DNA of 64,000 bases from a bacterium (GTDB lineage Bacteria; Electryoneota; RPQS01): assembly GCA_023382385.1 (NCBI GenBank), contig JAHDVH010000004.1:148544-212543 (forward strand), in the 5' to 3' direction. Below, in pieces: positions 1 to 64,000 of this stretch; position 1 is the first letter of the stretch; every line of letters starts with the position of its first letter. The notes below the pieces were generated by a model. The model saw nothing but the letters and a program-made list of their open reading frames with translations. It had not been told where the DNA came from and ran no database searches. The position numbers were made by a program, and so were the translations under genes.

Positions 1-738
1 TTGCGCGTGAAAGAGGCCGCCGAGTTCTTCGAATTAAGCGACCTGCTGCAGCGCAAACCCAAGCAACTTTCGGGGGGACAGCGGCAGCGTGTGGCACTCG
101 GGCGCGCCGTCGTGCGGCATCCATCGGCATTTTTGTTTGACGAACCACTTTCGAATCTCGACGCGAAACTTCGTGCACACACTCGAACCGAGATTTCCCG
201 ACTTCACAAACGTCTTAAGACGGCCATGGTCTACGTGACACATGATCAGATCGAAGCAATGACTCTCGGAGAACGAATCGTTGTGCTCAAAGACGGTGTC
301 ATCCAGCAGATTGACTCGCCGCTGAATGTTTACAGAAGGCCGGCAAACAAGTTCGTCGCCGGATTCATCGGTTCACCTGCCATGAATTTTATCGCGGGGG
401 CGCGCGACGGCACGCACTTTCGTTCGGCAGCACTGCATTTTCCATTGCCACAGACTCTCTCAAGCGGAACGAACAAACTGACGTTGGGCCTACGTCCCGA
501 ACAGATTGGCGTGGGGGCGAAGGGAAACGGAAAAGTCGGATTCAATCTTCTGGTGGACGTGGTCGAGCCGATCGGCAATGAGTTGCTCGTTTACGGAAGG
601 ATCGGAGATCAGGACTTGATCGTTCGCTGCGATCCGCGCACCGAGGTGATGCCGGACACAACATTGCCGGTATACTTTGATCCGAACGCAGTTCATTACT
701 TTGACGCAGACAGTGAGCAATCGCTGCTGCGTGACTAA
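1..738 (+). CDS. Maltose/sugar ABC transporter ATPase (MalK/UgpC type), 5' end cut by window
   Basis: Energises import of sugars, here most likely maltodextrins, through the two permeases encoded at 4172-5863. About 245 residues are visible: the ABC signature LSGGQ (around 24-28), Walker B with FLFDEPLSNLDA, and the switch histidine in VYVTHDQ. A C-terminal TOBE-type regulatory domain follows, with the LGLRPEQ motif. Walker A and the first ~110 residues lie left of the window, so the TTG at base 1 is not a real start. MalK/UgpC proteins are normally 350-380 residues, which fits. The GH57 gene starts 11 bases after the stop, so this is part of the same operon. Substrate is inferred from the neighbours, not from this protein. 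Confidence 0.93.
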   Translation: MRVKEAAEFFELSDLLQRKPKQLSGGQRQRVALGRAVVRHPSAFLFDEPLSNLDAKLRAHTRTEISRLHKRLKTAMVYVTHDQIEAMTLGERIVVLKDGVIQQIDSPLNVYRRPANKFVAGFIGSPAMNFIAGARDGTHFRSAALHFPLPQTLSSGTNKLTLGLRPEQIGVGAKGNGKVGFNLLVDVVEPIGNELLVYGRIGDQDLIVRCDPRTEVMPDTTLPVYFDPNAVHYFDADSEQSLLRD

Positions 739-749
739 CATTTATTGAG

Positions 750-2960
750 ATGCAACAGCTACTCTTCACTCTTGCACTTCTTTTCACTATCTCCATGGCA
801 CAAGCGGGACAGCTGTATCTGAACATAATCTGGCATCAGCACCAACCGCTGTATTTGAATCCGGAAACCGACGAACTCTCGGGGCCGTGGGTGCGCACGC
901 ACGCCACCAAGGACTACTACGACATGGCGGCACTGCATGAACAGTTTCCCGAGATTCATGCGACGATCAACTTGACCTCTTCCCTGCTCTATCAATTGCA
1001 GGATTACTACGTGAATCGTCTCGGCCCATTGGTCCGGATGGGCGAAGACGGAAAGCGTGAGTTGGATGCCGCGACATATTTCGCAAACTTCTACAGAACC
1101 GATCCCTGGATTGACCTTGCTCTGAAAGCTACCGATAGTTTTTCCGATGCGGACGTTGCAAAGTTGATTTCTGAGCCATGGAACGCTTTTGGTATTTCGG
1201 AAATACAAATTGCGAAGTTCCCGCAGTATGAGGCGCTGCGGGCGAAGGCTCGCGACAGTTTGACCACTGACGATCTGCGCGACATCAAGTCGTGGTTCTT
1301 CACGGCGCACTTTGATCCCGACTTTCTGCGCGGTTCTGCGGGCATTGATGTGAGTCTTGCTGATCTGATTGAAGAGCGCGGAGGAAAATTTTATCTGCGT
1401 GGGAAGGAGCATTTCAGCGAGCGCGACGCGAATAGATTGGTTGCCGAAGCGGCGCGTGTGGCAGAGGAGATCGTGCCGGTTCATCAACGGTTGCTGGCGA
1501 GCGGGCAACTTGAGATCATCACAACGCCATTTTATCATCCCATTCTCCCGCTCCTGATTGACAGCGATGTGGCAAAAGTGTGTCAGCCGAAGAGTGAGTT
1601 GCCTTCACGCTACGCCTATCCGGAGGATGCGCACGCGCAGGTCATCAAAGGAATCAGTTTTTACGAGCGTCTATTCCGGAGAGCGCCCCAAGGGATGTGG
1701 CCTGCGGAGGGTTCCATTTCGCAGGGTGCCGCGAATGTATTTCGAGCACACAACGTGCGCTGGATCTGCGGAGACATGCATGTCTTGATGCGATCCAAGC
1801 CCGAAGGACTCGATGTCGCCAAACCATATCGAGTCAAAACCCCCGACGGCGATGTCGCAATCGTGTTTCGTGAAACCACACTTTCCGATCATATCGGTTT
1901 CACGTATCAGAACATGAAGCCGGATGAAGCGGTTGCGCATTTCACAAAGGAGATTCTGAGGTATGTGCCAAAGGAGAGCCAGAGCGACCGACTGCTTACG
2001 GTGATTCTGGATGGAGAGAATGCGTGGGAGTGGTATCGTTATGACTTGGACGCCAAGAGATTCCTGAACGGACTGTATGCGAAACTGACCGAACTGCGCG
2101 AGGAAGGGCTTGTCACCTGCGTCCATCCCACAGAGTATTTTCGCGGCAATCCCGAGCGCGGCATTCCTGCGCACCCGATTGAAGAGTTGACAGAAATTAC
2201 CGAGTTGTGGCCCGGATCGTGGATCAATGCGAACTACGACACTTGGATCGGTGAACCCGAGGAAAATAAGGCCTGGGAGTATCTGCTCAAGGCGCGGCGT
2301 GCTCTCGAGAATTCGGGCTTGAAGCAACCGGATCCTTATGCGCCAATGGAGAAGAGTGCGCAGGGCGCGGCAATCTATCGCGCGTACGAGGCAATGTACG
2401 CAGCTGAGGGATCAGACTGGTTTTGGTGGTACGGGGCGGATCAGAGCGCGCCGGCCGGTGATCGGCCATTTGAAGAAGCATTTTTCGCGCATCTGCGCGC
2501 CGTTTATGGACAGATGCGCGAAGCCGGTGTTGATATCGAGACTCCCGAGCTTGAACCAATCCTCAGTCAGGCGAAGATTGCGACACAGGAGTCTGGCGGC
2601 GTCATGCAGCGCGGAGGCGAGATGCGCCGCGTGAGGTTCGAATGCGATGCGTCTTCCGAGCAGGTCAGCGTCGCAATATTCATCGTCGGTAATCAGTCGG
2701 CGCTTGGTGACTGGCAGCCAAACATTGTGCGCTTGCGCGATGACGGTGCGGCGGGCGACCAAACGGCTCAAGATGGCATATGGTCTCTGGAAATCGAATT
2801 GCCTTTGGGAACGGAAGTGCAGTATAAATACACCAATTCCGGCGACGCAGGTATCTGGCTGCCGTCCGAGGAGTTTCCCCAGTCAAATCGTGCATTCACT
2901 GTGGACGGTGCATCCGGGGAAGTGATCGTGCATCGTTCTGTGTTTGGGGTGCGTGATTGA
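750..2960 (+). CDS. Secreted GH57 alpha-glucan hydrolase with C-terminal starch-binding-like domain
   Basis: A 736-residue glycoside hydrolase of family 57 (amylase/amylopullulanase type). A signal peptide (about residues 1-19, ending AQA) exports it. The family N-terminal motif WHQHQPLY is at about 28-35, the likely nucleophile is Glu320 in MWPAEG, and the likely acid/base is Asp421 in ILDGENAWEW. Residues ~630-736 form a beta-rich domain with GNQSALGDWQPN, which resembles the CBM20/CBM48-type starch-binding fold. Many GH57 enzymes are intracellular; export here fits degradation of external starch or glycogen feeding the ABC importer. Four bases separate its stop from the binding-protein start. 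Exact bond specificity cannot be read from the sequence. Confidence 0.88.
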   Translation: MQQLLFTLALLFTISMAQAGQLYLNIIWHQHQPLYLNPETDELSGPWVRTHATKDYYDMAALHEQFPEIHATINLTSSLLYQLQDYYVNRLGPLVRMGEDGKRELDAATYFANFYRTDPWIDLALKATDSFSDADVAKLISEPWNAFGISEIQIAKFPQYEALRAKARDSLTTDDLRDIKSWFFTAHFDPDFLRGSAGIDVSLADLIEERGGKFYLRGKEHFSERDANRLVAEAARVAEEIVPVHQRLLASGQLEIITTPFYHPILPLLIDSDVAKVCQPKSELPSRYAYPEDAHAQVIKGISFYERLFRRAPQGMWPAEGSISQGAANVFRAHNVRWICGDMHVLMRSKPEGLDVAKPYRVKTPDGDVAIVFRETTLSDHIGFTYQNMKPDEAVAHFTKEILRYVPKESQSDRLLTVILDGENAWEWYRYDLDAKRFLNGLYAKLTELREEGLVTCVHPTEYFRGNPERGIPAHPIEELTEITELWPGSWINANYDTWIGEPEENKAWEYLLKARRALENSGLKQPDPYAPMEKSAQGAAIYRAYEAMYAAEGSDWFWWYGADQSAPAGDRPFEEAFFAHLRAVYGQMREAGVDIETPELEPILSQAKIATQESGGVMQRGGEMRRVRFECDASSEQVSVAIFIVGNQSALGDWQPNIVRLRDDGAAGDQTAQDGIWSLEIELPLGTEVQYKYTNSGDAGIWLPSEEFPQSNRAFTVDGASGEVIVHRSVFGVRD

Positions 2961-2964
2961 CGTG

Positions 2965-4179
2965 ATGCGATTTCTGTTAGCCGCTCTTGTGCTCCTTGCC
3001 GGATGCTCGCGCGATGACGGCATCGTTCGCTTGCAACTCTGGCATCAAATGCAGCCGGAAGATCGCGCCGTGCTTACGCGAGTGATTCAGGCCTATAGTG
3101 CGACTTTAGATTCGGTCAGAATCGAAGTGATCTATAAGGAGACTGAGGAGTTGCGTTCAAACTTTCAGTCTGCGGCGCTTGCCAAGCTCGGACCGAGTCT
3201 TGTTTACGGTCCTTCTGATCAGGTCGGACCGCTGGCAACAATGCGCTTTGTGCAGCCGCTCGATGCCTACTTCACGCCAGAAGAGTTTGAACGGTTGGAT
3301 GATCGCGCTCTGGTGAAATTTAAGGGTCATACATATCAGATTGCAGATCGAATTGGCAACCATCTGACTTTAGTATACAACAAGAAGCTGCTCCCGACAC
3401 CGCCGCAAACAACTGACGAGCTGATCAAGATGGGACAAGCGGCGACGAAGGATTTCAACGGTGACGGGGTGACGGATCAGTGGGGACTTGTGTGGAATTT
3501 CACGGAGCCTTTCTTCTTCATTCCCTGGTTTTCGGGATTCGGAGGATGGGTCATGGACGAGGACGGTCACCCGTCGCTCAACTCGCCTGCAGCTGTGGAA
3601 GCATTCAAGTTCGTGCGTTCACTTCGCAGCCAGTACAAGATCGTTCCGCCGGACTGTGATTATAATACAGCGGACGCGCTGTTCAAAGAGGGCCGTGCGG
3701 CGATGCTCATCAACGGGCCGTGGTCGTGGAGCGGTTACGGTGCTGCTGGTGTCGATTATGAGTTAGCGCGCATTCCGATGGTTTCTTCTACAGGATTGTG
3801 GCCCGCTCCGATGGTGTCTCCGCTGGGCTACTCCATTAATGTACGCGTCGAAGGTAGAGAGCTTGAAGAGACAGTGAGACTGTTGAAGTATTTATTGAGT
3901 GACGATGTTCAGCAGCAGTTTGTCGAAGCAACCGGGATCATTCCGAGCAGCTTGAAAGTGCGGGCGGACTCATCTTACGTCTCGCGTCCGCACGTCGCGC
4001 AAAGTCTTTCTCAGTTCGAAGTGGGCAGGCCGATGCCAATTGTTCCGGAGCTGCGCGCGGTGTGGGATGCCATGCGTGCATCCTATCAGTCCGTATTGGG
4101 TGGAAATCTTTCACCGGAGGACGCTGCGAGGAACATGCAGAGAGACGCCGAGCAGAAAATTCGGGAGATGAATGAATAG
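2965..4179 (+). CDS. Sugar ABC transporter substrate-binding lipoprotein (MalE-like)
   Basis: Extracytoplasmic binding protein of the family-1 type that delivers oligosaccharide to the MalF/MalG-like permeases. The start is placed at the ATG at 2965 because it gives a compact lipoprotein signal with lipobox LLAGC; a TTG at 2944 would add seven residues and overlap the GH57 gene. It has about 404 residues, normal for the family. Visible family features include the N-terminal LQLWHQMQPEDRAV strand, FNGDGVTDQWG (a DxDGxxD loop) and the hinge region FKEGRAAMLINGPWSW. It overlaps the following permease by 8 bases, so the two are translationally coupled. Confidence 0.92.
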   Translation: MRFLLAALVLLAGCSRDDGIVRLQLWHQMQPEDRAVLTRVIQAYSATLDSVRIEVIYKETEELRSNFQSAALAKLGPSLVYGPSDQVGPLATMRFVQPLDAYFTPEEFERLDDRALVKFKGHTYQIADRIGNHLTLVYNKKLLPTPPQTTDELIKMGQAATKDFNGDGVTDQWGLVWNFTEPFFFIPWFSGFGGWVMDEDGHPSLNSPAAVEAFKFVRSLRSQYKIVPPDCDYNTADALFKEGRAAMLINGPWSWSGYGAAGVDYELARIPMVSSTGLWPAPMVSPLGYSINVRVEGRELEETVRLLKYLLSDDVQQQFVEATGIIPSSLKVRADSSYVSRPHVAQSLSQFEVGRPMPIVPELRAVWDAMRASYQSVLGGNLSPEDAARNMQRDAEQKIREMNE

Positions 4180-5041
4180 AGAACGGAATTTCGCGCTTTG
4201 GATGGTGGCACCTGCGGCAATCGTGGTTGCGCTGGTCGTTGTGTGGCCGTTCGTCTACAACGTGATACTGTCGTTCTCCAATATGAGTCTGCTGCATATC
4301 CATGATTGGGAGCTAATCGGACCGCGTCAGTACGAGAAGGTATTTTCCGATTCCGCCTTTTATGGAGTCCTCGGAAAGACACTTGTCTGGACAATCGTCA
4401 ATGTCTTCTTTCATGTCACGATCGGTGTTGCGCTGGCGGTTATTCTGCACGAGAATGTGCCGGGACGTAGGTTGTTCCGCACCCTGCTCATCCTGCCGTG
4501 GGCGATTCCGGCCGTCGTGACGGCTCTCACGTGGCGCGGCATGTTTCATTACGAGTACGGGGCAGTCAATCTCATCCTGACGAAGGTCTTCAGCCAGACG
4601 CCGATTCAGTGGCTCAATGATCCCATCGGCACATTTGCTGCATGTATTGTGACCAACGTCTGGCTGGGATTTCCGTTCATGATGGTCGTTGCACTGGGCG
4701 GGTTGCAGAGTATCCCAAAAGAGCTTTACGAGGCGGCAATGATTGACGGTGCGAGTGCATGGCAGAGATTTCGGACGATCACACTTCCGATGCTGGTGCC
4801 TGTCTTGACGCCCGCGATTATTCTTGGGTTTGTGTGGACCTTCAACAAGGTGGATATTGTCTGGCTGGTTTCCAATGGCGGAGAGCCGGCCGACCAAACT
4901 CACATTCTTGTTTCCTACGTTTATCGAGCGGCGTTTAACCTTTACCGCTACGGATATGCTGCAGCCGGTTCAATGATTATCTTCCTGCTGCTTGTGCTGT
5001 TCTCTGTTACCTTCATGCGAAAACTGCAGGCAAAGGCTTAA
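4172..5041 (+). CDS. Sugar ABC transporter permease, MalF type
   Basis: Inner-membrane permease of 289 residues with about six transmembrane helices. The EAA loop that docks on the ATPase reads YEAAMIDGASAWQRFRTITLP (about 189-209). The short N terminus without the large MalF periplasmic domain is usual for the wider UgpA/LacF group. The ATG at 4172 overlaps the binding-protein stop, and the partner permease follows after three bases. Together with the ATPase and binding protein this completes a four-part importer. Confidence 0.93.
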   Translation: MNRERNFALWMVAPAAIVVALVVVWPFVYNVILSFSNMSLLHIHDWELIGPRQYEKVFSDSAFYGVLGKTLVWTIVNVFFHVTIGVALAVILHENVPGRRLFRTLLILPWAIPAVVTALTWRGMFHYEYGAVNLILTKVFSQTPIQWLNDPIGTFAACIVTNVWLGFPFMMVVALGGLQSIPKELYEAAMIDGASAWQRFRTITLPMLVPVLTPAIILGFVWTFNKVDIVWLVSNGGEPADQTHILVSYVYRAAFNLYRYGYAAAGSMIIFLLLVLFSVTFMRKLQAKA

Positions 5042-5044
5042 GCC

Positions 5045-5863
5045 GTGATCAAGAAAGTCATACTCTTCACGATTCTTGCGGTCATCACGGTAATGACACT
5101 ATATCCGATATTAACGGTGGTCACCGTGTCCTTGCGTCCGGCGGACAAACTGCTCTCGACCTCGCTTGAGATCATTCCGGAAGACGCCACATTCCGGAAT
5201 TATGTCACCCTATTCACGGACAGGCCGTTTGCCAGATGGCTGCTCAACAGCACATTAGTGGCTGCGGCGGTCACTATCTTTGCGACCGCACTCGCTTCAA
5301 CGGCAGGTTACGCTTTTTCGCGTTTCAGGTTCCCCGGCTACAAGGTGGGCATGAGCCTGCTCCTGATAACACAGATGTTTCCGGCAACGATGCTGCTGCT
5401 ACCGCTGTTCTTGATGCTTGCGAAACTCGGCTTGATCAACTCGTATATCGGCTTGATGGTCGTCTATTCGGCAACAGCATTGCCGTTTACGGTCTGGCAG
5501 ATGAAGGGCTATTATGACACGATTCCTCCCGAGCTTGAAGAAGCGGCCATGTTGGACGGTGCGAACAGGTTTAAGACGTTCTATCTCGTGATTCTGCCGC
5601 TTGCGGCGCCTGCGCTGGTGATTACGGCGCTGTTCAGTTTTCTGACGGCATGGAGCGAGTATGTCGTGGCCGCGCAGGTTCTGCTGACAGAGGACATGTA
5701 CACATTGCCCATCGGTCTCAAGCAGTTTCAGTCCAGCATGACAACAGAGTGGGGGCTGTATGCGGCGGGGTCGATCGTCGTGAGTATTCCGGTGATAATA
5801 TTGTTCATGAAATTGTCCAAGTGGCTGGTGTCCGGCTTGACGCTGGGAAGTGTAAAAGGATAG
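5045..5863 (+). CDS. Sugar ABC transporter permease, MalG type
   Basis: Second permease, 272 residues, about six helices. The EAA loop is at about 163-180, including LEEAAMLDGANRFKTF, and the N-terminal MalG/UgpE hallmark YPILTVVTVSLRP is at about 20-32. Translation begins at a GTG three bases after the MalF stop. It should pair with the MalF-like subunit. The spacing of seven bases to the next secreted protein shows that enzymes and importer are made from one message. Confidence 0.93.
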   Translation: MIKKVILFTILAVITVMTLYPILTVVTVSLRPADKLLSTSLEIIPEDATFRNYVTLFTDRPFARWLLNSTLVAAAVTIFATALASTAGYAFSRFRFPGYKVGMSLLLITQMFPATMLLLPLFLMLAKLGLINSYIGLMVVYSATALPFTVWQMKGYYDTIPPELEEAAMLDGANRFKTFYLVILPLAAPALVITALFSFLTAWSEYVVAAQVLLTEDMYTLPIGLKQFQSSMTTEWGLYAAGSIVVSIPVIILFMKLSKWLVSGLTLGSVKG

Positions 5864-5870
5864 TTTGCGT

Positions 5871-8800
5871 ATGAAGAAGATGATCTTGCTATTGCTGTGT
5901 ATGGTTGGAGTCACAAGTGCGGATGTGAGTTACCGCGACACTCCCTGGAAGCTCGAGCATTGGCTTGCGAAGGATGAGATCAATGACGTGGCACGAGGTG
6001 ACGTTGACCTTTGCAACCTATTCTACCGAGAGACCGAGGACTCGCTCTATTGCAAGACCACTATTCGGGAGAGTTGGATCGGCCGGTGCGATGTCAGATG
6101 GGAAGTTCGTGATGCAAAGGGACTCATAGCCCGCTTGACAAGCGGAGGCACCGGAAGTGCGGCCGTGCGCGAACAGACCTATCGCGGAGTGCTTGAGTGG
6201 GCCATTGCGAGGCCGGATGACTGGGCAGGCGTGAACACGATTCGCGTCGAGACCTACAACGCAAGTGTCATCCATGACAAAATCGAATGGACTCGTGACT
6301 CTCATCGATCATTAGACGGTGACGTTGGCAATTGCGCGTTCGTGCATCACGGAAATCAAGGCTTAACCTATACAGACGTGTTTCGCGGGCAGGACGGCAG
6401 TGAAGGTTTTGACGAAATCCTCGAATTGCACCAAGCACGTAACGCTCCGGGAAACTTTCATCTTTCTGGAACGCTGATCACCGCGGCGGACTGGTATGAC
6501 CGACCGTTTCTGCAGTGGCTGCGTGATGGAATCACCGAAGGTTGGGTGGCTATGCTTGGCTCAGCCTACGCACAGCACATCATGCCGTTCGTTTACAATA
6601 ACATGAACAACTGGGCGGTCAGTATCGAGCAGGATCTGATCGAGTATAAGCTTGGCTACTCACCTCGCGTGGCGTGGATTCCGGAACGCGTCTGGCTTGC
6701 CCAAGGGCACTATCCCGATGCAGGGTTAAACGATTCATGGCTCGGCGACAACTGGACGCAGCACGGAATTGACGCGGTGATTCTTGATGACTGGCCGCAC
6801 GTGGCGGGTTATAGTGACCGGAAGATTCATTGGATGAATAACGGCTCCGGAGTTGTCTTGCGTGTGATTCCCATCGACGGCGAGTTCACGGGCAACTGCC
6901 ACTATAATCCGGGTGCTGCTATCGCGCAGATTCAAGGCACGGGCCGCTACGGAATTATTGTTTATGGAACGGATTGGGAAGCCGCCGCGGAGATGGCGGA
7001 CTTTGACTGTCCGGACTGTCTTGAGAACTATACGCAAGTGCTTAACTGGGCTGCAGACAACTATCCCGCTGTCGATATTTGGAAGCTTGACGACGCACTA
7101 AATCACGGAGACTTTGCCGGGAACGGAATTGAAGTAGGGAACGGAACGTACGGATTGATCGGTGGGAACAACGGATACGGCGGAACGAACAATAGTTGGT
7201 ACACACACTGGGCGGGAACGGCGTCGCTGTCTGACTTTCATGCGCCCGCGTGGAACTACGGTCAAATCTGGACAACCGTCTACAATCAGGTCAACGGCGC
7301 TCCGAACAACACTCTGTCAGAGACCGCTTGGTACGTGATGATGACGAATCTGCACGAGACGGCGTGGCACGACTACATGGGCGGGCCGATCAGCGGCTGG
7401 CAGCATCGCTATAGCGCGCATATCAAGAACGCGGCAGTGTATGCGGAAGCCGCACGCTGGGCGGCGGGGCTGTATGCCAACACGTGCGGAGCATTTTTCA
7501 GCGATATTGACGTGGACGGTATCGAGGAGCTTGTCATACACAATGACCGTGTCTACGCGGTGTTCGAATCAATTGGCGGTCGTGCACAATATGTCTTCAG
7601 CAAAGGACCGGGGGGAGAGAATTTCTCAATTGTCGGGAGCTGCAACACATACTGGGCGGAGACGGATGGCGACTATGACGAACCTTCCTCGAACAATCAT
7701 CAGGCGGCCTTTGCAGACGTGAGTCCGACCTATCGAAACGATCTCTACACATTGTCGATCGACCAGAACTCGAACGCATTTGCGAAGATTAGAATGAGTT
7801 TCGGGTCTGTCGAAAAGACGATCGAGGTGTCGTCCGGCACTCCGTATTTGCAGGCGAGGTATGACGTCGGTAATCAGGACTGTTACATTCGGCATGGCTT
7901 CAGTCCGGACTTGCTCGGTATGATTTGGGATGCGGAGATGCAGCGACTTTGGGATCCTGATCAGGCCTATTCGGGTTTTCGCAATCCGAACAGCGGCGCG
8001 ACAGGAGCTTTAATCAAGAACAACGGCGGCACGACGCATGTCACCGAGTTCGCGGGTACGCTGCTGCGCGGCGATGAGTTGCGGGGAAGCGGAGAGTTTT
8101 CGTACCTGCTTTACGCCGGTCCAACATCCGCGCCGGACGTCAACGGACGCGTGGCGGAACTTGAGGCGTTGACGTCACTCAATCTCGATGTCTATGGTCC
8201 GCGCCTGAACGCGCAGGCGGCTTTTATCAACTCCACCACAATCGAACTCTCATTCAATGAAGCCGTAAATCAAACGCTTGCTGAAACGCCGGCCAATTGG
8301 GCTTTGTCGGGTTTCGTCGTACCGCATAGTGTTGTCGCAGCAGTCCGGCAAGGGGATTGGACGCGAGTTCGGTTGACCGTCTCTCCCAATCTCGCGGGCG
8401 GAGAAAGCGGGGTTGTGTCGGTGATAAACGTCACGGACATGAGTGGTAATGTCGTGAACCCGGACTTTGACGAAGCACTCCTTGCAGTTCCCAACGGACT
8501 GACACCGCATACCATCGTCATTGACGGCACGCGTGATTTTGATGTGGCGAATGAATGTTTGATTGCTGCGGCGGATACGCTCACAATTACATGGGATTCG
8601 CTTGCGCTTTACATCGGTTACTGGCGCAAAGACTTGAGTACGGGAGATTTGTTTGTCAATATTGATACTAATCAGCAGCCGAATTCAGGTGCGGCGACCG
8701 ACTCGTGGGGCCGCGTTCTCTTTGCGAATCCGTTCCGGATTGAATATCAAATCGCCATTGAAGGCGGACCGGGCAACATTCAAGTCAACCGTTGGACCGG

Positions 8801-9317
8801 AACAAGCTGGATCTATCAGCAGTTTGGGCAGCACGGTGCCAGCAGCTATAACGGTTGGTCGGGCAATCCGTATACGGAGATGCGCATCCCCTGGTCTGAC
8901 TTGGGAAGTCCCGTCGGGATAGCGCTGTCCGTACACGTCACGCAGGAGGACAATCAGATCACGACGCGTGCGCTGCCGCAGGCAAATCCAGTAGGCAATC
9001 TGGTAACGCTTTCCCATTGCTATCGCATCTATGCTCCGTATGCCTCCGGTCCGTTGCCGCTGATGGGCGCGCGGACGAAAAACATTCTGTCCGGTGATTT
9101 GATTGAACCGGAGTTATCGATTAACGGCGAATCCGGAGTTCCCAGATTGTTCTGGGCGCCCGTGCAGGGTGCGCATAGCTACGATATTTATCGCGCCGCA
9201 ACGTCCACCGGAACGTATGACTTTCTGGGGGAAACTTCACTCACGACATTCGACGACTTATCCGTCCTGCCCGGCGATCGAGCTTTCTACGTCGTGCGGG
9301 CGCGCGGCGGGATTTAA
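5871..9317 (+). CDS. Large secreted GH57-type protein with Ig-like, CBM9-like and FN3-like modules
   Basis: About 1148 residues; the start is the ATG at 5871 (MKKMILLLLCMVGVTSA gives a signal peptide). Residues ~100-430 carry GH57-like features: candidate nucleophile Glu272 in AWIPERVW and candidate acid Asp368 in YGTDWEAA. After a long central region come a bacterial Ig-like domain of SbsA type (LSFNEAVNQ, about 790-870), a CBM9-like module starting VIDGTRDFD (about 880-1050) and a terminal fibronectin-like repeat. The usual HQHQP-like first motif is not obvious; HHGNQG may occupy that place. Glucan activity is therefore inferred from family resemblance and context. It could act at the cell surface to hold and cleave polysaccharide. 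Confidence 0.75.
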   Translation: MKKMILLLLCMVGVTSADVSYRDTPWKLEHWLAKDEINDVARGDVDLCNLFYRETEDSLYCKTTIRESWIGRCDVRWEVRDAKGLIARLTSGGTGSAAVREQTYRGVLEWAIARPDDWAGVNTIRVETYNASVIHDKIEWTRDSHRSLDGDVGNCAFVHHGNQGLTYTDVFRGQDGSEGFDEILELHQARNAPGNFHLSGTLITAADWYDRPFLQWLRDGITEGWVAMLGSAYAQHIMPFVYNNMNNWAVSIEQDLIEYKLGYSPRVAWIPERVWLAQGHYPDAGLNDSWLGDNWTQHGIDAVILDDWPHVAGYSDRKIHWMNNGSGVVLRVIPIDGEFTGNCHYNPGAAIAQIQGTGRYGIIVYGTDWEAAAEMADFDCPDCLENYTQVLNWAADNYPAVDIWKLDDALNHGDFAGNGIEVGNGTYGLIGGNNGYGGTNNSWYTHWAGTASLSDFHAPAWNYGQIWTTVYNQVNGAPNNTLSETAWYVMMTNLHETAWHDYMGGPISGWQHRYSAHIKNAAVYAEAARWAAGLYANTCGAFFSDIDVDGIEELVIHNDRVYAVFESIGGRAQYVFSKGPGGENFSIVGSCNTYWAETDGDYDEPSSNNHQAAFADVSPTYRNDLYTLSIDQNSNAFAKIRMSFGSVEKTIEVSSGTPYLQARYDVGNQDCYIRHGFSPDLLGMIWDAEMQRLWDPDQAYSGFRNPNSGATGALIKNNGGTTHVTEFAGTLLRGDELRGSGEFSYLLYAGPTSAPDVNGRVAELEALTSLNLDVYGPRLNAQAAFINSTTIELSFNEAVNQTLAETPANWALSGFVVPHSVVAAVRQGDWTRVRLTVSPNLAGGESGVVSVINVTDMSGNVVNPDFDEALLAVPNGLTPHTIVIDGTRDFDVANECLIAAADTLTITWDSLALYIGYWRKDLSTGDLFVNIDTNQQPNSGAATDSWGRVLFANPFRIEYQIAIEGGPGNIQVNRWTGTSWIYQQFGQHGASSYNGWSGNPYTEMRIPWSDLGSPVGIALSVHVTQEDNQITTRALPQANPVGNLVTLSHCYRIYAPYASGPLPLMGARTKNILSGDLIEPELSINGESGVPRLFWAPVQGAHSYDIYRAATSTGTYDFLGETSLTTFDDLSVLPGDRAFYVVRARGGI

Positions 9318-9373
9318 GAACTGCTTACATTGATACCATTTCATTTTCTGATGACACACTTACAGGAGACACC

Positions 9374-11218
9374 ATGAAACACATGCGCAGTATGGCTTTT
9401 TACGCGGCGATGCTGATTGCCGCGATCGCAAATGCGGTGCCCTCGTTTACGCCGATAATTGACGGCATCAAAGACGCGGGCTGGGGAAACACTCCGGATC
9501 ATTCGACCACGTCGCAGGCACTGCCGCTCGAGTTCAACCTTGACGGTGGACTGTACGTGACGGACGACGCTGAGTGGGTCTATTTCGGATATGATGCGGA
9601 CAACGATCCGTGGGTGGATGGGAAGAGCGTGCACGTCCACATCGTTTTCGACGTGGGAAGCACGGCTGGAGGCGGGACGTTTGCTTGCTGGGGCGCGAAC
9701 AATGTCGCGTATACGATGGCGTTCAAGCCCGAATACGATCTCGTGATGCAATGGAACACAACGGACCAGAACTCACAATTCACGGGGTTGAACACGTGGA
9801 CGATCAACACGTGGGTGCAGCAGCCTGAGATTACAACGGATGCCGGCGGAGGCAATCAGTGGACGGAGGTCGCAATTCGCAAGAATCAGATCGGCACACC
9901 GGGAGCCGGCGCGACCCTGAATATCTCAATGTGGCTGAGGCCTGCATGGGATACGCAAGGCGGTGTGGCCTGTCTGCCGGCGCAGGCGAATTTCCCAAGC
10001 GACAACGGCGCAGTAGCGCGTGCGCTTTCGGTGCAGTTCCCCTATACTATTCAGGCTGCATTCGGTGATGTCGTGGCGCCGCGTTTGATCTCAGTGCATC
10101 AAATCGATCGCCGCTCAGTCGAATTGTTGTTCAATGAACCGATGCTGCTGGCTTCACTGAACAATTCGTCCAACTACATTCCTCACGGCTGGCCGTTCAC
10201 TGGATTCCGTTACGTCAACAATCTGACCGTCGGAATCTACAACTTTGCGGGGTTCACGGATGGATCGCAGTATGGTATTTCGCTAACGGCAGGCATCCGC
10301 GACTTAGCAAACAATTCGATTGATCCGAACTTTGATTCGCTGTCGTGGACGTCGCCGATGTATGCGGACGTGCTCTTCCGTGTCGAAGATCCCGGCATGA
10401 CGCACGACACGATTTATATGAAAGGGTCCTTTAATTTCTACCGCGAATACGACGCATTCTGGTCAGGCGGGAACTACCAGCTCTACGACGACGGCACGAA
10501 CGGCGACCTCGTAGCCGGCGACCACGTATTCTCGCGCCTCTTCGAAATGGTGCCGAACGGCGGGGCCGTTGACTTTGAGTGGGGCTGTGTGGATGAAGCA
10601 GACAACTGGCTGGTGGTCGGACCCAATCAATCCTTCACGTTGTTTGACGACACTGATATCACTGTGACGTATGTGATTCCCAATCCGACTGCAAGTCCTG
10701 TGACCGTGACGTTCCGTTGTGATGTGGAGTGTCTGCTCGGTACGGGACTTACTGTGGACAGCATCACAGTCGCGGGCACGTTCAACGGGTGGGCCGGTCA
10801 GCGTATGGATGACGCTGACTTGAATCAGCAATATACTCTCGATGTGTTGTTCCCGGCCGGTTCATCGCGCAGTCATGCCTTCAAGTTCCGTTATCACGTT
10901 GCAGATGGAACCGAGTGGGAACACATCGGTGACCGTCTGTTTGAAGTGAATGACTCCAATCCAACGCAAGATTTGGGGAACATGTTCTGGGATAACTGGG
11001 TGTGCGCTCCGTACAATCTGACCATCCATAGCGAGGGCACAAATGCCGTTCTGCGTTGGGACGGACCGGCTCGCGCCACGTTCGACGTGTTTGGTCATAC
11101 ATCTTCCGACGGCATTCTCGAGAATGGAAGTATTCTCGTCAACACGCCCGATCACACTTACACCGTGACGCCACTGGGTAACCAGCAGTTCTTCCAAGTG
11201 CGCGCGGTCGCTCCATAG
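9374..11218 (+). CDS. Secreted carbohydrate-binding-like multi-domain protein, no catalytic domain seen
   Basis: 614 residues with a signal peptide ending IANA, preceded by a good ribosome site (AGGAG at 9363-9367). A CBM9-like module opens with IIDGIKDAGWGN. An SbsA-type Ig-like domain follows (LLFNEPML, about 240-330), then a segment around ADVLFRVEDPG. A beta domain with VAGTFNGWAGQRM resembles CBM20/CBM48 starch-binding folds, and a short fibronectin-like end carries ATFDVFGHTSSDG. I recognise no hydrolase motif, so it may be a surface glucan-binding protein analogous in role to SusE/SusF. It is the last gene before the terminator at 11241. Confidence 0.7.
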   Translation: MKHMRSMAFYAAMLIAAIANAVPSFTPIIDGIKDAGWGNTPDHSTTSQALPLEFNLDGGLYVTDDAEWVYFGYDADNDPWVDGKSVHVHIVFDVGSTAGGGTFACWGANNVAYTMAFKPEYDLVMQWNTTDQNSQFTGLNTWTINTWVQQPEITTDAGGGNQWTEVAIRKNQIGTPGAGATLNISMWLRPAWDTQGGVACLPAQANFPSDNGAVARALSVQFPYTIQAAFGDVVAPRLISVHQIDRRSVELLFNEPMLLASLNNSSNYIPHGWPFTGFRYVNNLTVGIYNFAGFTDGSQYGISLTAGIRDLANNSIDPNFDSLSWTSPMYADVLFRVEDPGMTHDTIYMKGSFNFYREYDAFWSGGNYQLYDDGTNGDLVAGDHVFSRLFEMVPNGGAVDFEWGCVDEADNWLVVGPNQSFTLFDDTDITVTYVIPNPTASPVTVTFRCDVECLLGTGLTVDSITVAGTFNGWAGQRMDDADLNQQYTLDVLFPAGSSRSHAFKFRYHVADGTEWEHIGDRLFEVNDSNPTQDLGNMFWDNWVCAPYNLTIHSEGTNAVLRWDGPARATFDVFGHTSSDGILENGSILVNTPDHTYTVTPLGNQQFFQVRAVAP

Positions 11219-11240
11219 TCAGCACCATAGATGTTGAAGA

Positions 11241-11267
11241 AAGCCGTGGTCAGATTGGCCACGGCTT
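11241..11267. terminator. Rho-independent terminator between convergent operons
   Basis: A perfect 9-bp stem AAGCCGTGG / CCACGGCTT with a 9-base loop. It is followed on the plus strand by a T run (11266-11270). It lies 22 bases after the plus-strand operon's stop and 23 bases after the minus-strand operon's stop, so it could serve both. The minus-strand T tract (TTTCTTC) is weaker. Confidence 0.85.
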
Positions 11268-11290
11268 TTTATTGTGACCAAACAGGTGCA

Positions 11291-12649
11291 CTATTCGACT
11301 GATTCAAACACTTTGGCGACTCCGGCTGCAAGCGTCATTGCTTCATGCCCGGTCAGTGTGGTCGTCTCTTCCGTCAGGACTTCGCGGTAGTTTCCGGCGA
11401 TTGACTCATCAGTCAAGGTGAAGTTGACGCCGGTCTGCGACGTGTTGATGAGAATGACGAGTCTTGACGTGCCGCTCGTTCGCTGAAAACACATGGCAGC
11501 GGCATCGCCACTCGTTTGCACGCGCACGAGCGGAGCGCCGTGCGCGCCGTTGCGCAGCGCGGGATGCCGGTGTTTCAGGGCAACTAACTTCTGATAGAAC
11601 GCCGCATAGTCATTGCTCGCCCAGTCAATGGAGTCTTTTTCGAAGAACAGCAGGCGGCGGTTGAAGCCTGCTTCCTGACCATTATAGATAAGCGGAAAGC
11701 CGGGAGCAGTGAATGCCAGCACGGCGAAGGGTTTTGCGGCATTGCCAAATCGCTCAAACTCGGTGCCGTTCCACGAATTCTCGTCATGGTTACTCGTAAA
11801 ATACATTCGATAGGCTTCCGCGGGATACGCTGAGCGATCCCGTTCAAAATAGGTAAACAAGTCGTTGACTACACGTTCGCCGCGAGCAACATCCACGCAT
11901 TTATGGAAGAATTCCCAGCCGTATGTGGCGTGAAATGCGGAGTGATACTCGGCGGCTTCGTGCTCGGCCAGCATGAAGACGGGCTTCAGCTCGAATAACT
12001 GCCGCGTTGCCTCCTGCCAGAACTCGAGCGGAACCATACCGGCCACATCGCAGCGATAGCCATCAATGTTTGATTCGCGCACCCAGAATTTCAAGGACTC
12101 AATCATCCAATCGCGAAGATCAGGATTGTCAAAATTGAAGTCAATCACGTCCGACCAGTCCGGAACAGGCGGCACGAAGTTCCCCGCGTTATCGCGCGTA
12201 TACCATTCCGGGTGCTCGACCGTCAACGGATTGTCCCACGCCGAGTGATTGGCAACCCAGTCGATAATCACTTTGAAGCCCAGTTCATGACATTGCTGCA
12301 CGAGTGCCCGCCAGTCGTCCATCGTTCCGAACTCCGGATTAACGGCGCGGTAATCGCGCACAGAATAGTAACTGCCGAGCGAGCCTTTCCGGTTGAGTTC
12401 ACCAATCGGGTGAATCGGCATGAACCAGAGAATATCGACGCCGAGTTCGCGCAATCGCGGCAAGTGTTCCGCGAATGCCGCAAATGTTCCCTCCGGTGTG
12501 AACTGCCGCACATTCACTTCATAGATGACCGCATTGCGCGACCATTCCGGCGGAGTCATGTCCGGCGGCGGTGTGACGGTGTCGGTGGACGAGGCTTTGC
12601 AGGCAAACAGGACGAAGAGCGCAAGCAGCGCGAGAAGAGTGACTTTCAT
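11291..12649 (-). CDS. Secreted GH13 alpha-amylase-family lipoprotein
   Basis: About 452 residues. The start at 12649 is chosen because it begins MKVTLLALLALFVLFAC, a lipoprotein signal with Cys17. The GH13 barrel is complete: the beta-4 nucleophile Asp201 in GYRCDVAG, acid Glu229 in MLAEHEA and the transition-state Asp289 in TSNHDEN. Conserved region I is seen as DWVANHSAWD and the N terminus as AVIYEVNVRQF. It should hydrolyse alpha-1,4-glucans at the outer surface or in the periplasm. It is the last gene of the minus-strand operon, 23 bases after the GH57-like gene. Subfamily and product size cannot be determined here. Confidence 0.92.
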   Translation of the reverse strand: MKVTLLALLALFVLFACKASSTDTVTPPPDMTPPEWSRNAVIYEVNVRQFTPEGTFAAFAEHLPRLRELGVDILWFMPIHPIGELNRKGSLGSYYSVRDYRAVNPEFGTMDDWRALVQQCHELGFKVIIDWVANHSAWDNPLTVEHPEWYTRDNAGNFVPPVPDWSDVIDFNFDNPDLRDWMIESLKFWVRESNIDGYRCDVAGMVPLEFWQEATRQLFELKPVFMLAEHEAAEYHSAFHATYGWEFFHKCVDVARGERVVNDLFTYFERDRSAYPAEAYRMYFTSNHDENSWNGTEFERFGNAAKPFAVLAFTAPGFPLIYNGQEAGFNRRLLFFEKDSIDWASNDYAAFYQKLVALKHRHPALRNGAHGAPLVRVQTSGDAAAMCFQRTSGTSRLVILINTSQTGVNFTLTDESIAGNYREVLTEETTTLTGHEAMTLAAGVAKVFESVE

Positions 12650-12672
12650 AATGGTCATTTCAGTCATTAGAA

Positions 12673-15600
12673 TTAGAACTGGATATCCACCCAATATATC
12701 GCATGTGAGACTGCAACGGAGTCGGTGAAACTCAAGCCGTCCGTCGTCCCCAGAAGAAGCGGTTCAGCCGCAAACGACGCCACGCGCCAGACGCGATAGG
12801 CCTGCGCCAATTCACTGCCCTGCCAGCGGAGTGTGACCGTTGAACCGTCTGTTGCCAGAGTGAGGTTGCGCGGTTTGAGATGCAGCACGCGGTATTCGCT
12901 GGCTTCAATGCTCCCGTTGGGAATGCTTGCCGAGGGAATCTGTCCCTGCAGAGTTCCGCCGTTCGGGCTTTGATAGCGCGCGAGACACACAAAGACCGAA
13001 TCGGGCGCATCGCTGAATTCCTCTGCGAGATTAAGCGATCCTTCCACAATGGTTCCTGACGAGGCGAGTGCAACGGAACCCTGAGCATCAAACCAGCCGC
13101 GCCACCCGTTGGACTCTTCATTGCCAATATACGCGCTCCATGCGGCAACTTGTCCGGACTTTGCCCAAGGTGCGGCTTGAAGAGCCGATGGAGATTGGGC
13201 AACAAAGAGGAAGCGATCATAACCCGTGCCTTGCGCGCTCTCCGTTGCCAGATAGAGATTTGAACCGTCATAATCGGCCCACAGATGCATGGCACCATCT
13301 GTTCCAATCTCCACCGACCCTGCGTCGCGCACGCCGTCCATGACAAAGCCGGGTGATCCTGAAGGAATCACTGTGATGTGCCAATCCTGTCCGAAGTTGT
13401 TGTCCCAGTTTCCCAAGTTGTCGCGGAAAACAAAGTCCACAGATGTTGCGCCGGCAGGAGTATTATAGGTATATCTCCACGCACCAGCTTCTGTGTCAAA
13501 GATCATCTGCGGATCGGGAGTCAGGATGCCTTGCCAACCTGAGTGGCCGATGTGAATATAGACGGGATTTGAATTAGGCGGTAATGTGCCAAACGCGGCA
13601 TCGTAGTAGATGGTCACGCTTGAACCACCTTCGGGAGTCTGCGGTTGCCACCAGACACGATCGTCGCCGGTGCTTCCCTGCCCGGTTCCGACATACGTGT
13701 GATAGATGTCAGAACGTTTCGTATTGCCGGCGCTGTCCCACGCCTGTACAAAGTAGTCCAACAGCACTCCGCCGGAATCCGTGACTTCACCGTCAGTGAG
13801 ATGATAGGTATATTGCTGCGCAATGCGCGACGGGAGTTCATCGAAAACGATATCACCGTAATTATACGGATTGCCTGCGGGGAAGTTTCTGCGGGTCATG
13901 GCGCGTGTTCTCCAGGAGGTTACCTCCGCACCGCCTGCATAGGTTTCGTTCTCAAATGATGCGAGTGGATTCTCACCGTCGTTGTCCAAGCGGTAGTAAA
14001 GCGAACATGCTTCCACCCCGCTGTAGTCAGCGACAAATGTCCAGACGCGAAAATCGCGAGGATTCTGAACTTGTTGATAGCCGTGCAGCGGACCGAACCC
14101 AAGCTCGCCCGGATTGTGCGGCCACTGTTGAAGTGTCCAGATAGTAGGAGGAGTCGCGTCCGCCGCGCCGCCGATGACTTGCTCTGCGTGCTCGAGCGCC
14201 GCGTTGCACGCGACGACGGGTTTCATCTCCATGTCGAGTGTCGTGCCGTAATACATGTAGCCGGAGTTTAATGACCCGAGAAGAAAGTGCCACGCGAGAT
14301 CAAGCGATGTCGGAGGGTTCGTGCGCGGATTCTGAATTGCGGGAATGTATGACGGGCCGGAAATGTCTTCAGCAGTCAGCACCACATTGGTTGCGGCCGT
14401 AATCACCGCCCAATTGTGCGCATCAATCGCCCAGCCGTTGTCAATATCTATTTGTCCGATTGCCGAGTGCGGCGGCCACATCCAGTTGGGAAAGTCGGGA
14501 TCTCCGAAATCACCATCGGCATTAATCCATGCACCGTCTTCGACGTGAACGATGTCACTCAGCGCAGGAGCATGGTCGGCCAGATACTCCGGCACGGTGG
14601 TAGGTTCATAGCCGCGCGCGACCGCCTGACTTGTGAACTGCGACACACTTTGCATATAGTATGAGTAACCGCCCCCGAACGCATTGTCGCCATCGTGACC
14701 AAGCGTAACGAGCATCGGTTGAGTGGGATCGTTCCAACCCGCAATGAGGTCAATGTCATCGGGGTTATACATTTGATAGCCGTCCTGCCAGCTCATCGAC
14801 ATCGCGACGGGAATCACGACTATCGTGTCGGCAAGTCCGGTGTAGGCATCCACGTGGATCGCGCGATGCGGCTGAAACGCGAAGGGCACGGCATCCGTCG
14901 GCGAACAACCGCGCGAAATCGTTTGAGTGCGCCAGTTGTTTTGCGGGGGGTTCAATTGATCTGCGCGATTCGGCGGATTGCAGTTCTCCCCTCCGGTGCC
15001 GAGTGTCAAAGAGAAATTGCTGCAGGCGCGGGAAAGATGCGTGGAAGCGATGAACGTCCATTCGAGTCCGCAGTCGCGCAGAACCGGAATAATTCGTTGA
15101 CTGAATGCAATCTCCGGTGGGAAGAATCCTTTGCTTTGAGGAGGTGACGCCCCCCAGACGGTTGCATAGACGTTCTGATAGATTTGAATGTCTTTCTTGA
15201 GAACTTCCGAATCTATCAGCGGCGCGAAGCTGTGATGATAGGAAATCACCGTCATCTCGAGTCGAGGATTGCCGCCGGTAGTCATCCAGTTCCGCGCAGT
15301 TTGAAAGTGTGAGTTCCATGCCGCCGTGTAGCCGCCGAAGTTCGTTGCGGCAAGGCTTGCCACATTGCGAATCAGCCCACCGGAGTAAGTCACTTGTGCT
15401 CCGGCATCCACTCCGCTCATAGTGGCTATTGAGTTCTTGGGGCGATCTTGATAGGCCGCAATTCTGTCGGCGACTGTGAAGATTCCCGCGACATCATTTT
15501 CCGGATGCGTGGCTCCTGCGTTGCGCCGCCAGATGGACTCCATCGCCGTTTCGTAGCCCGAACCGTAACTCGTCGGAGCGGGCCAGTAGATCGGCTGCTC

Positions 15601-15702
15601 AAGGTGCCAAAGATAGGTCGTGTGCACCGGCGCGGCAAACGCGGCGGAATACAAAATCATCCATGCGAAAGTCAAAACATGCAGCAAGCGAGCGCGAGAC
15701 AT
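12673..15702 (-). CDS. Secreted GH57-like protein with CBM-type C-terminal modules
   Basis: 1009 residues with a signal peptide (about 1-23, AAFA). The N-terminal half resembles GH57: WHLEQPIYW near residue 32 matches the family HQ-P motif, Glu197 in FFPPEIAF is the likely nucleophile, and Asp337 or Asp339 in GHDGDNAF the likely acid. From about 680 the chain becomes beta-rich: a CBM25/26-like segment (SVTIYYDAAFG, about 690-780), then VMDGVRDAGSVEIG, which starts a CBM9-like module like those of the plus-strand proteins, then a fibronectin-like tail. It sits between the symporter (12-base gap) and the amylase. Probably acts on alpha-glucan; the domain names are by resemblance only. Confidence 0.75.
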   Translation of the reverse strand: MSRARLLHVLTFAWMILYSAAFAAPVHTTYLWHLEQPIYWPAPTSYGSGYETAMESIWRRNAGATHPENDVAGIFTVADRIAAYQDRPKNSIATMSGVDAGAQVTYSGGLIRNVASLAATNFGGYTAAWNSHFQTARNWMTTGGNPRLEMTVISYHHSFAPLIDSEVLKKDIQIYQNVYATVWGASPPQSKGFFPPEIAFSQRIIPVLRDCGLEWTFIASTHLSRACSNFSLTLGTGGENCNPPNRADQLNPPQNNWRTQTISRGCSPTDAVPFAFQPHRAIHVDAYTGLADTIVVIPVAMSMSWQDGYQMYNPDDIDLIAGWNDPTQPMLVTLGHDGDNAFGGGYSYYMQSVSQFTSQAVARGYEPTTVPEYLADHAPALSDIVHVEDGAWINADGDFGDPDFPNWMWPPHSAIGQIDIDNGWAIDAHNWAVITAATNVVLTAEDISGPSYIPAIQNPRTNPPTSLDLAWHFLLGSLNSGYMYYGTTLDMEMKPVVACNAALEHAEQVIGGAADATPPTIWTLQQWPHNPGELGFGPLHGYQQVQNPRDFRVWTFVADYSGVEACSLYYRLDNDGENPLASFENETYAGGAEVTSWRTRAMTRRNFPAGNPYNYGDIVFDELPSRIAQQYTYHLTDGEVTDSGGVLLDYFVQAWDSAGNTKRSDIYHTYVGTGQGSTGDDRVWWQPQTPEGGSSVTIYYDAAFGTLPPNSNPVYIHIGHSGWQGILTPDPQMIFDTEAGAWRYTYNTPAGATSVDFVFRDNLGNWDNNFGQDWHITVIPSGSPGFVMDGVRDAGSVEIGTDGAMHLWADYDGSNLYLATESAQGTGYDRFLFVAQSPSALQAAPWAKSGQVAAWSAYIGNEESNGWRGWFDAQGSVALASSGTIVEGSLNLAEEFSDAPDSVFVCLARYQSPNGGTLQGQIPSASIPNGSIEASEYRVLHLKPRNLTLATDGSTVTLRWQGSELAQAYRVWRVASFAAEPLLLGTTDGLSFTDSVAVSHAIYWVDIQF

Positions 15703-15714
15703 ACAATCAATCCT

Positions 15715-17316
15715 TTAGAAGAACAGGCCCCAAAGCAACAACACGAGTGAAACAAGCAACACGCTCCAGCCGATATTCAACCGATGCAACCTGGGGTCGG
15801 CGGTCTTCCTATCGGCAAGGGGAGTGTATTTGAACGTCAGTCCCGACAGAGAAGACATGCCGGGCGCAGGTGTGGAAAGACTTACAGCAATCAGCACAAT
15901 CGAACAGATGATGAACAGAAACGTTGCAAAATGCAGGAAGTTCATTTCCACCATCCAGCGCAGCGGGCCTTCGGCCAAAGCAGTCTGCTTGTGAATCAGC
16001 TCTCCAATCAGGCGGGTTGCGCCAAGCACGAGGCCGGTAAGCAACGCAGCAATCGCACCTTTGCCGTTGGCGCGCGGCCATAGCAAGCCGAAAATGAATA
16101 CGGCCGCAATCGGAGGGCTGATGTAGGCTTGCACGCTCTGCAGGTAGACGTAGAGCTGTGACGAGATTACCTTGATGAACGGCACCCAGAGAATGCCAAG
16201 CAGAACCACCACTCCGGTGGCAACTCTACCGACGGTGACCAGCCGCTTTTCAGGAGTATCCGGTCTAATCTTCTTATAGATGTCCATTGTGAAAAGTGTG
16301 GACGCACTATTGAAGCACGACGCCAGCGAGGACATTAACGCGGCGAGCAAACTGGCAATCACGATTCCTTTCACGCCAGCCGGAAGCAGGCGCGAGACCA
16401 TTTCAGGATAGGCCTGATCACCTGCGACCTCAGGATAGAGCGCATGCGCAATAACGCCGGGGAGAACCAGAATGAAAACCGGCAGGATTTTCAGGTAGCC
16501 TGCGAAGATCGCGCCGCTGCGAGCCTGCTCCAAACCTCGCGCGCTCAACACGCGCTGCACGATATACTGATCCGTGCACCAATACCATATCCCGAGGATC
16601 GGCGCGCCGAAGACAATTCCCGTCCACGGAAAGTCGGGATGATCCATGGCTTTGAACATACTCCAGTACTCAGGAGGCGTGGAGGCGACGAGATTATCCC
16701 ACCCGCCGACTTCACTCAATCCGAGCAGCGTGAGTGTCAACGCTCCGCCAATCAGAACTACCGCCTGCACAAGCTCGGTGTAGATGACGGCTGTCAATCC
16801 GCCGATCACGGTATAGATGCCGGTGGCGACGACCATGACAATTGCGGACGTGTAGATGTCCCAACCGAGCAGGACATTCAAAAGGAGCGAACCTGCCAGC
16901 AACGTGACGGATACTTTGGTCAACACATAGGCGACGATCGAGACGCCGGTCAAATACCAACGACTTGCGGCATCGTAGCGGCGTTCGAGAAACTCGGGCA
17001 TCGTGAAAACCTGCGAACGCAAATAGAACGGGGCGAAGACCCAACCGAGCAGGAGGACGATGAGACAGGCGAGCCATTCGAAATGTCCGACGGCCAAGCC
17101 GCCTGCAGCTCCTGAGCCTGCCAGTCCGACGAAGTGCTCACTTGAAATGTTGGTCGCGAAAAGGGACGCACCGATCGCAAACCACCCGACATTTCGGCCC
17201 GCAAGAAAGTAGCCTGTCGTATCCGACTTCCGACGGCGGGCGAAGTAGATTCCCACCGAAAACACCGCCGCGAAGTAGATGACGATGATGATGAGGTCCA
17301 GCGTGGAAAGGCTCAT
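15715..17316 (-). CDS. SGLT-type sodium/sugar symporter (SSS family)
   Basis: 533-residue inner-membrane protein with about 14 hydrophobic segments. Two stretches closely match the sodium/glucose transporter subgroup: GASLFATNISSEHFVGLAG (about 49-67) and the helix with WYWCTDQYIVQRVL. The sodium-site helix contains NSASTLFTMDIY. The gene lies between an extracellular alpha-glucosidase and a secreted GH57-like protein, so the cargo is probably glucose released outside the cytoplasm, taken up with Na+. It gives the cell a second route beside the ABC oligosaccharide importer. Galactose or another hexose cannot be excluded. Confidence 0.88.
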   Translation of the reverse strand: MSLSTLDLIIIVIYFAAVFSVGIYFARRRKSDTTGYFLAGRNVGWFAIGASLFATNISSEHFVGLAGSGAAGGLAVGHFEWLACLIVLLLGWVFAPFYLRSQVFTMPEFLERRYDAASRWYLTGVSIVAYVLTKVSVTLLAGSLLLNVLLGWDIYTSAIVMVVATGIYTVIGGLTAVIYTELVQAVVLIGGALTLTLLGLSEVGGWDNLVASTPPEYWSMFKAMDHPDFPWTGIVFGAPILGIWYWCTDQYIVQRVLSARGLEQARSGAIFAGYLKILPVFILVLPGVIAHALYPEVAGDQAYPEMVSRLLPAGVKGIVIASLLAALMSSLASCFNSASTLFTMDIYKKIRPDTPEKRLVTVGRVATGVVVLLGILWVPFIKVISSQLYVYLQSVQAYISPPIAAVFIFGLLWPRANGKGAIAALLTGLVLGATRLIGELIHKQTALAEGPLRWMVEMNFLHFATFLFIICSIVLIAVSLSTPAPGMSSLSGLTFKYTPLADRKTADPRLHRLNIGWSVLLVSLVLLLWGLFF

Positions 17317-17327
17317 ATGCTTTGTCT

Positions 17328-19775
17328 CTATTCAAAGAACTCGAACGATTGGAAGCTGAATTCGGAGGCCAGGTCAATTTCGAGACGGCGACGATCCGGA
17401 TCAAAACTGATGCGGGAGTCATTCAGGGAAATCGCCGCGCCATTCAAGCGCAAAACATCGGGTGCTGCGGCAACGCCATGAAAGACAATCGTCAATGAGC
17501 GATCGGGCAAGGTGTAACCGTTTGCGGCGACACGTCGCGAAATCCGATGCGATTTCTTCTGCGCAAGATATTCGTACAAGGTTTCCCGAAACTTGCCATT
17601 CCTGAAGTCAAAGCTCCTGCCGTCATCTTCGATGAGGGTATGTGTAGACTGCAAGAGCGTATCTGTCTTCCCTGTTGATCCATAAACGTCAACTATCAAT
17701 TGCTGAACGGCCCTCTGGTCGGCGAAGTCCTGCGCGTCCCGTCGAATCACAATTGAGCCTTCGCGCACGAACATCGGGAGCCAATCAAGATGTGCGTCAA
17801 CGATCACCTCCTGCTTTCCCTCGTATACGCGATCTGTATTTCCATACACCCAGCGGCCTGCGGGAAGATAGACTTTCTTGGTATACTGTTTTTCACGTGT
17901 GACGGGAGCAACGAGAATATTTGATCCGAGCATGAACTGCTGCTGATAGCCCCAGTCGTAACACATGGGGTCATCCTGAAATTCGTAGAACATCGGTCGC
18001 CAGATGGGGTCACCGCTCACACTCGACTGATAGAAGAGAGTGTAGAGATACGGCAGCAATTCATAGCGGAGTTTGATGAATTTGCGGCTGATGTCTTCGA
18101 TGTTTTCACCGAACGACCACGGTTCCTGATCGGGTGAACCGTAGTGCGTGTGTGTGCGGCAGAAGGGCGAGACCGCTCCCACTTGGATCCAACGCGCAAA
18201 GAGTTCCGGTGACGGCGTTCCGATAAATCCTCCGATGTCCATTCCGACAAAGGGCTGACCGGAGAGTCCCATGCCGAGCATCATGCGAATGCCGAGTTCA
18301 AGATGATCTTCGGAGGCGACATTATCTCCCGTCCATGCGGCGGAGTATTTTTGCATGCCGGCGAAGCCTGCGCGCGTCAGAATGAAGGGGCGTTCGTTCG
18401 GGTAGGCCCTTAACAGCTCGTCGCGAGTGGCTTGCGCCATATGCAGCGCGTAGAGATTGTGCATCTTCTTGTGCGAAGAGTTGCGGCCGCTGTCGTCGAA
18501 GACGGTCTCCAGAGGAAAGGCTTGACCCCAACAGGCAGGCTCATTCATGTCGTTCCAGAATCCGCGAAGCCCAAGCTTGCGAAGATCCGCGATGTGTTTT
18601 CCCCACCAACTCCGCGTCTTGGGTCTTGAGAAGTCAGGAAAGTAGGATGGTCCGGGCCAAACTTCGCCGACGTGCACGGTGCCGTCAGGGAATCTGACGA
18701 AGTGATTGTCCGCGAGACCTTCGCGAGCAATTTTATACTCCCAGTCCGCTTTGACGCCCGGATCGATAATCGGGACGATCTTGAATCCGGTTTTGGCAAG
18801 GTCATCAACCATCTTCTGCGGCTGCGGGAAGCGTGTGCTGTCCCACGTGAAGACACGGTAGCCGTCCATGTAATGAATATCAAGATAGATGACGTCGCAG
18901 GGAATGTCTTTTTCGCGGAAGGTCTGTGCGATGCGGCGCACTTCGGTTTCAGGGTAATAGCTCCAGCGACATTGCTGATAGCCCAGCGCCCAGAGCGGCG
19001 GTAACTCTATTTTGCCGGTGAGATCCGAGAAGCGGCGCACGACGTCGCGAATTGTGGGGCCGTAGATGAAGAAGTAATCCAGAGGGCCGTCTTCCGCGGA
19101 GAAGGAAGAGTAACGCTGCTGGCCTGCACCGAAATTGAATTTTGTGCGATAGGAGTTGTTGAAGTAGATGCCGTAGGCGATTCCATCGCGCACTCCGATA
19201 TAGAACGGAACGGATTGGTAAAGCGGATCAGTGTTGTCCTGATAGGCGGGGATGTCGCTGTTCCACATCTGGAGTTCACGGCCACGCTTGTCGAGTCCTC
19301 CTCCCTTCAGGCCGAGTCCGAAGAATTTTTCACCCAGAGCAAGCTGCTTCCATGTGCGGACTTCATTGCCGTCCCAGCCGTAGGCCATAGTGGAGTCATC
19401 GCGGAGAATGATTGCTCCAGCGCCGTCTGAGATTGTCATGCGTGAGTTCGCGCGGTCGATGGTCCAAGCAATCGCGGACGAGTGCATACTAATCCGGTCT
19501 TGCGATTCAGACACTACTGTTTCCCATGTTTGCGAATTGGCGGCAATCAGGAAGTTCGCGTCGAGCGCATCATATAATAGCGGCTCCGGATCATTCGGAC
19601 GCACCAAAGTTACTCGAAGAATTTCTGCGGTCTGGAATTGTACGTGCAATTCTCCTCCATCGCAGAGGATGACTGCGCCGCGATCAGCGGTTTGCCAGCC
19701 AGTAACTTGACCGAGGAAAGAGTAGTTTGCGAAGGAGGCTAAGGGGAGCAGGATGGCGAGCAGGCGGAGGAGCAT
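17328..19775 (-). CDS. Secreted GH31 alpha-glucosidase
   Basis: About 815 residues. The ATG at 19775 is used because MLLRLLAILLPLASFA is a clear signal peptide; upstream in-frame codons would run through the promoter. Both catalytic residues are visible: nucleophile Asp409 in GFWNDMNEP and acid/base Asp484 in WTGDNVAS. The barrel and the N-terminal beta-sandwich (LGEKFFGLGLKGG) are intact, and the C-terminal sheet includes ILVAPVT. It should release glucose from maltodextrin ends outside the cytoplasm for the symporter 11 bases downstream. First gene of the minus-strand operon; promoter and candidate operator are just upstream. Confidence 0.93.
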   Translation of the reverse strand: MLLRLLAILLPLASFANYSFLGQVTGWQTADRGAVILCDGGELHVQFQTAEILRVTLVRPNDPEPLLYDALDANFLIAANSQTWETVVSESQDRISMHSSAIAWTIDRANSRMTISDGAGAIILRDDSTMAYGWDGNEVRTWKQLALGEKFFGLGLKGGGLDKRGRELQMWNSDIPAYQDNTDPLYQSVPFYIGVRDGIAYGIYFNNSYRTKFNFGAGQQRYSSFSAEDGPLDYFFIYGPTIRDVVRRFSDLTGKIELPPLWALGYQQCRWSYYPETEVRRIAQTFREKDIPCDVIYLDIHYMDGYRVFTWDSTRFPQPQKMVDDLAKTGFKIVPIIDPGVKADWEYKIAREGLADNHFVRFPDGTVHVGEVWPGPSYFPDFSRPKTRSWWGKHIADLRKLGLRGFWNDMNEPACWGQAFPLETVFDDSGRNSSHKKMHNLYALHMAQATRDELLRAYPNERPFILTRAGFAGMQKYSAAWTGDNVASEDHLELGIRMMLGMGLSGQPFVGMDIGGFIGTPSPELFARWIQVGAVSPFCRTHTHYGSPDQEPWSFGENIEDISRKFIKLRYELLPYLYTLFYQSSVSGDPIWRPMFYEFQDDPMCYDWGYQQQFMLGSNILVAPVTREKQYTKKVYLPAGRWVYGNTDRVYEGKQEVIVDAHLDWLPMFVREGSIVIRRDAQDFADQRAVQQLIVDVYGSTGKTDTLLQSTHTLIEDDGRSFDFRNGKFRETLYEYLAQKKSHRISRRVAANGYTLPDRSLTIVFHGVAAAPDVLRLNGAAISLNDSRISFDPDRRRLEIDLASEFSFQSFEFFE

Positions 19776-19790
19776 AGGTGGCCCTGGAGA

Positions 19791-19838
19791 AAGGTGTGCG
19801 GAACACCTTAATTTACGAAATGTTGGGCCAGTGCTCAA
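19791..19838 (-). promoter_or_regulatory. Promoter and operator-like palindrome of the GH31 operon
   Basis: On the minus strand, -35 TTGAGC (19838-19833), 17 bp, -10 TAAATT (19815-19810). It is followed at once by the inverted repeat AAGGTGT-TCCGC-ACACCTT (19809-19791), which covers the expected transcription start. An inverted repeat there is the usual position for a repressor site. No regulator gene of LacI or similar type is in the window, so the binder is unknown. The repeat could alternatively be a 5'-UTR hairpin. Confidence 0.5.
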
Positions 19839-19913
19839 GACGAAACAACGGAAGCCGGGCAGGCTTGGTTGTTCTTATGTTCAACGCATCAGATACCGTA
19901 AAGTTCCCGAAAA

Positions 19914-19950
19914 GCGAAACCCCTGTTCAGCAAGAGCTTAGCAGGGGCTT
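19914..19950 (-). terminator. Likely terminator of the arsR-ended efflux operon
   Basis: On the minus strand, CCCCTG (19947-19942) pairs with CAGGGG (19925-19920), helped by flanking AA/TT. The T-rich tail TTTCGCTTTT follows. It lies about 40 bases after the arsR stop at 19989 and separates this operon from the GH31 promoter. Confidence 0.6.
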
Positions 19951-19988
19951 GATGAAGCGTGCGCATGTCCCGGGGAAGAGGGCACGCG

Positions 19989-20309
19989 CTACTTCATGGC
20001 TTTCCTCTCAATTGAACTGCAAACGGAATCGCAGACGGAATTTACAACAGGATCCGTCACGTGATAGAGTCGGCTTTGCTTATCCGTCCGAGATTCGACC
20101 AGACCGGCGGCTTTGAGAATAGCCAAGTGTTTGGACACGTTGGCCTGACTGCACCCGAGCACGTCCACCAGTTCGCTAACAGAGAACTCCCGCTGTCTGA
20201 GATAGTATAGAATTCTCAGGCGCATGGGATCCCCCATCGCCTTTAACATCGTGGCGATGTGTGAGACCATTTCCAAAGTCGGAACCTTCTGATTTGTTTG
20301 CGCAGTCAT
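19989..20309 (-). CDS. ArsR/SmtB-family winged-helix regulator
   Basis: 106 residues. The winged helix is plain: ALK/KAMGDPMRLRILYYL, then the recognition helix in CSQANVSKHLAILKAAGLV, then the wing SRTDKQSRLYHV. Cys residues lie in the recognition region (LGCSQ) and in the C-terminal helix (CDSVCSS), which may sense a metal or thiol state. It is the last gene of the tolC-adaptor-RND operon. The palindrome at 26547-26560, in that operon's promoter, is the natural candidate site for autoregulation. Ligand unknown. Confidence 0.88.
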   Translation of the reverse strand: MTAQTNQKVPTLEMVSHIATMLKAMGDPMRLRILYYLRQREFSVSELVDVLGCSQANVSKHLAILKAAGLVESRTDKQSRLYHVTDPVVNSVCDSVCSSIERKAMK

Positions 20310-20319
20310 GTTTTTTGGA

Positions 20320-20604
20320 TTAGATGGCGGAGACGACCGGCCAATATACGCACGACAGATGACAATTACATTCTTTGGCGTAGGTGTTCAGAATTTCGAC
20401 AATTCTTGCGCGTAACTCTGAATCCACGACAGTCATCAGGATCACTGATGTTTTAGGATGGACGGCACTACCCATGCGAGGGCCGCTCGTGCCGACACCA
20501 TGTGCATCAGCGATTTCCGTGAATCCGGGAACGCCCTGTTTCTGCAAGAGCAGGGCGATCTCTTCGCGCATTTCGGCCTTGGCAAAGACGACGAGCATTT
20601 CCAT
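20320..20604 (-). CDS. Small PII-like protein of an RND efflux operon
   Basis: 94 residues with the beta-alpha-beta layout of PII/CutA-like trimers: an MLVVFAKAEMREEIALLL strand and helix, a glycine-rich T-loop-like segment (GVGTSGPRMG), then VILMTVVDSELRARIVEIL. The C-terminal end carries Cys79, Cys81 and Cys85 plus His82 (ECNCHLSC), a possible metal site. PII-like proteins are known beside some heavy-metal RND pumps. It lies between DUF2892 and arsR with about 10-base gaps. A signalling or metal-sensing role is inferred. Confidence 0.65.
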   Translation of the reverse strand: MEMLVVFAKAEMREEIALLLQKQGVPGFTEIADAHGVGTSGPRMGSAVHPKTSVILMTVVDSELRARIVEILNTYAKECNCHLSCVYWPVVSAI

Positions 20605-20613
20605 TTGAGAACC

Positions 20614-20802
20614 TTAGGGTTTGAGACCGAGTTTGCGGAAGATAGTGATCGCGGGGCACCATTTGCTGAACGATGACTGTATGAGATTCAAAGCCACGAA
20701 CGCAGTTAAGAGCATCCACCATTGATTCACCCACATCGTCAGCGCGAGGCTCAAAAGAATCATGAAACCCGCCAACAGCCTAACAGCTTCTTCGACACGC
20801 AT
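20614..20802 (-). CDS. DUF2892-type small inner-membrane protein
   Basis: 62 residues with two hydrophobic helices (about 8-22 and 26-42) joined by WVNQWW. It ends with SSFSKWCPAITIFRKLGLKP, the pattern of the YgaP-like DUF2892 family (the xxKWCPxxxxxxxLG motif). Such proteins often accompany sulfur, arsenic or metal genes; the function is not established. It is inside the efflux operon, 15 bases after the pump gene. Confidence 0.75.
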   Translation of the reverse strand: MRVEEAVRLLAGFMILLSLALTMWVNQWWMLLTAFVALNLIQSSFSKWCPAITIFRKLGLKP

Positions 20803-20817
20803 GTTATTACTCCTGCC

Positions 20818-23800
20818 TTATGAATTTTGTTCCGTTGAATCCAACAATTGATCCGTGCCCGCGAGTTTCAGGTAGATATAGTAGAGCAGCGGAATAACGA
20901 CAAGGGTGAGAGCCGTAGAAGCTATCACGCCGAAAATCAGCGAGACTGCCAAGCCCTGAAAAATCGGATCGAGGTAGATCACGCCCGCGCCGACGACCAG
21001 CGCCAGCGCAGTCAGCGTAATCGGACGGAAGCGTACCGCGCCGGCTTTTAAGACCGCGTCCTCGAGAGACTCGCCCGCGCGGATTTCCTGATTGATGAAA
21101 TCCACGAGCAGGATCGAGTTGCGGACGACAATCCCGGAGAGCGCAATAAAACCAATCATCGAGGTCGCCGTGAAGAATGTTCCGAGCAAGGCGTGACCGG
21201 GCAGAATTCCAATCAAAGTGAGTGGAATCGGCGCCATGATAATCAGAGGCGTAATAAACGATCCGAACCAGCCCACGACGAGAACGTAGATCAGCAGCAC
21301 CACGATACCGAAGGCCGCGCCCATATCGCGGAAGACTTCGTAGGTGATATGCCATTCACCGTCCCACTTCAGCGCATACTCCTGACTGTTGGTCGGCATG
21401 TGCGTGGACATCACCGCAAGCTCAACGCCGCTCGGAGTCTTCACATCGGCGAGTCGCTCATTCATATTCATAATCCCATAGACCGGCGACTCTTCCGTGC
21501 CGGCGACTTCACCGAGCACGTAGGTGACCGGTTGGAGATTCTTGTGATAGATAAAGGACTCGCGCTCTTTAGGAACTGTACGAACCAGTTCGCCAAGCGG
21601 CACAAGCTGGCCTTGTGCACCGTGCAGTTTCAAAGACGCCAGTTCATCCACGCGCGAACGCTGCACGCGATCAAGTCTCAGAACAAGGGGAACGGCGGCT
21701 CGATCATCTTCAGCGTGAAGCAGTCCGGCCTCGGCACCGTTCAGTGCAACGCGCAGCGTGCGGGTGATGTGCTCAGGACTGATCCCGAGTGCCGCAGCTT
21801 TCTCCTGATCCACGACAAACTCCGCGAGCGGAGCCTGATCTTCAACCAGCCAATCCACATCTACGATACCTTCAGTCTTCAGGAAAATATCTTTCACCTG
21901 CGCGGCCACTTGCTTGCGGCCTTCGCGGTCGGGTCCGTAGATTTCCGCCACCATAGTCGAGAGCACGGGCGGCCCCGGAGGAACTTCCGTTACTTTCAAG
22001 TTCACGCCATGCTTTTGGGCAATCGGCAACAACTCATTGCGGACTTCCTTGGCGATGTCGTGGCTTTCCTTATCGCGGAGATGCTTGTTGACAAGGTTGA
22101 CCTGGATGTCCGCAACGTTTGAACCGGAACGCATGAAGTAGTAGCGCACGAGTCCGTTGAAGTTGAACGGCGCGGACGTGCCCACGTAAACTTGATAGTC
22201 CGTCACTTCAGGCATCGCGGTGAAGTGCTGCGCGATTTCGCGTGCGGCAGCATTCGTGCGCTCCAGCGAGAACTCCTCGGGGGCATCGATGACCACTTGA
22301 AGCTCACTCTTGTTGTCATAGGGCATCATCTTCACGACGACCCAACGCAGGGGAAAGAGCGCCATCGCCAGAAACAGGATTCCGACGACTCCGCCCAGTG
22401 CGAGCACCTGCTTCTTGCGATTCGCGAGCAACGGTTTCATGATCCGCGAATACATCTGCTGCAGCTTTCCCTCTTCCTGTGTTTCATCGTAATGATGATG
22501 TTGAGAGTCGACCGCTTTTGAACCGCCGAACAGGCGGTACGTCAGCCACGGAGAGACAATGAACGCCACGAGCAGAGAGAAGAACATCGCAGCCGACGCG
22601 TTGACCGGAATCGGGCGCATGTAGGGTCCCATCAATCCTGAAACGAAGGCCAGCGGCAGAAGTGCGGCGATGACGGTTAACGTGGCAAGGATTGTAGGAT
22701 TGCCCACTTCGTCAGTGCCAAAGATGGTCGCATGTTTGGCATTCGTCCAGCGGAGTTGATAGTGTCTATGAATGTTCTCCACCACGACGATGGCATCATC
22801 GACAAGAATACCGATGGAGAAGATGAGCGCGAAGAGGGTGACGCGGTTGAGCGTGTAACCGAAGAAATAGCTTGCCGCGAGAGTCAAAGCCAGCGTGACG
22901 GGAACCGCGACAAGCACGACGATGGCCTCGCGACGACCCAGCATCAGCAGCATCAGCAGCACGACGGACACCGTAGCCAAGCCGACGTGAAGAATCAGTT
23001 CGTTGGACTTTTCCTTTGCGGTGAATCCATAGTCACGCGTCTTTGTGATGGTTACGTTGGAGGGAACGAGCGCGCCCTTCAATTCGTCCAAACGCGCATC
23101 GAGTTCGTGCACCAAGTCAATCGCATTCGTGCCGGGCTTTTTGGAGATCGCCAGCGTGATGGCCGGCGCGTCGATGCCCGCAACCGCGATGTCCTTTTCC
23201 TGTGCGGATGGACCACTACCCATCCAGACGTATTGAGCCGCCTCCTCGGGGCCATCCACAACTTCAGCGACGTCACTCAAGTAGACTGGACGATTCTGAT
23301 AGGTTGCGACCACGAGGCTGCGCACCTCATCGACGTTCTTGACGAATGCCCCAACCTGCACGTCCGTCGTGACATCGGCGGCGGTCATCTGCCCCGCCGG
23401 AAGTCTCCAATTGGCGCTGCTAATCGCGCCGTATGCTTGAAGAAGTGAGACGTGATAAGACGCGAGTTTGTCACGGTCGAAGGTCACGCGCACAACGCGT
23501 CGCTGTCCGCCAATCAACCAGGCTTGCGCCACGCGCGGATGCTGAATGACTTCGTTGCGCAGCTCGTCTGCTACTCGTCGCAGTTCGGTTGGGGATGACG
23601 TCGTGCTCCACAGCGTATACGCCAACGCGGGCACATCATCGATGGTGCGCGGTTTGACGACCGGTTGTGTCGAACCTTGGGGCAATACCTCAGGGTGAGC
23701 CGCGAGTTTTGCATGGATGCGCGTGACCGCCTGATCGGGGTCTGTTCCGACATAGAAGCGGACGATGATCATGCCGCCCGAAGGCTGCGACGTGGAGTAG

Positions 23801-24135
23801 ATATACTCAACGTTTTCGATTTCGTAAAGAACCTTCTCCAGCGGACTGACTACGCGGCGTTCAACTTCCTGTGCCGTAGCACCGGGCAGGCCGACTGTCA
23901 CATCCACCATCGGAACTTTAATCTGAGGTTCCTCCTCGCGCGGAGTCACCATCAACGCCAGTGCACCGACAAGCAAAGACGCGACCACGAGCAGCGGCGT
24001 CAGTTTGGATTCAAGGAATGCAGCAGCAAGCCTTCCGGAAGCACCGATTTTGCGGCGGGAAAGTTTTTCGCGCTTCGCTTCGCGGCGGAGCGCTTCCATT
24101 TCATCCCGAATTTGTTCTGGACTGCGCTCACTCAT
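20818..24135 (-). CDS. RND efflux pump inner-membrane subunit (1)
   Basis: 1105-residue proton-driven trimeric pump with the twofold RND layout: helix 1 near residues 42-62, first periplasmic part PREEEPQIKVPMVDV, TM4 with the proton-relay Asp pair in IGILVDDAIVVVEN, a second half after a linker, and SGIVVRNSILLVDF near the end. The DD pair is typical of HAE-type pumps, while the neighbours (arsR, PII-like) are typical of metal pumps, so substrate remains open. It overlaps the adaptor by four bases (ATGA). The N-terminal ~40 residues are a charged extension longer than usual. Confidence 0.92.
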   Translation of the reverse strand: MSERSPEQIRDEMEALRREAKREKLSRRKIGASGRLAAAFLESKLTPLLVVASLLVGALALMVTPREEEPQIKVPMVDVTVGLPGATAQEVERRVVSPLEKVLYEIENVEYIYSTSQPSGGMIIVRFYVGTDPDQAVTRIHAKLAAHPEVLPQGSTQPVVKPRTIDDVPALAYTLWSTTSSPTELRRVADELRNEVIQHPRVAQAWLIGGQRRVVRVTFDRDKLASYHVSLLQAYGAISSANWRLPAGQMTAADVTTDVQVGAFVKNVDEVRSLVVATYQNRPVYLSDVAEVVDGPEEAAQYVWMGSGPSAQEKDIAVAGIDAPAITLAISKKPGTNAIDLVHELDARLDELKGALVPSNVTITKTRDYGFTAKEKSNELILHVGLATVSVVLLMLLMLGRREAIVVLVAVPVTLALTLAASYFFGYTLNRVTLFALIFSIGILVDDAIVVVENIHRHYQLRWTNAKHATIFGTDEVGNPTILATLTVIAALLPLAFVSGLMGPYMRPIPVNASAAMFFSLLVAFIVSPWLTYRLFGGSKAVDSQHHHYDETQEEGKLQQMYSRIMKPLLANRKKQVLALGGVVGILFLAMALFPLRWVVVKMMPYDNKSELQVVIDAPEEFSLERTNAAAREIAQHFTAMPEVTDYQVYVGTSAPFNFNGLVRYYFMRSGSNVADIQVNLVNKHLRDKESHDIAKEVRNELLPIAQKHGVNLKVTEVPPGPPVLSTMVAEIYGPDREGRKQVAAQVKDIFLKTEGIVDVDWLVEDQAPLAEFVVDQEKAAALGISPEHITRTLRVALNGAEAGLLHAEDDRAAVPLVLRLDRVQRSRVDELASLKLHGAQGQLVPLGELVRTVPKERESFIYHKNLQPVTYVLGEVAGTEESPVYGIMNMNERLADVKTPSGVELAVMSTHMPTNSQEYALKWDGEWHITYEVFRDMGAAFGIVVLLIYVLVVGWFGSFITPLIIMAPIPLTLIGILPGHALLGTFFTATSMIGFIALSGIVVRNSILLVDFINQEIRAGESLEDAVLKAGAVRFRPITLTALALVVGAGVIYLDPIFQGLAVSLIFGVIASTALTLVVIPLLYYIYLKLAGTDQLLDSTEQNS

Positions 24136-25202
24136 CCATTCATCCTCTCAATTCGAGTGCCTTCAGGAATCACACCTGTGCGGTCCAACACCACCACTTC
24201 ACCTGCCTGCACACCGGAGAGTACTTCTACGTCATTTCCTCGCACGCGGCCAACGGTTACTGCACGAGTCCGGGCTACGCCACTTTCGTCGACAGTAGTG
24301 ACCAGTTGCAAGCCTCCGGTTTTCAGAACAGCCGATGCGGGAATGAGCAGTGCCGTAGTCGGTCCGCCGGGGATTTCAGCCGTTGCTGTAAAGCCAGCGG
24401 AGAGTGAATCGATATCGCTTAAGCGCGCCTTTACCGTAACTGAGTGCGTCATCGGATCGGCAGAGGGGGCGATCTCAGTGATCACGGCTTCAACATTCTG
24501 CTGTGTGTGATCGAGTACGCAGGCAATCGGAGTACCAAGAGTCAATTGTGGAGCATCGCTCGCCCTGACATTGAAATGCAGGTCACGACCTTGCTTTGTT
24601 TGGACGCGGACCACAGGACGGCCCGGGCCGACAAGATCTCCGACGTTTACAAATTTCTCTACAATCACACCGTCGAACGGTGCGCGCAGCACGCTTTCAT
24701 TGGCAACCGCACTTGCCTGTGCCACAGCACCCTGCGCCTGCTTGACTGCGCCCGCAGCGGTTTCCTGCTGCATGCGGGCCATGTCGAGTTCAAGCTGAGA
24801 GCAGGCCTTCGCTTCATAGAGAGACTCAAAGCGCTTGAGATTTCGTTCAGCAAGTGACAGCGCGGCTTGTGCCTGCGCCAGAGCACCTTGCGCCTGCGCC
24901 AAACCGCCGTTGCTCATCTGCGGTTCAATTTCAATCAAGGCATCGCCCTTGCGGACGCGGTCGCCGAGTTTAACATGGTCGCGAACAACAGGACCCATTG
25001 CCCTGCTCGAGAGCACGGCATCGTCCTGAGCATGAATCGTTCCCCGCACTGCGATAAGGCGTGGAACGTTGCGTTCGGTGGCTTGCGCGGTTCGCGCTTG
25101 TATCGTTCTCGTCTCCGAAGGCACCAATTTGGCGTCGTGCGAGCAGCTTGCAAGCAGCATAGCGAGCGCTATTGTGGAGAAAATTATCAGTCGAGTGTTC
25201 AT
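24132..25202 (-). CDS. RND efflux periplasmic adaptor lipoprotein (1)
   Basis: 356 residues with lipobox LLASC (Cys20), so it is anchored to a membrane. It has the membrane-fusion order: barrel-sandwich half-motif (ISRAMGPVV-like, seen as VLSSRAMGPVVRDHVKLGDRV), a coiled-coil hairpin (about 105-155, AQAQGALAQAQAAL), the second lipoyl half (RAPFDGVIVEKFVNVGD) and beta-barrel and membrane-proximal domains. It links the pump to the TolC-like channel encoded just upstream, with three bases between the genes. Confidence 0.93.
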   Translation of the reverse strand: MNTRLIIFSTIALAMLLASCSHDAKLVPSETRTIQARTAQATERNVPRLIAVRGTIHAQDDAVLSSRAMGPVVRDHVKLGDRVRKGDALIEIEPQMSNGGLAQAQGALAQAQAALSLAERNLKRFESLYEAKACSQLELDMARMQQETAAGAVKQAQGAVAQASAVANESVLRAPFDGVIVEKFVNVGDLVGPGRPVVRVQTKQGRDLHFNVRASDAPQLTLGTPIACVLDHTQQNVEAVITEIAPSADPMTHSVTVKARLSDIDSLSAGFTATAEIPGGPTTALLIPASAVLKTGGLQLVTTVDESGVARTRAVTVGRVRGNDVEVLSGVQAGEVVVLDRTGVIPEGTRIERMNG

Positions 25203-25205
25203 GGT

Positions 25206-26540
25206 TTATCTGTTGATGAGTGTGTGACCAGTAGCAAAGAGAATGCGATACTCAGCAAGAAGCTTGTCGTGACGCGACGTGAGTTCGCGGATTTCCAGTT
25301 CGCGCAGTGCAGTCTGTGCGTCCAGCAGGTCCGTCGTTTGCGCAACACCTTGCTCATAGCGGGCTTCCGTTACACGCAGGTTCTCGCGCCCCGAATTCAA
25401 CGCGGCGACCGCCGCCTCGTGACGCAGTTTGGCAGAAGCGTGTTCCGCGTACGCCTGTCGCACTTCCAGTTTAATGCCTTCCGAGAAACGGTGGACATCT
25501 TCTTCTCCAGCACGGGCATCGAGGATTGCTTTCTGTGTCGCATGACGATCCGCTCCGCCGCGAAAGAGATTCAGTTTGGCCTGACCCATAATGGCCCATG
25601 ACTCGCCGTTGTCGCCGAAGAGTTTGTCATCGTACCAATCATAGTGGGCTGTGATGCCAATTTGAGGAAGAAACCCTGAGCGCGCTGCTGTCACTTCGGC
25701 TTTGCCTGCTGAGAGCTTCTCGCGAGCTGCGAGGTAATCAGGCCGCTGTTCGAGTGCGTTCTGAAGAGCTTGTTCCATTTCGAAGTTAGGGATTCCTGCG
25801 TCTTCCGGATCCGCGAGAGTGACGGGTTCGTCTTGCGGACGTCCGCGATGGAAGTTCAGTGCGGCGAGGGCGAGTAGCGCTTGTTCATCTGCGCGTGTTT
25901 TGTACTCACGCATTTCGGCTACGTATACTTCCGCGCGCAGAATGTCAGAGGGTGCGAGCATACCTTGATTGAAATACTCACGTGCACGCTGCAAATGCGA
26001 TTCGGACGTCGCAAGCGAGCGCCGCATGAGATCCTGATATTCGCGCGCCTTGTTAAGATTGATCCAGGCCTGTGCCGCATCCAGGGCGACGACTTCACGG
26101 GTGCGTTCTTCTTCATGGCCCGCCGCTCTGGCCATTCGACGAGCCTGCAGGGTGCGCGCATGCAACATCCCGCCGGCAAAGACTGGAAGTGTCGCTTCAG
26201 CGCGTGTCATGTACGTGTTGAGCGGCTCGGGGTTGTTCGGATCGTTTGCCGGATTGCCGAACTCCTGCATACTGAAGCGTTCCTGATTCATTTGAAAGGC
26301 GAACGCTTCAGCCGGATTGCTGGTTCGGATGAAGGACTCCGAGATGTCGACGGAGGGCAGACGATAGCCCACAGCCTGTCGAGCTTGTGCTCGTGCCGCC
26401 TGAGTTCGTGCCTCTGCGGCCTTAAGTTGTGGATGATTGCTGGCAGCTTCACGCATCGCTTCATGGATCGTCAGCGGATCCTGTGCAACGGCCAGTGTGG
26501 GCAGCATCAGAATTGTGAGAAGAAGTTGTCTTGTTGTCAT
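25206..26540 (-). CDS. TolC-family outer-membrane efflux channel
   Basis: 444 residues with a signal peptide (about 1-19, AVA). It has the two long helical repeats of TolC proteins, e.g. LKAAEARTQAARAQARQA at 40-57 and the second-half counterpart YEQGVAQTTDLLDAQTAL. First gene of the operon. The promoter at 26571-26599 leaves only a short leader and no clear Shine-Dalgarno sequence. Confidence 0.92.
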   Translation of the reverse strand: MTTRQLLLTILMLPTLAVAQDPLTIHEAMREAASNHPQLKAAEARTQAARAQARQAVGYRLPSVDISESFIRTSNPAEAFAFQMNQERFSMQEFGNPANDPNNPEPLNTYMTRAEATLPVFAGGMLHARTLQARRMARAAGHEEERTREVVALDAAQAWINLNKAREYQDLMRRSLATSESHLQRAREYFNQGMLAPSDILRAEVYVAEMREYKTRADEQALLALAALNFHRGRPQDEPVTLADPEDAGIPNFEMEQALQNALEQRPDYLAAREKLSAGKAEVTAARSGFLPQIGITAHYDWYDDKLFGDNGESWAIMGQAKLNLFRGGADRHATQKAILDARAGEEDVHRFSEGIKLEVRQAYAEHASAKLRHEAAVAALNSGRENLRVTEARYEQGVAQTTDLLDAQTALRELEIRELTSRHDKLLAEYRILFATGHTLINR

Positions 26541-26546
26541 AATTGG

Positions 26547-26599
26547 TATATGGTCATATATCTATTTAGTAATATAATGAACGCAAATGCTGTTTGCAA
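26547..26599 (-). promoter_or_regulatory. Promoter of the tolC efflux operon with ArsR-type operator
   Basis: Minus strand: -35 TTGCAA (26599-26594), 17 bp, -10 TATATT (26576-26571). The perfect palindrome TATATG-GT-CATATA (26560-26547) follows, over and just after the expected transcription start. Given an arsR gene at the far end of the same operon, the simplest reading is a self-repressed, inducible promoter. Box positions are read directly; the regulator pairing is inferred. Confidence 0.6.
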
Positions 26600-26755
26600 G
26601 TTCCCGATTGCCTCATGGAAAGTATTTATTACTGTATTTATTGAGTTTATGAAATCTTAGGCGTCAATCGAGAGGCTTTTCAGGCCTCTAAGTGTCCCAG
26701 AATCGAAACTCGAACGCTGGTAGATCGGAGGCGCGCGTCAAAGAGGAAGGTGATT

Positions 26756-26860
26756 ATGGCAAAGAAAGTATTCAGCCTGAAGGCTTATCTTACTATTTTT
26801 ATTGTTTTTCCAAATCCAAACTGCATTTTCTGTCGGGGAGACTGTGTTTTACTTCAGTAG
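26756..26860 (+). CDS. Possible 34-residue peptide (doubtful)
   Basis: ATG at 26756 is preceded by AGAGGAAGGTG, the best ribosome site in this gap. It opens 34 codons that begin MAKKVFSLKAYL, have a hydrophobic middle and end with NCIFCRGDCVLLQ. It could be a small membrane peptide or a leader peptide upstream of the second pump. Chance cannot be excluded at this length, and no family is recognised. Confidence 0.25.
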   Translation: MAKKVFSLKAYLTIFIVFPNPNCIFCRGDCVLLQ

Positions 26861-26926
26861 TTTAATTAACTTGGGATACCACTCAGGCAAAATTTCCATC
26901 CTTATATATAGGCACTCTCCGATACC

Positions 26927-28069
26927 ATGCGACAATTCTGGTCCAGCCTCCTCCTGACTTCGCTAACTTCCTTTCTTCTGCTGGGCTGCTCCTCATCCGG
27001 GGGGAGCTCGAGCGGAGGCAAACGTCCGCCGTTAGCTTTTCCTGTTGAGATCGAGACTATTTCGGCCCGAAGCACCGACCTCGTTGTGCGAGCCGTCGGA
27101 TCCGTTGAAGCTTTCGAAATTGTCCCTGTCACCGCCCGTGTCTCCGGAACTGTACAGAGAGTAAAGTTCAAGGAAGGCGAATCAGTGCGCGCAGGTGAAG
27201 GGCTTGTCGATATTGAACTCGAGCGGTACGAACTTGCATTGAAGTCCGCCGAAGCGACTTTTGAAAAAGCCAAGGCTACTTTACGCGAGGTCGAAGCTGG
27301 ATTGGCGCGGCGCATGGACATTCAAGGCAAGAATCCCGGATTTGTCAGCGCAGAGGACTTGGATAACTGGCAGACACGCGCACTCGGTGCACGTGCAGAT
27401 TCCGCCAACGCTGCGGCAAGCTATGAACTCGCAAAGCTTAACTATCGTGATGCGCATGTTGAAGCTCCGGTAAACGGTGTCATACAGTCGCGCCTTGTTC
27501 GAACAGGACAGTACCTGCAAGTCGGAGCAACAGTTGCTACGATGGTGAGGAGAGATCCGCTTTTGCTCAAGTTCTCGATTCCAGTGCAAGAGGCACAGGC
27601 AGTCCGGCAGGGTCAGGAGGCAGTTTTCACGGTTGGCGGCAGCAAAGATACGCTGCGAGCAAGAGTCATGGCTGTATCCGAGTCGGCCAATCCCGAGACA
27701 AGAATGGTCAACGTGACTGCGGAAGTTCTGCGCGACTACGCAGATCGTTTGCAGCCCGGAGTATTCGCCGAAGTGGCCGTGCTCTTAGGTGAGACAAAGC
27801 AGCTGCCGGTCATTCCGCAGGTGAGTATTCGGCCAAGTGAGGAAGGATTTCTGGCATTCATCGTTGAAGACTCGGTTGCCAGAAAGCGAGTGCTTAGATT
27901 GGGATTGCAGACTCACGACGGGCTGGTAGAAGTCCTCGACGGGTTGAGTATTGGCGAGACGCTGGTCGTCCGTGGCGCAGAAGCGCTCAACGACGGATCA
28001 AAGATTCGCGTTGCGAGCGGGAAAGCCCGCACAGAGTCTAACACCGATACGGGTGGTGTGAAGTCATGA
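26927..28069 (+). CDS. RND efflux periplasmic adaptor lipoprotein (2)
   Basis: 380 residues with lipobox LLLGC (Cys22) and a Ser/Gly-rich linker. The membrane-fusion signature is clear: ARVSGTVQRVKFKEGESVRAGE, a short helical hairpin (about 106-160) and APVNGVIQSRLVRTGQYLQ, followed by the beta-barrel. It overlaps the pump gene by four bases (ATGA). No channel gene accompanies it, so it may share the TolC-like protein of the divergent operon. Confidence 0.92.
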   Translation: MRQFWSSLLLTSLTSFLLLGCSSSGGSSSGGKRPPLAFPVEIETISARSTDLVVRAVGSVEAFEIVPVTARVSGTVQRVKFKEGESVRAGEGLVDIELERYELALKSAEATFEKAKATLREVEAGLARRMDIQGKNPGFVSAEDLDNWQTRALGARADSANAAASYELAKLNYRDAHVEAPVNGVIQSRLVRTGQYLQVGATVATMVRRDPLLLKFSIPVQEAQAVRQGQEAVFTVGGSKDTLRARVMAVSESANPETRMVNVTAEVLRDYADRLQPGVFAEVAVLLGETKQLPVIPQVSIRPSEEGFLAFIVEDSVARKRVLRLGLQTHDGLVEVLDGLSIGETLVVRGAEALNDGSKIRVASGKARTESNTDTGGVKS

Positions 28070-31000
28070 ACATAACCGAAGTCTGCGTTCGCAAACCCGT
28101 CTTTGCCTGGATGCTCATGGCAGGCATTGTGCTGTTTGGCATCATCGCTTTGTCACGCATCGGCATCAGTCAATTCCCCGATGTGGACTTCCCGACAATT
28201 ACCGTAAGCACCTCGTGGGAAGGTGCCGCTCCGGAAGTCATCGAGCACGATGTCGTTGAAGTGATTGAAGAAGCCGTCGCTCAAGTGGAAGGCGTTCGCA
28301 GCATTACGTCGACCTCACGGCAAGGCAGCGCAAATGTCACGGTCGAACTTGATCTTTCACGTGACGTCGATCTCGCGCTGCAGGATGTACAGACAAAAGT
28401 CGCCCGTGCCGCGCGCAGACTTCCGAACGACATCGATCCGCCCACGGTCAGCAAGTCGAACCCCGAAGACAATCCCATTATGTGGATTGGACTTTCCGGT
28501 CCTTTTCCGCAACAGCTGCTGTCCGACGTCGCACGCTATCAGATTCGAGACAAACTTCAAACGATTCCGGGAGTCGGTGAAATCAATCTCGGCGGCTGGC
28601 TCGATCGGAACATTCGTATTTGGATTGATGCCGCCAAACTTGACGCAAAGGGTCTGACTGTCAGCGACGTTGTGAGCGCACTGCGTCGCGAACACGTAGA
28701 ACTACCTGCAGGGAGATTGGAAAACAGTGGACGCGAAGTCAGTGTGCGAGTCATGGGCGAGGCGCTTGACCTGAAAGCCCTTAATGACATCGTCGTGCGC
28801 GACACGCCCGGTGCGGAAGTCTATTTGCGGGACGTGGCGATCGTCGAGGACGGATTCGAGGATGTGCGCAGGCTGACACGTGTTAATGGCAGTCCTGCTA
28901 TGGGGATGGGAATCCGCAAGCAGCGCGGCGCGAACGCGGTGGCGGTTGCGGAAGCGGTCAAAGCACAAATGGCGGAGATCCGCAAGACGCTCCCTGACGG
29001 CATGGAGCTTGAAGTAAATTTTGACTCCACTGTATTCATCGCGGAATCCGTCCACGAGATTCAGCTCGAATTAATCCTATCGGTCATCCTGACGGCGTTA
29101 GTGTGCTGGCTGTTTCTGGGTTCGATGTCGAACGCGATCAACGTGATTCTTGCAATTCCGATGTCGCTACTCGGAACAATTGCCGTGATTTACTTTCTCG
29201 GCTTCACGTTGAACACATTCACATTGCTCGGTTTGGCGCTGGCGGTGGGAATTGTCGTCGACGACGCAATCATGGTGCTCGAGAATATCGTTCGACACGC
29301 CGAGATGGGCAAAGATCGCGTGACTGCAGCACTCGAGGGCACAAAAGAAATCACATTTTCGGCGTTTTCCGCAACACTTGCGGTGGTGGCGATCTTTGTG
29401 CCTGTCGTATTCATGGAGGGCGTGATTGGCCGATTCTTCCTTCAGTTCGGCGTGACCCTGTGCGTTGCAATCCTATTGTCCTATCTTGAGGCCGTCACGC
29501 TGGCACCTGCGCGATGCGCGCAAATTCTTGATGTATCGCGCGAAAACCGAAACCGCCTGGCTGCATGGGCAGACCGCGTCTTTAGCAAGTCGGAAAAAGG
29601 TTATGCGCGCTGGCTTAACAAGGCATTGCGCCGTCCCGGGTTGATACTCTCTGGCGCGTTGACGATCTTTCTGGCGTCCATGATTGTTCTCAAACTCCTG
29701 CCCAGTGAATTTGTTCCATCGCAGGATCAAAGCCGCCTGATGGTGCGTTTACAAACGGCTGTCAGTTCGAGCATCAACGAGACGGACAATTTGTTCCAGA
29801 AGGTTGAAGAGAAGATTGAGAAGTATCCTGAGATTCGGCGTTCACTTGCGTTGGTCGGAGGATTTGGCGGCAGCCAAAGCGGCGGGGTGATTTTCGTAAC
29901 ACTCGCACCACCTCGCGAGCGGACGCAGACACAAGCGGAGTTTGCCGCCATGCTCCGCCGTGACTTGAACAGCATTCCGGGTGTGCGGGCAGTCGTGCAG
30001 GACCTTTCGCAGCAGGGCTTTACGGCACAGCGCGGATTTCCCGTCGAATTTGCGCTGCTTGGACCGGACTGGAAGACGCTGGAGCATCTGAGTAGTGATG
30101 TCATACAAAAACTGAATGCCAGCGGACTCGTGGTCGACGTTGACTCGGACTATCGAATCGGTGTGCCGGAGCTGAGAATTCAACCAGATCGCGCGCGCTG
30201 CGCAGACTTGGGAATTTCTGTGGAGGATGTGGCGACCGCGATAAATTCGCTCATCGGCGGCGAGCGTGTCGGAAAGTACAGCGCAGGCGGCCGCAGAGTA
30301 GATGTTCGCATGCGCTTGCTCGCGGAACAGCGCCGCAGTGTGCAGGACATCTCGCGCTTGCGTGTGCGCAGCAGATCGGGCGAATTGATACCATTATCGT
30401 CCCTTATCGCTTATGAAGAACTGCCCGCGTTGCAGGCCATTACACGAAAGGATCGTGAGCGCGCCATCAGCGTCTTTGCAAATGTTGCTCCCGGCTATTC
30501 ACAGCAAGAGGCTATCGCATTCGTTGAGCAACTGACGGATGACCTGCCACCGGGGTACCGCACGCAGCTTAGCGGTTCGAGTGTCGCTTTCAAGGAGTCT
30601 TTCTCGGGTCTTGTTTTCGCATTGATTATGGGCATCATGGTCGCCTACATGGTGCTGGCATCGCAATTCAATTCGTTCAGTCATCCGATCACTATATTGA
30701 CCATTCTGCCGCTCTCTGTGGTCGGCGCGGCTGCCGCGTTGCTCATCGCAGGGAAGTCTCTGAATATTTTCAGTATGATCGGGCTTCTATTGCTGATGGG
30801 AATTGTCAAGAAGAACTCGATAATTCTGGTTGACTACGCAAACCAGAGGCGAAGCCGCGCCGCCGGAGCACTTGAAGCCATGAAACAGGCAGGGCCGATT
30901 CGTCTGCGTCCTATCTTGATGACCTCCATTGCAACGATGATGGCGGCAATTCCACCCGCGCTTGGATTGGGACCCGGCACCGAGATCAGATCACCGATGG

Positions 31001-31164
31001 CCATTGCGGTAATCGGTGGTGTGTTGGTCTCAACAGCATTAAGCTTGTTTGTCGTGCCATCATTCTATGTCAAGCTTGACGGCTGGGTGGCTGCGCTCGG
31101 GCAACTCGTCCACCGAAAGAATGTGCCTCGACAAATCGCTGAGTCACGCGGAGATTTTGCGTAG
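28066..31164 (+). CDS. RND efflux pump inner-membrane subunit (2), HAE type
   Basis: 1032 residues, normal length for AcrB-like pumps. Helix 1 lies at about 10-30, followed by SQFPDVDFPTITVSTSWEGA. TM4 contains the proton-relay Asp pair in VGIVVDDAIMVLEN. The second half has the matching helices, including GIVKKNSIILVDYANQRR with the TM10 lysine region. It is the last gene of a two-gene operon. Drug or small-molecule export is likely, substrate unknown. Confidence 0.93.
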   Translation: MNITEVCVRKPVFAWMLMAGIVLFGIIALSRIGISQFPDVDFPTITVSTSWEGAAPEVIEHDVVEVIEEAVAQVEGVRSITSTSRQGSANVTVELDLSRDVDLALQDVQTKVARAARRLPNDIDPPTVSKSNPEDNPIMWIGLSGPFPQQLLSDVARYQIRDKLQTIPGVGEINLGGWLDRNIRIWIDAAKLDAKGLTVSDVVSALRREHVELPAGRLENSGREVSVRVMGEALDLKALNDIVVRDTPGAEVYLRDVAIVEDGFEDVRRLTRVNGSPAMGMGIRKQRGANAVAVAEAVKAQMAEIRKTLPDGMELEVNFDSTVFIAESVHEIQLELILSVILTALVCWLFLGSMSNAINVILAIPMSLLGTIAVIYFLGFTLNTFTLLGLALAVGIVVDDAIMVLENIVRHAEMGKDRVTAALEGTKEITFSAFSATLAVVAIFVPVVFMEGVIGRFFLQFGVTLCVAILLSYLEAVTLAPARCAQILDVSRENRNRLAAWADRVFSKSEKGYARWLNKALRRPGLILSGALTIFLASMIVLKLLPSEFVPSQDQSRLMVRLQTAVSSSINETDNLFQKVEEKIEKYPEIRRSLALVGGFGGSQSGGVIFVTLAPPRERTQTQAEFAAMLRRDLNSIPGVRAVVQDLSQQGFTAQRGFPVEFALLGPDWKTLEHLSSDVIQKLNASGLVVDVDSDYRIGVPELRIQPDRARCADLGISVEDVATAINSLIGGERVGKYSAGGRRVDVRMRLLAEQRRSVQDISRLRVRSRSGELIPLSSLIAYEELPALQAITRKDRERAISVFANVAPGYSQQEAIAFVEQLTDDLPPGYRTQLSGSSVAFKESFSGLVFALIMGIMVAYMVLASQFNSFSHPITILTILPLSVVGAAAALLIAGKSLNIFSMIGLLLLMGIVKKNSIILVDYANQRRSRAAGALEAMKQAGPIRLRPILMTSIATMMAAIPPALGLGPGTEIRSPMAIAVIGGVLVSTALSLFVVPSFYVKLDGWVAALGQLVHRKNVPRQIAESRGDFA

Positions 31165-31194
31165 ACTTTGAGGATTGAGAAAAGTAGAGATTGA

Positions 31195-31220
31195 GAGGCC
31201 TGCCCATAAGGGCAGGCCTC
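31195..31220. terminator. Bidirectional hairpin between convergent genes
   Basis: A perfect 11-bp stem GAGGCCTGCCC / GGGCAGGCCTC with loop ATAA lies between the stops of the RND gene (31164) and the porin-like gene (31260). There is no T run on the plus side and only mixed T-rich sequence on the minus side. Termination is therefore probable from position and stem strength. Confidence 0.65.
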
Positions 31221-31259
31221 AACTCATTCACGCTATCCATGCCTTCACATTAGCGAACA

Positions 31260-32417
31260 TCAGAAGGCAGCAATGAAACCCATGACCCCGCGGTGCTCTG
31301 TGTTCTCAAGATCATTTGTATAACCCGCAACGAGGCGTATGTTTGTTCTGAGCATGTATCCTGCATCCAACGAGATCGTCCGGTACTGAGTCATCGCCGG
31401 GTCGTAGTCAACTTCTACGTGATTGTAGAGCAGAACGCCGTACCACTTGCTCTTGTCACCGCGAGGTGTCCAGATCAGCTCACCAAAACCGCCCTGCATG
31501 GTAGATTCTCTGGCGTTCGTGGTGATGAACGGATTCATATCCTTGCGCCACAGATATTGCAGATTCAGTTCAAGCTTGTCCTGATACGCCAAAGTCATGT
31601 CGGGACCCGCCATCGTAATTTCGTTTGTGGACGCACGTCCTTCCTTGCCCCAGTATCCGAATGCGCCGATTCGTACACCTTCCGCCGCATCCTGCGTAAT
31701 GCGCCCGAGGAAGGTTTTGTACTTATCGTCGTCGTAAACGCGGTTCTCGGCAGGCCCGATGCCATTGCCATTCAACACCTCGATGATGACATCGGTCTTG
31801 CTTGGCAAACTGTAGGTCAGCATGAGTCCACGATCGTAGGTCAGATTTATGGATGAATTGCCGGGCCGCACGCGATAGGCTTCATAGTCCTCAAAACTCA
31901 AGCGCAGCTCCCGCTTGAACAATGGATCAGACGCCTGAAACTGCCCCGCGTAAATATCCAGATCGGAGCCGCCAACATTGTTAAACATCAGAAAGGCATC
32001 TTCCACTCCTGCAACTTCGCCGCGCTCGTTGAAGAAGAAGTAAAAGTAGTATGCTACGTCCTTGGTCAGTGCACCGCCCGAGAGGATTTTCAGGATCCAC
32101 GGTGTGGAGAGATCAAGCTCCTGATCAGTGTCACTACGGTATTGTCCATAACCTTCGAAGCGGAGTGCAAACGGTAAATCGCGTATGAGCGAGAGATCCT
32201 TGTCTCCTGTGTCATTGTAGTAGCGTGGTGTTTCTTTGTCCTTGAAGACAAATCCGTCGCCGGCAAACTCATCACCTGCCGCCTTTAGTCGAGGAAACGG
32301 TGCGTGACATGTTTTGCAGGACATCGAGTAGGTACGGGCGAACGCGGGAATGGCAAAGGTGTCTGTTGCCGCGAGCAGTATCGCCAGCAGGGTCGCGAGT
32401 AAAATGTATGACTTCAT
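31260..32417 (-). CDS. Monohaem porin-like outer-membrane protein
   Basis: About 385 residues; the start at 32417 gives a signal peptide MKSYILLATLLAILLAATDTFA. Just after it a single haem motif CKTCH (34-38) stands in YSMSCKTCHAPFPRLKAAG. The rest, from about 75, alternates polar and aromatic residues as in a 14-18-strand beta barrel (FALRFEGYGQYRS, FGELIWTPRG) and ends ...MGFIAAF with the C-terminal Phe typical of outer-membrane barrels. It is 11 bases after the pentahaem cytochrome gene. A role in moving electrons to or across the outer membrane is an inference. No named family recognised. Confidence 0.7.
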   Translation of the reverse strand: MKSYILLATLLAILLAATDTFAIPAFARTYSMSCKTCHAPFPRLKAAGDEFAGDGFVFKDKETPRYYNDTGDKDLSLIRDLPFALRFEGYGQYRSDTDQELDLSTPWILKILSGGALTKDVAYYFYFFFNERGEVAGVEDAFLMFNNVGGSDLDIYAGQFQASDPLFKRELRLSFEDYEAYRVRPGNSSINLTYDRGLMLTYSLPSKTDVIIEVLNGNGIGPAENRVYDDDKYKTFLGRITQDAAEGVRIGAFGYWGKEGRASTNEITMAGPDMTLAYQDKLELNLQYLWRKDMNPFITTNARESTMQGGFGELIWTPRGDKSKWYGVLLYNHVEVDYDPAMTQYRTISLDAGYMLRTNIRLVAGYTNDLENTEHRGVMGFIAAF

Positions 32418-32427
32418 GCCCGACTCC

Positions 32428-33777
32428 TTATCCAATAATCTTGATGCTTGTGCTCTGCTTGTTCACAACGATGATCTCCGTCTCTTCCTTCGGAACCTGC
32501 AGGAACTCTGCAACAGGAATCACAAGACGGCAGTAGTTCATCGTTGCAGTGAATGTCAGGGGACCATCCGATACGGAGTCCGGTATCCTGAACGAGAACG
32601 TCTCCAGTTTCGTTTCGCGAGGTGCAAACCTGTAATCCACACCAAGGGACTTCGTGTTCCACTGCTGGATGGTCATGCGGCCCTGCGGATCAAAGTAAGG
32701 CATACGGAAAATTCGGTCTCCGATGGGAACTCCGTCTCGCTGCACGCCTTTAAAGTTCGGGATGTCGAGTGCAATACCCATGTCCTGATAGGCGAGTATG
32801 TCTGCCGCAATTGTATACTCTTCTCCCGCAAATCCTTTCTTGTCCACCGGTATATGGTAGACATTGCCTTTACTGTCGATCGCTTCAACATGCAGCCAGA
32901 CAATTCTATCTTCTACGGATCCGGTTGGAAACTTATGACCAGTCTTCTGATTAAACAGGGCGATGGTCAGCTTGACCGGATCGCCTGGTTCGGCTTCGGT
33001 GATATCGGGATAGATTCGGATTTCGACCGTTCCTTGCACTTTTGTCGGATCATGAGCACCGTGAAACAGATGCAGCCGTGCATCATCATGCACTTTCCCC
33101 ATGGCGGCTGTCAGCATCGGCGCTTTCGTCATGTGGCAATCCTGACATCGCACGCCTTCTTTGGCGTATGGGCCTTCGCTCCACTCGAGGTGCGTTGACT
33201 TCACCCAGATTCCGTAGGGATCCTTTTCGTTGTGGCAGGTTCCACAAAAGGCGGCCTCCGCAAGGAATGCGGACTTGGCAATATCGTGTTCGGGGGATAC
33301 CCCTTCTGATCGCGGGCCGTATTTGGTTGCGCCGGGATTGACCATGTAATTGAAGTTGAATGGTGTGTCCCCGGCGTGGCCAGTTATTGTGTGACAAATG
33401 TCACAACTAACCGATTCATTTGCGCGGCTGCCCTCTTCCGGACGAGGCGGCGGTACATCTCCTGCCAGAAAGGAAAGTGGCGCATGGCATCCATTGCAGC
33501 CAGCTTTGACTTCCGCGACAATCGGGTCTTTCTCAGCGTGGGGAACAGCCAGTTTGAAGTATTCAATCTCGTCCCACGGATGGGTATAGCACTGTGACAT
33601 CATGGCTTGCTCCCATTGACGGTGGATATCGCCATGGCAGGACGTCCCGCAATAAGATGCCTCACCGAAGTCGGAGTACTTGCGCGTCCCGAGGGCCTCT
33701 CCACCGGCAGGCGTTGCCGCAAGGAGATTTGCAGTGACAACGACATTTACAAATAAAGCAATAATTATTCTACGCAT
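32428..33777 (-). CDS. Periplasmic pentahaem cytochrome c (c554-like), one CX3CH site
   Basis: 449 residues with a signal peptide (about 1-20). Five haem sites: CGTSCH (43-48, one residue longer than standard), CNGCH (94-98), CDICH (125-129), CGTCH (178-182) and CQDCH (211-215). The first is followed by IHRQW, as in cytochrome c554-like proteins. The C-terminal half is a beta domain with GHKFPTGS, common in multihaem cytochromes of this group. Likely a periplasmic electron carrier or small-molecule reductase. A ribosome site CGGAG is 9 bases upstream and a CRP-like palindrome 20 bases upstream of the start. Confidence 0.85.
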   Translation of the reverse strand: MRRIIIALFVNVVVTANLLAATPAGGEALGTRKYSDFGEASYCGTSCHGDIHRQWEQAMMSQCYTHPWDEIEYFKLAVPHAEKDPIVAEVKAGCNGCHAPLSFLAGDVPPPRPEEGSRANESVSCDICHTITGHAGDTPFNFNYMVNPGATKYGPRSEGVSPEHDIAKSAFLAEAAFCGTCHNEKDPYGIWVKSTHLEWSEGPYAKEGVRCQDCHMTKAPMLTAAMGKVHDDARLHLFHGAHDPTKVQGTVEIRIYPDITEAEPGDPVKLTIALFNQKTGHKFPTGSVEDRIVWLHVEAIDSKGNVYHIPVDKKGFAGEEYTIAADILAYQDMGIALDIPNFKGVQRDGVPIGDRIFRMPYFDPQGRMTIQQWNTKSLGVDYRFAPRETKLETFSFRIPDSVSDGPLTFTATMNYCRLVIPVAEFLQVPKEETEIIVVNKQSTSIKIIG

Positions 33778-33987
33778 AGAAACACTCCGTGATTTATGTG
33801 AATAATTTCACAAGTATGGGTAACACATAACTGTTTAGCGATTAGGTCTAGGACCTACGCGTACAATAATTTAGCCACGTTCAGAGAGAAAATCAATTCC
33901 TGCGAGAGAGACGAGTTGCGGCCCTCAAGCACACCGCGTAGCAATAACTGAACAATCCGACTGCATATGCTCCTGGGACCAGTTCTC
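33778..33987. promoter_or_regulatory. Regulatory region of the pentahaem cytochrome operon
   Basis: Contains a perfect CRP/HcpR-like site TGTGA-ATAATT-TCACA (33797-33812) and a second inverted repeat TAGGTC-TAG-GACCTA (33843-33857). The first is centred only 27 bases from the ATG, too close for a classic activator, so repression or a downstream start should be considered. No convincing -35/-10 pair was found. Confidence 0.55.
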
Positions 33988-34437
33988 TTATAACAATCCG
34001 GGGGTATTCTCCAGCAAGCGGCGGCGATGCTCTTCGCGCATTAAGAGCAAATCTGCAATCGATGTAGATGTGAGGAACTGCTCGATCGCGCCCTTGGTCT
34101 GCTTCCATCTTTGATGCACACAGCACGCGGTTTCGTCACTGCAGACTCCACAACCTAACAGGCAGTCCTGGGCAAGTGTCAGTCCGTCATACAAGAGGAA
34201 GATGTCATTTAGCGAGATTTCTGCGGGACTTCTGGCAAGTGAAAAACCGCCACCCGGTCCTCGCGCGGCCAAGACGATACCGCTTGCAGAAAGCTCTTGA
34301 AGCAATTTGGACAGATAAGGAGCGGGGAGATTCTCGCCTCTTGCGATTTCGGTTGCGAGCACGGGGCCTCTTGCCTGGTTCTGCGCAAGATACACGAGAG
34401 CGCGTATTGCGTAACTGGTCGGTTTAGAAAAAATCAT
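33988..34437 (-). CDS. Rrf2-family regulator (1)
   Basis: 149 residues. The N-terminal winged helix matches the family (MIFSKPTSYAIRALVYLA, then LPAPYLSKLLQELSASGIV and GPGGGFSLAR). Cys92, Cys96, Cys99, Cys105 and Cys106 cluster in the loop that binds an iron-sulfur cluster in NsrR/IscR-type members. It lies between the cytochrome operon and the TSUP gene on the same strand. It may control one of these or the nitrate genes in response to redox or NO; targets are not shown by sequence. Confidence 0.85.
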   Translation of the reverse strand: MIFSKPTSYAIRALVYLAQNQARGPVLATEIARGENLPAPYLSKLLQELSASGIVLAARGPGGGFSLARSPAEISLNDIFLLYDGLTLAQDCLLGCGVCSDETACCVHQRWKQTKGAIEQFLTSTSIADLLLMREEHRRRLLENTPGLL

Positions 34438-34530
34438 CGTGGTCGTTCAATTGTTACATTCACGCTACATCCATTGAATAGACAAACCATCACACCGCGC
34501 AGGAGGTGACACACCAAAGAAACGTGAAGA

Positions 34531-35286
34531 TCAAAAAGCCGTGTACGCAAGTTTAGCCGCGGCGACCAAAAGCACAAGAGCCAGCATTCGTCTCAGCATC
34601 ACTCCGCCGAAGTGCTTTGATCCCAGGTGCGATCCTAACAGTCCGCCTGCGAAAGCGGCAGCAATTAACCCGATTGCAGGGCTTACAGTCAAATTACCCG
34701 TGATTGCGCGGCCCGCAATTCCCGAGAGAGAATTGACCAAGATGAACAGCGCCGATAATGTGCCGGCCGATTTCACCGTTGTCCAACGAAGCAGAAGAGC
34801 GATCGGACTGAGGAATATCCCCCCGCCTACTCCGACGATTCCGGAGATAAGCCCAATGCCCGACCCTGTGCCGGCAAGTACAAAGGGATGCGGCCGAACG
34901 AGTTCGTAGCTCTCGGCAGGACGAAGATCTATGATAAGCCGCAACGCAATAGCGAATAACGCGACCGCAAGCAGAAGATTATAGAAAACATTTGCCGAAA
35001 CCACCGCTCCTCCCATGAATGAAAAGGGTACGGAGGCGAGTACAAGCAGCCAGGAAAAGTTTGGAAGCTTGTGACCATTCCGCCAGAAAGACCAGAATGC
35101 AAGCGAGGACACCAGTACATTAAGGACCAGCGCGGTTCCCGACAGCTGCGCGACAGGTAACGAAAACAAGGCCAGAATTGCAAGGTATCCTGATGCGCCG
35201 CCATGTCCTACCGAGGAGTAAATAGCCGCGACGAGAAACACCAAAGCGAGCAGCGGAAATGAACTGAGTACTGCCGAGTCAACCAT
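34531..35286 (-). CDS. TSUP-family (TauE/SafE) permease
   Basis: 251 residues, about eight hydrophobic helices, with the two family repeats: VAAIYSSVGHGGASGYLA near the N terminus and GIVGVGGGIFLSPIALL at about 150-166. TSUP members move sulfite, sulfonates, sulfolactate or other small anions. It starts four bases after the moeA stop, so it is co-transcribed with molybdenum cofactor genes. A link to sulfur supply for the pterin dithiolene or to anion export is speculation. Confidence 0.85.
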   Translation of the reverse strand: MVDSAVLSSFPLLALVFLVAAIYSSVGHGGASGYLAILALFSLPVAQLSGTALVLNVLVSSLAFWSFWRNGHKLPNFSWLLVLASVPFSFMGGAVVSANVFYNLLLAVALFAIALRLIIDLRPAESYELVRPHPFVLAGTGSGIGLISGIVGVGGGIFLSPIALLLRWTTVKSAGTLSALFILVNSLSGIAGRAITGNLTVSPAIGLIAAAFAGGLLGSHLGSKHFGGVMLRRMLALVLLVAAAKLAYTAF

Positions 35287-35290
35287 GAAT

Positions 35291-36505
35291 TCAACTCCAG
35301 CTTATTGGGAGCACGTCTACCAAGGCTCGTGCTTCTATTGTGCGCGGCTCTCCGTCAAATATGATGAAAGCGTTTGCAGAGACAAGTCCACCAAGCATAT
35401 GGGATTCTTGACCTGTGCAGGGAGCCACAAATTCGGTATTGCCATCTCGGAAAGTCTTTGCGCGAACGAATTCAGTGCGCGAGGTTCGCTTGCTTATTGA
35501 AGTGTTTAGGATTGCTGCATGCGGGGCAATGTGCTCGCTTGCGGCGCCCGACATGAACTTGAGTGCTGGTTTGACGAAGAGCAGATACGTAACCAAAGCT
35601 GAGACAGGATTGCCCGGCAAGCCAAACACAGGTTTCCCATTCAAAGTTGCAAAGACCGTCGGCTTCCCCGGTTTGATGCTCACCTTGTCAAATAGAATTG
35701 TCCCGCCGAGACTCAATATAGCGGGTTTCACATAATCCAAGTCACCGACCGATGCGCCACCTGAAGTGATAATAACATCACACGAACTAAGAACCTCTTC
35801 AATGCGGTTTCTGATTGCTGCTTCATCGTCTGGGCATCGATACACCACGATATGATGAATACCGAGTTCTGATAACGCAGTCATCAGGGCATAGCGATTT
35901 GAGTCATAGATCTGTGCGCTGTCAAGCGATTCGCCAAGCTCAACAAGTTCGCTTCCGGTAATGATGAGTGCAACGCGAGGTTTCCTGAACACGGACACTT
36001 CCGCAGCACCGAGAGTTGCAGCCAAACCGATTGCCGCGGGTGATAACCTTGTTGCTTTCGACAGGCAAATGTCCCCATATCGAAATTCTTCGCCTGCTCT
36101 TCGAACATTCGAATTAGATTTCAAAGGCTGTCTTAAGTGAATTGTTTCTTCTTCAATCGACACATCCTCGATCATGACAACTGCATCGGCACAAGGAGGG
36201 AGCATCGCGCCCGTGAATATGCGCAACGCACACCCAGGCTGAACCGGTGCGTCGGGAAAGCTGCCTGTCTTGACCGTGCCGATGACTTTCAGCTTACAGG
36301 GGTTTTCCATGTCTGCGTGTGCTGTATCACTGGCAAGCACCGCAAAACCGTCCACGGCGCTATGGTCGAAACGCGGAAGAGGGAACGGTGAGCAAACATC
36401 TTGAGCAAGGTAGCGATTGTGCGCCTCTGCGAGCGCAATCACTTCAACCGACAACGTCTGAACGTTTGCACGAATTATTCGTTGCGCTTCTGGAACACTC
36501 AGCAT
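35291..36505 (-). CDS. moeA: Molybdopterin molybdotransferase MoeA
   Basis: 404 residues. Inserts molybdenum into adenylylated molybdopterin. Family motifs visible: PLPRFDHSAVDGFAV (about 39-53), FTGAMLPPCADAVVMIED, and the MoaB-like fold with VIITSGGASVGDLDYVKP. The GLPGNPVSAL motif is at about 289-298 and the C-terminal domain IV is complete. Starts one base after moaC::mog stops, within a tightly packed operon. The cofactor serves the nitrate reductase encoded divergently. Confidence 0.95.
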   Translation of the reverse strand: MLSVPEAQRIIRANVQTLSVEVIALAEAHNRYLAQDVCSPFPLPRFDHSAVDGFAVLASDTAHADMENPCKLKVIGTVKTGSFPDAPVQPGCALRIFTGAMLPPCADAVVMIEDVSIEEETIHLRQPLKSNSNVRRAGEEFRYGDICLSKATRLSPAAIGLAATLGAAEVSVFRKPRVALIITGSELVELGESLDSAQIYDSNRYALMTALSELGIHHIVVYRCPDDEAAIRNRIEEVLSSCDVIITSGGASVGDLDYVKPAILSLGGTILFDKVSIKPGKPTVFATLNGKPVFGLPGNPVSALVTYLLFVKPALKFMSGAASEHIAPHAAILNTSISKRTSRTEFVRAKTFRDGNTEFVAPCTGQESHMLGGLVSANAFIIFDGEPRTIEARALVDVLPISWS

Positions 36506-36506
36506 G

Positions 36507-37439
36507 TTACATGTCTTTCACTTTTGGCCGTTCGTGTCCACCACCCCAGATCATTTGAAAAGCATGCAGCATGCCGGGAAACAGAGCATCGAGCGATTCC
36601 TGCACGCCTCGCTTTGATCCCGGCAGGTTCACAATCAATGTGTTTCCCCGCAGTCCGGCTCTGGCTCGCGACAACATGGCATACGGGGTTCGCTCCTGTC
36701 CGTACGTGCGAATTGCTTCCGGGATACCCGGTACTTCGCGCTCGATGACGTCCTGCATCGCTTCCGGTGTCGTATCTCGAGGGCTGAATCCTGTTCCTCC
36801 TGTGGTCATGACAAGATCGACATGATCTTCATCGCAGTATTTCTTGAGAGTATCGGCAATCAGCACCTTATCGTCCGGGACGATTTCATATTTGATAATC
36901 TCAAGGCCAAGACTCGAGAGCCGATCGCGGATCAACAACCCGGACGCATCTGACTTCTTGCCGGCCGCAACGGAGTCTGACATGACCAGAACGGCGGCTC
37001 TCAGTGGTTCAGAGAACGCATCTCTGAAGTCTGATTTTCCTCCTTGCTTCTTCAGCAGTCTGACACTCAGTAACTCCATGTTGTCATCCAGCATTTTGAG
37101 CATGTCGTAAACCGTCAATGCTGCAACAGCGGAAGCCGTCATCGCCTCCATTTCCATTCCGGTGCGGTAGATACCTTTGACTGTAGCAGTCAGCGTTATT
37201 CTATCGTCCGCTACGCTATGCTCGATCTTTATGTATTCAATCGGCACTGGATGGCAGAAGGGAATGATTTCCGAAGTCTTCTTTGCCGCCATCACACCGG
37301 CGACTCTGGCGACCTCGAGCGGATTCCCTTTCGGGACGGTCCCTGCTTTGATTCGCTCAATGACTTGCGGGGAGACTGTCAAGACTGACTCGGCGACAGC
37401 AAACCGAAGTGTCGGGTTTTTTTCTGAAACGTCAATCAT
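36507..37439 (-). CDS. moaC: MoaC::MogA/MoaB fusion, molybdenum cofactor synthesis
   Basis: 310 residues in two enzymes. Residues 1-~150 are MoaC, cyclic pyranopterin monophosphate synthase, which works with MoaA: VMAAKKTSEIIPFCHPVP holds the catalytic Lys and His, then MEMEAMTAS and VYDMLKM with the Asp/Lys pair. Residues ~155-310 are a MogA/MoaB adenylyltransferase domain (LVMTTGGTGFSPRD, IVNLPGSKRGV). Such MoaC-MogA fusions are known in several bacterial groups. The two fused steps are not consecutive: MoaC acts early, MogA late. Confidence 0.93.
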   Translation of the reverse strand: MIDVSEKNPTLRFAVAESVLTVSPQVIERIKAGTVPKGNPLEVARVAGVMAAKKTSEIIPFCHPVPIEYIKIEHSVADDRITLTATVKGIYRTGMEMEAMTASAVAALTVYDMLKMLDDNMELLSVRLLKKQGGKSDFRDAFSEPLRAAVLVMSDSVAAGKKSDASGLLIRDRLSSLGLEIIKYEIVPDDKVLIADTLKKYCDEDHVDLVMTTGGTGFSPRDTTPEAMQDVIEREVPGIPEAIRTYGQERTPYAMLSRARAGLRGNTLIVNLPGSKRGVQESLDALFPGMLHAFQMIWGGGHERPKVKDM

Positions 37440-37457
37440 GTTAATCCTTCATCTGGG

Positions 37458-38072
37458 TTAGCGAGAAGAATTTTGAAGTATCCTGTTGATTTCCTCTACG
37501 TCGCCTGGGGTGTTGCAGCTACGCAGCCGTGTCCAGCTTTCTGGATCGAGGGCGATAGTTCGGAAGTTTGAGCGCCCAAGTAACTCGCGCAGGGAAGCAC
37601 GAGGCTGCCGGAGAAGTTGCTCCACGTGTGGGAGAAGAGCTGCGGGATAGAAACCCGGAAGCGGAGCAATGTTTGTTTCATCCTGATCGCAGAAAACGCA
37701 CGGCTTATCGTCAATCTCAGCATGAAGACGATTGAGCAATTGCGTGGTCAGTAGAGGCTGATCACATGCTGCTACTATATAATAGGAAGCGATACCGCTG
37801 CTTAACAAGCTCAAGAGTGCACCAACTGGACCCCGTTCAGGCACTTTGTCGGGGATGATGCGGAGGTCGGGATGACAGGAAATCTCGATTCCTTCCGCAT
37901 GACCAAGAACACAGCACGGTCCAGCAGTCTGCTTCACGATAGAATAGACGCGCTCAAACATTGTTTCACCTGTACTTAGCCGTGTTCCTGCCTTGGGACT
38001 TCCCATTCGAGAGCTCTTTCCGCCAGCCAAAATCGCCGAGGCAATCAGCACATTTGTCTCTGATAAAATCAT
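37458..38072 (-). CDS. mobA: Molybdenum cofactor guanylyltransferase MobA
   Basis: About 204 residues; start at the ATG at 38072 (the longer ORF starts 12 codons earlier). It attaches GMP to Mo-molybdopterin to make the guanine-dinucleotide cofactor used by DMSO-reductase-family enzymes such as NarG. The nucleotide loop AILAGGKSSRMGSPKA and the metal-binding VAACDQPLL are intact. Eighteen bases precede moaC::mog. First gene of the minus-strand cofactor operon, divergent from the nitrate operon. A minus-strand TATATT at 38136-38131 is a possible -10 without a good -35. Confidence 0.9.
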   Translation of the reverse strand: MILSETNVLIASAILAGGKSSRMGSPKAGTRLSTGETMFERVYSIVKQTAGPCCVLGHAEGIEISCHPDLRIIPDKVPERGPVGALLSLLSSGIASYYIVAACDQPLLTTQLLNRLHAEIDDKPCVFCDQDETNIAPLPGFYPAALLPHVEQLLRQPRASLRELLGRSNFRTIALDPESWTRLRSCNTPGDVEEINRILQNSSR

Positions 38073-38253
38073 GTTTGTTATTAAGATACGCGAAGTCTTA
38101 AGAACCAACCAAGGACAGTCACGCTACTCCAATATACTGTTGATGCTGTGGACCGATTGGACGTGGAATCTCGTGCGCTTTGAGGCATGATGAGGGGACT
38201 CAGGCCACAATAATCGAGCAGTGTTTCGGTGACTTCTTTGGGTAAGTTATTGA

Positions 38254-38324
38254 AAATAATTATTTAATCTTACTTTCTGGGTCTCTCTGTGGTGCTTGAC
38301 AACAGGCCCAATATAGTATATATT
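38254..38324 (+). promoter_or_regulatory. Promoter of the nitrate operon with overlapping palindrome
   Basis: -35 TTGACA (38296-38301), exact 17-bp spacer, -10 TATATT (38319-38324), 26 bases before the rrf2 ATG. The -10 is one arm of a perfect inverted repeat AATATA-GTA-TATATT (38310-38324), which would suit repression by the Rrf2 protein encoded next. Upstream, AAATAATTATTT (38254-38265) is another perfect palindrome. Sequence features are direct; regulator assignment is inferred. Confidence 0.7.
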
Positions 38325-38350
38325 CGGATAAAAAGATACACTACTCTTTA

Positions 38351-38797
38351 ATGTTATTCTCCCATTCAGCAGCATATGCGGTTCGAGCCCTGATCTGGTT
38401 GGCGTGTCAACCCAAGGACAGTCGCTGGCTGGCTACCGATGTTGCCCAAAGGGAAGGTATTCCACAACCATATCTCAGCAAGGTTCTCGGTGTTCTGAAG
38501 TCGCATGGATACATTCACTCGACGCGCGGACCACGAGGGGGCTATGTGCTCGCCCAGGATCCTTCAACCATCTCACTCCTGAAGATATCAGAATTGTTTG
38601 ATTCAGACAAGCGGATGTCCACCTGCGTGCTGGCCTACGGACTATGCGGAGAGTGCGCGCTTTGCCCGCTTGGCGAAATGTGGACCACGACCAAAGCGAC
38701 GATTCAGAACTTTCTGGAAACGACGACCATCGCCACGCTCGCTCAGCGCAGTCCGCAAAACACGGCGAACGCTCACACACAAATCGGTCATGAATAA
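38351..38797 (+). CDS. Rrf2-family regulator (2), first gene of the nitrate operon
   Basis: 148 residues: winged helix (MLFSHSAAYAVRALIWLA, PQPYLSKVLGVLKSHGYI, GPRGGYVLA) and a cysteine loop Cys92, Cys99, Cys102, Cys105 (CVLAYGLCGECALC). The spacing differs from IscR (C-x5-C-x5-C) but could hold an Fe-S cluster. Position at the head of a nar operon that ends with the NO-repair gene ric suggests an NsrR-like sensor of NO or nitrite that controls its own operon. It overlaps moaA by eight bases. Confidence 0.88.
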   Translation: MLFSHSAAYAVRALIWLACQPKDSRWLATDVAQREGIPQPYLSKVLGVLKSHGYIHSTRGPRGGYVLAQDPSTISLLKISELFDSDKRMSTCVLAYGLCGECALCPLGEMWTTTKATIQNFLETTTIATLAQRSPQNTANAHTQIGHE

Positions 38798-39821
38798 ACC
38801 TTCAGCAGCATATGAATCTCGAGTGAGGTGCGCATCGCAGCTCGTTGACCGGTATGGTCGCGTTCATGACTACCTTCGAATCTCGGTTACCGATCGCTGC
38901 AATTTACGCTGTACATATTGTATGCCTGCAGAAGGATTGAAGTGGAAGAAACAGGAGCAGATACTAAGCAACGACGAGATTCTCAGAGTTGCGCGGATCA
39001 TGGCCGGCATGGGCGTGCGAAAGATCAGGCTGACCGGCGGGGAACCAACCACGAGAAGCGATTTGGAGGACTTGGTCGCGGAATTGGTTCGGGTTGACGG
39101 TATCGAAACCGTCGCTCTGACGACGAACGGAGTCCTGTTTGCCCGCAAGGCTCAGCAATTAAAGCAAGCGGGTCTCGGCGGAGTTAACATCAGCCTTGAC
39201 AGTCTCAACCGGGAGACATTTCAGAAGATCGCGCGCCGAGACGCACTTGGGCAAGTACTGGACTCCATTGATGCTGCGCTGCGCTTAGAGTTCGCCATGG
39301 TAAAGGTCAATATGGTCGTGATGGCGGGAATCAACGAGCATGAAATGCTCGACTTCGTTGAGTTGACACGATATCAACCGATAAATGTTCGATTTATCGA
39401 GTATATGCCTTTCAAGGGTAACCAATGGGATCCGACGGGAGTTGTGACATACGCCGACATGCGCAAGCGTATCGAAGAACGCTATGATCTGCACGCCATG
39501 CCGGAGACATATGCAGCGAACCGCGTCGCCGAGGATTTTGCGATCCCGGGATTTCAGGGCAAAATCAGCTTCATTGCTTCCATGTCACAGAGTTTTTGTG
39601 CCACCTGCTCGCGCCTTCGCTTGACCTCGGACGGCGCGCTCAAGGCATGTCTGTTTTTCCCTGCGCAGGTGCAGCTTCGCGATTTGCTTCGTGGAAATGC
39701 ACCGGACGATCACATTCGAAATGCTATTACACGGGCTGTACAAGCCAAGCCTGCGGGTCATCCCGATCCCACGGAACTTGCGGAGCTGAATGATCTCAGC
39801 ATGATTGAAATTGGAGGATAA
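38790..39821 (+). CDS. moaA: GTP 3',8-cyclase MoaA (radical SAM)
   Basis: 343 residues; start at 38790 (ATGAATAA overlaps the rrf2 stop). First step of molybdenum cofactor synthesis. Radical-SAM cluster ligands Cys37, Cys41 and Cys44 in CNLRCTYC; SAM motif LTGGEPT; second cluster in the C-terminal part (CATCSRLRLTSDGALKAC); and the terminal Gly-Gly (MIEIGG) that MoaA needs for activity. Its MoaC partner is on the opposite strand at 36507-37439. MoaD and MoaE are not in the window. Confidence 0.96.
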   Translation: MNKPSAAYESRVRCASQLVDRYGRVHDYLRISVTDRCNLRCTYCMPAEGLKWKKQEQILSNDEILRVARIMAGMGVRKIRLTGGEPTTRSDLEDLVAELVRVDGIETVALTTNGVLFARKAQQLKQAGLGGVNISLDSLNRETFQKIARRDALGQVLDSIDAALRLEFAMVKVNMVVMAGINEHEMLDFVELTRYQPINVRFIEYMPFKGNQWDPTGVVTYADMRKRIEERYDLHAMPETYAANRVAEDFAIPGFQGKISFIASMSQSFCATCSRLRLTSDGALKACLFFPAQVQLRDLLRGNAPDDHIRNAITRAVQAKPAGHPDPTELAELNDLSMIEIGG

Positions 39822-39823
39822 AG

Positions 39824-40339
39824 ATGGCAGACCACATCCATCAGCCAAACGGAAGAACAACAACCGGAAAGATCGTCGCCATTTCGACCAGCACCCGGCG
39901 CGGGATTCCCAAATCCAATCGGAATGAAGTTCTGCTGATCGAGAATTGGGGCATGGAGGGCGATGTGCATGCCGGAAACTGGCATCGTCAAATCAGCATT
40001 CTTGCAATGGAGAGTGTTCAGAAGATGCGGGACAAAGGGGTTCCTGTCCGCCCAGGCGCGTTTGCTGAGAACTTAACTACAGAGTTCATTGACATTCCCA
40101 ACTTGACCATCGGGACGCGCGTCATCATTGGAGATACCGAACTCGAAATTACGCAAATCGGCAAAGAGTGTCACCAGAAGTGCGCCATCTTCTATCGAGC
40201 GGGTGACTGCGTCATGCCGCGCGAAGGAATCTTTGCGATTGTCAAGCGAGGCGGCGTGATCACCGTAGGCGATGATGTTGTGGTTCATGCGGCAGAGTCA
40301 GCCGAAGGGCTTTCCACAGAAGCGAGTGAGGCGGCATGA
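39824..40339 (+). CDS. MOSC-domain protein
   Basis: 171 residues, a single MOSC domain (molybdenum cofactor sulfurase C-terminal type). It shows IENWGMEGDVHAGNWHRQ, RPGAFAENLTTEFIDI and the conserved cysteine region KECHQKCAIF...GDCVMPREG. Stand-alone MOSC proteins bind or deliver sulfur or Mo cofactor; they often accompany MoaA and Mo enzymes. Two bases after moaA and overlapping the cytochrome gene by four bases, so firmly part of the nitrate operon. Precise role undefined. Confidence 0.9.
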   Translation: MADHIHQPNGRTTTGKIVAISTSTRRGIPKSNRNEVLLIENWGMEGDVHAGNWHRQISILAMESVQKMRDKGVPVRPGAFAENLTTEFIDIPNLTIGTRVIIGDTELEITQIGKECHQKCAIFYRAGDCVMPREGIFAIVKRGGVITVGDDVVVHAAESAEGLSTEASEAA

Positions 40340-41139
40340 ATCGCTACTTTCTCGTCACTTTCTATGTGACACTCTTCCTCTTTGGAGGGGCTTTCGCACA
40401 GTCGCCTGACAGCATCGTTGCTCAAGCAGACTCGGCGCAAGTTGATTCCACTGCCAAACAGGTTGATGCAGTTGCCCTGAGCTATGTGCAGAAGTGCGTG
40501 GGTTGCCACACCATCGGCGGAGGGAAGTTAACCGGACCGGACTTGCTTCCGACTCGCGCTTGGCCAAAATCCGAACTTGCAGCCAAAGTAAAACTGATGG
40601 AATCGCGAGTCGGGCCGCTTTCACAGCAGGATGTAGATCAGTACGTCGAGTTACTGCAAGACGCTCGTGCGCAAGAGCGAGTAAGCATCGCGCAGGAATT
40701 GGCGAGCAAAGCGGTGGCTGCAACGCTTGATCCGGCCTCCGAGCAGATCGGACGGAAGCTGTTCGAAGGTTCAACGCGACTTGCCAATGGCGGCATCGCG
40801 TGTATTACTTGTCATCGTGCCGGCGCACAGGGCGGATCGTTTGGTCCCGACTTGACTGCTTTACAGACGCGCATGGGCAAGGTCGCCATGACTTCAGCTA
40901 TTCAGCAGTCGCAGTTTCTGGTCATGTCGGGAACCTATAAGAATCGACCGATTACCGCGCAAGAGGCCGTTCACCTGGCTGAATACTTGTCCTCCCCCGA
41001 TATGATGCCGCAGACGAGCCTGGAGGATCGAGCACCGATGCTGGGCACAGTGATCGGAGTCTTGGGGTTATTGACCGTTGTCGGACTTTACAGAAAACGC
41101 TCGCGCAATCGCATATCGCGCCAACGAGGTATAGCATGA
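40336..41139 (+). CDS. Membrane-anchored dihaem cytochrome c
   Basis: 267 residues: signal peptide (about 1-21, AFA), an acidic linker, haem site CVGCH (54-58) in [15 protein letters not shown], and a second haem CITCH (156-160) in a class-I-like domain. A C-terminal helix (about 236-253) with a basic tail [13 protein letters not shown] anchors it to the inner membrane facing the periplasm. Overlaps narG by four bases. Probably carries electrons for the Rieske/cytochrome b part of the operon, although its direction of transfer is unknown. Confidence 0.88.
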
Positions 41140-44100
41140 GTTGGATTACAGATCTCTTTGATCCCAAGCAGCGGGAGTGGGAAGACTTCTACCGCAATCG
41201 GTGGTCTTACGACAAAATAATACGTAGCACGCACGGTGTAAACTGCACGGGTGGTTGCAGCTGGAATATCTACGTCAAGAACGGCATCGTCACGTGGGAA
41301 ATGCAAGCACTCGACTATCCTATCATAGACAAGGATATTCCTCCCTACGAACCGCGCGGCTGCCAGCGCGGAATTTCCTATTCATGGTATATCTACAGTC
41401 CGATTCGCGTCAAGTATCCGTACGTTCGCGGAGCGTTGATCGACCTGTGGAGAGCGGCGAAACAGCAGTTTCCCGACGATCCCGTCGCCGCATGGAACTC
41501 TATTGTCTCAAATCCGGAATCACGCGCACGCTATCACTCAGCGCGAGGAAAAGGCGGACTGCGTAGATTCAGCTGGGACGAAGCACTCGAGATTCTCGCG
41601 GCGGCGAATATTCACACGGTGATGAAACACGGCCCGGACCGGATTGCAGGGTTCTCGCCGATACCTGCGATGTCCATGGTAAGTTATGCGGCAGGTGCGC
41701 GGTTCATGCAGCTGATGGGTGGTGTATCGCTCTCGTTCTACGATTGGTACTGTGACCTGCCGCCGGCGTCTCCAGAAATTTGGGGCGAACAAACGGACGT
41801 CGCGGAAAGCGCCGATTGGTTCAAATCGAACTTCATCGCAGTCGTCGGCTCGAACGTCCTGATGACTCGCACGCCGGATGCTCATTTCCTTGTGGAAGCG
41901 CGGCATCGCGGTGCAAAAGTTGTCGTCTTTTCGCCGGACTTCTCAATGGTGTCCAAGGTTTCAGATGAGTGGGTTCCCATTCATCAAGGGCAGGACTCCG
42001 CATTCTGGATGGCGGTCGGACATACGATTCTGCGGGAATTTTACGTCGAACGATCCGTCCCGTTCTTTATTGATTACCAGAAGCAGTATACTGACGGGCC
42101 GATGCTGGTTGAACTGCACAAGCAGAATGACGGAAGTTTCAAACCCGGTCAGTATCTGCGAGCCTCTCAAGTCACCGAAACGAAGAGCATTGAGAATTCC
42201 GAATGGAAGTTCTTCATGCTTGATTCTACTACTGGAGAATTGCGACTTCCACAGGGTACGATTGGTCATCGCTGGCAATCCCAGAAGGGACAGTGGAATC
42301 TGAAACTGGAAGATGAGAGAACCGGCAGGCCTTTTGATCCGCTCTTAACGCTCGACCCGAAGGCGGACAAGATGGTGAACGTTTCCCTTCCGGAGTTTTC
42401 CTCTGAGCAAGGCGACCGCTGGGTCAGTGCTCAGGTTCCCGTGAGGAAGATAAACACCGCAGAGGGTGACGTTTATGTCACCACGGCGTTTGAATTGATG
42501 ATCGCAAGATACGGTGTCAGCCGCGATGCGACGAACCCTGCGCCTTATGACGAGCCGGATCACGCTTATACTCCCGCATGGCAAGAGAAATTTACTGGTG
42601 TCTCCGGAGATGTTGTGTTGAGGTTTGCCCGCGAGTGGGCCACAACTGCCGAGAAGAGCGGCGGCAAGTGCAGTGTCATTATTGGAGCAGGCGTCAATCA
42701 CTGGTATCATAACAATCTGATCTACCGTTCCATTATTTCAAGTCTCATGCTTTGTGGCTGTGTTGGTAAGAATGGCGGCGGGTTGAATCACTACGTGGGT
42801 CAGGAGAAGCTTGTTCCTCAGACTTCGTGGGCACCGATCGCGTTCGGGACGGATTGGTCTGTGCCGCCGCGACTGCAGAACACTCCATCATTCCACTACG
42901 TCAACTCCGATCAATGGCGATACGATCCCAAGTTTGACGATATTTGTCCGGTCGCCGATCGCTCGCACTCCATGGCGCACGGCCACACGATTGACAAGCA
43001 GGTGCAAGCGGTGCGTGCGGGGTGGCTGCCCTCGTATCCGCAGTTCGATCAATCTTCTTTAGACGTCGCACGTGATGCGCGGGCGGCAGGCGCGACGGAT
43101 GAAGCTTCAATCGTTAAGGCGGTAGTTGAAAGACTGAAATCGAGAAAGCTGAAGTTCGCAGTTGAAGACCCCGACTCGCCAAAGTGTTTCCCAAGAGTGT
43201 TTTACATCTGGCGCGGGAACGCACTTCTTTCTTCCGCGAAGGGTCACGAGTATTTTCTCAAGCATTATCTGGGGACTCACACCAATCTGATCGCGAAGGA
43301 ACAGGCGAAAGAGCACGTTGAGGATGTCACCTGGCATGACAAAATTGAGCTTGGAAAGATGGACCTTGTGGTGGATCTTAACTACCGCATGGACTCTTCG
43401 GCTCTGTACTCTGATATCATTTTGCCGGCCGCGACCTACTACGAGAAGAATGATCTGAACTCGACGGATATGCACAGTTTCATTCATCCGCTTCAGGCTG
43501 CGGTGCCTCCCTGCTGGGAGTCGAAGAATGACTGGGATATTTTCCGTGAAGTGGCAAGGGCGACCTCAAAGCTTGCTGAGCGATACCTTCCGGATCCGAT
43601 CGAGGATGTCGTCACGGCACCGCTTGCGCATGACACTCCGGCTGAAATTGCTCAACCTTTTGTCAAGGATTGGTCAAAAGGTGAATGTGAGGCGATTCCG
43701 GGGAAGACGATGCCGATTATTAAAGTCGTCAAGCGCGATTACAAGAACGTCTTTAATCGGTTTATCAGCCTCGGTCCGAATTTCCGGAAGGGCCTTGGCA
43801 TGCACGGCATCCAGTTCGAAGTGGCCGATTTGTATGACGCCTACATGGAGAATAACCCGACGGAAAAGTGGGACGGTGGCATCTATCCGTCGTTGCGGGA
43901 GGATGTATTGGTCTGTGAGGCCATTCTGAATTTCGCTCCGGAAACAAACGGAGAGCTTGCATACCGTTCCTACAAATCCGAGGCAGTGAACACGGGCATA
44001 GACCATTCCCACGCTGCGGAGCGGACGCGCTCAGTTCGAACGACTTTCGAAGACATTGCGGCTCAACCGCGACGCATTCTGACTACGCCTTTTTGGAGTG

Positions 44101-44759
44101 GAGTGACAAGCGACAACCGAACATACTCGGCGTACTGTCAGAACGTCGAAGGTCTCGTTCCATGGCGGACATTGAGTGGACGCCAGCACTACTATCTCGA
44201 TCATGAGACGTACATTGCGTATGGCGAAAATCTTCCGACTTACAAGCCGCGTCCTGTCCGAGAAATTCTTGGGGACTTGACAATGTCGAAGCCGGCCGGC
44301 GGGACGTTGGTGTTGAACTATCTCACTCCGCACGGAAAGTGGTCCATTCACTCCACTTACGGCGACACGCTAAGAATGAGAACGTTGAGCCGAGGTCATG
44401 ATCCTATTTGGATCAACGACAAAGACGCTTTGCTGTTGGGTGTGGAAGACAACGACTGGGTTGAGATCTACAACGACCACGGCGTGGTCTGTACCTGCGC
44501 AAACGTGAGCGCGCGCATTCCCCGCGGAATGTGCTTCATCTATCATTCGCCAGAGCGCACATTAGGCATACCGAAATCGCCTGAGCGGGGAAACCGTCGC
44601 GCCGGGGGGCATAACAGCCTGACGAGGGCACGGCTGAAGCCGCTCTTCATGATCGGCGGTTACGGGCAGTTTACATACGCATTCAATTACTGGGGACCTC
44701 CCGGTGTGAACCGCGACACTTTTGTTGCCGTTAAGAAACTTGACAAAGTAATCTGGTAG
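41136..44759 (+). CDS. narG: Respiratory nitrate reductase catalytic subunit NarG
   Basis: 1207 residues. Reduces nitrate to nitrite at a molybdenum bis-MGD centre. The FS0 cluster ligands match NarG exactly: His33, Cys37, Cys41, Cys76 (H-x3-C-x3-C-x34-C). The Mo ligand is Asp207 in [13 protein letters not shown]. No Tat signal is present, so the active site faces the cytoplasm, as in enteric NarG and unlike haloarchaeal types. A cytoplasmic nitrite oxidoreductase NxrA would look similar, but two NarK transporters and narJ favour nitrate respiration. Confidence 0.96.
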
Positions 44760-44768
44760 AGGTGATCA

Positions 44769-46262
44769 ATGGATATTCGCGCACAGGTTTCCATGGTGTT
44801 TCACCTCGACAAATGCATCGGTTGCCATACATGCAGCATTGCCTGCAAGAATGTTTGGACGGATCGTCCCGGTGCCGAGTACATGTGGTGGAACAATGTT
44901 GAAACTAAACCCGGGACGGGATTCCCGCATCGCTGGGAGGACCAGGAACGTTATAAAGGCGGTTGGAAACTAACGGCCGACAAGAAACTCGAACTCAAGT
45001 CCCAGTCGAAGTTGGGAGGGTTGTTCAAACTCTTTTACAATCCGAACCAACCGGGATTAGAGGACTATTACGAGCCATGGACGTACGAATACGAGAATCT
45101 CTTCGACGCACCCGAGTCCGATGATCAGCCAACGGCAAAGCCGATTTCACAGATCACGGGCGAGGAAATGCGAATCGAAGCAGGACCGAACTGGGATGAC
45201 GATTTATCAGGTTCTCCGATGTATGCGGCGAATGATGTTAATTACGACCAGCTTACGCCTGATGAACGGCAGCAGCTGTTCGAGATTCAGCGTGTCGCCT
45301 TCATGTATCTCCCGCGCATTTGCAACCATTGTGCGAATCCAAGCTGCGTGGCATCATGTCCCTCCGGGGCACTTTATAAGCGCGGCGAGGATGGAATTGT
45401 CCTGATTAATCAGGATGTCTGTCGTGGATGGCGTGCGTGTGTCTCGGCCTGTCCGTACAAGAAGATCTACTACAATTGGGTAACGGGAAAATCCGAGAAG
45501 TGCATACTCTGTTACCCCCGGCTTGAGACCGGCCAGGCACCGGCATGCTTTCACTCCTGCGTCGGGCGGATTCGCTACCTCGGTGTGCTGCTTTATGATG
45601 CGGATAGAATCGAGGCGTCCATGCGCACGGCAGATCCGTTACTCGTTGAAGCGCAGCGCGACGTGATCTGTGACCCGAATGATGAAACGGTAATCGCCGC
45701 GGCCCGCGCAAACGGGATCAGTGACGAGATGCTTGAGGCCGCCCGCAAGTCGCCGGTTTACAAGTATGTCGTGCAATGGAAGCTGGCCCTGCCGCTACAC
45801 ATTGAGTATCGAACGATGCCAATGCTCTTCTATGTTCCGCCGCTGCTGCCCGTAATGGGGAAGGACGGTGACCAGCCCTATGATCACGCGGAGGACACAT
45901 TCTTTACGTCGCTTGACAAGGCACGCCTGTCCATCAAGTATCTGGCGAGTCTTTTTAGCGCCGGTAATGAAGCGATTGTCACCGCTTCTCTGAAGAAGCT
46001 TATGGCAGTTCGTTACTATAAGCGGATGCAGGAAGTCGGAGATGTACTGGACGATCGCGTGCGGAGAATCATGAGGGAGGCCGGAACGACCCCAGAGGAA
46101 GCGGAGGAGATCTACTTACTTACGGCAGTGCCCACTGTTCATAAGCGATACGTTCTACCCCCGTTGCAACGCGAGGAGGCCATTGGCTCATTGTGTGAGG
46201 TTCAGGATTGCAAGGGAAGCTGCGGGTTTGGAAAACCCACCGGCGCGGATCGGAGCATGTGA
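44769..46262 (+). CDS. narH: Nitrate reductase iron-sulfur subunit NarH
   Basis: 497 residues. Passes electrons from the membrane subunit to NarG through four clusters. First motif CIGCHTCSIAC (16-26), then CNHCANPSCVASCP. CRGWRACVSACP has Trp in place of a Cys, the hallmark of the 3Fe-4S cluster of NarH, and the last set starts KCILCYPRL. Preceded by GAGGTGATC as ribosome site and overlapping narJ by one base (TGATG). Confidence 0.96.
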   Translation: MDIRAQVSMVFHLDKCIGCHTCSIACKNVWTDRPGAEYMWWNNVETKPGTGFPHRWEDQERYKGGWKLTADKKLELKSQSKLGGLFKLFYNPNQPGLEDYYEPWTYEYENLFDAPESDDQPTAKPISQITGEEMRIEAGPNWDDDLSGSPMYAANDVNYDQLTPDERQQLFEIQRVAFMYLPRICNHCANPSCVASCPSGALYKRGEDGIVLINQDVCRGWRACVSACPYKKIYYNWVTGKSEKCILCYPRLETGQAPACFHSCVGRIRYLGVLLYDADRIEASMRTADPLLVEAQRDVICDPNDETVIAAARANGISDEMLEAARKSPVYKYVVQWKLALPLHIEYRTMPMLFYVPPLLPVMGKDGDQPYDHAEDTFFTSLDKARLSIKYLASLFSAGNEAIVTASLKKLMAVRYYKRMQEVGDVLDDRVRRIMREAGTTPEEAEEIYLLTAVPTVHKRYVLPPLQREEAIGSLCEVQDCKGSCGFGKPTGADRSM

Positions 46263-46798
46263 TGAGGAACCAACACCTCGAACGCACGTGCCAAGATCTC
46301 GCGCTTATCTTAAGCTATCCCGAGAGTGATTACTTATCCGCTCTCGATGAGATGATTCAGTCTAACATCAACAGGAAGGCGCGCAAGTCGCTGCAGGAGT
46401 TTCGTCGCGCCATAGTCGGCATAAACACGCATGATCTGCAGGATCTCTACACGCGAACGTTTGATCTCAATCCCATGTGTTCACCTGCGCTTAGCGTTCA
46501 CCTCTTCGGCGTGGAGAGTTTCAAACGCTCACATCTTATGGTCGGGCTTCTGGATATGTATCGAGATGCGCACTTTCCCAGCAGAGGTGAGTCTGCGGAC
46601 CATATGAGCACCGTTATTCGGTTCCTGCCGTTTACTTCAGAGGAAGAGCGCAGGGACATACTTATGATGATACTCGTGCCCGGGCTTACCAAGATAGCAG
46701 ACTTTTTGGAATCTAAAGACAATCCGTTCGCCCATGCGATAAAGGCGGCAATCGCAGTGTTGAACTTGGAGACCGGTAAGGAGGCAACTTATGCTTGA
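46262..46798 (+). CDS. narJ: Nitrate reductase assembly chaperone NarJ
   Basis: About 178 residues of the TorD/NarJ helical chaperone family, needed to load the Mo cofactor into NarG and attach NarGH to the membrane subunit. Family-like segments: ALILSYPESDYLSALDEM near the N terminus, DLYTRTFDLNPMCSPALSVH (about 63-82) and LPFTSEEERRDILMMILVPG. The start at 46262 is set by the one-base overlap with narH; the end overlaps the narI fusion by eight bases. Confidence 0.92.
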   Translation: MRNQHLERTCQDLALILSYPESDYLSALDEMIQSNINRKARKSLQEFRRAIVGINTHDLQDLYTRTFDLNPMCSPALSVHLFGVESFKRSHLMVGLLDMYRDAHFPSRGESADHMSTVIRFLPFTSEEERRDILMMILVPGLTKIADFLESKDNPFAHAIKAAIAVLNLETGKEATYA

Positions 46799-48107
46799 AT
46801 TGTTTGCATTTGTCGGACTGCCATACGCCGCAATCGTGGTTTGCGTGGTTGGGGTTGTCTGGAGGTTTCGCAATGATCGGTACGGAATCTCATCACTATC
46901 TTCGCAATTCCTCGAGAGCAAAAAACTCTTATGGGGTTCCGCGCCATGGCATATCGGGATTCTCGTTATCTTTCTTGGTCACCTTGTCGCATTCCTGATC
47001 CCCGGCATGTGGCAAAGACTAATGGCCGTTCCCACCCTGCTTATCATTGTGGAGACGATCGGGATAGCGGCGACAGTGCTTTGCCTGTTTGGCCTGGTAG
47101 TGCTCCTCTATCGACGGCTGACGTCTGGTCGCCTGCAAAAAGGCACGCGTTTCGGAGATTTCGCGGTCACGCTGTTGCTCCTGACACAAGTCGGTTTGGG
47201 CCTGATGGTCGCGGGCGGCTACCGTTGGGGTGCGAGTTGGTCAACAGGCACGTTGACGCCGTACGTGTGGAGCCTTATCACCCTTAATCCCGATACTTCG
47301 GTTATCCGCGACATGCCCATTGTGATTCAAGCACATGTTGTCGGCGCATGGCTAATTCTGCTGGTTCTCCCGTTCACCCGTCTGATTCATATGGTGTCGG
47401 TTCCGCTTCAGTATCTGTTCCGATCTCCGCAGAAAGTGGTCTGGAACAACCCGCGCCGAAACACTGCGGCTGTCGCGGCGCGCGTGACTCAGGAGTCACG
47501 GCGACACTTTGTCAAAGCAGCGTTGGGGCTGAGTGCGGCAGGACTCCTGCTTTCAGCGGGTGTTCTTGACAAACTTGGACGATTCTTCCAAATGCCGGGA
47601 CTGCATCACGATGAAGAGGCTAACCTGCTTGAAGCGCGTTTGCGTCGTCTGCAGTTGACCGCCGAAGAGAAGGAGCTTGAACTTGAGCGGATGCGAAGTG
47701 ATCACATTTTTGTGGCCAAACTTTCAGAGCTAAACAACACCGTAGGGAAATACTTTATCGACTACTCGATGCGCCCGGGACTTGCCTTCCGCTCAGAGGA
47801 CGGTTGGCCCATGCTGCTGTCCGCCAAGTGCACACACCTCGGATGCACTGTCGGAAATCAAGTTGACGCGAGCGGCCGTATCCTGTGCCCTTGCCACGTT
47901 TCATACTTTGATATCAAGACCGGAATGCCCAACCCGGGTGCACCTGCAAAGGCGCCGCTCGACCGCATCGCCTGGGTTGTTCGCGATGAGCTTGGCAATG
48001 ACATCGCAACTGAGAGTCCGCGCGGATCCCGCACCGGCCGAATTGATCCGGAACTTGCAGATGGCTATTCACTTTACATTGTCCGATCCTTGTCGGCGGA
48101 GGCATAA
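46791..48107 (+). CDS. narI: NarI cytochrome b fused to a Tat-type Rieske iron-sulfur protein
   Basis: 438 residues. Residues 1-~215 are NarI: five helices with both haem b ligand pairs, His54/His64 (WHIGILVIFLGHL) and His182/His200 (AHVVGAWLILLVLPFTRLIH). A twin-arginine motif SRRHFVKAALG (236-246) then begins a sixth helix, followed by a helical linker (about 275-305). The Rieske domain has CTHLGC (347-352) and CPCH (366-369). NarI ends in the cytoplasm, so the Tat helix would place the Rieske domain in the periplasm. Neighbouring cytochrome b and c genes support a bc-like function. It overlaps narJ by eight bases and the next gene by one. Confidence 0.95.
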   Translation: MLELFAFVGLPYAAIVVCVVGVVWRFRNDRYGISSLSSQFLESKKLLWGSAPWHIGILVIFLGHLVAFLIPGMWQRLMAVPTLLIIVETIGIAATVLCLFGLVVLLYRRLTSGRLQKGTRFGDFAVTLLLLTQVGLGLMVAGGYRWGASWSTGTLTPYVWSLITLNPDTSVIRDMPIVIQAHVVGAWLILLVLPFTRLIHMVSVPLQYLFRSPQKVVWNNPRRNTAAVAARVTQESRRHFVKAALGLSAAGLLLSAGVLDKLGRFFQMPGLHHDEEANLLEARLRRLQLTAEEKELELERMRSDHIFVAKLSELNNTVGKYFIDYSMRPGLAFRSEDGWPMLLSAKCTHLGCTVGNQVDASGRILCPCHVSYFDIKTGMPNPGAPAKAPLDRIAWVVRDELGNDIATESPRGSRTGRIDPELADGYSLYIVRSLSAEA

Positions 48108-49204
48108 TGAAGCGGCCCGTCGTCAAATCTGTATTTGATTTCTTAGCATCGAGGTTGCCTTTTGACAAGCTCGACGTCCGTCACATGATCACCGAGAAGG
48201 AGGTCCCGGTTCACCGGATGTCCTGGGGGTATTATGTCGGCGGACTAGCTCTTTTCTTCTTCATCATTCAAGTATTCACAGGTGTGATGCTGCTGTTCTA
48301 CTACGAACCGACAGTTAGTGAGGCGCATGAATCTGTCGAATACATAACGCACTTCGTGACCATGGGCGGACTCATTCGCAATCTGCATGCATGGTCCGCA
48401 TCGTTCATGATCTTCTGCGTCATCACTCACATGTTGACGGCTTTGGCGATGAAGGCGTTTGCCAAGCCGCGAGAACTCACCTGGATTGCCGGTGTGCTTC
48501 TGCTTTTGATTACGTTCGGATTCGGGTTTACCGGATACTTGCTGCCGTGGAATCAAATAGCGGTCAATGCAACAAAGGTCGGACTGGCCTCAATCGACCA
48601 AATCGGGCAATACCTGCCCGCAGCGCTGTCGCATCTTGCTGAGGATGTGAGGGTGACGATTCAAGGCGCACCGGCCATTGGTCAAGCAACTTTAAGCAGA
48701 TTCTTTGCACTGCATGTCGTCATACTTCCGTTGCTCATTTTTGCGGTGCTCGGACTCCATATCCTATCCGTTCAGTTGCACGGGATGAGTCCCGGCATTG
48801 AAGGGAAGCCGCGCCGCAAGGAGAAGTTCTTTCCGTTCTTCATTCTGAAGGATTTCAAGGAATGGGGCATCGCATTTCTTGTGGTGTTCATCTTAGCATT
48901 GTGCCTTCCTTTTGATTCGCTGTTTCCCTACCCCCTGCTCGAACCGTACAATGCGCTTGGCTCAACACCGGACGGAATTAAACCGGAATGGTATTTCTAT
49001 TTTGTCTACTATCCAATGGAGCTGTTGCCGTTCTGGGTGATCATTGTTGTGATGACGATTGCCACGCTGGGTCTATTCGCAGCTCCGTGGATATTCCGAG
49101 GAACAAGCCACAAAACCATGAGGTGGATTGCATCAGCTATCGCGATGTACATGATTGTCATGACTTTGTTCGGGGAACACATTTACCTTGCCATCAAAGG
49201 ATGA
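48107..49204 (+). CDS. Cytochrome b of a Rieske/cyt b complex (b6-subunit IV fusion form)
   Basis: 365 residues, about seven helices: a b6-like four-helix part plus the three helices of subunit IV. Haem ligands His94/His108 are 13 residues apart inside the pair; His203/His218 are 14 apart, the b6f-type spacing. The quinol-site motif PEWY is at 293-296. With the Rieske domain fused to NarI and the flanking cytochromes c, it would form a quinol-oxidising, proton-moving complex dedicated to the nitrate operon. It overlaps the narI fusion by one base (TAATG). Confidence 0.94.
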   Translation: MKRPVVKSVFDFLASRLPFDKLDVRHMITEKEVPVHRMSWGYYVGGLALFFFIIQVFTGVMLLFYYEPTVSEAHESVEYITHFVTMGGLIRNLHAWSASFMIFCVITHMLTALAMKAFAKPRELTWIAGVLLLLITFGFGFTGYLLPWNQIAVNATKVGLASIDQIGQYLPAALSHLAEDVRVTIQGAPAIGQATLSRFFALHVVILPLLIFAVLGLHILSVQLHGMSPGIEGKPRRKEKFFPFFILKDFKEWGIAFLVVFILALCLPFDSLFPYPLLEPYNALGSTPDGIKPEWYFYFVYYPMELLPFWVIIVVMTIATLGLFAAPWIFRGTSHKTMRWIASAIAMYMIVMTLFGEHIYLAIKG

Positions 49205-49209
49205 TACGT

Positions 49210-49797
49210 ATGAAGACTATCATTCTCTTACTAGCTTTGGTCGCGATTGCGAGCAGCGCATTTGCCTACCCGGAGTTTCAAAGATTCTCGCAGATGAATT
49301 CCGGTCGTCCGATCAATTGCGCAATGTGTCATACGAACGGTGACGGGCCAGAAGGAGCTTCGCGCGGTCAGATAGGAAGTCTAACTCCCGATGAACTCAA
49401 CCGATTGAATGCAGCACGCGGGGCCTTCGCGCCGGGAATCGCAGTTGAAAGTCCAATTTTGAATAGATTCGGCAATGAGATTATAACGAAGATGGGAAAG
49501 ACAAAGTTCCTTGAATTGCGCGCTCATCCGGAGTTGTTGGCGGAAGTGTATGGATTTCAGAGCGATCTGGATAATGATGGAATTCCGGATGCACAAGAAT
49601 ACTTAGAAGGGACGCATCCGCTTAATAAGGTACACGGAAATCCACTTCGACTGTTTCTCCACAACTTAAAAACATACAAGCTTCACGTCATATTAATCAT
49701 ACTTGCTACAGTTGCCGGATTCTATGGATTTAGTCATTTGCTGCACGGCCTTGCCGCAAGCGCCACGACCGAGACACGAGATGACAGAGTATCTTAG
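49210..49797 (+). CDS. Membrane-anchored monohaem cytochrome c
   Basis: About 195 residues. Start placed at 49210 (signal peptide MKTIILLLALVAIASSAFA); the ATG at 49201 would add three residues and overlap the cytochrome b stop. One haem site CAMCH (37-41). Around 120-135 an acidic DLDNDGIPDAQEYLEGTHP matches calcium-binding (EF-hand/thrombospondin-3-like) loops. A C-terminal helix (about 160-180) anchors it. By position it could replace cytochrome c1 or f in the Rieske/cyt b complex. Confidence 0.85.
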   Translation: MKTIILLLALVAIASSAFAYPEFQRFSQMNSGRPINCAMCHTNGDGPEGASRGQIGSLTPDELNRLNAARGAFAPGIAVESPILNRFGNEIITKMGKTKFLELRAHPELLAEVYGFQSDLDNDGIPDAQEYLEGTHPLNKVHGNPLRLFLHNLKTYKLHVILIILATVAGFYGFSHLLHGLAASATTETRDDRVS

Positions 49798-49818
49798 TCG
49801 CATTCAAGAGGTGTAACC

Positions 49819-51339
49819 GTGCAGAATCGTAGAATCGCCATTCAGGTTCTCATCCTGAATACGTTGGCATTCACCATCTGCTTCGCCGGATGGATGATGA
49901 ACGGAGTTCTCATCACCTATCTTGTGGACAACGATATCTTCGTTTGGGACAAAGCACAGATGGGATGGTTGATCGGAATTCCCGTGTTGACCGGGTCGTT
50001 GATGCGCCTGCCGGTCGGAGTGCTTACCGACAAATACGGCGGACGAAGAGTATACACAATCCTTATGCTCATTTCCGCGATTCCGATGTTCATGACCGGA
50101 GCCGCAAATGAATACTATCAGTTTGTCTTCGCAAGTCTGGGTTTCGGACTCACCGGCGCCGCGTTCGCGGTCGGGATCGCGTATACGTCCGTATGGTTTC
50201 CAAAAGAGCGACAAGGAACAGCTCTGGGTATATTTGGAGTCGGCAATGCAGGAGCAGCTTTGACCAGCATGGGTGCGCCGATCCTGTTGAAATGGCTGAC
50301 TGACAACGGATCGCACATTGACGGCTGGCGCATGCTCCCGAAGATTTATGCCGCAGCACTAGTTGTCATGGCCATTATCTTCTACTTTATGACCTACGAG
50401 AAGAAGGTCGAACACTCGGCGGGTTTTACTCTAAGGCAAAGACTTGAGCCGCTAAAGTATGTCAGAGTGTGGAGGTTTGGACTTTACTATTTTCTAGTCT
50501 TTGGCGCCTTCGTCGCTCTCGCGCAATGGCTCGTCCCTTATTACGTGAATGTCTACACAATGAGTGTGGCTTCGGCGGGCTTAATGGCGTCGATCTTCAG
50601 TCTGCCGTCCGGAGTGATTCGCGCTCTCGGCGGTTGGATGTCCGACAAATTTGGAGCGAGACGCGTCATGTACTGGGTCTTGGGTTCGTGTCTGGTCGGT
50701 TGCGCGCTGCTCTGCGTTCCACGGATGGACATTGAATCCCCCGGCTCCGGTGTGACGGCGCTTCGTGCAGGCACCGTCACCTTCGTCTCTGACACATTAA
50801 TCCGAGTGGATCAGCGAGAATACAAAGTTCGACCGGAACCGGCGGCCTGGCGCAAGAACCAAGACAACACGTTTCTGGTCTTTCCTTCCGGCGAATTCTG
50901 GCATGAACCAGCGGTTACAGTTGGAGAGAAAGTTGTCAAGAAGCAACTACTCGCCCGAGGCATCACCCATCTCTACTTTCAGGCGAACATCTGGATATTC
51001 ACATTTCTGGTGTTTGTCGTGGGTATCATGATGGGAATCGGCAAAGCAGCGGTTTATCGCCATATCCCTGACTATTATCCCGATCAGATCGGTGTGGTGG
51101 GTGGTATCGTGGGCGTCGTCGGGGGTTTAGGCGGATTCTTCTGTCCGATTTTGTTTGGCTACATGCTGAAGTGGACAGGTCTTTGGACAACCTCGTGGAT
51201 GTTCCTCGCGGTTCTTTCATTCGTCTGCCTGATCTGGATGCACTATGTCGTTCAGAAGATGATGCATAAGAAGGCTCCCGTCCTGATGCGACACATTGAA
51301 GACAGGATTGATCATCCCGTCGAAACCCAACGTTCCTGA
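49819..51339 (+). CDS. narK: Nitrate/nitrite transporter, NarK type (1)
   Basis: 506 residues, MFS fold with 12 helices. Nitrate-signature glycine helix in the second half: GVVGGIVGVVGGLGGFFCP; the first-half counterpart is GIFGVGNAGAALTSMG. A ~75-residue insertion (about 311-385, from SPGSGVTALRAGTVTF to KKQLLARGITHLYF) lies between helices in the C-terminal half, as seen in some NarK2-type exchangers. GTG start with AAGAGGTG upstream. Likely imports nitrate or exchanges it for nitrite. Confidence 0.93.
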   Translation: MQNRRIAIQVLILNTLAFTICFAGWMMNGVLITYLVDNDIFVWDKAQMGWLIGIPVLTGSLMRLPVGVLTDKYGGRRVYTILMLISAIPMFMTGAANEYYQFVFASLGFGLTGAAFAVGIAYTSVWFPKERQGTALGIFGVGNAGAALTSMGAPILLKWLTDNGSHIDGWRMLPKIYAAALVVMAIIFYFMTYEKKVEHSAGFTLRQRLEPLKYVRVWRFGLYYFLVFGAFVALAQWLVPYYVNVYTMSVASAGLMASIFSLPSGVIRALGGWMSDKFGARRVMYWVLGSCLVGCALLCVPRMDIESPGSGVTALRAGTVTFVSDTLIRVDQREYKVRPEPAAWRKNQDNTFLVFPSGEFWHEPAVTVGEKVVKKQLLARGITHLYFQANIWIFTFLVFVVGIMMGIGKAAVYRHIPDYYPDQIGVVGGIVGVVGGLGGFFCPILFGYMLKWTGLWTTSWMFLAVLSFVCLIWMHYVVQKMMHKKAPVLMRHIEDRIDHPVETQRS

Positions 51340-51362
51340 ACCGTACTTACCATGAGACAATA

Positions 51363-52928
51363 ATGGCAAAAACACTAACATACTGGAACGTCGAGGACGA
51401 CGCCTTTTGGCAAGGCGAAGGAAGGCGAACTGCTTATCGTAATCTCTGGATATCGATTCCGTGCTTGCTGTGCGGCTTCGCAGTCTGGATGTATTGGTCC
51501 ATTGTTACGACGAAGATGCAGGAACTTGGGTTTCAATTCGACCCAGACCCGGCCAAGAACAAGGCCATGCTGTACACACTAATCTCGATTGCGGGACTGA
51601 CCGGCGCGACGCTGCGGATTCCGAACTCTTTCTTCGTAGCATTAAGCGGCGGTCGAAATGTCATAGCGGCGACAACAGCGCTGCTCATCCTGCCCGCCCT
51701 CGGCTTGGGTTTGGCATTGCGCGAACCGGGAACTTCATATTCGACCTTCGTAATTTTATCCGCTCTGTCCGGTATCGGCGGCGGAGCATTCGCGTCATCC
51801 ATGTCGAATATCAGCTTGTTCTTCCCCAAGCGCATACAGGGCACGGCATTAGGACTGAATGCCGGATTGGGAAACCTCGGGGTAAGCGTCATGCAGGTTC
51901 TCTTGCCATTTGTAATGACGTTCGGGATGTTCGGTGCAGCAGGGGGCGAAGCCTGGAAAACCGCCGTTGCCGCAGGAGCACAGCCAGTCGGAACTTTGGT
52001 TTGGATTCAGAACAGCGGATTTGTTTGGGTTCCAATCCTCGGAGTCCTCACCATCCTTGCGTGGGTACTGATGAACAATCTTGCCGTCCATAATGTCGGA
52101 TCAACGCCAGCCGCCATCTCAAAGATGCTCTATCTCTCGCTGCTGGGCTACGCCGGAGCCGCATTAGGATTATATCTTCTTGTCGCGCTCAAAGTGAACA
52201 TGTGGATCGTGCTTCCAATAACCATCATCGTAACGCTTATCCTAATTCGATATCTTTCACCTGCAAAGATTCGTCAGAATCTCAGTAACCAATTTGCCAT
52301 ATTCAAGGTGAAGCACAATTGGGTCATGACATGGCTCTATGTGATGACTTTCGGATCATTCATCGGCTACTCTGCGGCATTTCCCAAGCTCATACAGGAT
52401 GTTTTTGGTTTTCTACCTGATGGAAGTGCGAATCCCAACGCACCTAATCCGTTTGCCTACGCCTGGCTTGGTCCGCTGGTCGGCTCTTTAATCAGACCAG
52501 TCGGCGGATGGCTCTCTGACAAGTTTGGTGGCGCACGCGTGACACATTGGGACACCATACTTATGATTCTTGCAGCGCTCGGCGTCGCCTATAATATTGA
52601 AGCAGCGAGCAACTCGCCAACGCCGGAAGCGTACTTCGTACCTTTTCTGCTCCTATTCTTGCTTTTGTTCATCACGACAGGGATCGGAAACGGGTCGACG
52701 TTCAGAATGATCCCAATCATCTTTGATGCGAAGCACGCGGGTCCGGTCCTCGGGTGGACATCTGCAATCGCCGCCTACGGTGCATTCATCATTCCTAAGG
52801 TGTTCGGAACGCAAATTCAAGCGGGGCATCCCGAGTACGCCTTATACGGATTTGCACTCTACTACGTAAGCTGTCTCGCGGTGAACTGGTGGTTCTACGC
52901 GCGGAAGGGTGCAGAGATTAAGTGTTAG
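51363..52928 (+). CDS. narK: Nitrate/nitrite transporter, NarK type (2)
   Basis: 521 residues, MFS with 12 helices and no large insertion. The N terminus WNVEDDAFWQGEGRRTAYRN resembles NarK1/NarK-type proteins that begin WxPEDxxFW. First nitrate signature GLNAGLGNLGVSVMQ, and PVGGWLSDKFGGARVTHWD after helix 7. Two tandem narK genes (NarK1 symporter and NarK2 exchanger) are a known pairing; which does which is not decided here. Confidence 0.92.
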   Translation: MAKTLTYWNVEDDAFWQGEGRRTAYRNLWISIPCLLCGFAVWMYWSIVTTKMQELGFQFDPDPAKNKAMLYTLISIAGLTGATLRIPNSFFVALSGGRNVIAATTALLILPALGLGLALREPGTSYSTFVILSALSGIGGGAFASSMSNISLFFPKRIQGTALGLNAGLGNLGVSVMQVLLPFVMTFGMFGAAGGEAWKTAVAAGAQPVGTLVWIQNSGFVWVPILGVLTILAWVLMNNLAVHNVGSTPAAISKMLYLSLLGYAGAALGLYLLVALKVNMWIVLPITIIVTLILIRYLSPAKIRQNLSNQFAIFKVKHNWVMTWLYVMTFGSFIGYSAAFPKLIQDVFGFLPDGSANPNAPNPFAYAWLGPLVGSLIRPVGGWLSDKFGGARVTHWDTILMILAALGVAYNIEAASNSPTPEAYFVPFLLLFLLLFITTGIGNGSTFRMIPIIFDAKHAGPVLGWTSAIAAYGAFIIPKVFGTQIQAGHPEYALYGFALYYVSCLAVNWWFYARKGAEIKC

Positions 52929-52964
52929 TTCAGCATCAGTCACACAAATAATTCAGGAAGCACG

Positions 52965-53666
52965 ATGAGCATTTCCCTTGAAACTCCAGTCGGCCAGTTA
53001 GTTGTCGAAAAGCCGGCACGCGCACATGTATTTCAACGTTTTCAAATTGATTACTGCTGCGGTGGCGCGCACTCGCTAGGGGCGGCCTGCGAGGCAAAGA
53101 GCGTTGACCCGCAGCTTGTGCTGTCTGAGATTGCAAGTCAGGACAGCAGAGCGGAGACCCATACAGAACCTGATTGGTCTTTGGTTTCGATGTCTGCGCT
53201 TGTGGACAATATCTTGAGTCAGCACCATGCATATCTGCGGAACGCGCTGCCACACCTCGGTGAGATGGCTGAAAAGGTCTATCGCGTTCACGGGGAAAGT
53301 CATCCCGAGCTTAGAACCATTCTCGAAGTGTATGCCGGGCTGTTTCAGGAGTTGGATTCGCATATGTACAAGGAGGAGAACATACTTTTCCCTGCCATAA
53401 AGCGAATTGAGCAAGGTTCATTGCCACCTGCAGCGGCGGCACAGCTGTTCGGGCCAGTTAGTGTTATGGAGGCCGAGCATGAGTCAGCGGGGCGCGCACT
53501 TGAGAAACTGCGTGAGCTGACTCACGACTATACACCGCCAGAGGGAGCCTGCAACACATTTCGCGGACTCTACGCCGGACTTGAGGAGTTAGAGCTGGAC
53601 TTGCATTGGCATATTCACAAGGAGAACAACATCCTCTTCCCGAGAGCATTGGCAGGCGCAAACTGA
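52965..53666 (+). CDS. ric: Iron-sulfur cluster repair di-iron protein (Ric/ScdA/YtfE)
   Basis: 233 residues. The N-terminal ScdA domain carries the DYCCGG motif (Cys31, Cys32), and a hemerythrin-like four-helix bundle carries the di-iron ligands (ILSQHHAYLR, HMYKEENILFP, EAEHESAG, HWHIHKENNILFP). The family repairs Fe-S centres damaged by nitric oxide and other stress. Its place at the end of the nitrate operon fits protection from NO formed during nitrate or nitrite metabolism. Confidence 0.95.
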   Translation: MSISLETPVGQLVVEKPARAHVFQRFQIDYCCGGAHSLGAACEAKSVDPQLVLSEIASQDSRAETHTEPDWSLVSMSALVDNILSQHHAYLRNALPHLGEMAEKVYRVHGESHPELRTILEVYAGLFQELDSHMYKEENILFPAIKRIEQGSLPPAAAAQLFGPVSVMEAEHESAGRALEKLRELTHDYTPPEGACNTFRGLYAGLEELELDLHWHIHKENNILFPRALAGAN

Positions 53667-53686
53667 TCTACTTAATCACCAATAAA

Positions 53687-53716
53687 AAGCCCCCGCACTC
53701 CTTAGTGCGGGGGCTT
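53687..53716. terminator. Strong bidirectional terminator after ric
   Basis: A perfect 13-bp GC-rich stem AAGCCCCCGCACT / AGTGCGGGGGCTT with loop CCTT, 20 bases after the ric stop. Minus-strand reading ends in a T tract (complement of 53684-53688). It closes the nitrate operon and faces the convergent arsenic/CMP-kinase operon. Confidence 0.9.
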
Positions 53717-53826
53717 CGTATTTGTTTATCTCAAGGCAGTCAAGAATTGTCTAACTTAACCTGTGTTCGCAAACTCACCACATCATGCGCTTGAGTTGTG
53801 CCTTTCGGTGACCGGTCATGAGTGAA

Positions 53827-54546
53827 TCAGCTGTGCGATCCGCGTCGATCCTGATAGAGCGCGAGGATTTGGCCTATCATTTCATTCTGAGACAAACGTC
53901 CAGCATTGAGCACAATATCATATATTTCGGGATCATTCGAATCTCTGTGCAGATACTTCTTGTAGAAACTGTGACGATAACTATCCTGTTCTTTCAACTC
54001 CGCTCGCGCCTTTGCCTCGCTCCAGCCATGACGATGCACGAGTCTGCTCAATCGGGCTTCTTCGGATGCGACGAGCCTTACGTGTATCCCGCCGGGCAAG
54101 TCGCGCGTCACCACGGCGCCGCCTCTTCCGATAATGATACATCTACCGAGCAGAGCGGTTGCGCGCATGGTTTCAACAAGTTTGTGCAATAGTTTTAAAT
54201 CTGATATCTGGCCTACAAGAGATTCAACGAACTCGACTATTGCGCTTCGTGCCTTCGAATCGAGGGCAGCCATGAGCTGGTCATAGGAGTACTGCTGATC
54301 AGCCATTGACTCTATAAGCTTTCTGCTGTACACCTGCCAGGATCCGGGTTCAAGCTTTTCGACATTGTCAAGCTGAGCGGCCAGTTGCTCCGCAAGGCTG
54401 ATCGCCTCGCATCCGAATTGGCGTGACAGGGTGATAAAGGGAACATTCTTGTTAGATTGCGAGGCAATCTGCGCGCGAAGTCTTGAGGCAACTCGGATTT
54501 GAGCTTCCAAGTTTTGCTCTACATTTGGAGGAAGTGTGTTTTTCAT
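53827..54546 (-). CDS. Cytidylate-kinase-like protein
   Basis: About 239 residues; start at 54546 (MKNTLPPNVEQNLEAQIR). The P-loop NTPase-like segment FITLSRQFGCEAISLAEQLA resembles the ITISRQxGxGG start of the cytidylate-kinase-like family, and RCIIIGRGGAVVTRDL, RLVASEEARLSRLV and YDIVLNAGRLS are further family blocks. The substrate of these non-canonical family members is not known; true CMP kinase activity is uncertain because the glycine loop is altered. A gap of 112 bases from the upstream gene allows its own promoter. Confidence 0.75.
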   Translation of the reverse strand: MKNTLPPNVEQNLEAQIRVASRLRAQIASQSNKNVPFITLSRQFGCEAISLAEQLAAQLDNVEKLEPGSWQVYSRKLIESMADQQYSYDQLMAALDSKARSAIVEFVESLVGQISDLKLLHKLVETMRATALLGRCIIIGRGGAVVTRDLPGGIHVRLVASEEARLSRLVHRHGWSEAKARAELKEQDSYRHSFYKKYLHRDSNDPEIYDIVLNAGRLSQNEMIGQILALYQDRRGSHS

Positions 54547-54658
54547 GGATTGGTAGACTGTGTAAGTATAGAGAGCAAGTCGTGTTGCGGCACGCGCAAC
54601 GCTCCGAAGTGTTGCGACTTCAAAAGAAACGAGATCGCGACACAAGATTGAAAGTCTA

Positions 54659-55360
54659 TCAGATGGTCGCCAGCAGGTAGAAGCCCACGACGATCAGAAG
54701 TACCCCCGCGCCGAACCTGATGAAAGGCACGACCCGTTGCATCATACTATTCAGTTGTGCCATTCCTAATCCAATGCCGACCAATCCTGCCGACAGGGGC
54801 AAGCTGTAGCCAAGCGCAAAGACTGTTAAGGTGAGAGCGCTAATGACCGCGCTGCCGCTTAAGACCGTTGCGCCAATCGCTATCTGCAGCAGCGGATTGC
54901 AGCCGACTGAGCACGCAGTCGATGCACCGCCCAGTACAAGCCCGTAGAAAGCCGCACCACCTGTCTGATTGCCTGACAACCAACGTCCAACATCTAACTT
55001 GGGTAGCTTGAAGCTGAAGAGATTCAAGCTGACAAGACCTAACAGCACTAATATGAGACCGGAAAGGAATTGCCAGTATCTTCCAACGGTCGAGCTAACA
55101 GCCTGACTGACAAGTCCAGCAAGCGCGCCAATCGTCGCAAGGGCGATGGTCGTCCCGATCATGAAGAACAAACCCACCAAGAGCAATTCCCTGCGATTGC
55201 TCCCTCTCGTGCGCGACCCCGCGTAGCCCACGACCGCACCGACAACAGGCAAGGTGCAGCATGCACCTAATGATCCTAATGCTCCGATCAAGAATACTGC
55301 AGGGAAGAACGCTATCCCAAGGCGATCCCCCGAAAGGACATGTTGAATCCATTGCTCCAT
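54659..55360 (-). CDS. CcdA/DsbD-type membrane thiol-electron transporter
   Basis: About 233 residues; ATG at 55360 preferred over a TTG at 55384. Six helices with the paired cysteine sites of the family: SLGACCTLPVVG in the first helix and STACSVGCNPLLQ in the fourth. CcdA-type proteins carry reducing power across the inner membrane to thioredoxin-like partners. CcdA-like genes occur in arsenic operons next to Acr3 and ArsP; no thioredoxin gene is present here, only the Cys-rich protein eight bases upstream. Confidence 0.78.
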   Translation of the reverse strand: MEQWIQHVLSGDRLGIAFFPAVFLIGALGSLGACCTLPVVGAVVGYAGSRTRGSNRRELLLVGLFFMIGTTIALATIGALAGLVSQAVSSTVGRYWQFLSGLILVLLGLVSLNLFSFKLPKLDVGRWLSGNQTGGAAFYGLVLGGASTACSVGCNPLLQIAIGATVLSGSAVISALTLTVFALGYSLPLSAGLVGIGLGMAQLNSMMQRVVPFIRFGAGVLLIVVGFYLLATI

Positions 55361-55368
55361 TGGCGGCT

Positions 55369-55596
55369 CTATTGCGGGCAGCAACTGCGTGTTGAATCAG
55401 CGCAGTTCTGTTCGGAGCAGGGAGAGCTTGACGAGCTTGCCATCAGCGACCAAGTGCCAACCCCTACCGCAGCAAGCATGATGAGTGCTACGAATGCAAT
55501 TCTTAGCTTAGATTTGCTTTGGGAACTTTTCGTGCAATTACAAGACTCGTTACTACAGCAGTCATTACCGGTTTGATTCTCGTTCCTCGGATTCAT
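55369..55596 (-). CDS. Small Cys-rich single-helix membrane protein
   Basis: 75 residues, nine of them cysteine. N-terminal part MNPRNENQTGNDCCSNESCN with CNC, then one transmembrane helix (about 32-52) and a C-terminal tail SSPCSEQNCADSTRSCCPQ. If the tail is periplasmic, its thiols could be partners of the CcdA-like protein encoded next; the cytoplasmic cluster could bind As(III). No family recognised. It is 111 bases after arsP and directly precedes the CcdA-like gene. Confidence 0.6.
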   Translation of the reverse strand: MNPRNENQTGNDCCSNESCNCTKSSQSKSKLRIAFVALIMLAAVGVGTWSLMASSSSSPCSEQNCADSTRSCCPQ

Positions 55597-55707
55597 ACTC
55601 TGTTCCCTTCATATGAGAGATTCGATGAGCAATACTCATAGGCGAATTTGAGATACTTAACTATCCTTACGTACATTCGACGGCTCTCAATCGTCGTTTG
55701 ATCGCCA

Positions 55708-57009
55708 CTAACCTGCAATTGCGCCAAACATTAAGCCCGTTACGGTCGACATAATTACGACGAGTGCAACGAATACCATTGTCTTTTTCAGGCCAAGAAG
55801 ACTCCTTAAGACCAACATGCTTGGCAACGACAGCGCCGGCCCGGCAAGCAAGAGTGCGAGAGCTGGTCCGTTGCCCATGCCACTCCCGAGTAAGCCTTGG
55901 AGTATGGGAACTTCCGTGAGCGTGGCGAAGTACATGAACGCGCCTGCGACCGAAGCGAAAAGGTTTGCCCATAGTGAGTTACCGCCAACCGAATCACTAA
56001 CCCACTGGGAGGGAATGATTCCTTCCTGTCCCGGTCGGCCGAGCATGAAGCCCGCGGCAAGAACACCTATTAATAACAATGGCAGTATCTGCTTGGCAAA
56101 ACCCCAAGTTGAATCCAGCCACTCGCTAAGTTCGCCCTTCGTTGTTGCAAGCACGGCAGCGAGGCTGATTGAACCAACTCCAAATGCGATCAACGGCTCA
56201 TGCGGAAGGAGCATCGCCAGCACTGCGGTAAGAATGCCAGATGCCGTGATTGGCAATGCCGGAGCATTGAACCAAGTGACGAGTACAGTTGCGAGAAGTA
56301 CGGCAGAGAGTCCCGTTAACCACCACTTCAGTTCAGAAATGGCATGCCATATGCCGCTCGATGCACTCGATTGCCCCCAATTCGCAAAGACGAGGATGGC
56401 AATCATCAGCGAAAAGTAGACAACTGTCTTCGCAAGGGATCTGGTCGGTGGCACGATGACCGCATCTGCTTGCTCTGCGGCACGATCGTTCTCTTCTTCT
56501 CGATAAATGAAGTGCATGGCAAGACCTACCACGATACTGAAGACAACTGCGCCGATCGCTCTGGCCGCACCTAGTTCCACACCGAGAATTCGAGCGGTCA
56601 GCACAATCGCCAGCACATTGATCGCAGGACCAGAGTAGAGAAAGGCGGAAGCGGGACCAAGACCGGCTCCCATGCGGTAGATTCCGGCAAACAAGGGAAG
56701 AACAGTACACGAACAAACGGCCAGGACAGTTCCGGAAACAGAGGCGACGCCGTAAGCGAGTACCTTGTTGGCTTTGGCTCCCAGATAGCGCATGACAGAG
56801 TCCTGTCGGACAAATACGCCAATAGCACCCGCAATAAAGAAAGCCGGTATCAGGCACAAGATGACATGTTCGCGAGCATACCAGCGGGTCAGTTGCAGGG
56901 ACTCATTTAACGCATTGTCAAAGCGCGGAACCCCTACTGGCAAGTAGAAGGCGGCAAGGAAAAGACCGACTATAAGGACAAGAGACTTCCACTCAGATCT
57001 TAGATGCAT
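55708..57009 (-). CDS. arsP: ArsP-type permease (DUF318/UPF0718)
   Basis: About 433 residues; start at 57009 (MHLRSEWKSLVL). Two four-helix blocks separated by a charged loop (about 168-195). The first block has the cysteine motif AVCSCTVLPLFAG, and each block has a glycine/proline-rich re-entrant stretch (FLYSGPAINVLAI; LLAGPALSLPSMLVL). Members export trivalent organoarsenicals, though some act on other substrates. Position after acr3 supports an arsenic role. The 101-base gap before it holds the palindrome ATCATGCATGAT (57042-57053). Confidence 0.82.
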   Translation of the reverse strand: MHLRSEWKSLVLIVGLFLAAFYLPVGVPRFDNALNESLQLTRWYAREHVILCLIPAFFIAGAIGVFVRQDSVMRYLGAKANKVLAYGVASVSGTVLAVCSCTVLPLFAGIYRMGAGLGPASAFLYSGPAINVLAIVLTARILGVELGAARAIGAVVFSIVVGLAMHFIYREEENDRAAEQADAVIVPPTRSLAKTVVYFSLMIAILVFANWGQSSASSGIWHAISELKWWLTGLSAVLLATVLVTWFNAPALPITASGILTAVLAMLLPHEPLIAFGVGSISLAAVLATTKGELSEWLDSTWGFAKQILPLLLIGVLAAGFMLGRPGQEGIIPSQWVSDSVGGNSLWANLFASVAGAFMYFATLTEVPILQGLLGSGMGNGPALALLLAGPALSLPSMLVLRSLLGLKKTMVFVALVVIMSTVTGLMFGAIAG

Positions 57010-57110
57010 CAGTTTACCCGTAAATCGCTTCCCTTGCAATGATCATGCATGATGAAGAAGCAATTCCCAGCCTTGGTTTCTTTGTAGGTTTCTTCAACAG
57101 CTCTGCCCAA

Positions 57111-58196
57111 TCATTCTTTTCGCTTGGCCGCTGACATGTTATCAGTTCTGACGAACCTTTTCTGCATCCACAATGAGACATTCACAAGTCCTATCAAGAC
57201 AGGAACCTCTACCAAGGGTCCGATGACTGTTGCGAAGGCTACCTTTGAGTGGACACCAAATACTGCAATAGCTACTGCAATTGCAAGTTCAAAGTCATTT
57301 GAGGCCGCAGTAAAGGAGACGGTCGCTGCTTTCGAGTACTCGGTTCCAATTCGATGTGTCCACCAAAAGGTGACCAGAAAAATGATCGTGAAGTATAGGC
57401 CGAGGGGAATTGCGACGCGCAGAACATCCATAGGAAGCTCGACTATCGCATCACCTTTTAAGGAGAACATTACAATGATTGTGAAGAGGAGCGCGATTAG
57501 AGTCAGGGGAGCAATCCTGCGCGTGAACTTGGAGTAATACCATTCACGTCCCTTTACCGGGATCAGCACCAATTGGCTGATTATGCCCGCAGCAAAGGGA
57601 ATTCCTAAGTACAGGAGAACGGTCTTCGCAATCTCTCCGATAGATACATTAACGGCGGTTCCAGACAGTCCAAACAAAGGCGGCAGGAGAGTCATGAACA
57701 CGTAGGCATAAACGGAATAGAAGAGTACTTGAAAGATTGCGTTAAGCGCAACGAGACCTGCTGCATATTCGGGATCGCCCTTTGCCAAATCATTCCATAC
57801 CAGCACCATCGCTATGCAGCGCGCAGCTCCAACAAGAATAACACCAAGCATGTATTCAGGCTGATCCGGCAGGAGCAAAATGGCGAGAAGGAACATCAGA
57901 ATCGGGCCTGCAATCCAGTTCTGGATGATTGCGACCCGAAGCAATTTGAGATCCCGAAATGCCGAAGGCAACTTCTCGTATCTCACTTTGGCCAGCGGCG
58001 GATACATCATCAGGATCAAACCGATCGCAATGGGAATCGAAGTGGTGCCCACGCTGTACTTATCGAGCATTGGCACTATCTCGGGGAATACGTACCCCAA
58101 CCCGACTCCGGCGGCCATCGCGGCGAAGATCCAGAGCGTCAAGTAGCGGTCAAGGAACGACAACTTTCGCGTTAGTGATTGCGCGGCTTTGGTCAC
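57111..58196 (-). CDS. acr3: Arsenite efflux transporter Acr3
   Basis: About 361 residues, ten helices. GTG start at 58196 overlaps the arsR stop by four bases (GTGA). The conserved cysteine required for As(III) transport is Cys127 in [19 protein letters not shown], and the second conserved helix region reads [20 protein letters not shown]. Acr3 expels arsenite using the proton motive force and is the main resistance gene of this locus. Confidence 0.95.
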
Positions 58197-58594
58197 GATG
58201 TTCTCTCGGTTCTTGCTGCTTTGGTATTGAACTTCCCTCGCGAGTGTCCACACTTCTTTTGTTGACGCCAGTTCAAGAGCTTCTCATTTAACTGTTTTAT
58301 CTTCGTATTATCGAGAAGCTGATCAATGTTCTCAATTATCGCTTTGGTTGGGGAATCCAGGGTATCGGCAATCCGATAATAGATCCAGACTCCTTCGCGG
58401 CGGTCCTGAAGTAATCCCGCGTTGAGTAAGTATCGCAGATGTCTTGATGCCTTGGATTGACCGATCTCAAGCACACTTTCCAGATCGCAAACACACAATT
58501 CTCTATGCTGTAAGATCAGAATGAGCATTTGAAGCCGAGTTTCTTCAGATAGGGCTTTGAATATCCGTACAGGGTTACGCTTTGTGAAGTCCAT
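58193..58594 (-). CDS. arsR: Arsenic-responsive repressor ArsR
   Basis: About 133 residues with start at 58594 ([20 protein letters not shown]). The As(III)-binding motif ELCVCDL has Cys34 and Cys36 at the start of the DNA-binding helix region, followed by [18 protein letters not shown]. Further cysteine near the end (KKCGHSRG). An upstream ATG at 58654 would extend it by 20 residues, but the promoter lies inside that stretch, so the shorter start is preferred. It should repress its own operon. Confidence 0.92.
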
Positions 58595-58629
58595 ACGAAA
58601 AATATAGCCGTTTATCCGGTTATCTGCAA
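58595..58629 (-). promoter_or_regulatory. arsR promoter, probably leaderless
   Basis: Minus strand: -35 TTGCAG (58629-58624), 17 bp, -10 TATATT (58606-58601). Only six bases separate the -10 from the arsR ATG, so transcription should begin at or next to the start codon. The spacer holds the direct repeat ATAACCGG/ATAAACGG, a possible ArsR contact site. Confidence 0.55.
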
Positions 58630-58844
58630 TTCTTGGTTGAGCGCCTCCATTCACCCAAGTAAATGCTTGTATGTTTAGGCTTTACGAGACTAACGAGGTA
58701 TTAGATCGCGCCCTGCAGCTGGATAGGGAGAGGTGGGAGTCAGATGGGAGTGCTTTGGGGACGCCTGCGAGTGCCAAACGACAGAAGGAAACGGAGAGCC
58801 TGATTCGCGCACATGATCAGAACGCGGGTCGCCCGCGACGATTC

Positions 58845-60446
58845 TTAGCGAATCCGATGTCCTAACTCGAAAAATACGCGGACTTCATCGGAGTTCGCCG
58901 AGATGGTTCGCTCTGAGTGGACCGAAAGATAGGAACCAGTGCGCAGATTTACGTCGGCCGAGACGCGGATCCACTTACTGTCGCTTGTCAAGTCGTTCTG
59001 CACAAAGCGATAGCTCGTCTCCCCATACTCAGAGCGCAGATCCAATCCGCGACGTGGAGATATGCTGACTCCAATCATCTGTTGAACACCTGTCGAATAG
59101 ACATTTTCGAAGTGACTGTAGCGAAGCAACGCCCCAAGTTTGCCATTCAACAACGAATTTGACGTTAATGAATAGGTTCCGGAGGGAAACAGCTTCTCGG
59201 CACTGGGATCACTGCGAAAGCTACGTTGAACCGCGAATCGTGTTCCACGCAGCATCATTAGTTCCGCACCAGCACGCATCCCATGCCGAACCGCATCGTC
59301 AAACAGACTGTCCGGAGTTTCCCGGGTCTCCCACGTGTGGTAACGCGACCTGCCGTCGTAGCCAGCGTTGAGAGCAATCGCACGCGCTGGTACGTAGCGG
59401 AAATTCAAGAGCAGGTTTGCAGGCGTAATCAGCGCTCCTTCGGCATCTTGTCTCCAGCCGCGATTGACATTGATTTCTGCAGACTCGTAGAAGGAGACCC
59501 TACCGGCAGACGTGAAGGTGAATTGTTGATAAATGAACTCTCTGCTAATCTGTCCCTCTTGATACTCACCGGCAAGAGCCAAGGTTGCATTCGATCTCGC
59601 CATTGCACCTAACTCGCTGCTGTAAGTCACCAGCGCGCCCGCTTTGCTTGTGGACAGGTCGGTGCGGCTCATGTCCAACTCTGCCTGTGCACCGCCAAAT
59701 AACCCTACCGCGAAGGCGTTGCTCAAGGCAAACTCACCGTACCCGCCGTCAATATACCCGATACCTGCTACCGAACCGGCCTGCATTCTTCCGAAGCTGG
59801 CCTTCCATTGAGAGTGCCCTGGCGCGAAGCTCAACTCGGCAGTGTAGAGTCTGTGCTGCCAATTTTCACGCGCGGAATCACTCAACTTACGTCCGCGATA
59901 CCGCAAGCTAAGCTTGGTCCCCTCGCCTGCGATGCGATGAACTGCAGCCTTCGTTGAGAATCCCGGAAGCAGCTCAGCTGTTCGATTGTCAAGACGATCA
60001 TCGTACGCGTCACACTGAAGAGCCAACCGACCACTGAACTGCGGAGCCTTCTTCGCAAATGCTTGCGTTGTTTGCTGTTCAGGTGAGCGATCCGCGCCCG
60101 ACGACATTGCAGGACGGCTCTCATTTTGTGCACTCGGACCATCCTGAAGGAGAATTACGACGCTGTCACCCAGACGCGCAATCGTGCTGTCGCCAGAGAG
60201 AGTCGCGACGCAAGTCGACTCTGCTGTTGCTGCGATTGAGATGTGGCCAATCAAGTTCGCTTCACGGTACAATTGGCCGCTGAGACCTTTTTCAAGTCCG
60301 TGAGCACGTCCTGCGTTCAGGTATAGTGTCTTCCACGCTACGTAGGTAACCTCCGCTCGAATTTCGCTTGCACGCAAGGGAAGCACTATGATCCAGAGCA
60401 GGAGAACCGTGAACCAAGGGGAGACTTGTGATACGCGCCGTGTCAA
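58845..60446 (-). CDS. Beta-barrel outer-membrane protein coupled to the giant cytochrome
   Basis: About 533 residues from a TTG at 60446, whose TTGA overlaps the cytochrome stop and which has GGAGG five bases upstream. This gives MTRRVSQVSPWFTVLLLWII as signal peptide. A small SH3-like domain with LYLNAGRAHGLEKGLSGQLY follows, then a polar linker, then from about 135 a long run of amphipathic strands (FSGRLALQCDAYD to VRVFFELGHRIR) typical of a large barrel. Possibly the conduit or anchor for the multihaem cytochrome, like porin-cytochrome systems. No named family recognised. Confidence 0.7.
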   Translation of the reverse strand: MTRRVSQVSPWFTVLLLWIIVLPLRASEIRAEVTYVAWKTLYLNAGRAHGLEKGLSGQLYREANLIGHISIAATAESTCVATLSGDSTIARLGDSVVILLQDGPSAQNESRPAMSSGADRSPEQQTTQAFAKKAPQFSGRLALQCDAYDDRLDNRTAELLPGFSTKAAVHRIAGEGTKLSLRYRGRKLSDSARENWQHRLYTAELSFAPGHSQWKASFGRMQAGSVAGIGYIDGGYGEFALSNAFAVGLFGGAQAELDMSRTDLSTSKAGALVTYSSELGAMARSNATLALAGEYQEGQISREFIYQQFTFTSAGRVSFYESAEINVNRGWRQDAEGALITPANLLLNFRYVPARAIALNAGYDGRSRYHTWETRETPDSLFDDAVRHGMRAGAELMMLRGTRFAVQRSFRSDPSAEKLFPSGTYSLTSNSLLNGKLGALLRYSHFENVYSTGVQQMIGVSISPRRGLDLRSEYGETSYRFVQNDLTSDSKWIRVSADVNLRTGSYLSVHSERTISANSDEVRVFFELGHRIR

Positions 60447-63400
60447 TTCAGCCTCCGAAGTCCCGGATTGCGTGGAGGACTTGGTTCGTGTCGGCCGTTT
60501 GGATGGCAGCTGTAGCACGCGCTGCTTTCCCAGACGTAGCCGTTCACATCTCGGTGTTCGCTATCAGCCTCTGATCGACGGTGCTCGTGGCAGTGAGTAC
60601 AACTGAACATTGAGAAATCGCCTGGCGTGCGGTGGCACTCCAGGCACGTGTCCCATACGCTTCTATGAGCACCGGAATTTATCGGGAAAAGTGGGGCATG
60701 GTTGAATGTTGAACTCCAGTTTGAAGTCGAATGGCAATGCTCACAGTTTGTTGGATATCGGTCGGCTTCGTGGTCTGGGCTTGCTGAGCTATTGTAGTCC
60801 GCAAGGTGACAATCAAAACAGAATGTCGTAAGTCCGTCATACACACCGCCAGAGTGACACTGGTTACAGTTCGCCTGCAGATGCGCTCCCGTCAGGGGGA
60901 ACTGCGTGTTGTTATGGTTGAACGTTGCATCCCAGTTCGATGTCGTATGACATGTCTGACAGGTGGTCGGGAACTGCGCCGCCTCGTGATCCGGTTCCGT
61001 CGTGCCGTTGTAATCTGCAAGGTGACAGCTCACACAGGTCGTCGGCAGGCCGTCATACTGTCCGCTCGCATGGCACTGGTTACAGCTTGCAGAAATATGC
61101 GCACCCGTCAACGGGAACTGCGTGTTGTTATGGTTGAACGTTGCATCCCAGTTCGATGTCGTATGACAGGTCTGACAGGTGGTCGGGAACTGCGCCGCTT
61201 CGTGATCCGGTTCCGTCGTGCCGTTGTAATCTGCCAGGTGACAGCTCACACAGGTCGTCGGCAGGCCGTCATACTGTCCGCTTGCGTGGCACTGGTTGCA
61301 GCTTGCTGAAATGTGCGCGCCTGTCAGCGGGAACTGCGTGTTGTTGTGGTTGAACGTTGCATCCCAGTTGCTGGTCGTATGACAGGTCTGACAGGAGGTC
61401 GGGAACTGCGCCGCCTCGTGATCCGGTTCCGTTGTTCCGTTGTAATCTGCCAGGTGACAGCTCACACAGGTCGTCGGCAGGCCGTCATACTGTCCGCTCG
61501 CGTGGCACTGGTTGCAGCTTGCTGTGATGTGCGCTCCGGTCAACGGGAACTGGGTGTTGTTATGGTTGAACGTTGCATCCCAGTTACTGGTCGTATGACA
61601 GGTCTGGCACGTGGTCGGGAACTGCGCCGCTTCGTGATCCGGTTCACTCGTGCTGTTGTAATCCGCCAAGTGACAGCTCACGCAGGTCGTCGGCAGGCCG
61701 TCATACTGTCCGCTCGCGTGGCACTGATTGCAGCTCGCTGTGATATGTGCACCCGTCAGCGGGAACTGCGTGTTGTTGTGGTTGAACGTCGAGTTCCAGT
61801 TGCTCGTTGTATGGCACTCCAGACAGGCTGTGGACATCTGTGCTGCTTCGTGATCCGGATCAGTCGTGCTGTTGTAATCTGAAAGGTGACAATCAATACA
61901 CTGACCGGGAGTCCCTTCAAACACCCCGCCCACATGGCACTGCTGACAGGATGTCTGAACATGCGCTCCTGTCAACGGGAAGCTCGTTGTCTGATGATCA
62001 AACCCCATGTCCCACGACTCCGTCGTGTGACACGCCAGACAGGCTGTCGAGATCCCGACTGCTTCGTGATCCGGATCCGTCGTGCCGTTGTAATCCGCAA
62101 GGTGGCAATCAATACACTGACCGGGAGTCCCTTCAAACACCCCGCCCACATGACACTGCTGACAGGATGTCTGGACATGCGCACCCGTCAACGGGAACTG
62201 CGTGTTGTTATGGTTGAACGTCGAGTTCCAGTTGCTCGTTGTATGGCACTCCAGACAGGCTGTGGACATCTGCGCCGCTTCGTGATCCGGATCCGTCGTG
62301 CCGTTGTAATCCGCAAGGTGACAGTCAATACACTGACCCAGGGTCCCTTCAAACACCCCGCCCACATGACACTGCTGACAGGATGTCTGGACATGCGCAC
62401 CCGTCAACGGGAAGTTTGTCGTCTGATGATCAAACCCCATGTCCCACGACTCTGTCGTGTGACACGCCAGACAGGCTGTCGAGATCCCGACCGCTGCGTG
62501 ATCCGGATCAGTCGTGCTGTTGTAATCTGAAAGGTGACAATCAATACACTGACCGGGAGTCCCTTCAAACACCCCGCCCACATGACACTGCTGACAGGAT
62601 GTCTGAACATGCGCTCCTGTCAATGGGAAGCTTGTCGTCTGATGATCAAACCCCATGTCCCACGTCTCTGTCGTGTGACACGCCAGACAGGCTGTCGAGA
62701 TCCCGACCGCTGCATGATCCGGATCCGTCGTGCCGTTGTAATCCGCAAGGTGACAGTCAATACACTGACCCAGGGTCCCTTCAAACACCCCGCCCACATG
62801 ACACTGCTGACAGGATGTCTGTACATGTGCACCCGTCAACGGGAAGTTTGTCGTCTGATGATCAAACCCCATGTCCCACGTCTCTGTCGTGTGACACGCC
62901 AGACAGGCTGTCGAGATCCCGACCGCTGCATGATCCGGATCCGTCGTGCCGTTGTAATCCGCAAGGTGACAATCAATACACTGACCCGGGGTTCCTTCAA
63001 ACACCCCGCCCACATGACACTGCTGACAGGATGTCTGAACATGCGCACCCGTCAACGGGAACTGCGTGTTGTTATGGTTGAACGTCGAGTTCCAGTTGCT
63101 CGTTGTATGGCACTCCAGACAGGCTGTGGACATCTGTGCCGCTGCATGATCCGGATCCGTTGTTCCGTTGTAATCCGCAAGGTGGCAATCAATACACTGA
63201 CCGGGAGTCCCTTCAAACACCCCGCCCACATGGCACTGCTGACAGGATGTCTGGATATGTGCACCCGTCAACGGGAACTGCGTGTTGTTATGGTTGAACG
63301 TCGAGTTCCAGTTGCTCGTCGAGTGACAGGTCTGACAGGTGGTCGGGAACTGCGCCGCTGCATGATCCGGTTCCGTCGTGCTGTTGTAATCTGAAAGGTG

Positions 63401-64000
63401 ACAATCAATACACTGACCCGGGGTCCCTTCAAACACCCCGCCCACATGGCACTGCTGACAGGATGTCTGTACATGTGCACCTGTCAACGGGAAGCTCGTT
63501 GTCTGATGATCAAACCCCATGTCCCACGACTCTGTCGTGTGACACGCCAGACAGGCTGTCGAGATCCCGACCGCTGCGTGATCCGGATCCGTCGTGCCGT
63601 TGTAATCCGCAAGGTGGCAATCAATACACTGACCGGGGGTTCCTTCAAACACCCCGCCCACATGACACTGCTGACAGGATGTCTGAACATGCGCTCCTGT
63701 CAACGGGAAGCTCGTTGTCTGATGATCAAACCCCATGTCCCACGACTCTGTCGTGTGACACGCCAGACAGGCTGTCGAGATCCCGACCGCTGCATGATCC
63801 GGATCCGTCGTGCCGTTGTAATCCGCAAGGTGACAGTCAATACACTGACCCAGGGTCCCTTCAAACACCCCGCCCACATGACACTGCTGACAGGATGTCT
63901 GGACATGTGCACCCGTCAACGGGAACTGCGTGTTGTTATGGTTGAACGTCGAGTTCCAGTTGCTCGTTGTATGGCACTCCAGACAGGCTGTGGACATCTG
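60443..64000 (-). CDS. Giant repeat multihaem cytochrome c, N terminus beyond window
   Basis: At least 1185 residues visible, with 49 CXXCH haem sites. Fifteen 72-residue units each hold three haem sites (e.g. CLECH, CQQCH, CIDCH) and exactly three further histidines (FNH or FDH, GAH, PDH), enough to give every haem two histidine ligands. A final non-repeated part has four more sites (CEHCH, CLECH, CTHCH, CYSCH) and ends PRNPGLRRLN. No membrane anchor is seen at this end. Likely extracellular or periplasmic long-range electron transfer. The signal peptide and more repeats must lie right of the window. Confidence 0.92.
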   Translation of the reverse strand, partial: QMSTACLECHTTSNWNSTFNHNNTQFPLTGAHVQTSCQQCHVGGVFEGTLGQCIDCHLADYNGTTDPDHAAVGISTACLACHTTESWDMGFDHQTTSFPLTGAHVQTSCQQCHVGGVFEGTPGQCIDCHLADYNGTTDPDHAAVGISTACLACHTTESWDMGFDHQTTSFPLTGAHVQTSCQQCHVGGVFEGTPGQCIDCHLSDYNSTTEPDHAAAQFPTTCQTCHSTSNWNSTFNHNNTQFPLTGAHIQTSCQQCHVGGVFEGTPGQCIDCHLADYNGTTDPDHAAAQMSTACLECHTTSNWNSTFNHNNTQFPLTGAHVQTSCQQCHVGGVFEGTPGQCIDCHLADYNGTTDPDHAAVGISTACLACHTTETWDMGFDHQTTNFPLTGAHVQTSCQQCHVGGVFEGTLGQCIDCHLADYNGTTDPDHAAVGISTACLACHTTETWDMGFDHQTTSFPLTGAHVQTSCQQCHVGGVFEGTPGQCIDCHLSDYNSTTDPDHAAVGISTACLACHTTESWDMGFDHQTTNFPLTGAHVQTSCQQCHVGGVFEGTLGQCIDCHLADYNGTTDPDHEAAQMSTACLECHTTSNWNSTFNHNNTQFPLTGAHVQTSCQQCHVGGVFEGTPGQCIDCHLADYNGTTDPDHEAVGISTACLACHTTESWDMGFDHQTTSFPLTGAHVQTSCQQCHVGGVFEGTPGQCIDCHLSDYNSTTDPDHEAAQMSTACLECHTTSNWNSTFNHNNTQFPLTGAHITASCNQCHASGQYDGLPTTCVSCHLADYNSTSEPDHEAAQFPTTCQTCHTTSNWDATFNHNNTQFPLTGAHITASCNQCHASGQYDGLPTTCVSCHLADYNGTTEPDHEAAQFPTSCQTCHTTSNWDATFNHNNTQFPLTGAHISASCNQCHASGQYDGLPTTCVSCHLADYNGTTEPDHEAAQFPTTCQTCHTTSNWDATFNHNNTQFPLTGAHISASCNQCHASGQYDGLPTTCVSCHLADYNGTTEPDHEAAQFPTTCQTCHTTSNWDATFNHNNTQFPLTGAHLQANCNQCHSGGVYDGLTTFCFDCHLADYNSSASPDHEADRYPTNCEHCHSTSNWSSTFNHAPLFPINSGAHRSVWDTCLECHRTPGDFSMFSCTHCHEHRRSEADSEHRDVNGYVWESSACYSCHPNGRHEPSPPRNPGLRRLN
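60749..64000 (-). repeat. Tandem 216-bp coding repeats of the cytochrome
   Basis: Fifteen head-to-tail units of 216 bp run from about 63988 down to 60749, in frame throughout. Three classes: A (TSNWNSTFNHNNTQ), B (TESWDMGFDHQTTS) and C (TSNWDATFNHNNTQ with CNQCHASGQYDG). Order from the N-terminal side is A B B A A B B B A B A/C C C C C'. Neighbouring units of one class are almost identical in DNA, pointing to recent duplication or conversion. Confidence 0.95.

Follow-up and report, generated by a model that had tools for sequence, protein, structure and literature searches.

The textbook nitrate reductase NarGHI is a quinol oxidase, with 2 charges translocated per nitrate. A different picture has been described for Nar1 of S. 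coelicolor, which needs the bcc-aa3 supercomplex and co-purifies with it (PMC7931247). Falke et al. computed that a Q-cycle route is feasible for this enzyme, at 4 H+ per nitrate rather than 2, and offered no explanation for Nar1 not being a quinol oxidase (PMC7931247). This dependence raises the question of a Q-cycle working in series with NarGHI. In Thermus, two-hybrid tests support a contact between the cytochrome c NarC and NarI (PMC7694296).

A second, silent nar cluster of Geobacter metallireducens contains a Rieske-like gene annotated as nirD (PMC2700814). A NarI-Rieske protein in the nar operon of this organism was considered and dropped, as the genome paper gives the nirD-like Rieske gene instead. 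Our search of the open-licence literature for NarI together with Rieske returned no report of a fusion.

Here we describe such a fusion in a nar operon of the window, that is, the whole 64,000-nucleotide stretch of DNA that was analysed. We give about two chances in three to the reading that the products of this operon form a single membrane assembly, which works as a quinol:nitrate oxidoreductase and contains its own Q-cycle. Each module is already known; the new features are that NarI and Rieske are covalently linked and that NarI has lost its quinol residue.

The fused protein

The single chain consists of a complete five-helix NarI and a Rieske domain with both cluster motifs, as the preliminary description had proposed, and profiles, ligands and hydropathy all bear this out (Table 1). 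The Pfam profile Nitrate_red_gam (PF02665) is matched with 213.9 bits over profile positions 3-216 of 217. The fusion also scores 123.2 with the narI equivalog TIGR00351 (cut-off 105.55), and narGHJ adjoin. By alignment, the haem ligands H54, H64, H182 and H200 correspond to H56, H66, H187 and H205 of E. coli, and all four are kept in each of the fifteen fusions that we collected, the window's included.

As for the Rieske part, PF00355 matches residues 308-386 (E 1.3e-6, 28.6 bits against a cut-off of 20.3). The motifs C347-T-H349-L-G-C352 and C366-P-C368-H369, invariant in the fusion alignment, hold 2 Cys, 2 His and the disulfide Cys pair. The curated bc1/b6f Rieske equivalogs remain unmatched (Rieske_proteo 28.1 vs 97.4, bc1_QcrA_actin 37.4 vs 275).

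The junction reads S236-R-R-H-F-V-K242 and runs into an Ala/Gly-rich helix at about residues 240-259, with the two arginines and the Phe conserved in 15/15 fusions. The presence of a twin-arginine SRRHF at this point had been noted correctly and its position had to be amended, the arginine codons lying at 47499-47504. Hydropathy reveals the five NarI helices and a sixth one of low hydrophobicity (peak 1.76), and the loop ahead of helix 6 has 8 K/R vs 1 D/E. Because this loop is strongly positive, the NarI part ends inside the cell; five helices, a positive loop and helix 6 then place the Rieske head outside, provided that helix 6 inserts. TatC is encoded in all 15 fusion genomes. An inside C-terminus of NarI followed by a Tat-type helix, as first described, agrees with the hydropathy, the loop charge, the arginine pair and the spread of TatC.

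Helix 6 is separated from the Rieske head by a further conserved helix, about 30 residues long. The AlphaFold model of the fusion (pLDDT 68, pTM 0.38) is too weak for geometry. Foldseek with this weak model still returns E. coli NarI and Rieske heads.

Table 1. Positions of the nar operon genes in the window and of the parts of the fused protein.
Feature	Position	Strand	Size or residues	Support
Rrf2-type regulator, moaA and MOSC-domain genes upstream	38351-40339	+		reading and synteny for moaA and MOSC
Dihaem membrane-anchored cytochrome c, NarC-like	40336-41139	+	267 aa	two CxxCH, C-terminal helix
narG, cytoplasmic type without Tat signal	41136-44759	+	1207 aa	TIGR01580 above cut-off
narH	44769-46262	+	497 aa	TIGR01660 above cut-off
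narJ chaperone	46259-46798	+	179 aa	PF02613 above cut-off; TIGR00684 below cut-off
narI::Rieske fusion gene	46791-48107	+	438 aa	ATG start, no internal stop
NarI domain	46803-47444	+	residues 5-218	PF02665 E 2.7e-63; haem His 54/64/182/200 invariant
Leu83 codon, aligned to E. coli NarI quinol-site Lys86	47037-47039	+		
Twin-arginine motif SRRHFVK and helix 6	47496-47567	+	motif 236-242; helix to about residue 259	
Conserved helical linker	47607-47696	+	residues 273-302	alignment; AlphaFold local pLDDT about 77-90
Rieske domain	47703-48086	+	about residues 305-432	PF00355 above cut-off, invariant ligands, Foldseek
Rieske cluster motifs	47829-47846 and 47886-47897	+		
Cytochrome b, b6 and subunit-IV-like part	48107-49204	+	365 aa	PF00033, PF00032; Qo motif PEWY
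Monohaem membrane-anchored cytochrome c	49210-49797	+		one CxxCH and C-terminal helix in 13/13 copies
narK1 and narK2, nitrate/nitrite transporters	49819-51339 and 51363-52928	+		TIGR00886, NF011608
Ric/YtfE-like gene after narK2	52965-53666	+		named by reading; near several fusion loci

The quinol site of NarI

We take Lys86 of E. coli NarI to be a quinol-site residue, and its role there was reportedly described by Bertero and colleagues in 2005. Judging by PDB titles, 1y5i is NarI-K86A and 1y4z carries a Q-site inhibitor. Among 47 standalone NarIs, this position is mostly Arg (32) or Lys (8), with Tyr in the remaining seven, all from Actinomycetota (L040, L041, L045 and L080-L083). The fifteen fusions have Ala (6), Leu (4), Phe (3), Val (1) or Met (1) and never a basic residue. 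In Thermus-type sequences, a conserved Glu five residues after this position anchors the alignment. A divergent standalone NarI-like protein of the Verrucomicrobiota sample (L048, 26% identity), encoded near narH and narK, was excluded from the count. Close to residue 86, positions 76, 77, 79 and 81 are also altered in the fusions.

No basic residue has been regained at position 86, despite the fusions differing by half in sequence. The loss of Lys or Arg counts as one historical event, because the fusions form one clade.

With this residue lost and the haem ligands kept, the fused NarI looks like an electron wire whose quinol site is lost or altered, though it may have a quinol site that is shaped differently. 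The replacement in all fifteen fusions indicates that the Qo site of cytochrome b has most likely taken over quinol oxidation. It had been suggested that a bc-type branch sits on the Nar quinol site. A branch tied to Nar is indeed present, with cytochrome b and a membrane-anchored cytochrome c encoded next to the fusion. Its placement at the quinol site does not hold given the change to A/L/F/V/M, and the branch probably replaces that site.

The Tyr of the seven actinobacterial proteins, none of which is from S. coelicolor, is a candidate reason for Nar1 of that species not being a quinol oxidase. A change from Lys or Arg to Tyr at this same NarI position may mark the bc-dependent nitrate reductases of actinobacteria.

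Operon and proposed electron path

The genes are ordered as dihaem cytochrome c, narG, narH, narJ, narI::Rieske, cytochrome b, monohaem cytochrome c, narK1 and narK2, with borders that mostly overlap or almost touch. In cytochrome b, H94/H108, H203/H218 and the PEWY motif are invariant across eleven aligned sequences. The closest solved chains are cytochrome b6, and the AlphaFold model is weak (pLDDT 64). The dihaem cytochrome follows a NarC-like pattern (two CxxCH, C-terminal anchor) common to fusion loci, standalone loci and Thermus. The preliminary description had omitted this NarC, which together with the monohaem cytochrome c completes the carrier chain. NarK1 has an apparent extra stretch between helices, at about residues 305-393, that is unmatched in most related loci.

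We propose the following path. Sec would insert the five NarI helices, and Tat would read the internal SRRxFxK helix and export the folded Rieske head, still tied to NarI. At the Qo site with its PEWY motif, cytochrome b would then oxidise quinol. As in a Q-cycle, one electron would travel via the b haems to the Qi side. The other electron would pass to the tethered Rieske cluster, to the monohaem cytochrome c, to the dihaem NarC, and from there through the NarI haems bD and bP to NarH and NarG, for nitrate to be reduced in the cytoplasm. NarI would not oxidise quinol in this scheme and would serve as a wire across the membrane. Each nitrate reduced would be coupled to about 4 charges rather than 2.

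Read from the genes, the operon parts, the cofactor ligands, the covalent linkage and the loss of Lys or Arg at position 86 are firm features of these loci. The order of the carriers, including the step from Rieske to NarI, is what we infer, as are the supercomplex, the direction and the stoichiometry. A fused chain that has lost its quinol residue suggests nitrate reduction fed by a Q-cycle, which could save about twice the usual energy. A self-contained Q-cycle nitrate reductase of this kind, with NarI off quinol, the tethered Rieske feeding the NarI haems and about 2x the energy of classical NarGHI, is probable in our view, held with slightly more reserve than the single assembly itself. 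Against this path, the dihaem NarC predates the bc module and could drain electrons outward, as in Thermus.

Genome setting and alternative readings

The window's genome has 2.9 Mb and is 98% complete. It contains no second bc-type cytochrome b, and a second cytochrome b match is found in four other fusion genomes. The two further Rieske matches of the window's genome are proteins of about 125 aa, with no bc-type Rieske besides the fused one. Genes resembling Alternative Complex III (named by reading) adjoin a cluster for an aa3-type oxidase, and the genome also encodes a cbb3 oxidase. With these genes for aerobic use, the cell does not depend on the nar-linked bc module as its general complex III. 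Full-length NrfA is encoded in 9/15 fusion genomes, the window's among them. No Cu nitrite reductase scores over the cut-off in any of the 15, and NOR is absent from the window's genome. Gene content thus makes nitrate-to-ammonium respiration the likely setting of the operon. The window's genome gave no match to MqnA or MqnD.

Other regions of the window hold further redox and resistance genes, all on the reverse strand. An ORF of 1184 aa at 60443-63997 resembles a multihaem cytochrome with repeated CxxCH, reaches the window edge and has a weak match to a nanowire triheme profile. The region 31260-34437, adjoining molybdenum cofactor genes, codes for a multihaem cytochrome that matches ExtKL weakly (32428-33777). 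Another c-type-like protein and a second regulator of Rrf2 type are also encoded there. Finally, 54659-58654 is an arsenic or metal resistance cluster adjoining the nar operon, with an ACR3 arsenite efflux transporter, an ArsR-like regulator and an SO_0444-like permease.

The alternative that survives best, although we consider it unlikely, is an operon with two outputs, where NarI still oxidises quinol for nitrate and the Rieske, cytochrome b and cytochrome c branch feeds periplasmic acceptors or oxidases. It is encouraged by Thermus NarC, a proposed stand-in for complex III on which the electron supply of nitrite and NO reductases depends (PMC7694296), and by the cbb3 and aa3-type oxidases of the window's genome. 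However, the basic residue at position 86 is gone from all fusions, the oxidases would be served by the genes resembling Alternative Complex III, and the window's genome has neither NOR nor a Cu nitrite reductase over the cut-off. The covalent tie of the Rieske head to NarI would also be left unexplained.

The Rieske head could instead be a mere tether or assembly aid, holding a separate bc complex near Nar with no direct transfer into NarI. This is more improbable: every Rieske cluster ligand is invariant, there is no other bc-type Rieske in the window's genome, and the quinol residue of NarI is lost.

Marginally less credible still is an enzyme running in reverse as a nitrite oxidoreductase, with electrons from nitrite leaving through NarI to cytochromes c and the bc part reversed or feeding an oxidase. 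Nitrobacter does use a Thermus-like cluster with cytochrome c for nitrite oxidation (PMC7694296), and a NarI that lacks its quinol residue suits this direction equally. On the other side, NrfA points to nitrate ammonification, and the nearest relatives among the NarI and NarG sequences compared are Thermus-type nitrate reductases. No nitrite-oxidiser trait was found in the gene content.

Spread and history of the fusion

The fifteen distinct fusions are of nearly equal length and have the same junction, at identities between 79% and about 50%. A scan of GTDB genome contigs produced ten full-length homologues besides the window: one from an unclassified bacterium (79%), eight from Verrucomicrobiota MAGs and one from a Planctomycetota MAG (about 50-56%). 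Whole-genome searches added two from the window's own phylum besides the 79% homologue (G028, G024) and two more from Planctomycetota (G672, G696). Overall, the fusion spans at least three phyla, with hosts known mainly as MAGs. A database search for the NarI-Rieske architecture, which had been proposed as a check, recovered it in 14 further genomes.

An assembly or sequencing error joining two genes, which had been raised as a possible refutation, is of negligible probability, since the same full-length chain with the same junction recurs in 15 independent genomes and MAGs.

For plasmid-borne NarI, 166 records matched, none of them covering 80% of the fusion query. The Methylacidiphilum MAG contig L012, which has only fragments of narG, narH and narI, was left out of the analysis. 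At about 30-710 of this contig, narG, narH and fusion-type narI fragments run together, in what is either a decayed operon or a misassembly.

In terms of gene neighbourhood, cytochrome b and the monohaem cytochrome c lie directly downstream of the fusion in 15/15 loci. In the Planctomycetota sample, NarI is present in 54 of 392 genomes, 3 of these being fusions. Where narI stands alone it is followed by narK, with no adjoining cytochrome b or monohaem cytochrome c (27/27 Planctomycetota loci and 4/4 from the window's own phylum). The dihaem NarC was found at every standalone locus whose upstream region was read. From this layout of NarC, narGHJI and narK, the base operon is therefore a Thermus-type narCGHJI-narK. 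The window operon itself shows the Thermus-type arrangement, with dihaem NarC before narGHJI and narK after. As read from these loci, the Rieske head, cytochrome b and monohaem cytochrome c are a joint addition to that operon, placed before narK.

On a tree of 52 NarI domains, a branch (97/96) separates the fusions from the standalone proteins. Scattered independent fusions were also considered, and this single clade rules them out. The whole module has likely moved by horizontal transfer, because both forms coexist in each of two phyla.

Comparison with known systems

The contact between Nar and a bc branch is encoded here in one polypeptide, and the change at the quinol site offers a clear one-residue prediction. 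If the proposed Q-cycle path is true, the energy yields of nitrate respiration would be revised in the carriers, that is, a small phylum, Verrucomicrobiota and Planctomycetota.

Like QcrA-type and other dual Sec/Tat proteins (PMC5449189), the fusion combines a multi-helix Sec part with a twin-arginine helix and a cofactor domain that is predicted to be exported, so that the likeness to actinobacterial Rieske proteins claimed earlier is sound. It differs in that QcrA has three helices, and the known five-helix families carry MoCo or polyferredoxin domains (PMC5449189). The text of the dual Sec/Tat survey does not mention NarI, nor a protein that begins with NarI and has its N-terminus outside (PMC5449189). 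NarI would be a new Sec part within this class.

With G. metallireducens, compared through the description in its genome paper, the operon has in common a dihaem cytochrome c, narG-Y-J-I, narK1 and narK2, with moeA and moaA nearby; no fusion is reported there (PMC2700814). The haloarchaeal Nar systems combine NarB (Rieske) and NarC (cytochrome b) with narGH, and a Q-cycle has been proposed for them (PMC2483277, PMC4683180). In contrast to our operon, their Rieske gene is separate, NarG (983 aa) is described as outward-facing, and the cluster is without NarI.

S. coelicolor Nar1 is likewise a bc-dependent nitrate reductase with proposed Q-cycle coupling (PMC7931247). Its genes are separate, though, the partner is a full bcc-aa3, and the contact is known by co-purification only. 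The actinobacterial NarIs compared here, from hosts other than S. coelicolor, have Tyr at position 86, whereas the residue is hydrophobic in the fusions.

Lastly, NarCGHJI of Thermus thermophilus has an unfused NarI with Arg at position 86, in an operon without Rieske, cytochrome b or monohaem cytochrome c. It shares with the window operon the dihaem cytochrome c, narG, narH, narJ and narI, two narK-type transporters, and the same NarI and NarG branch.
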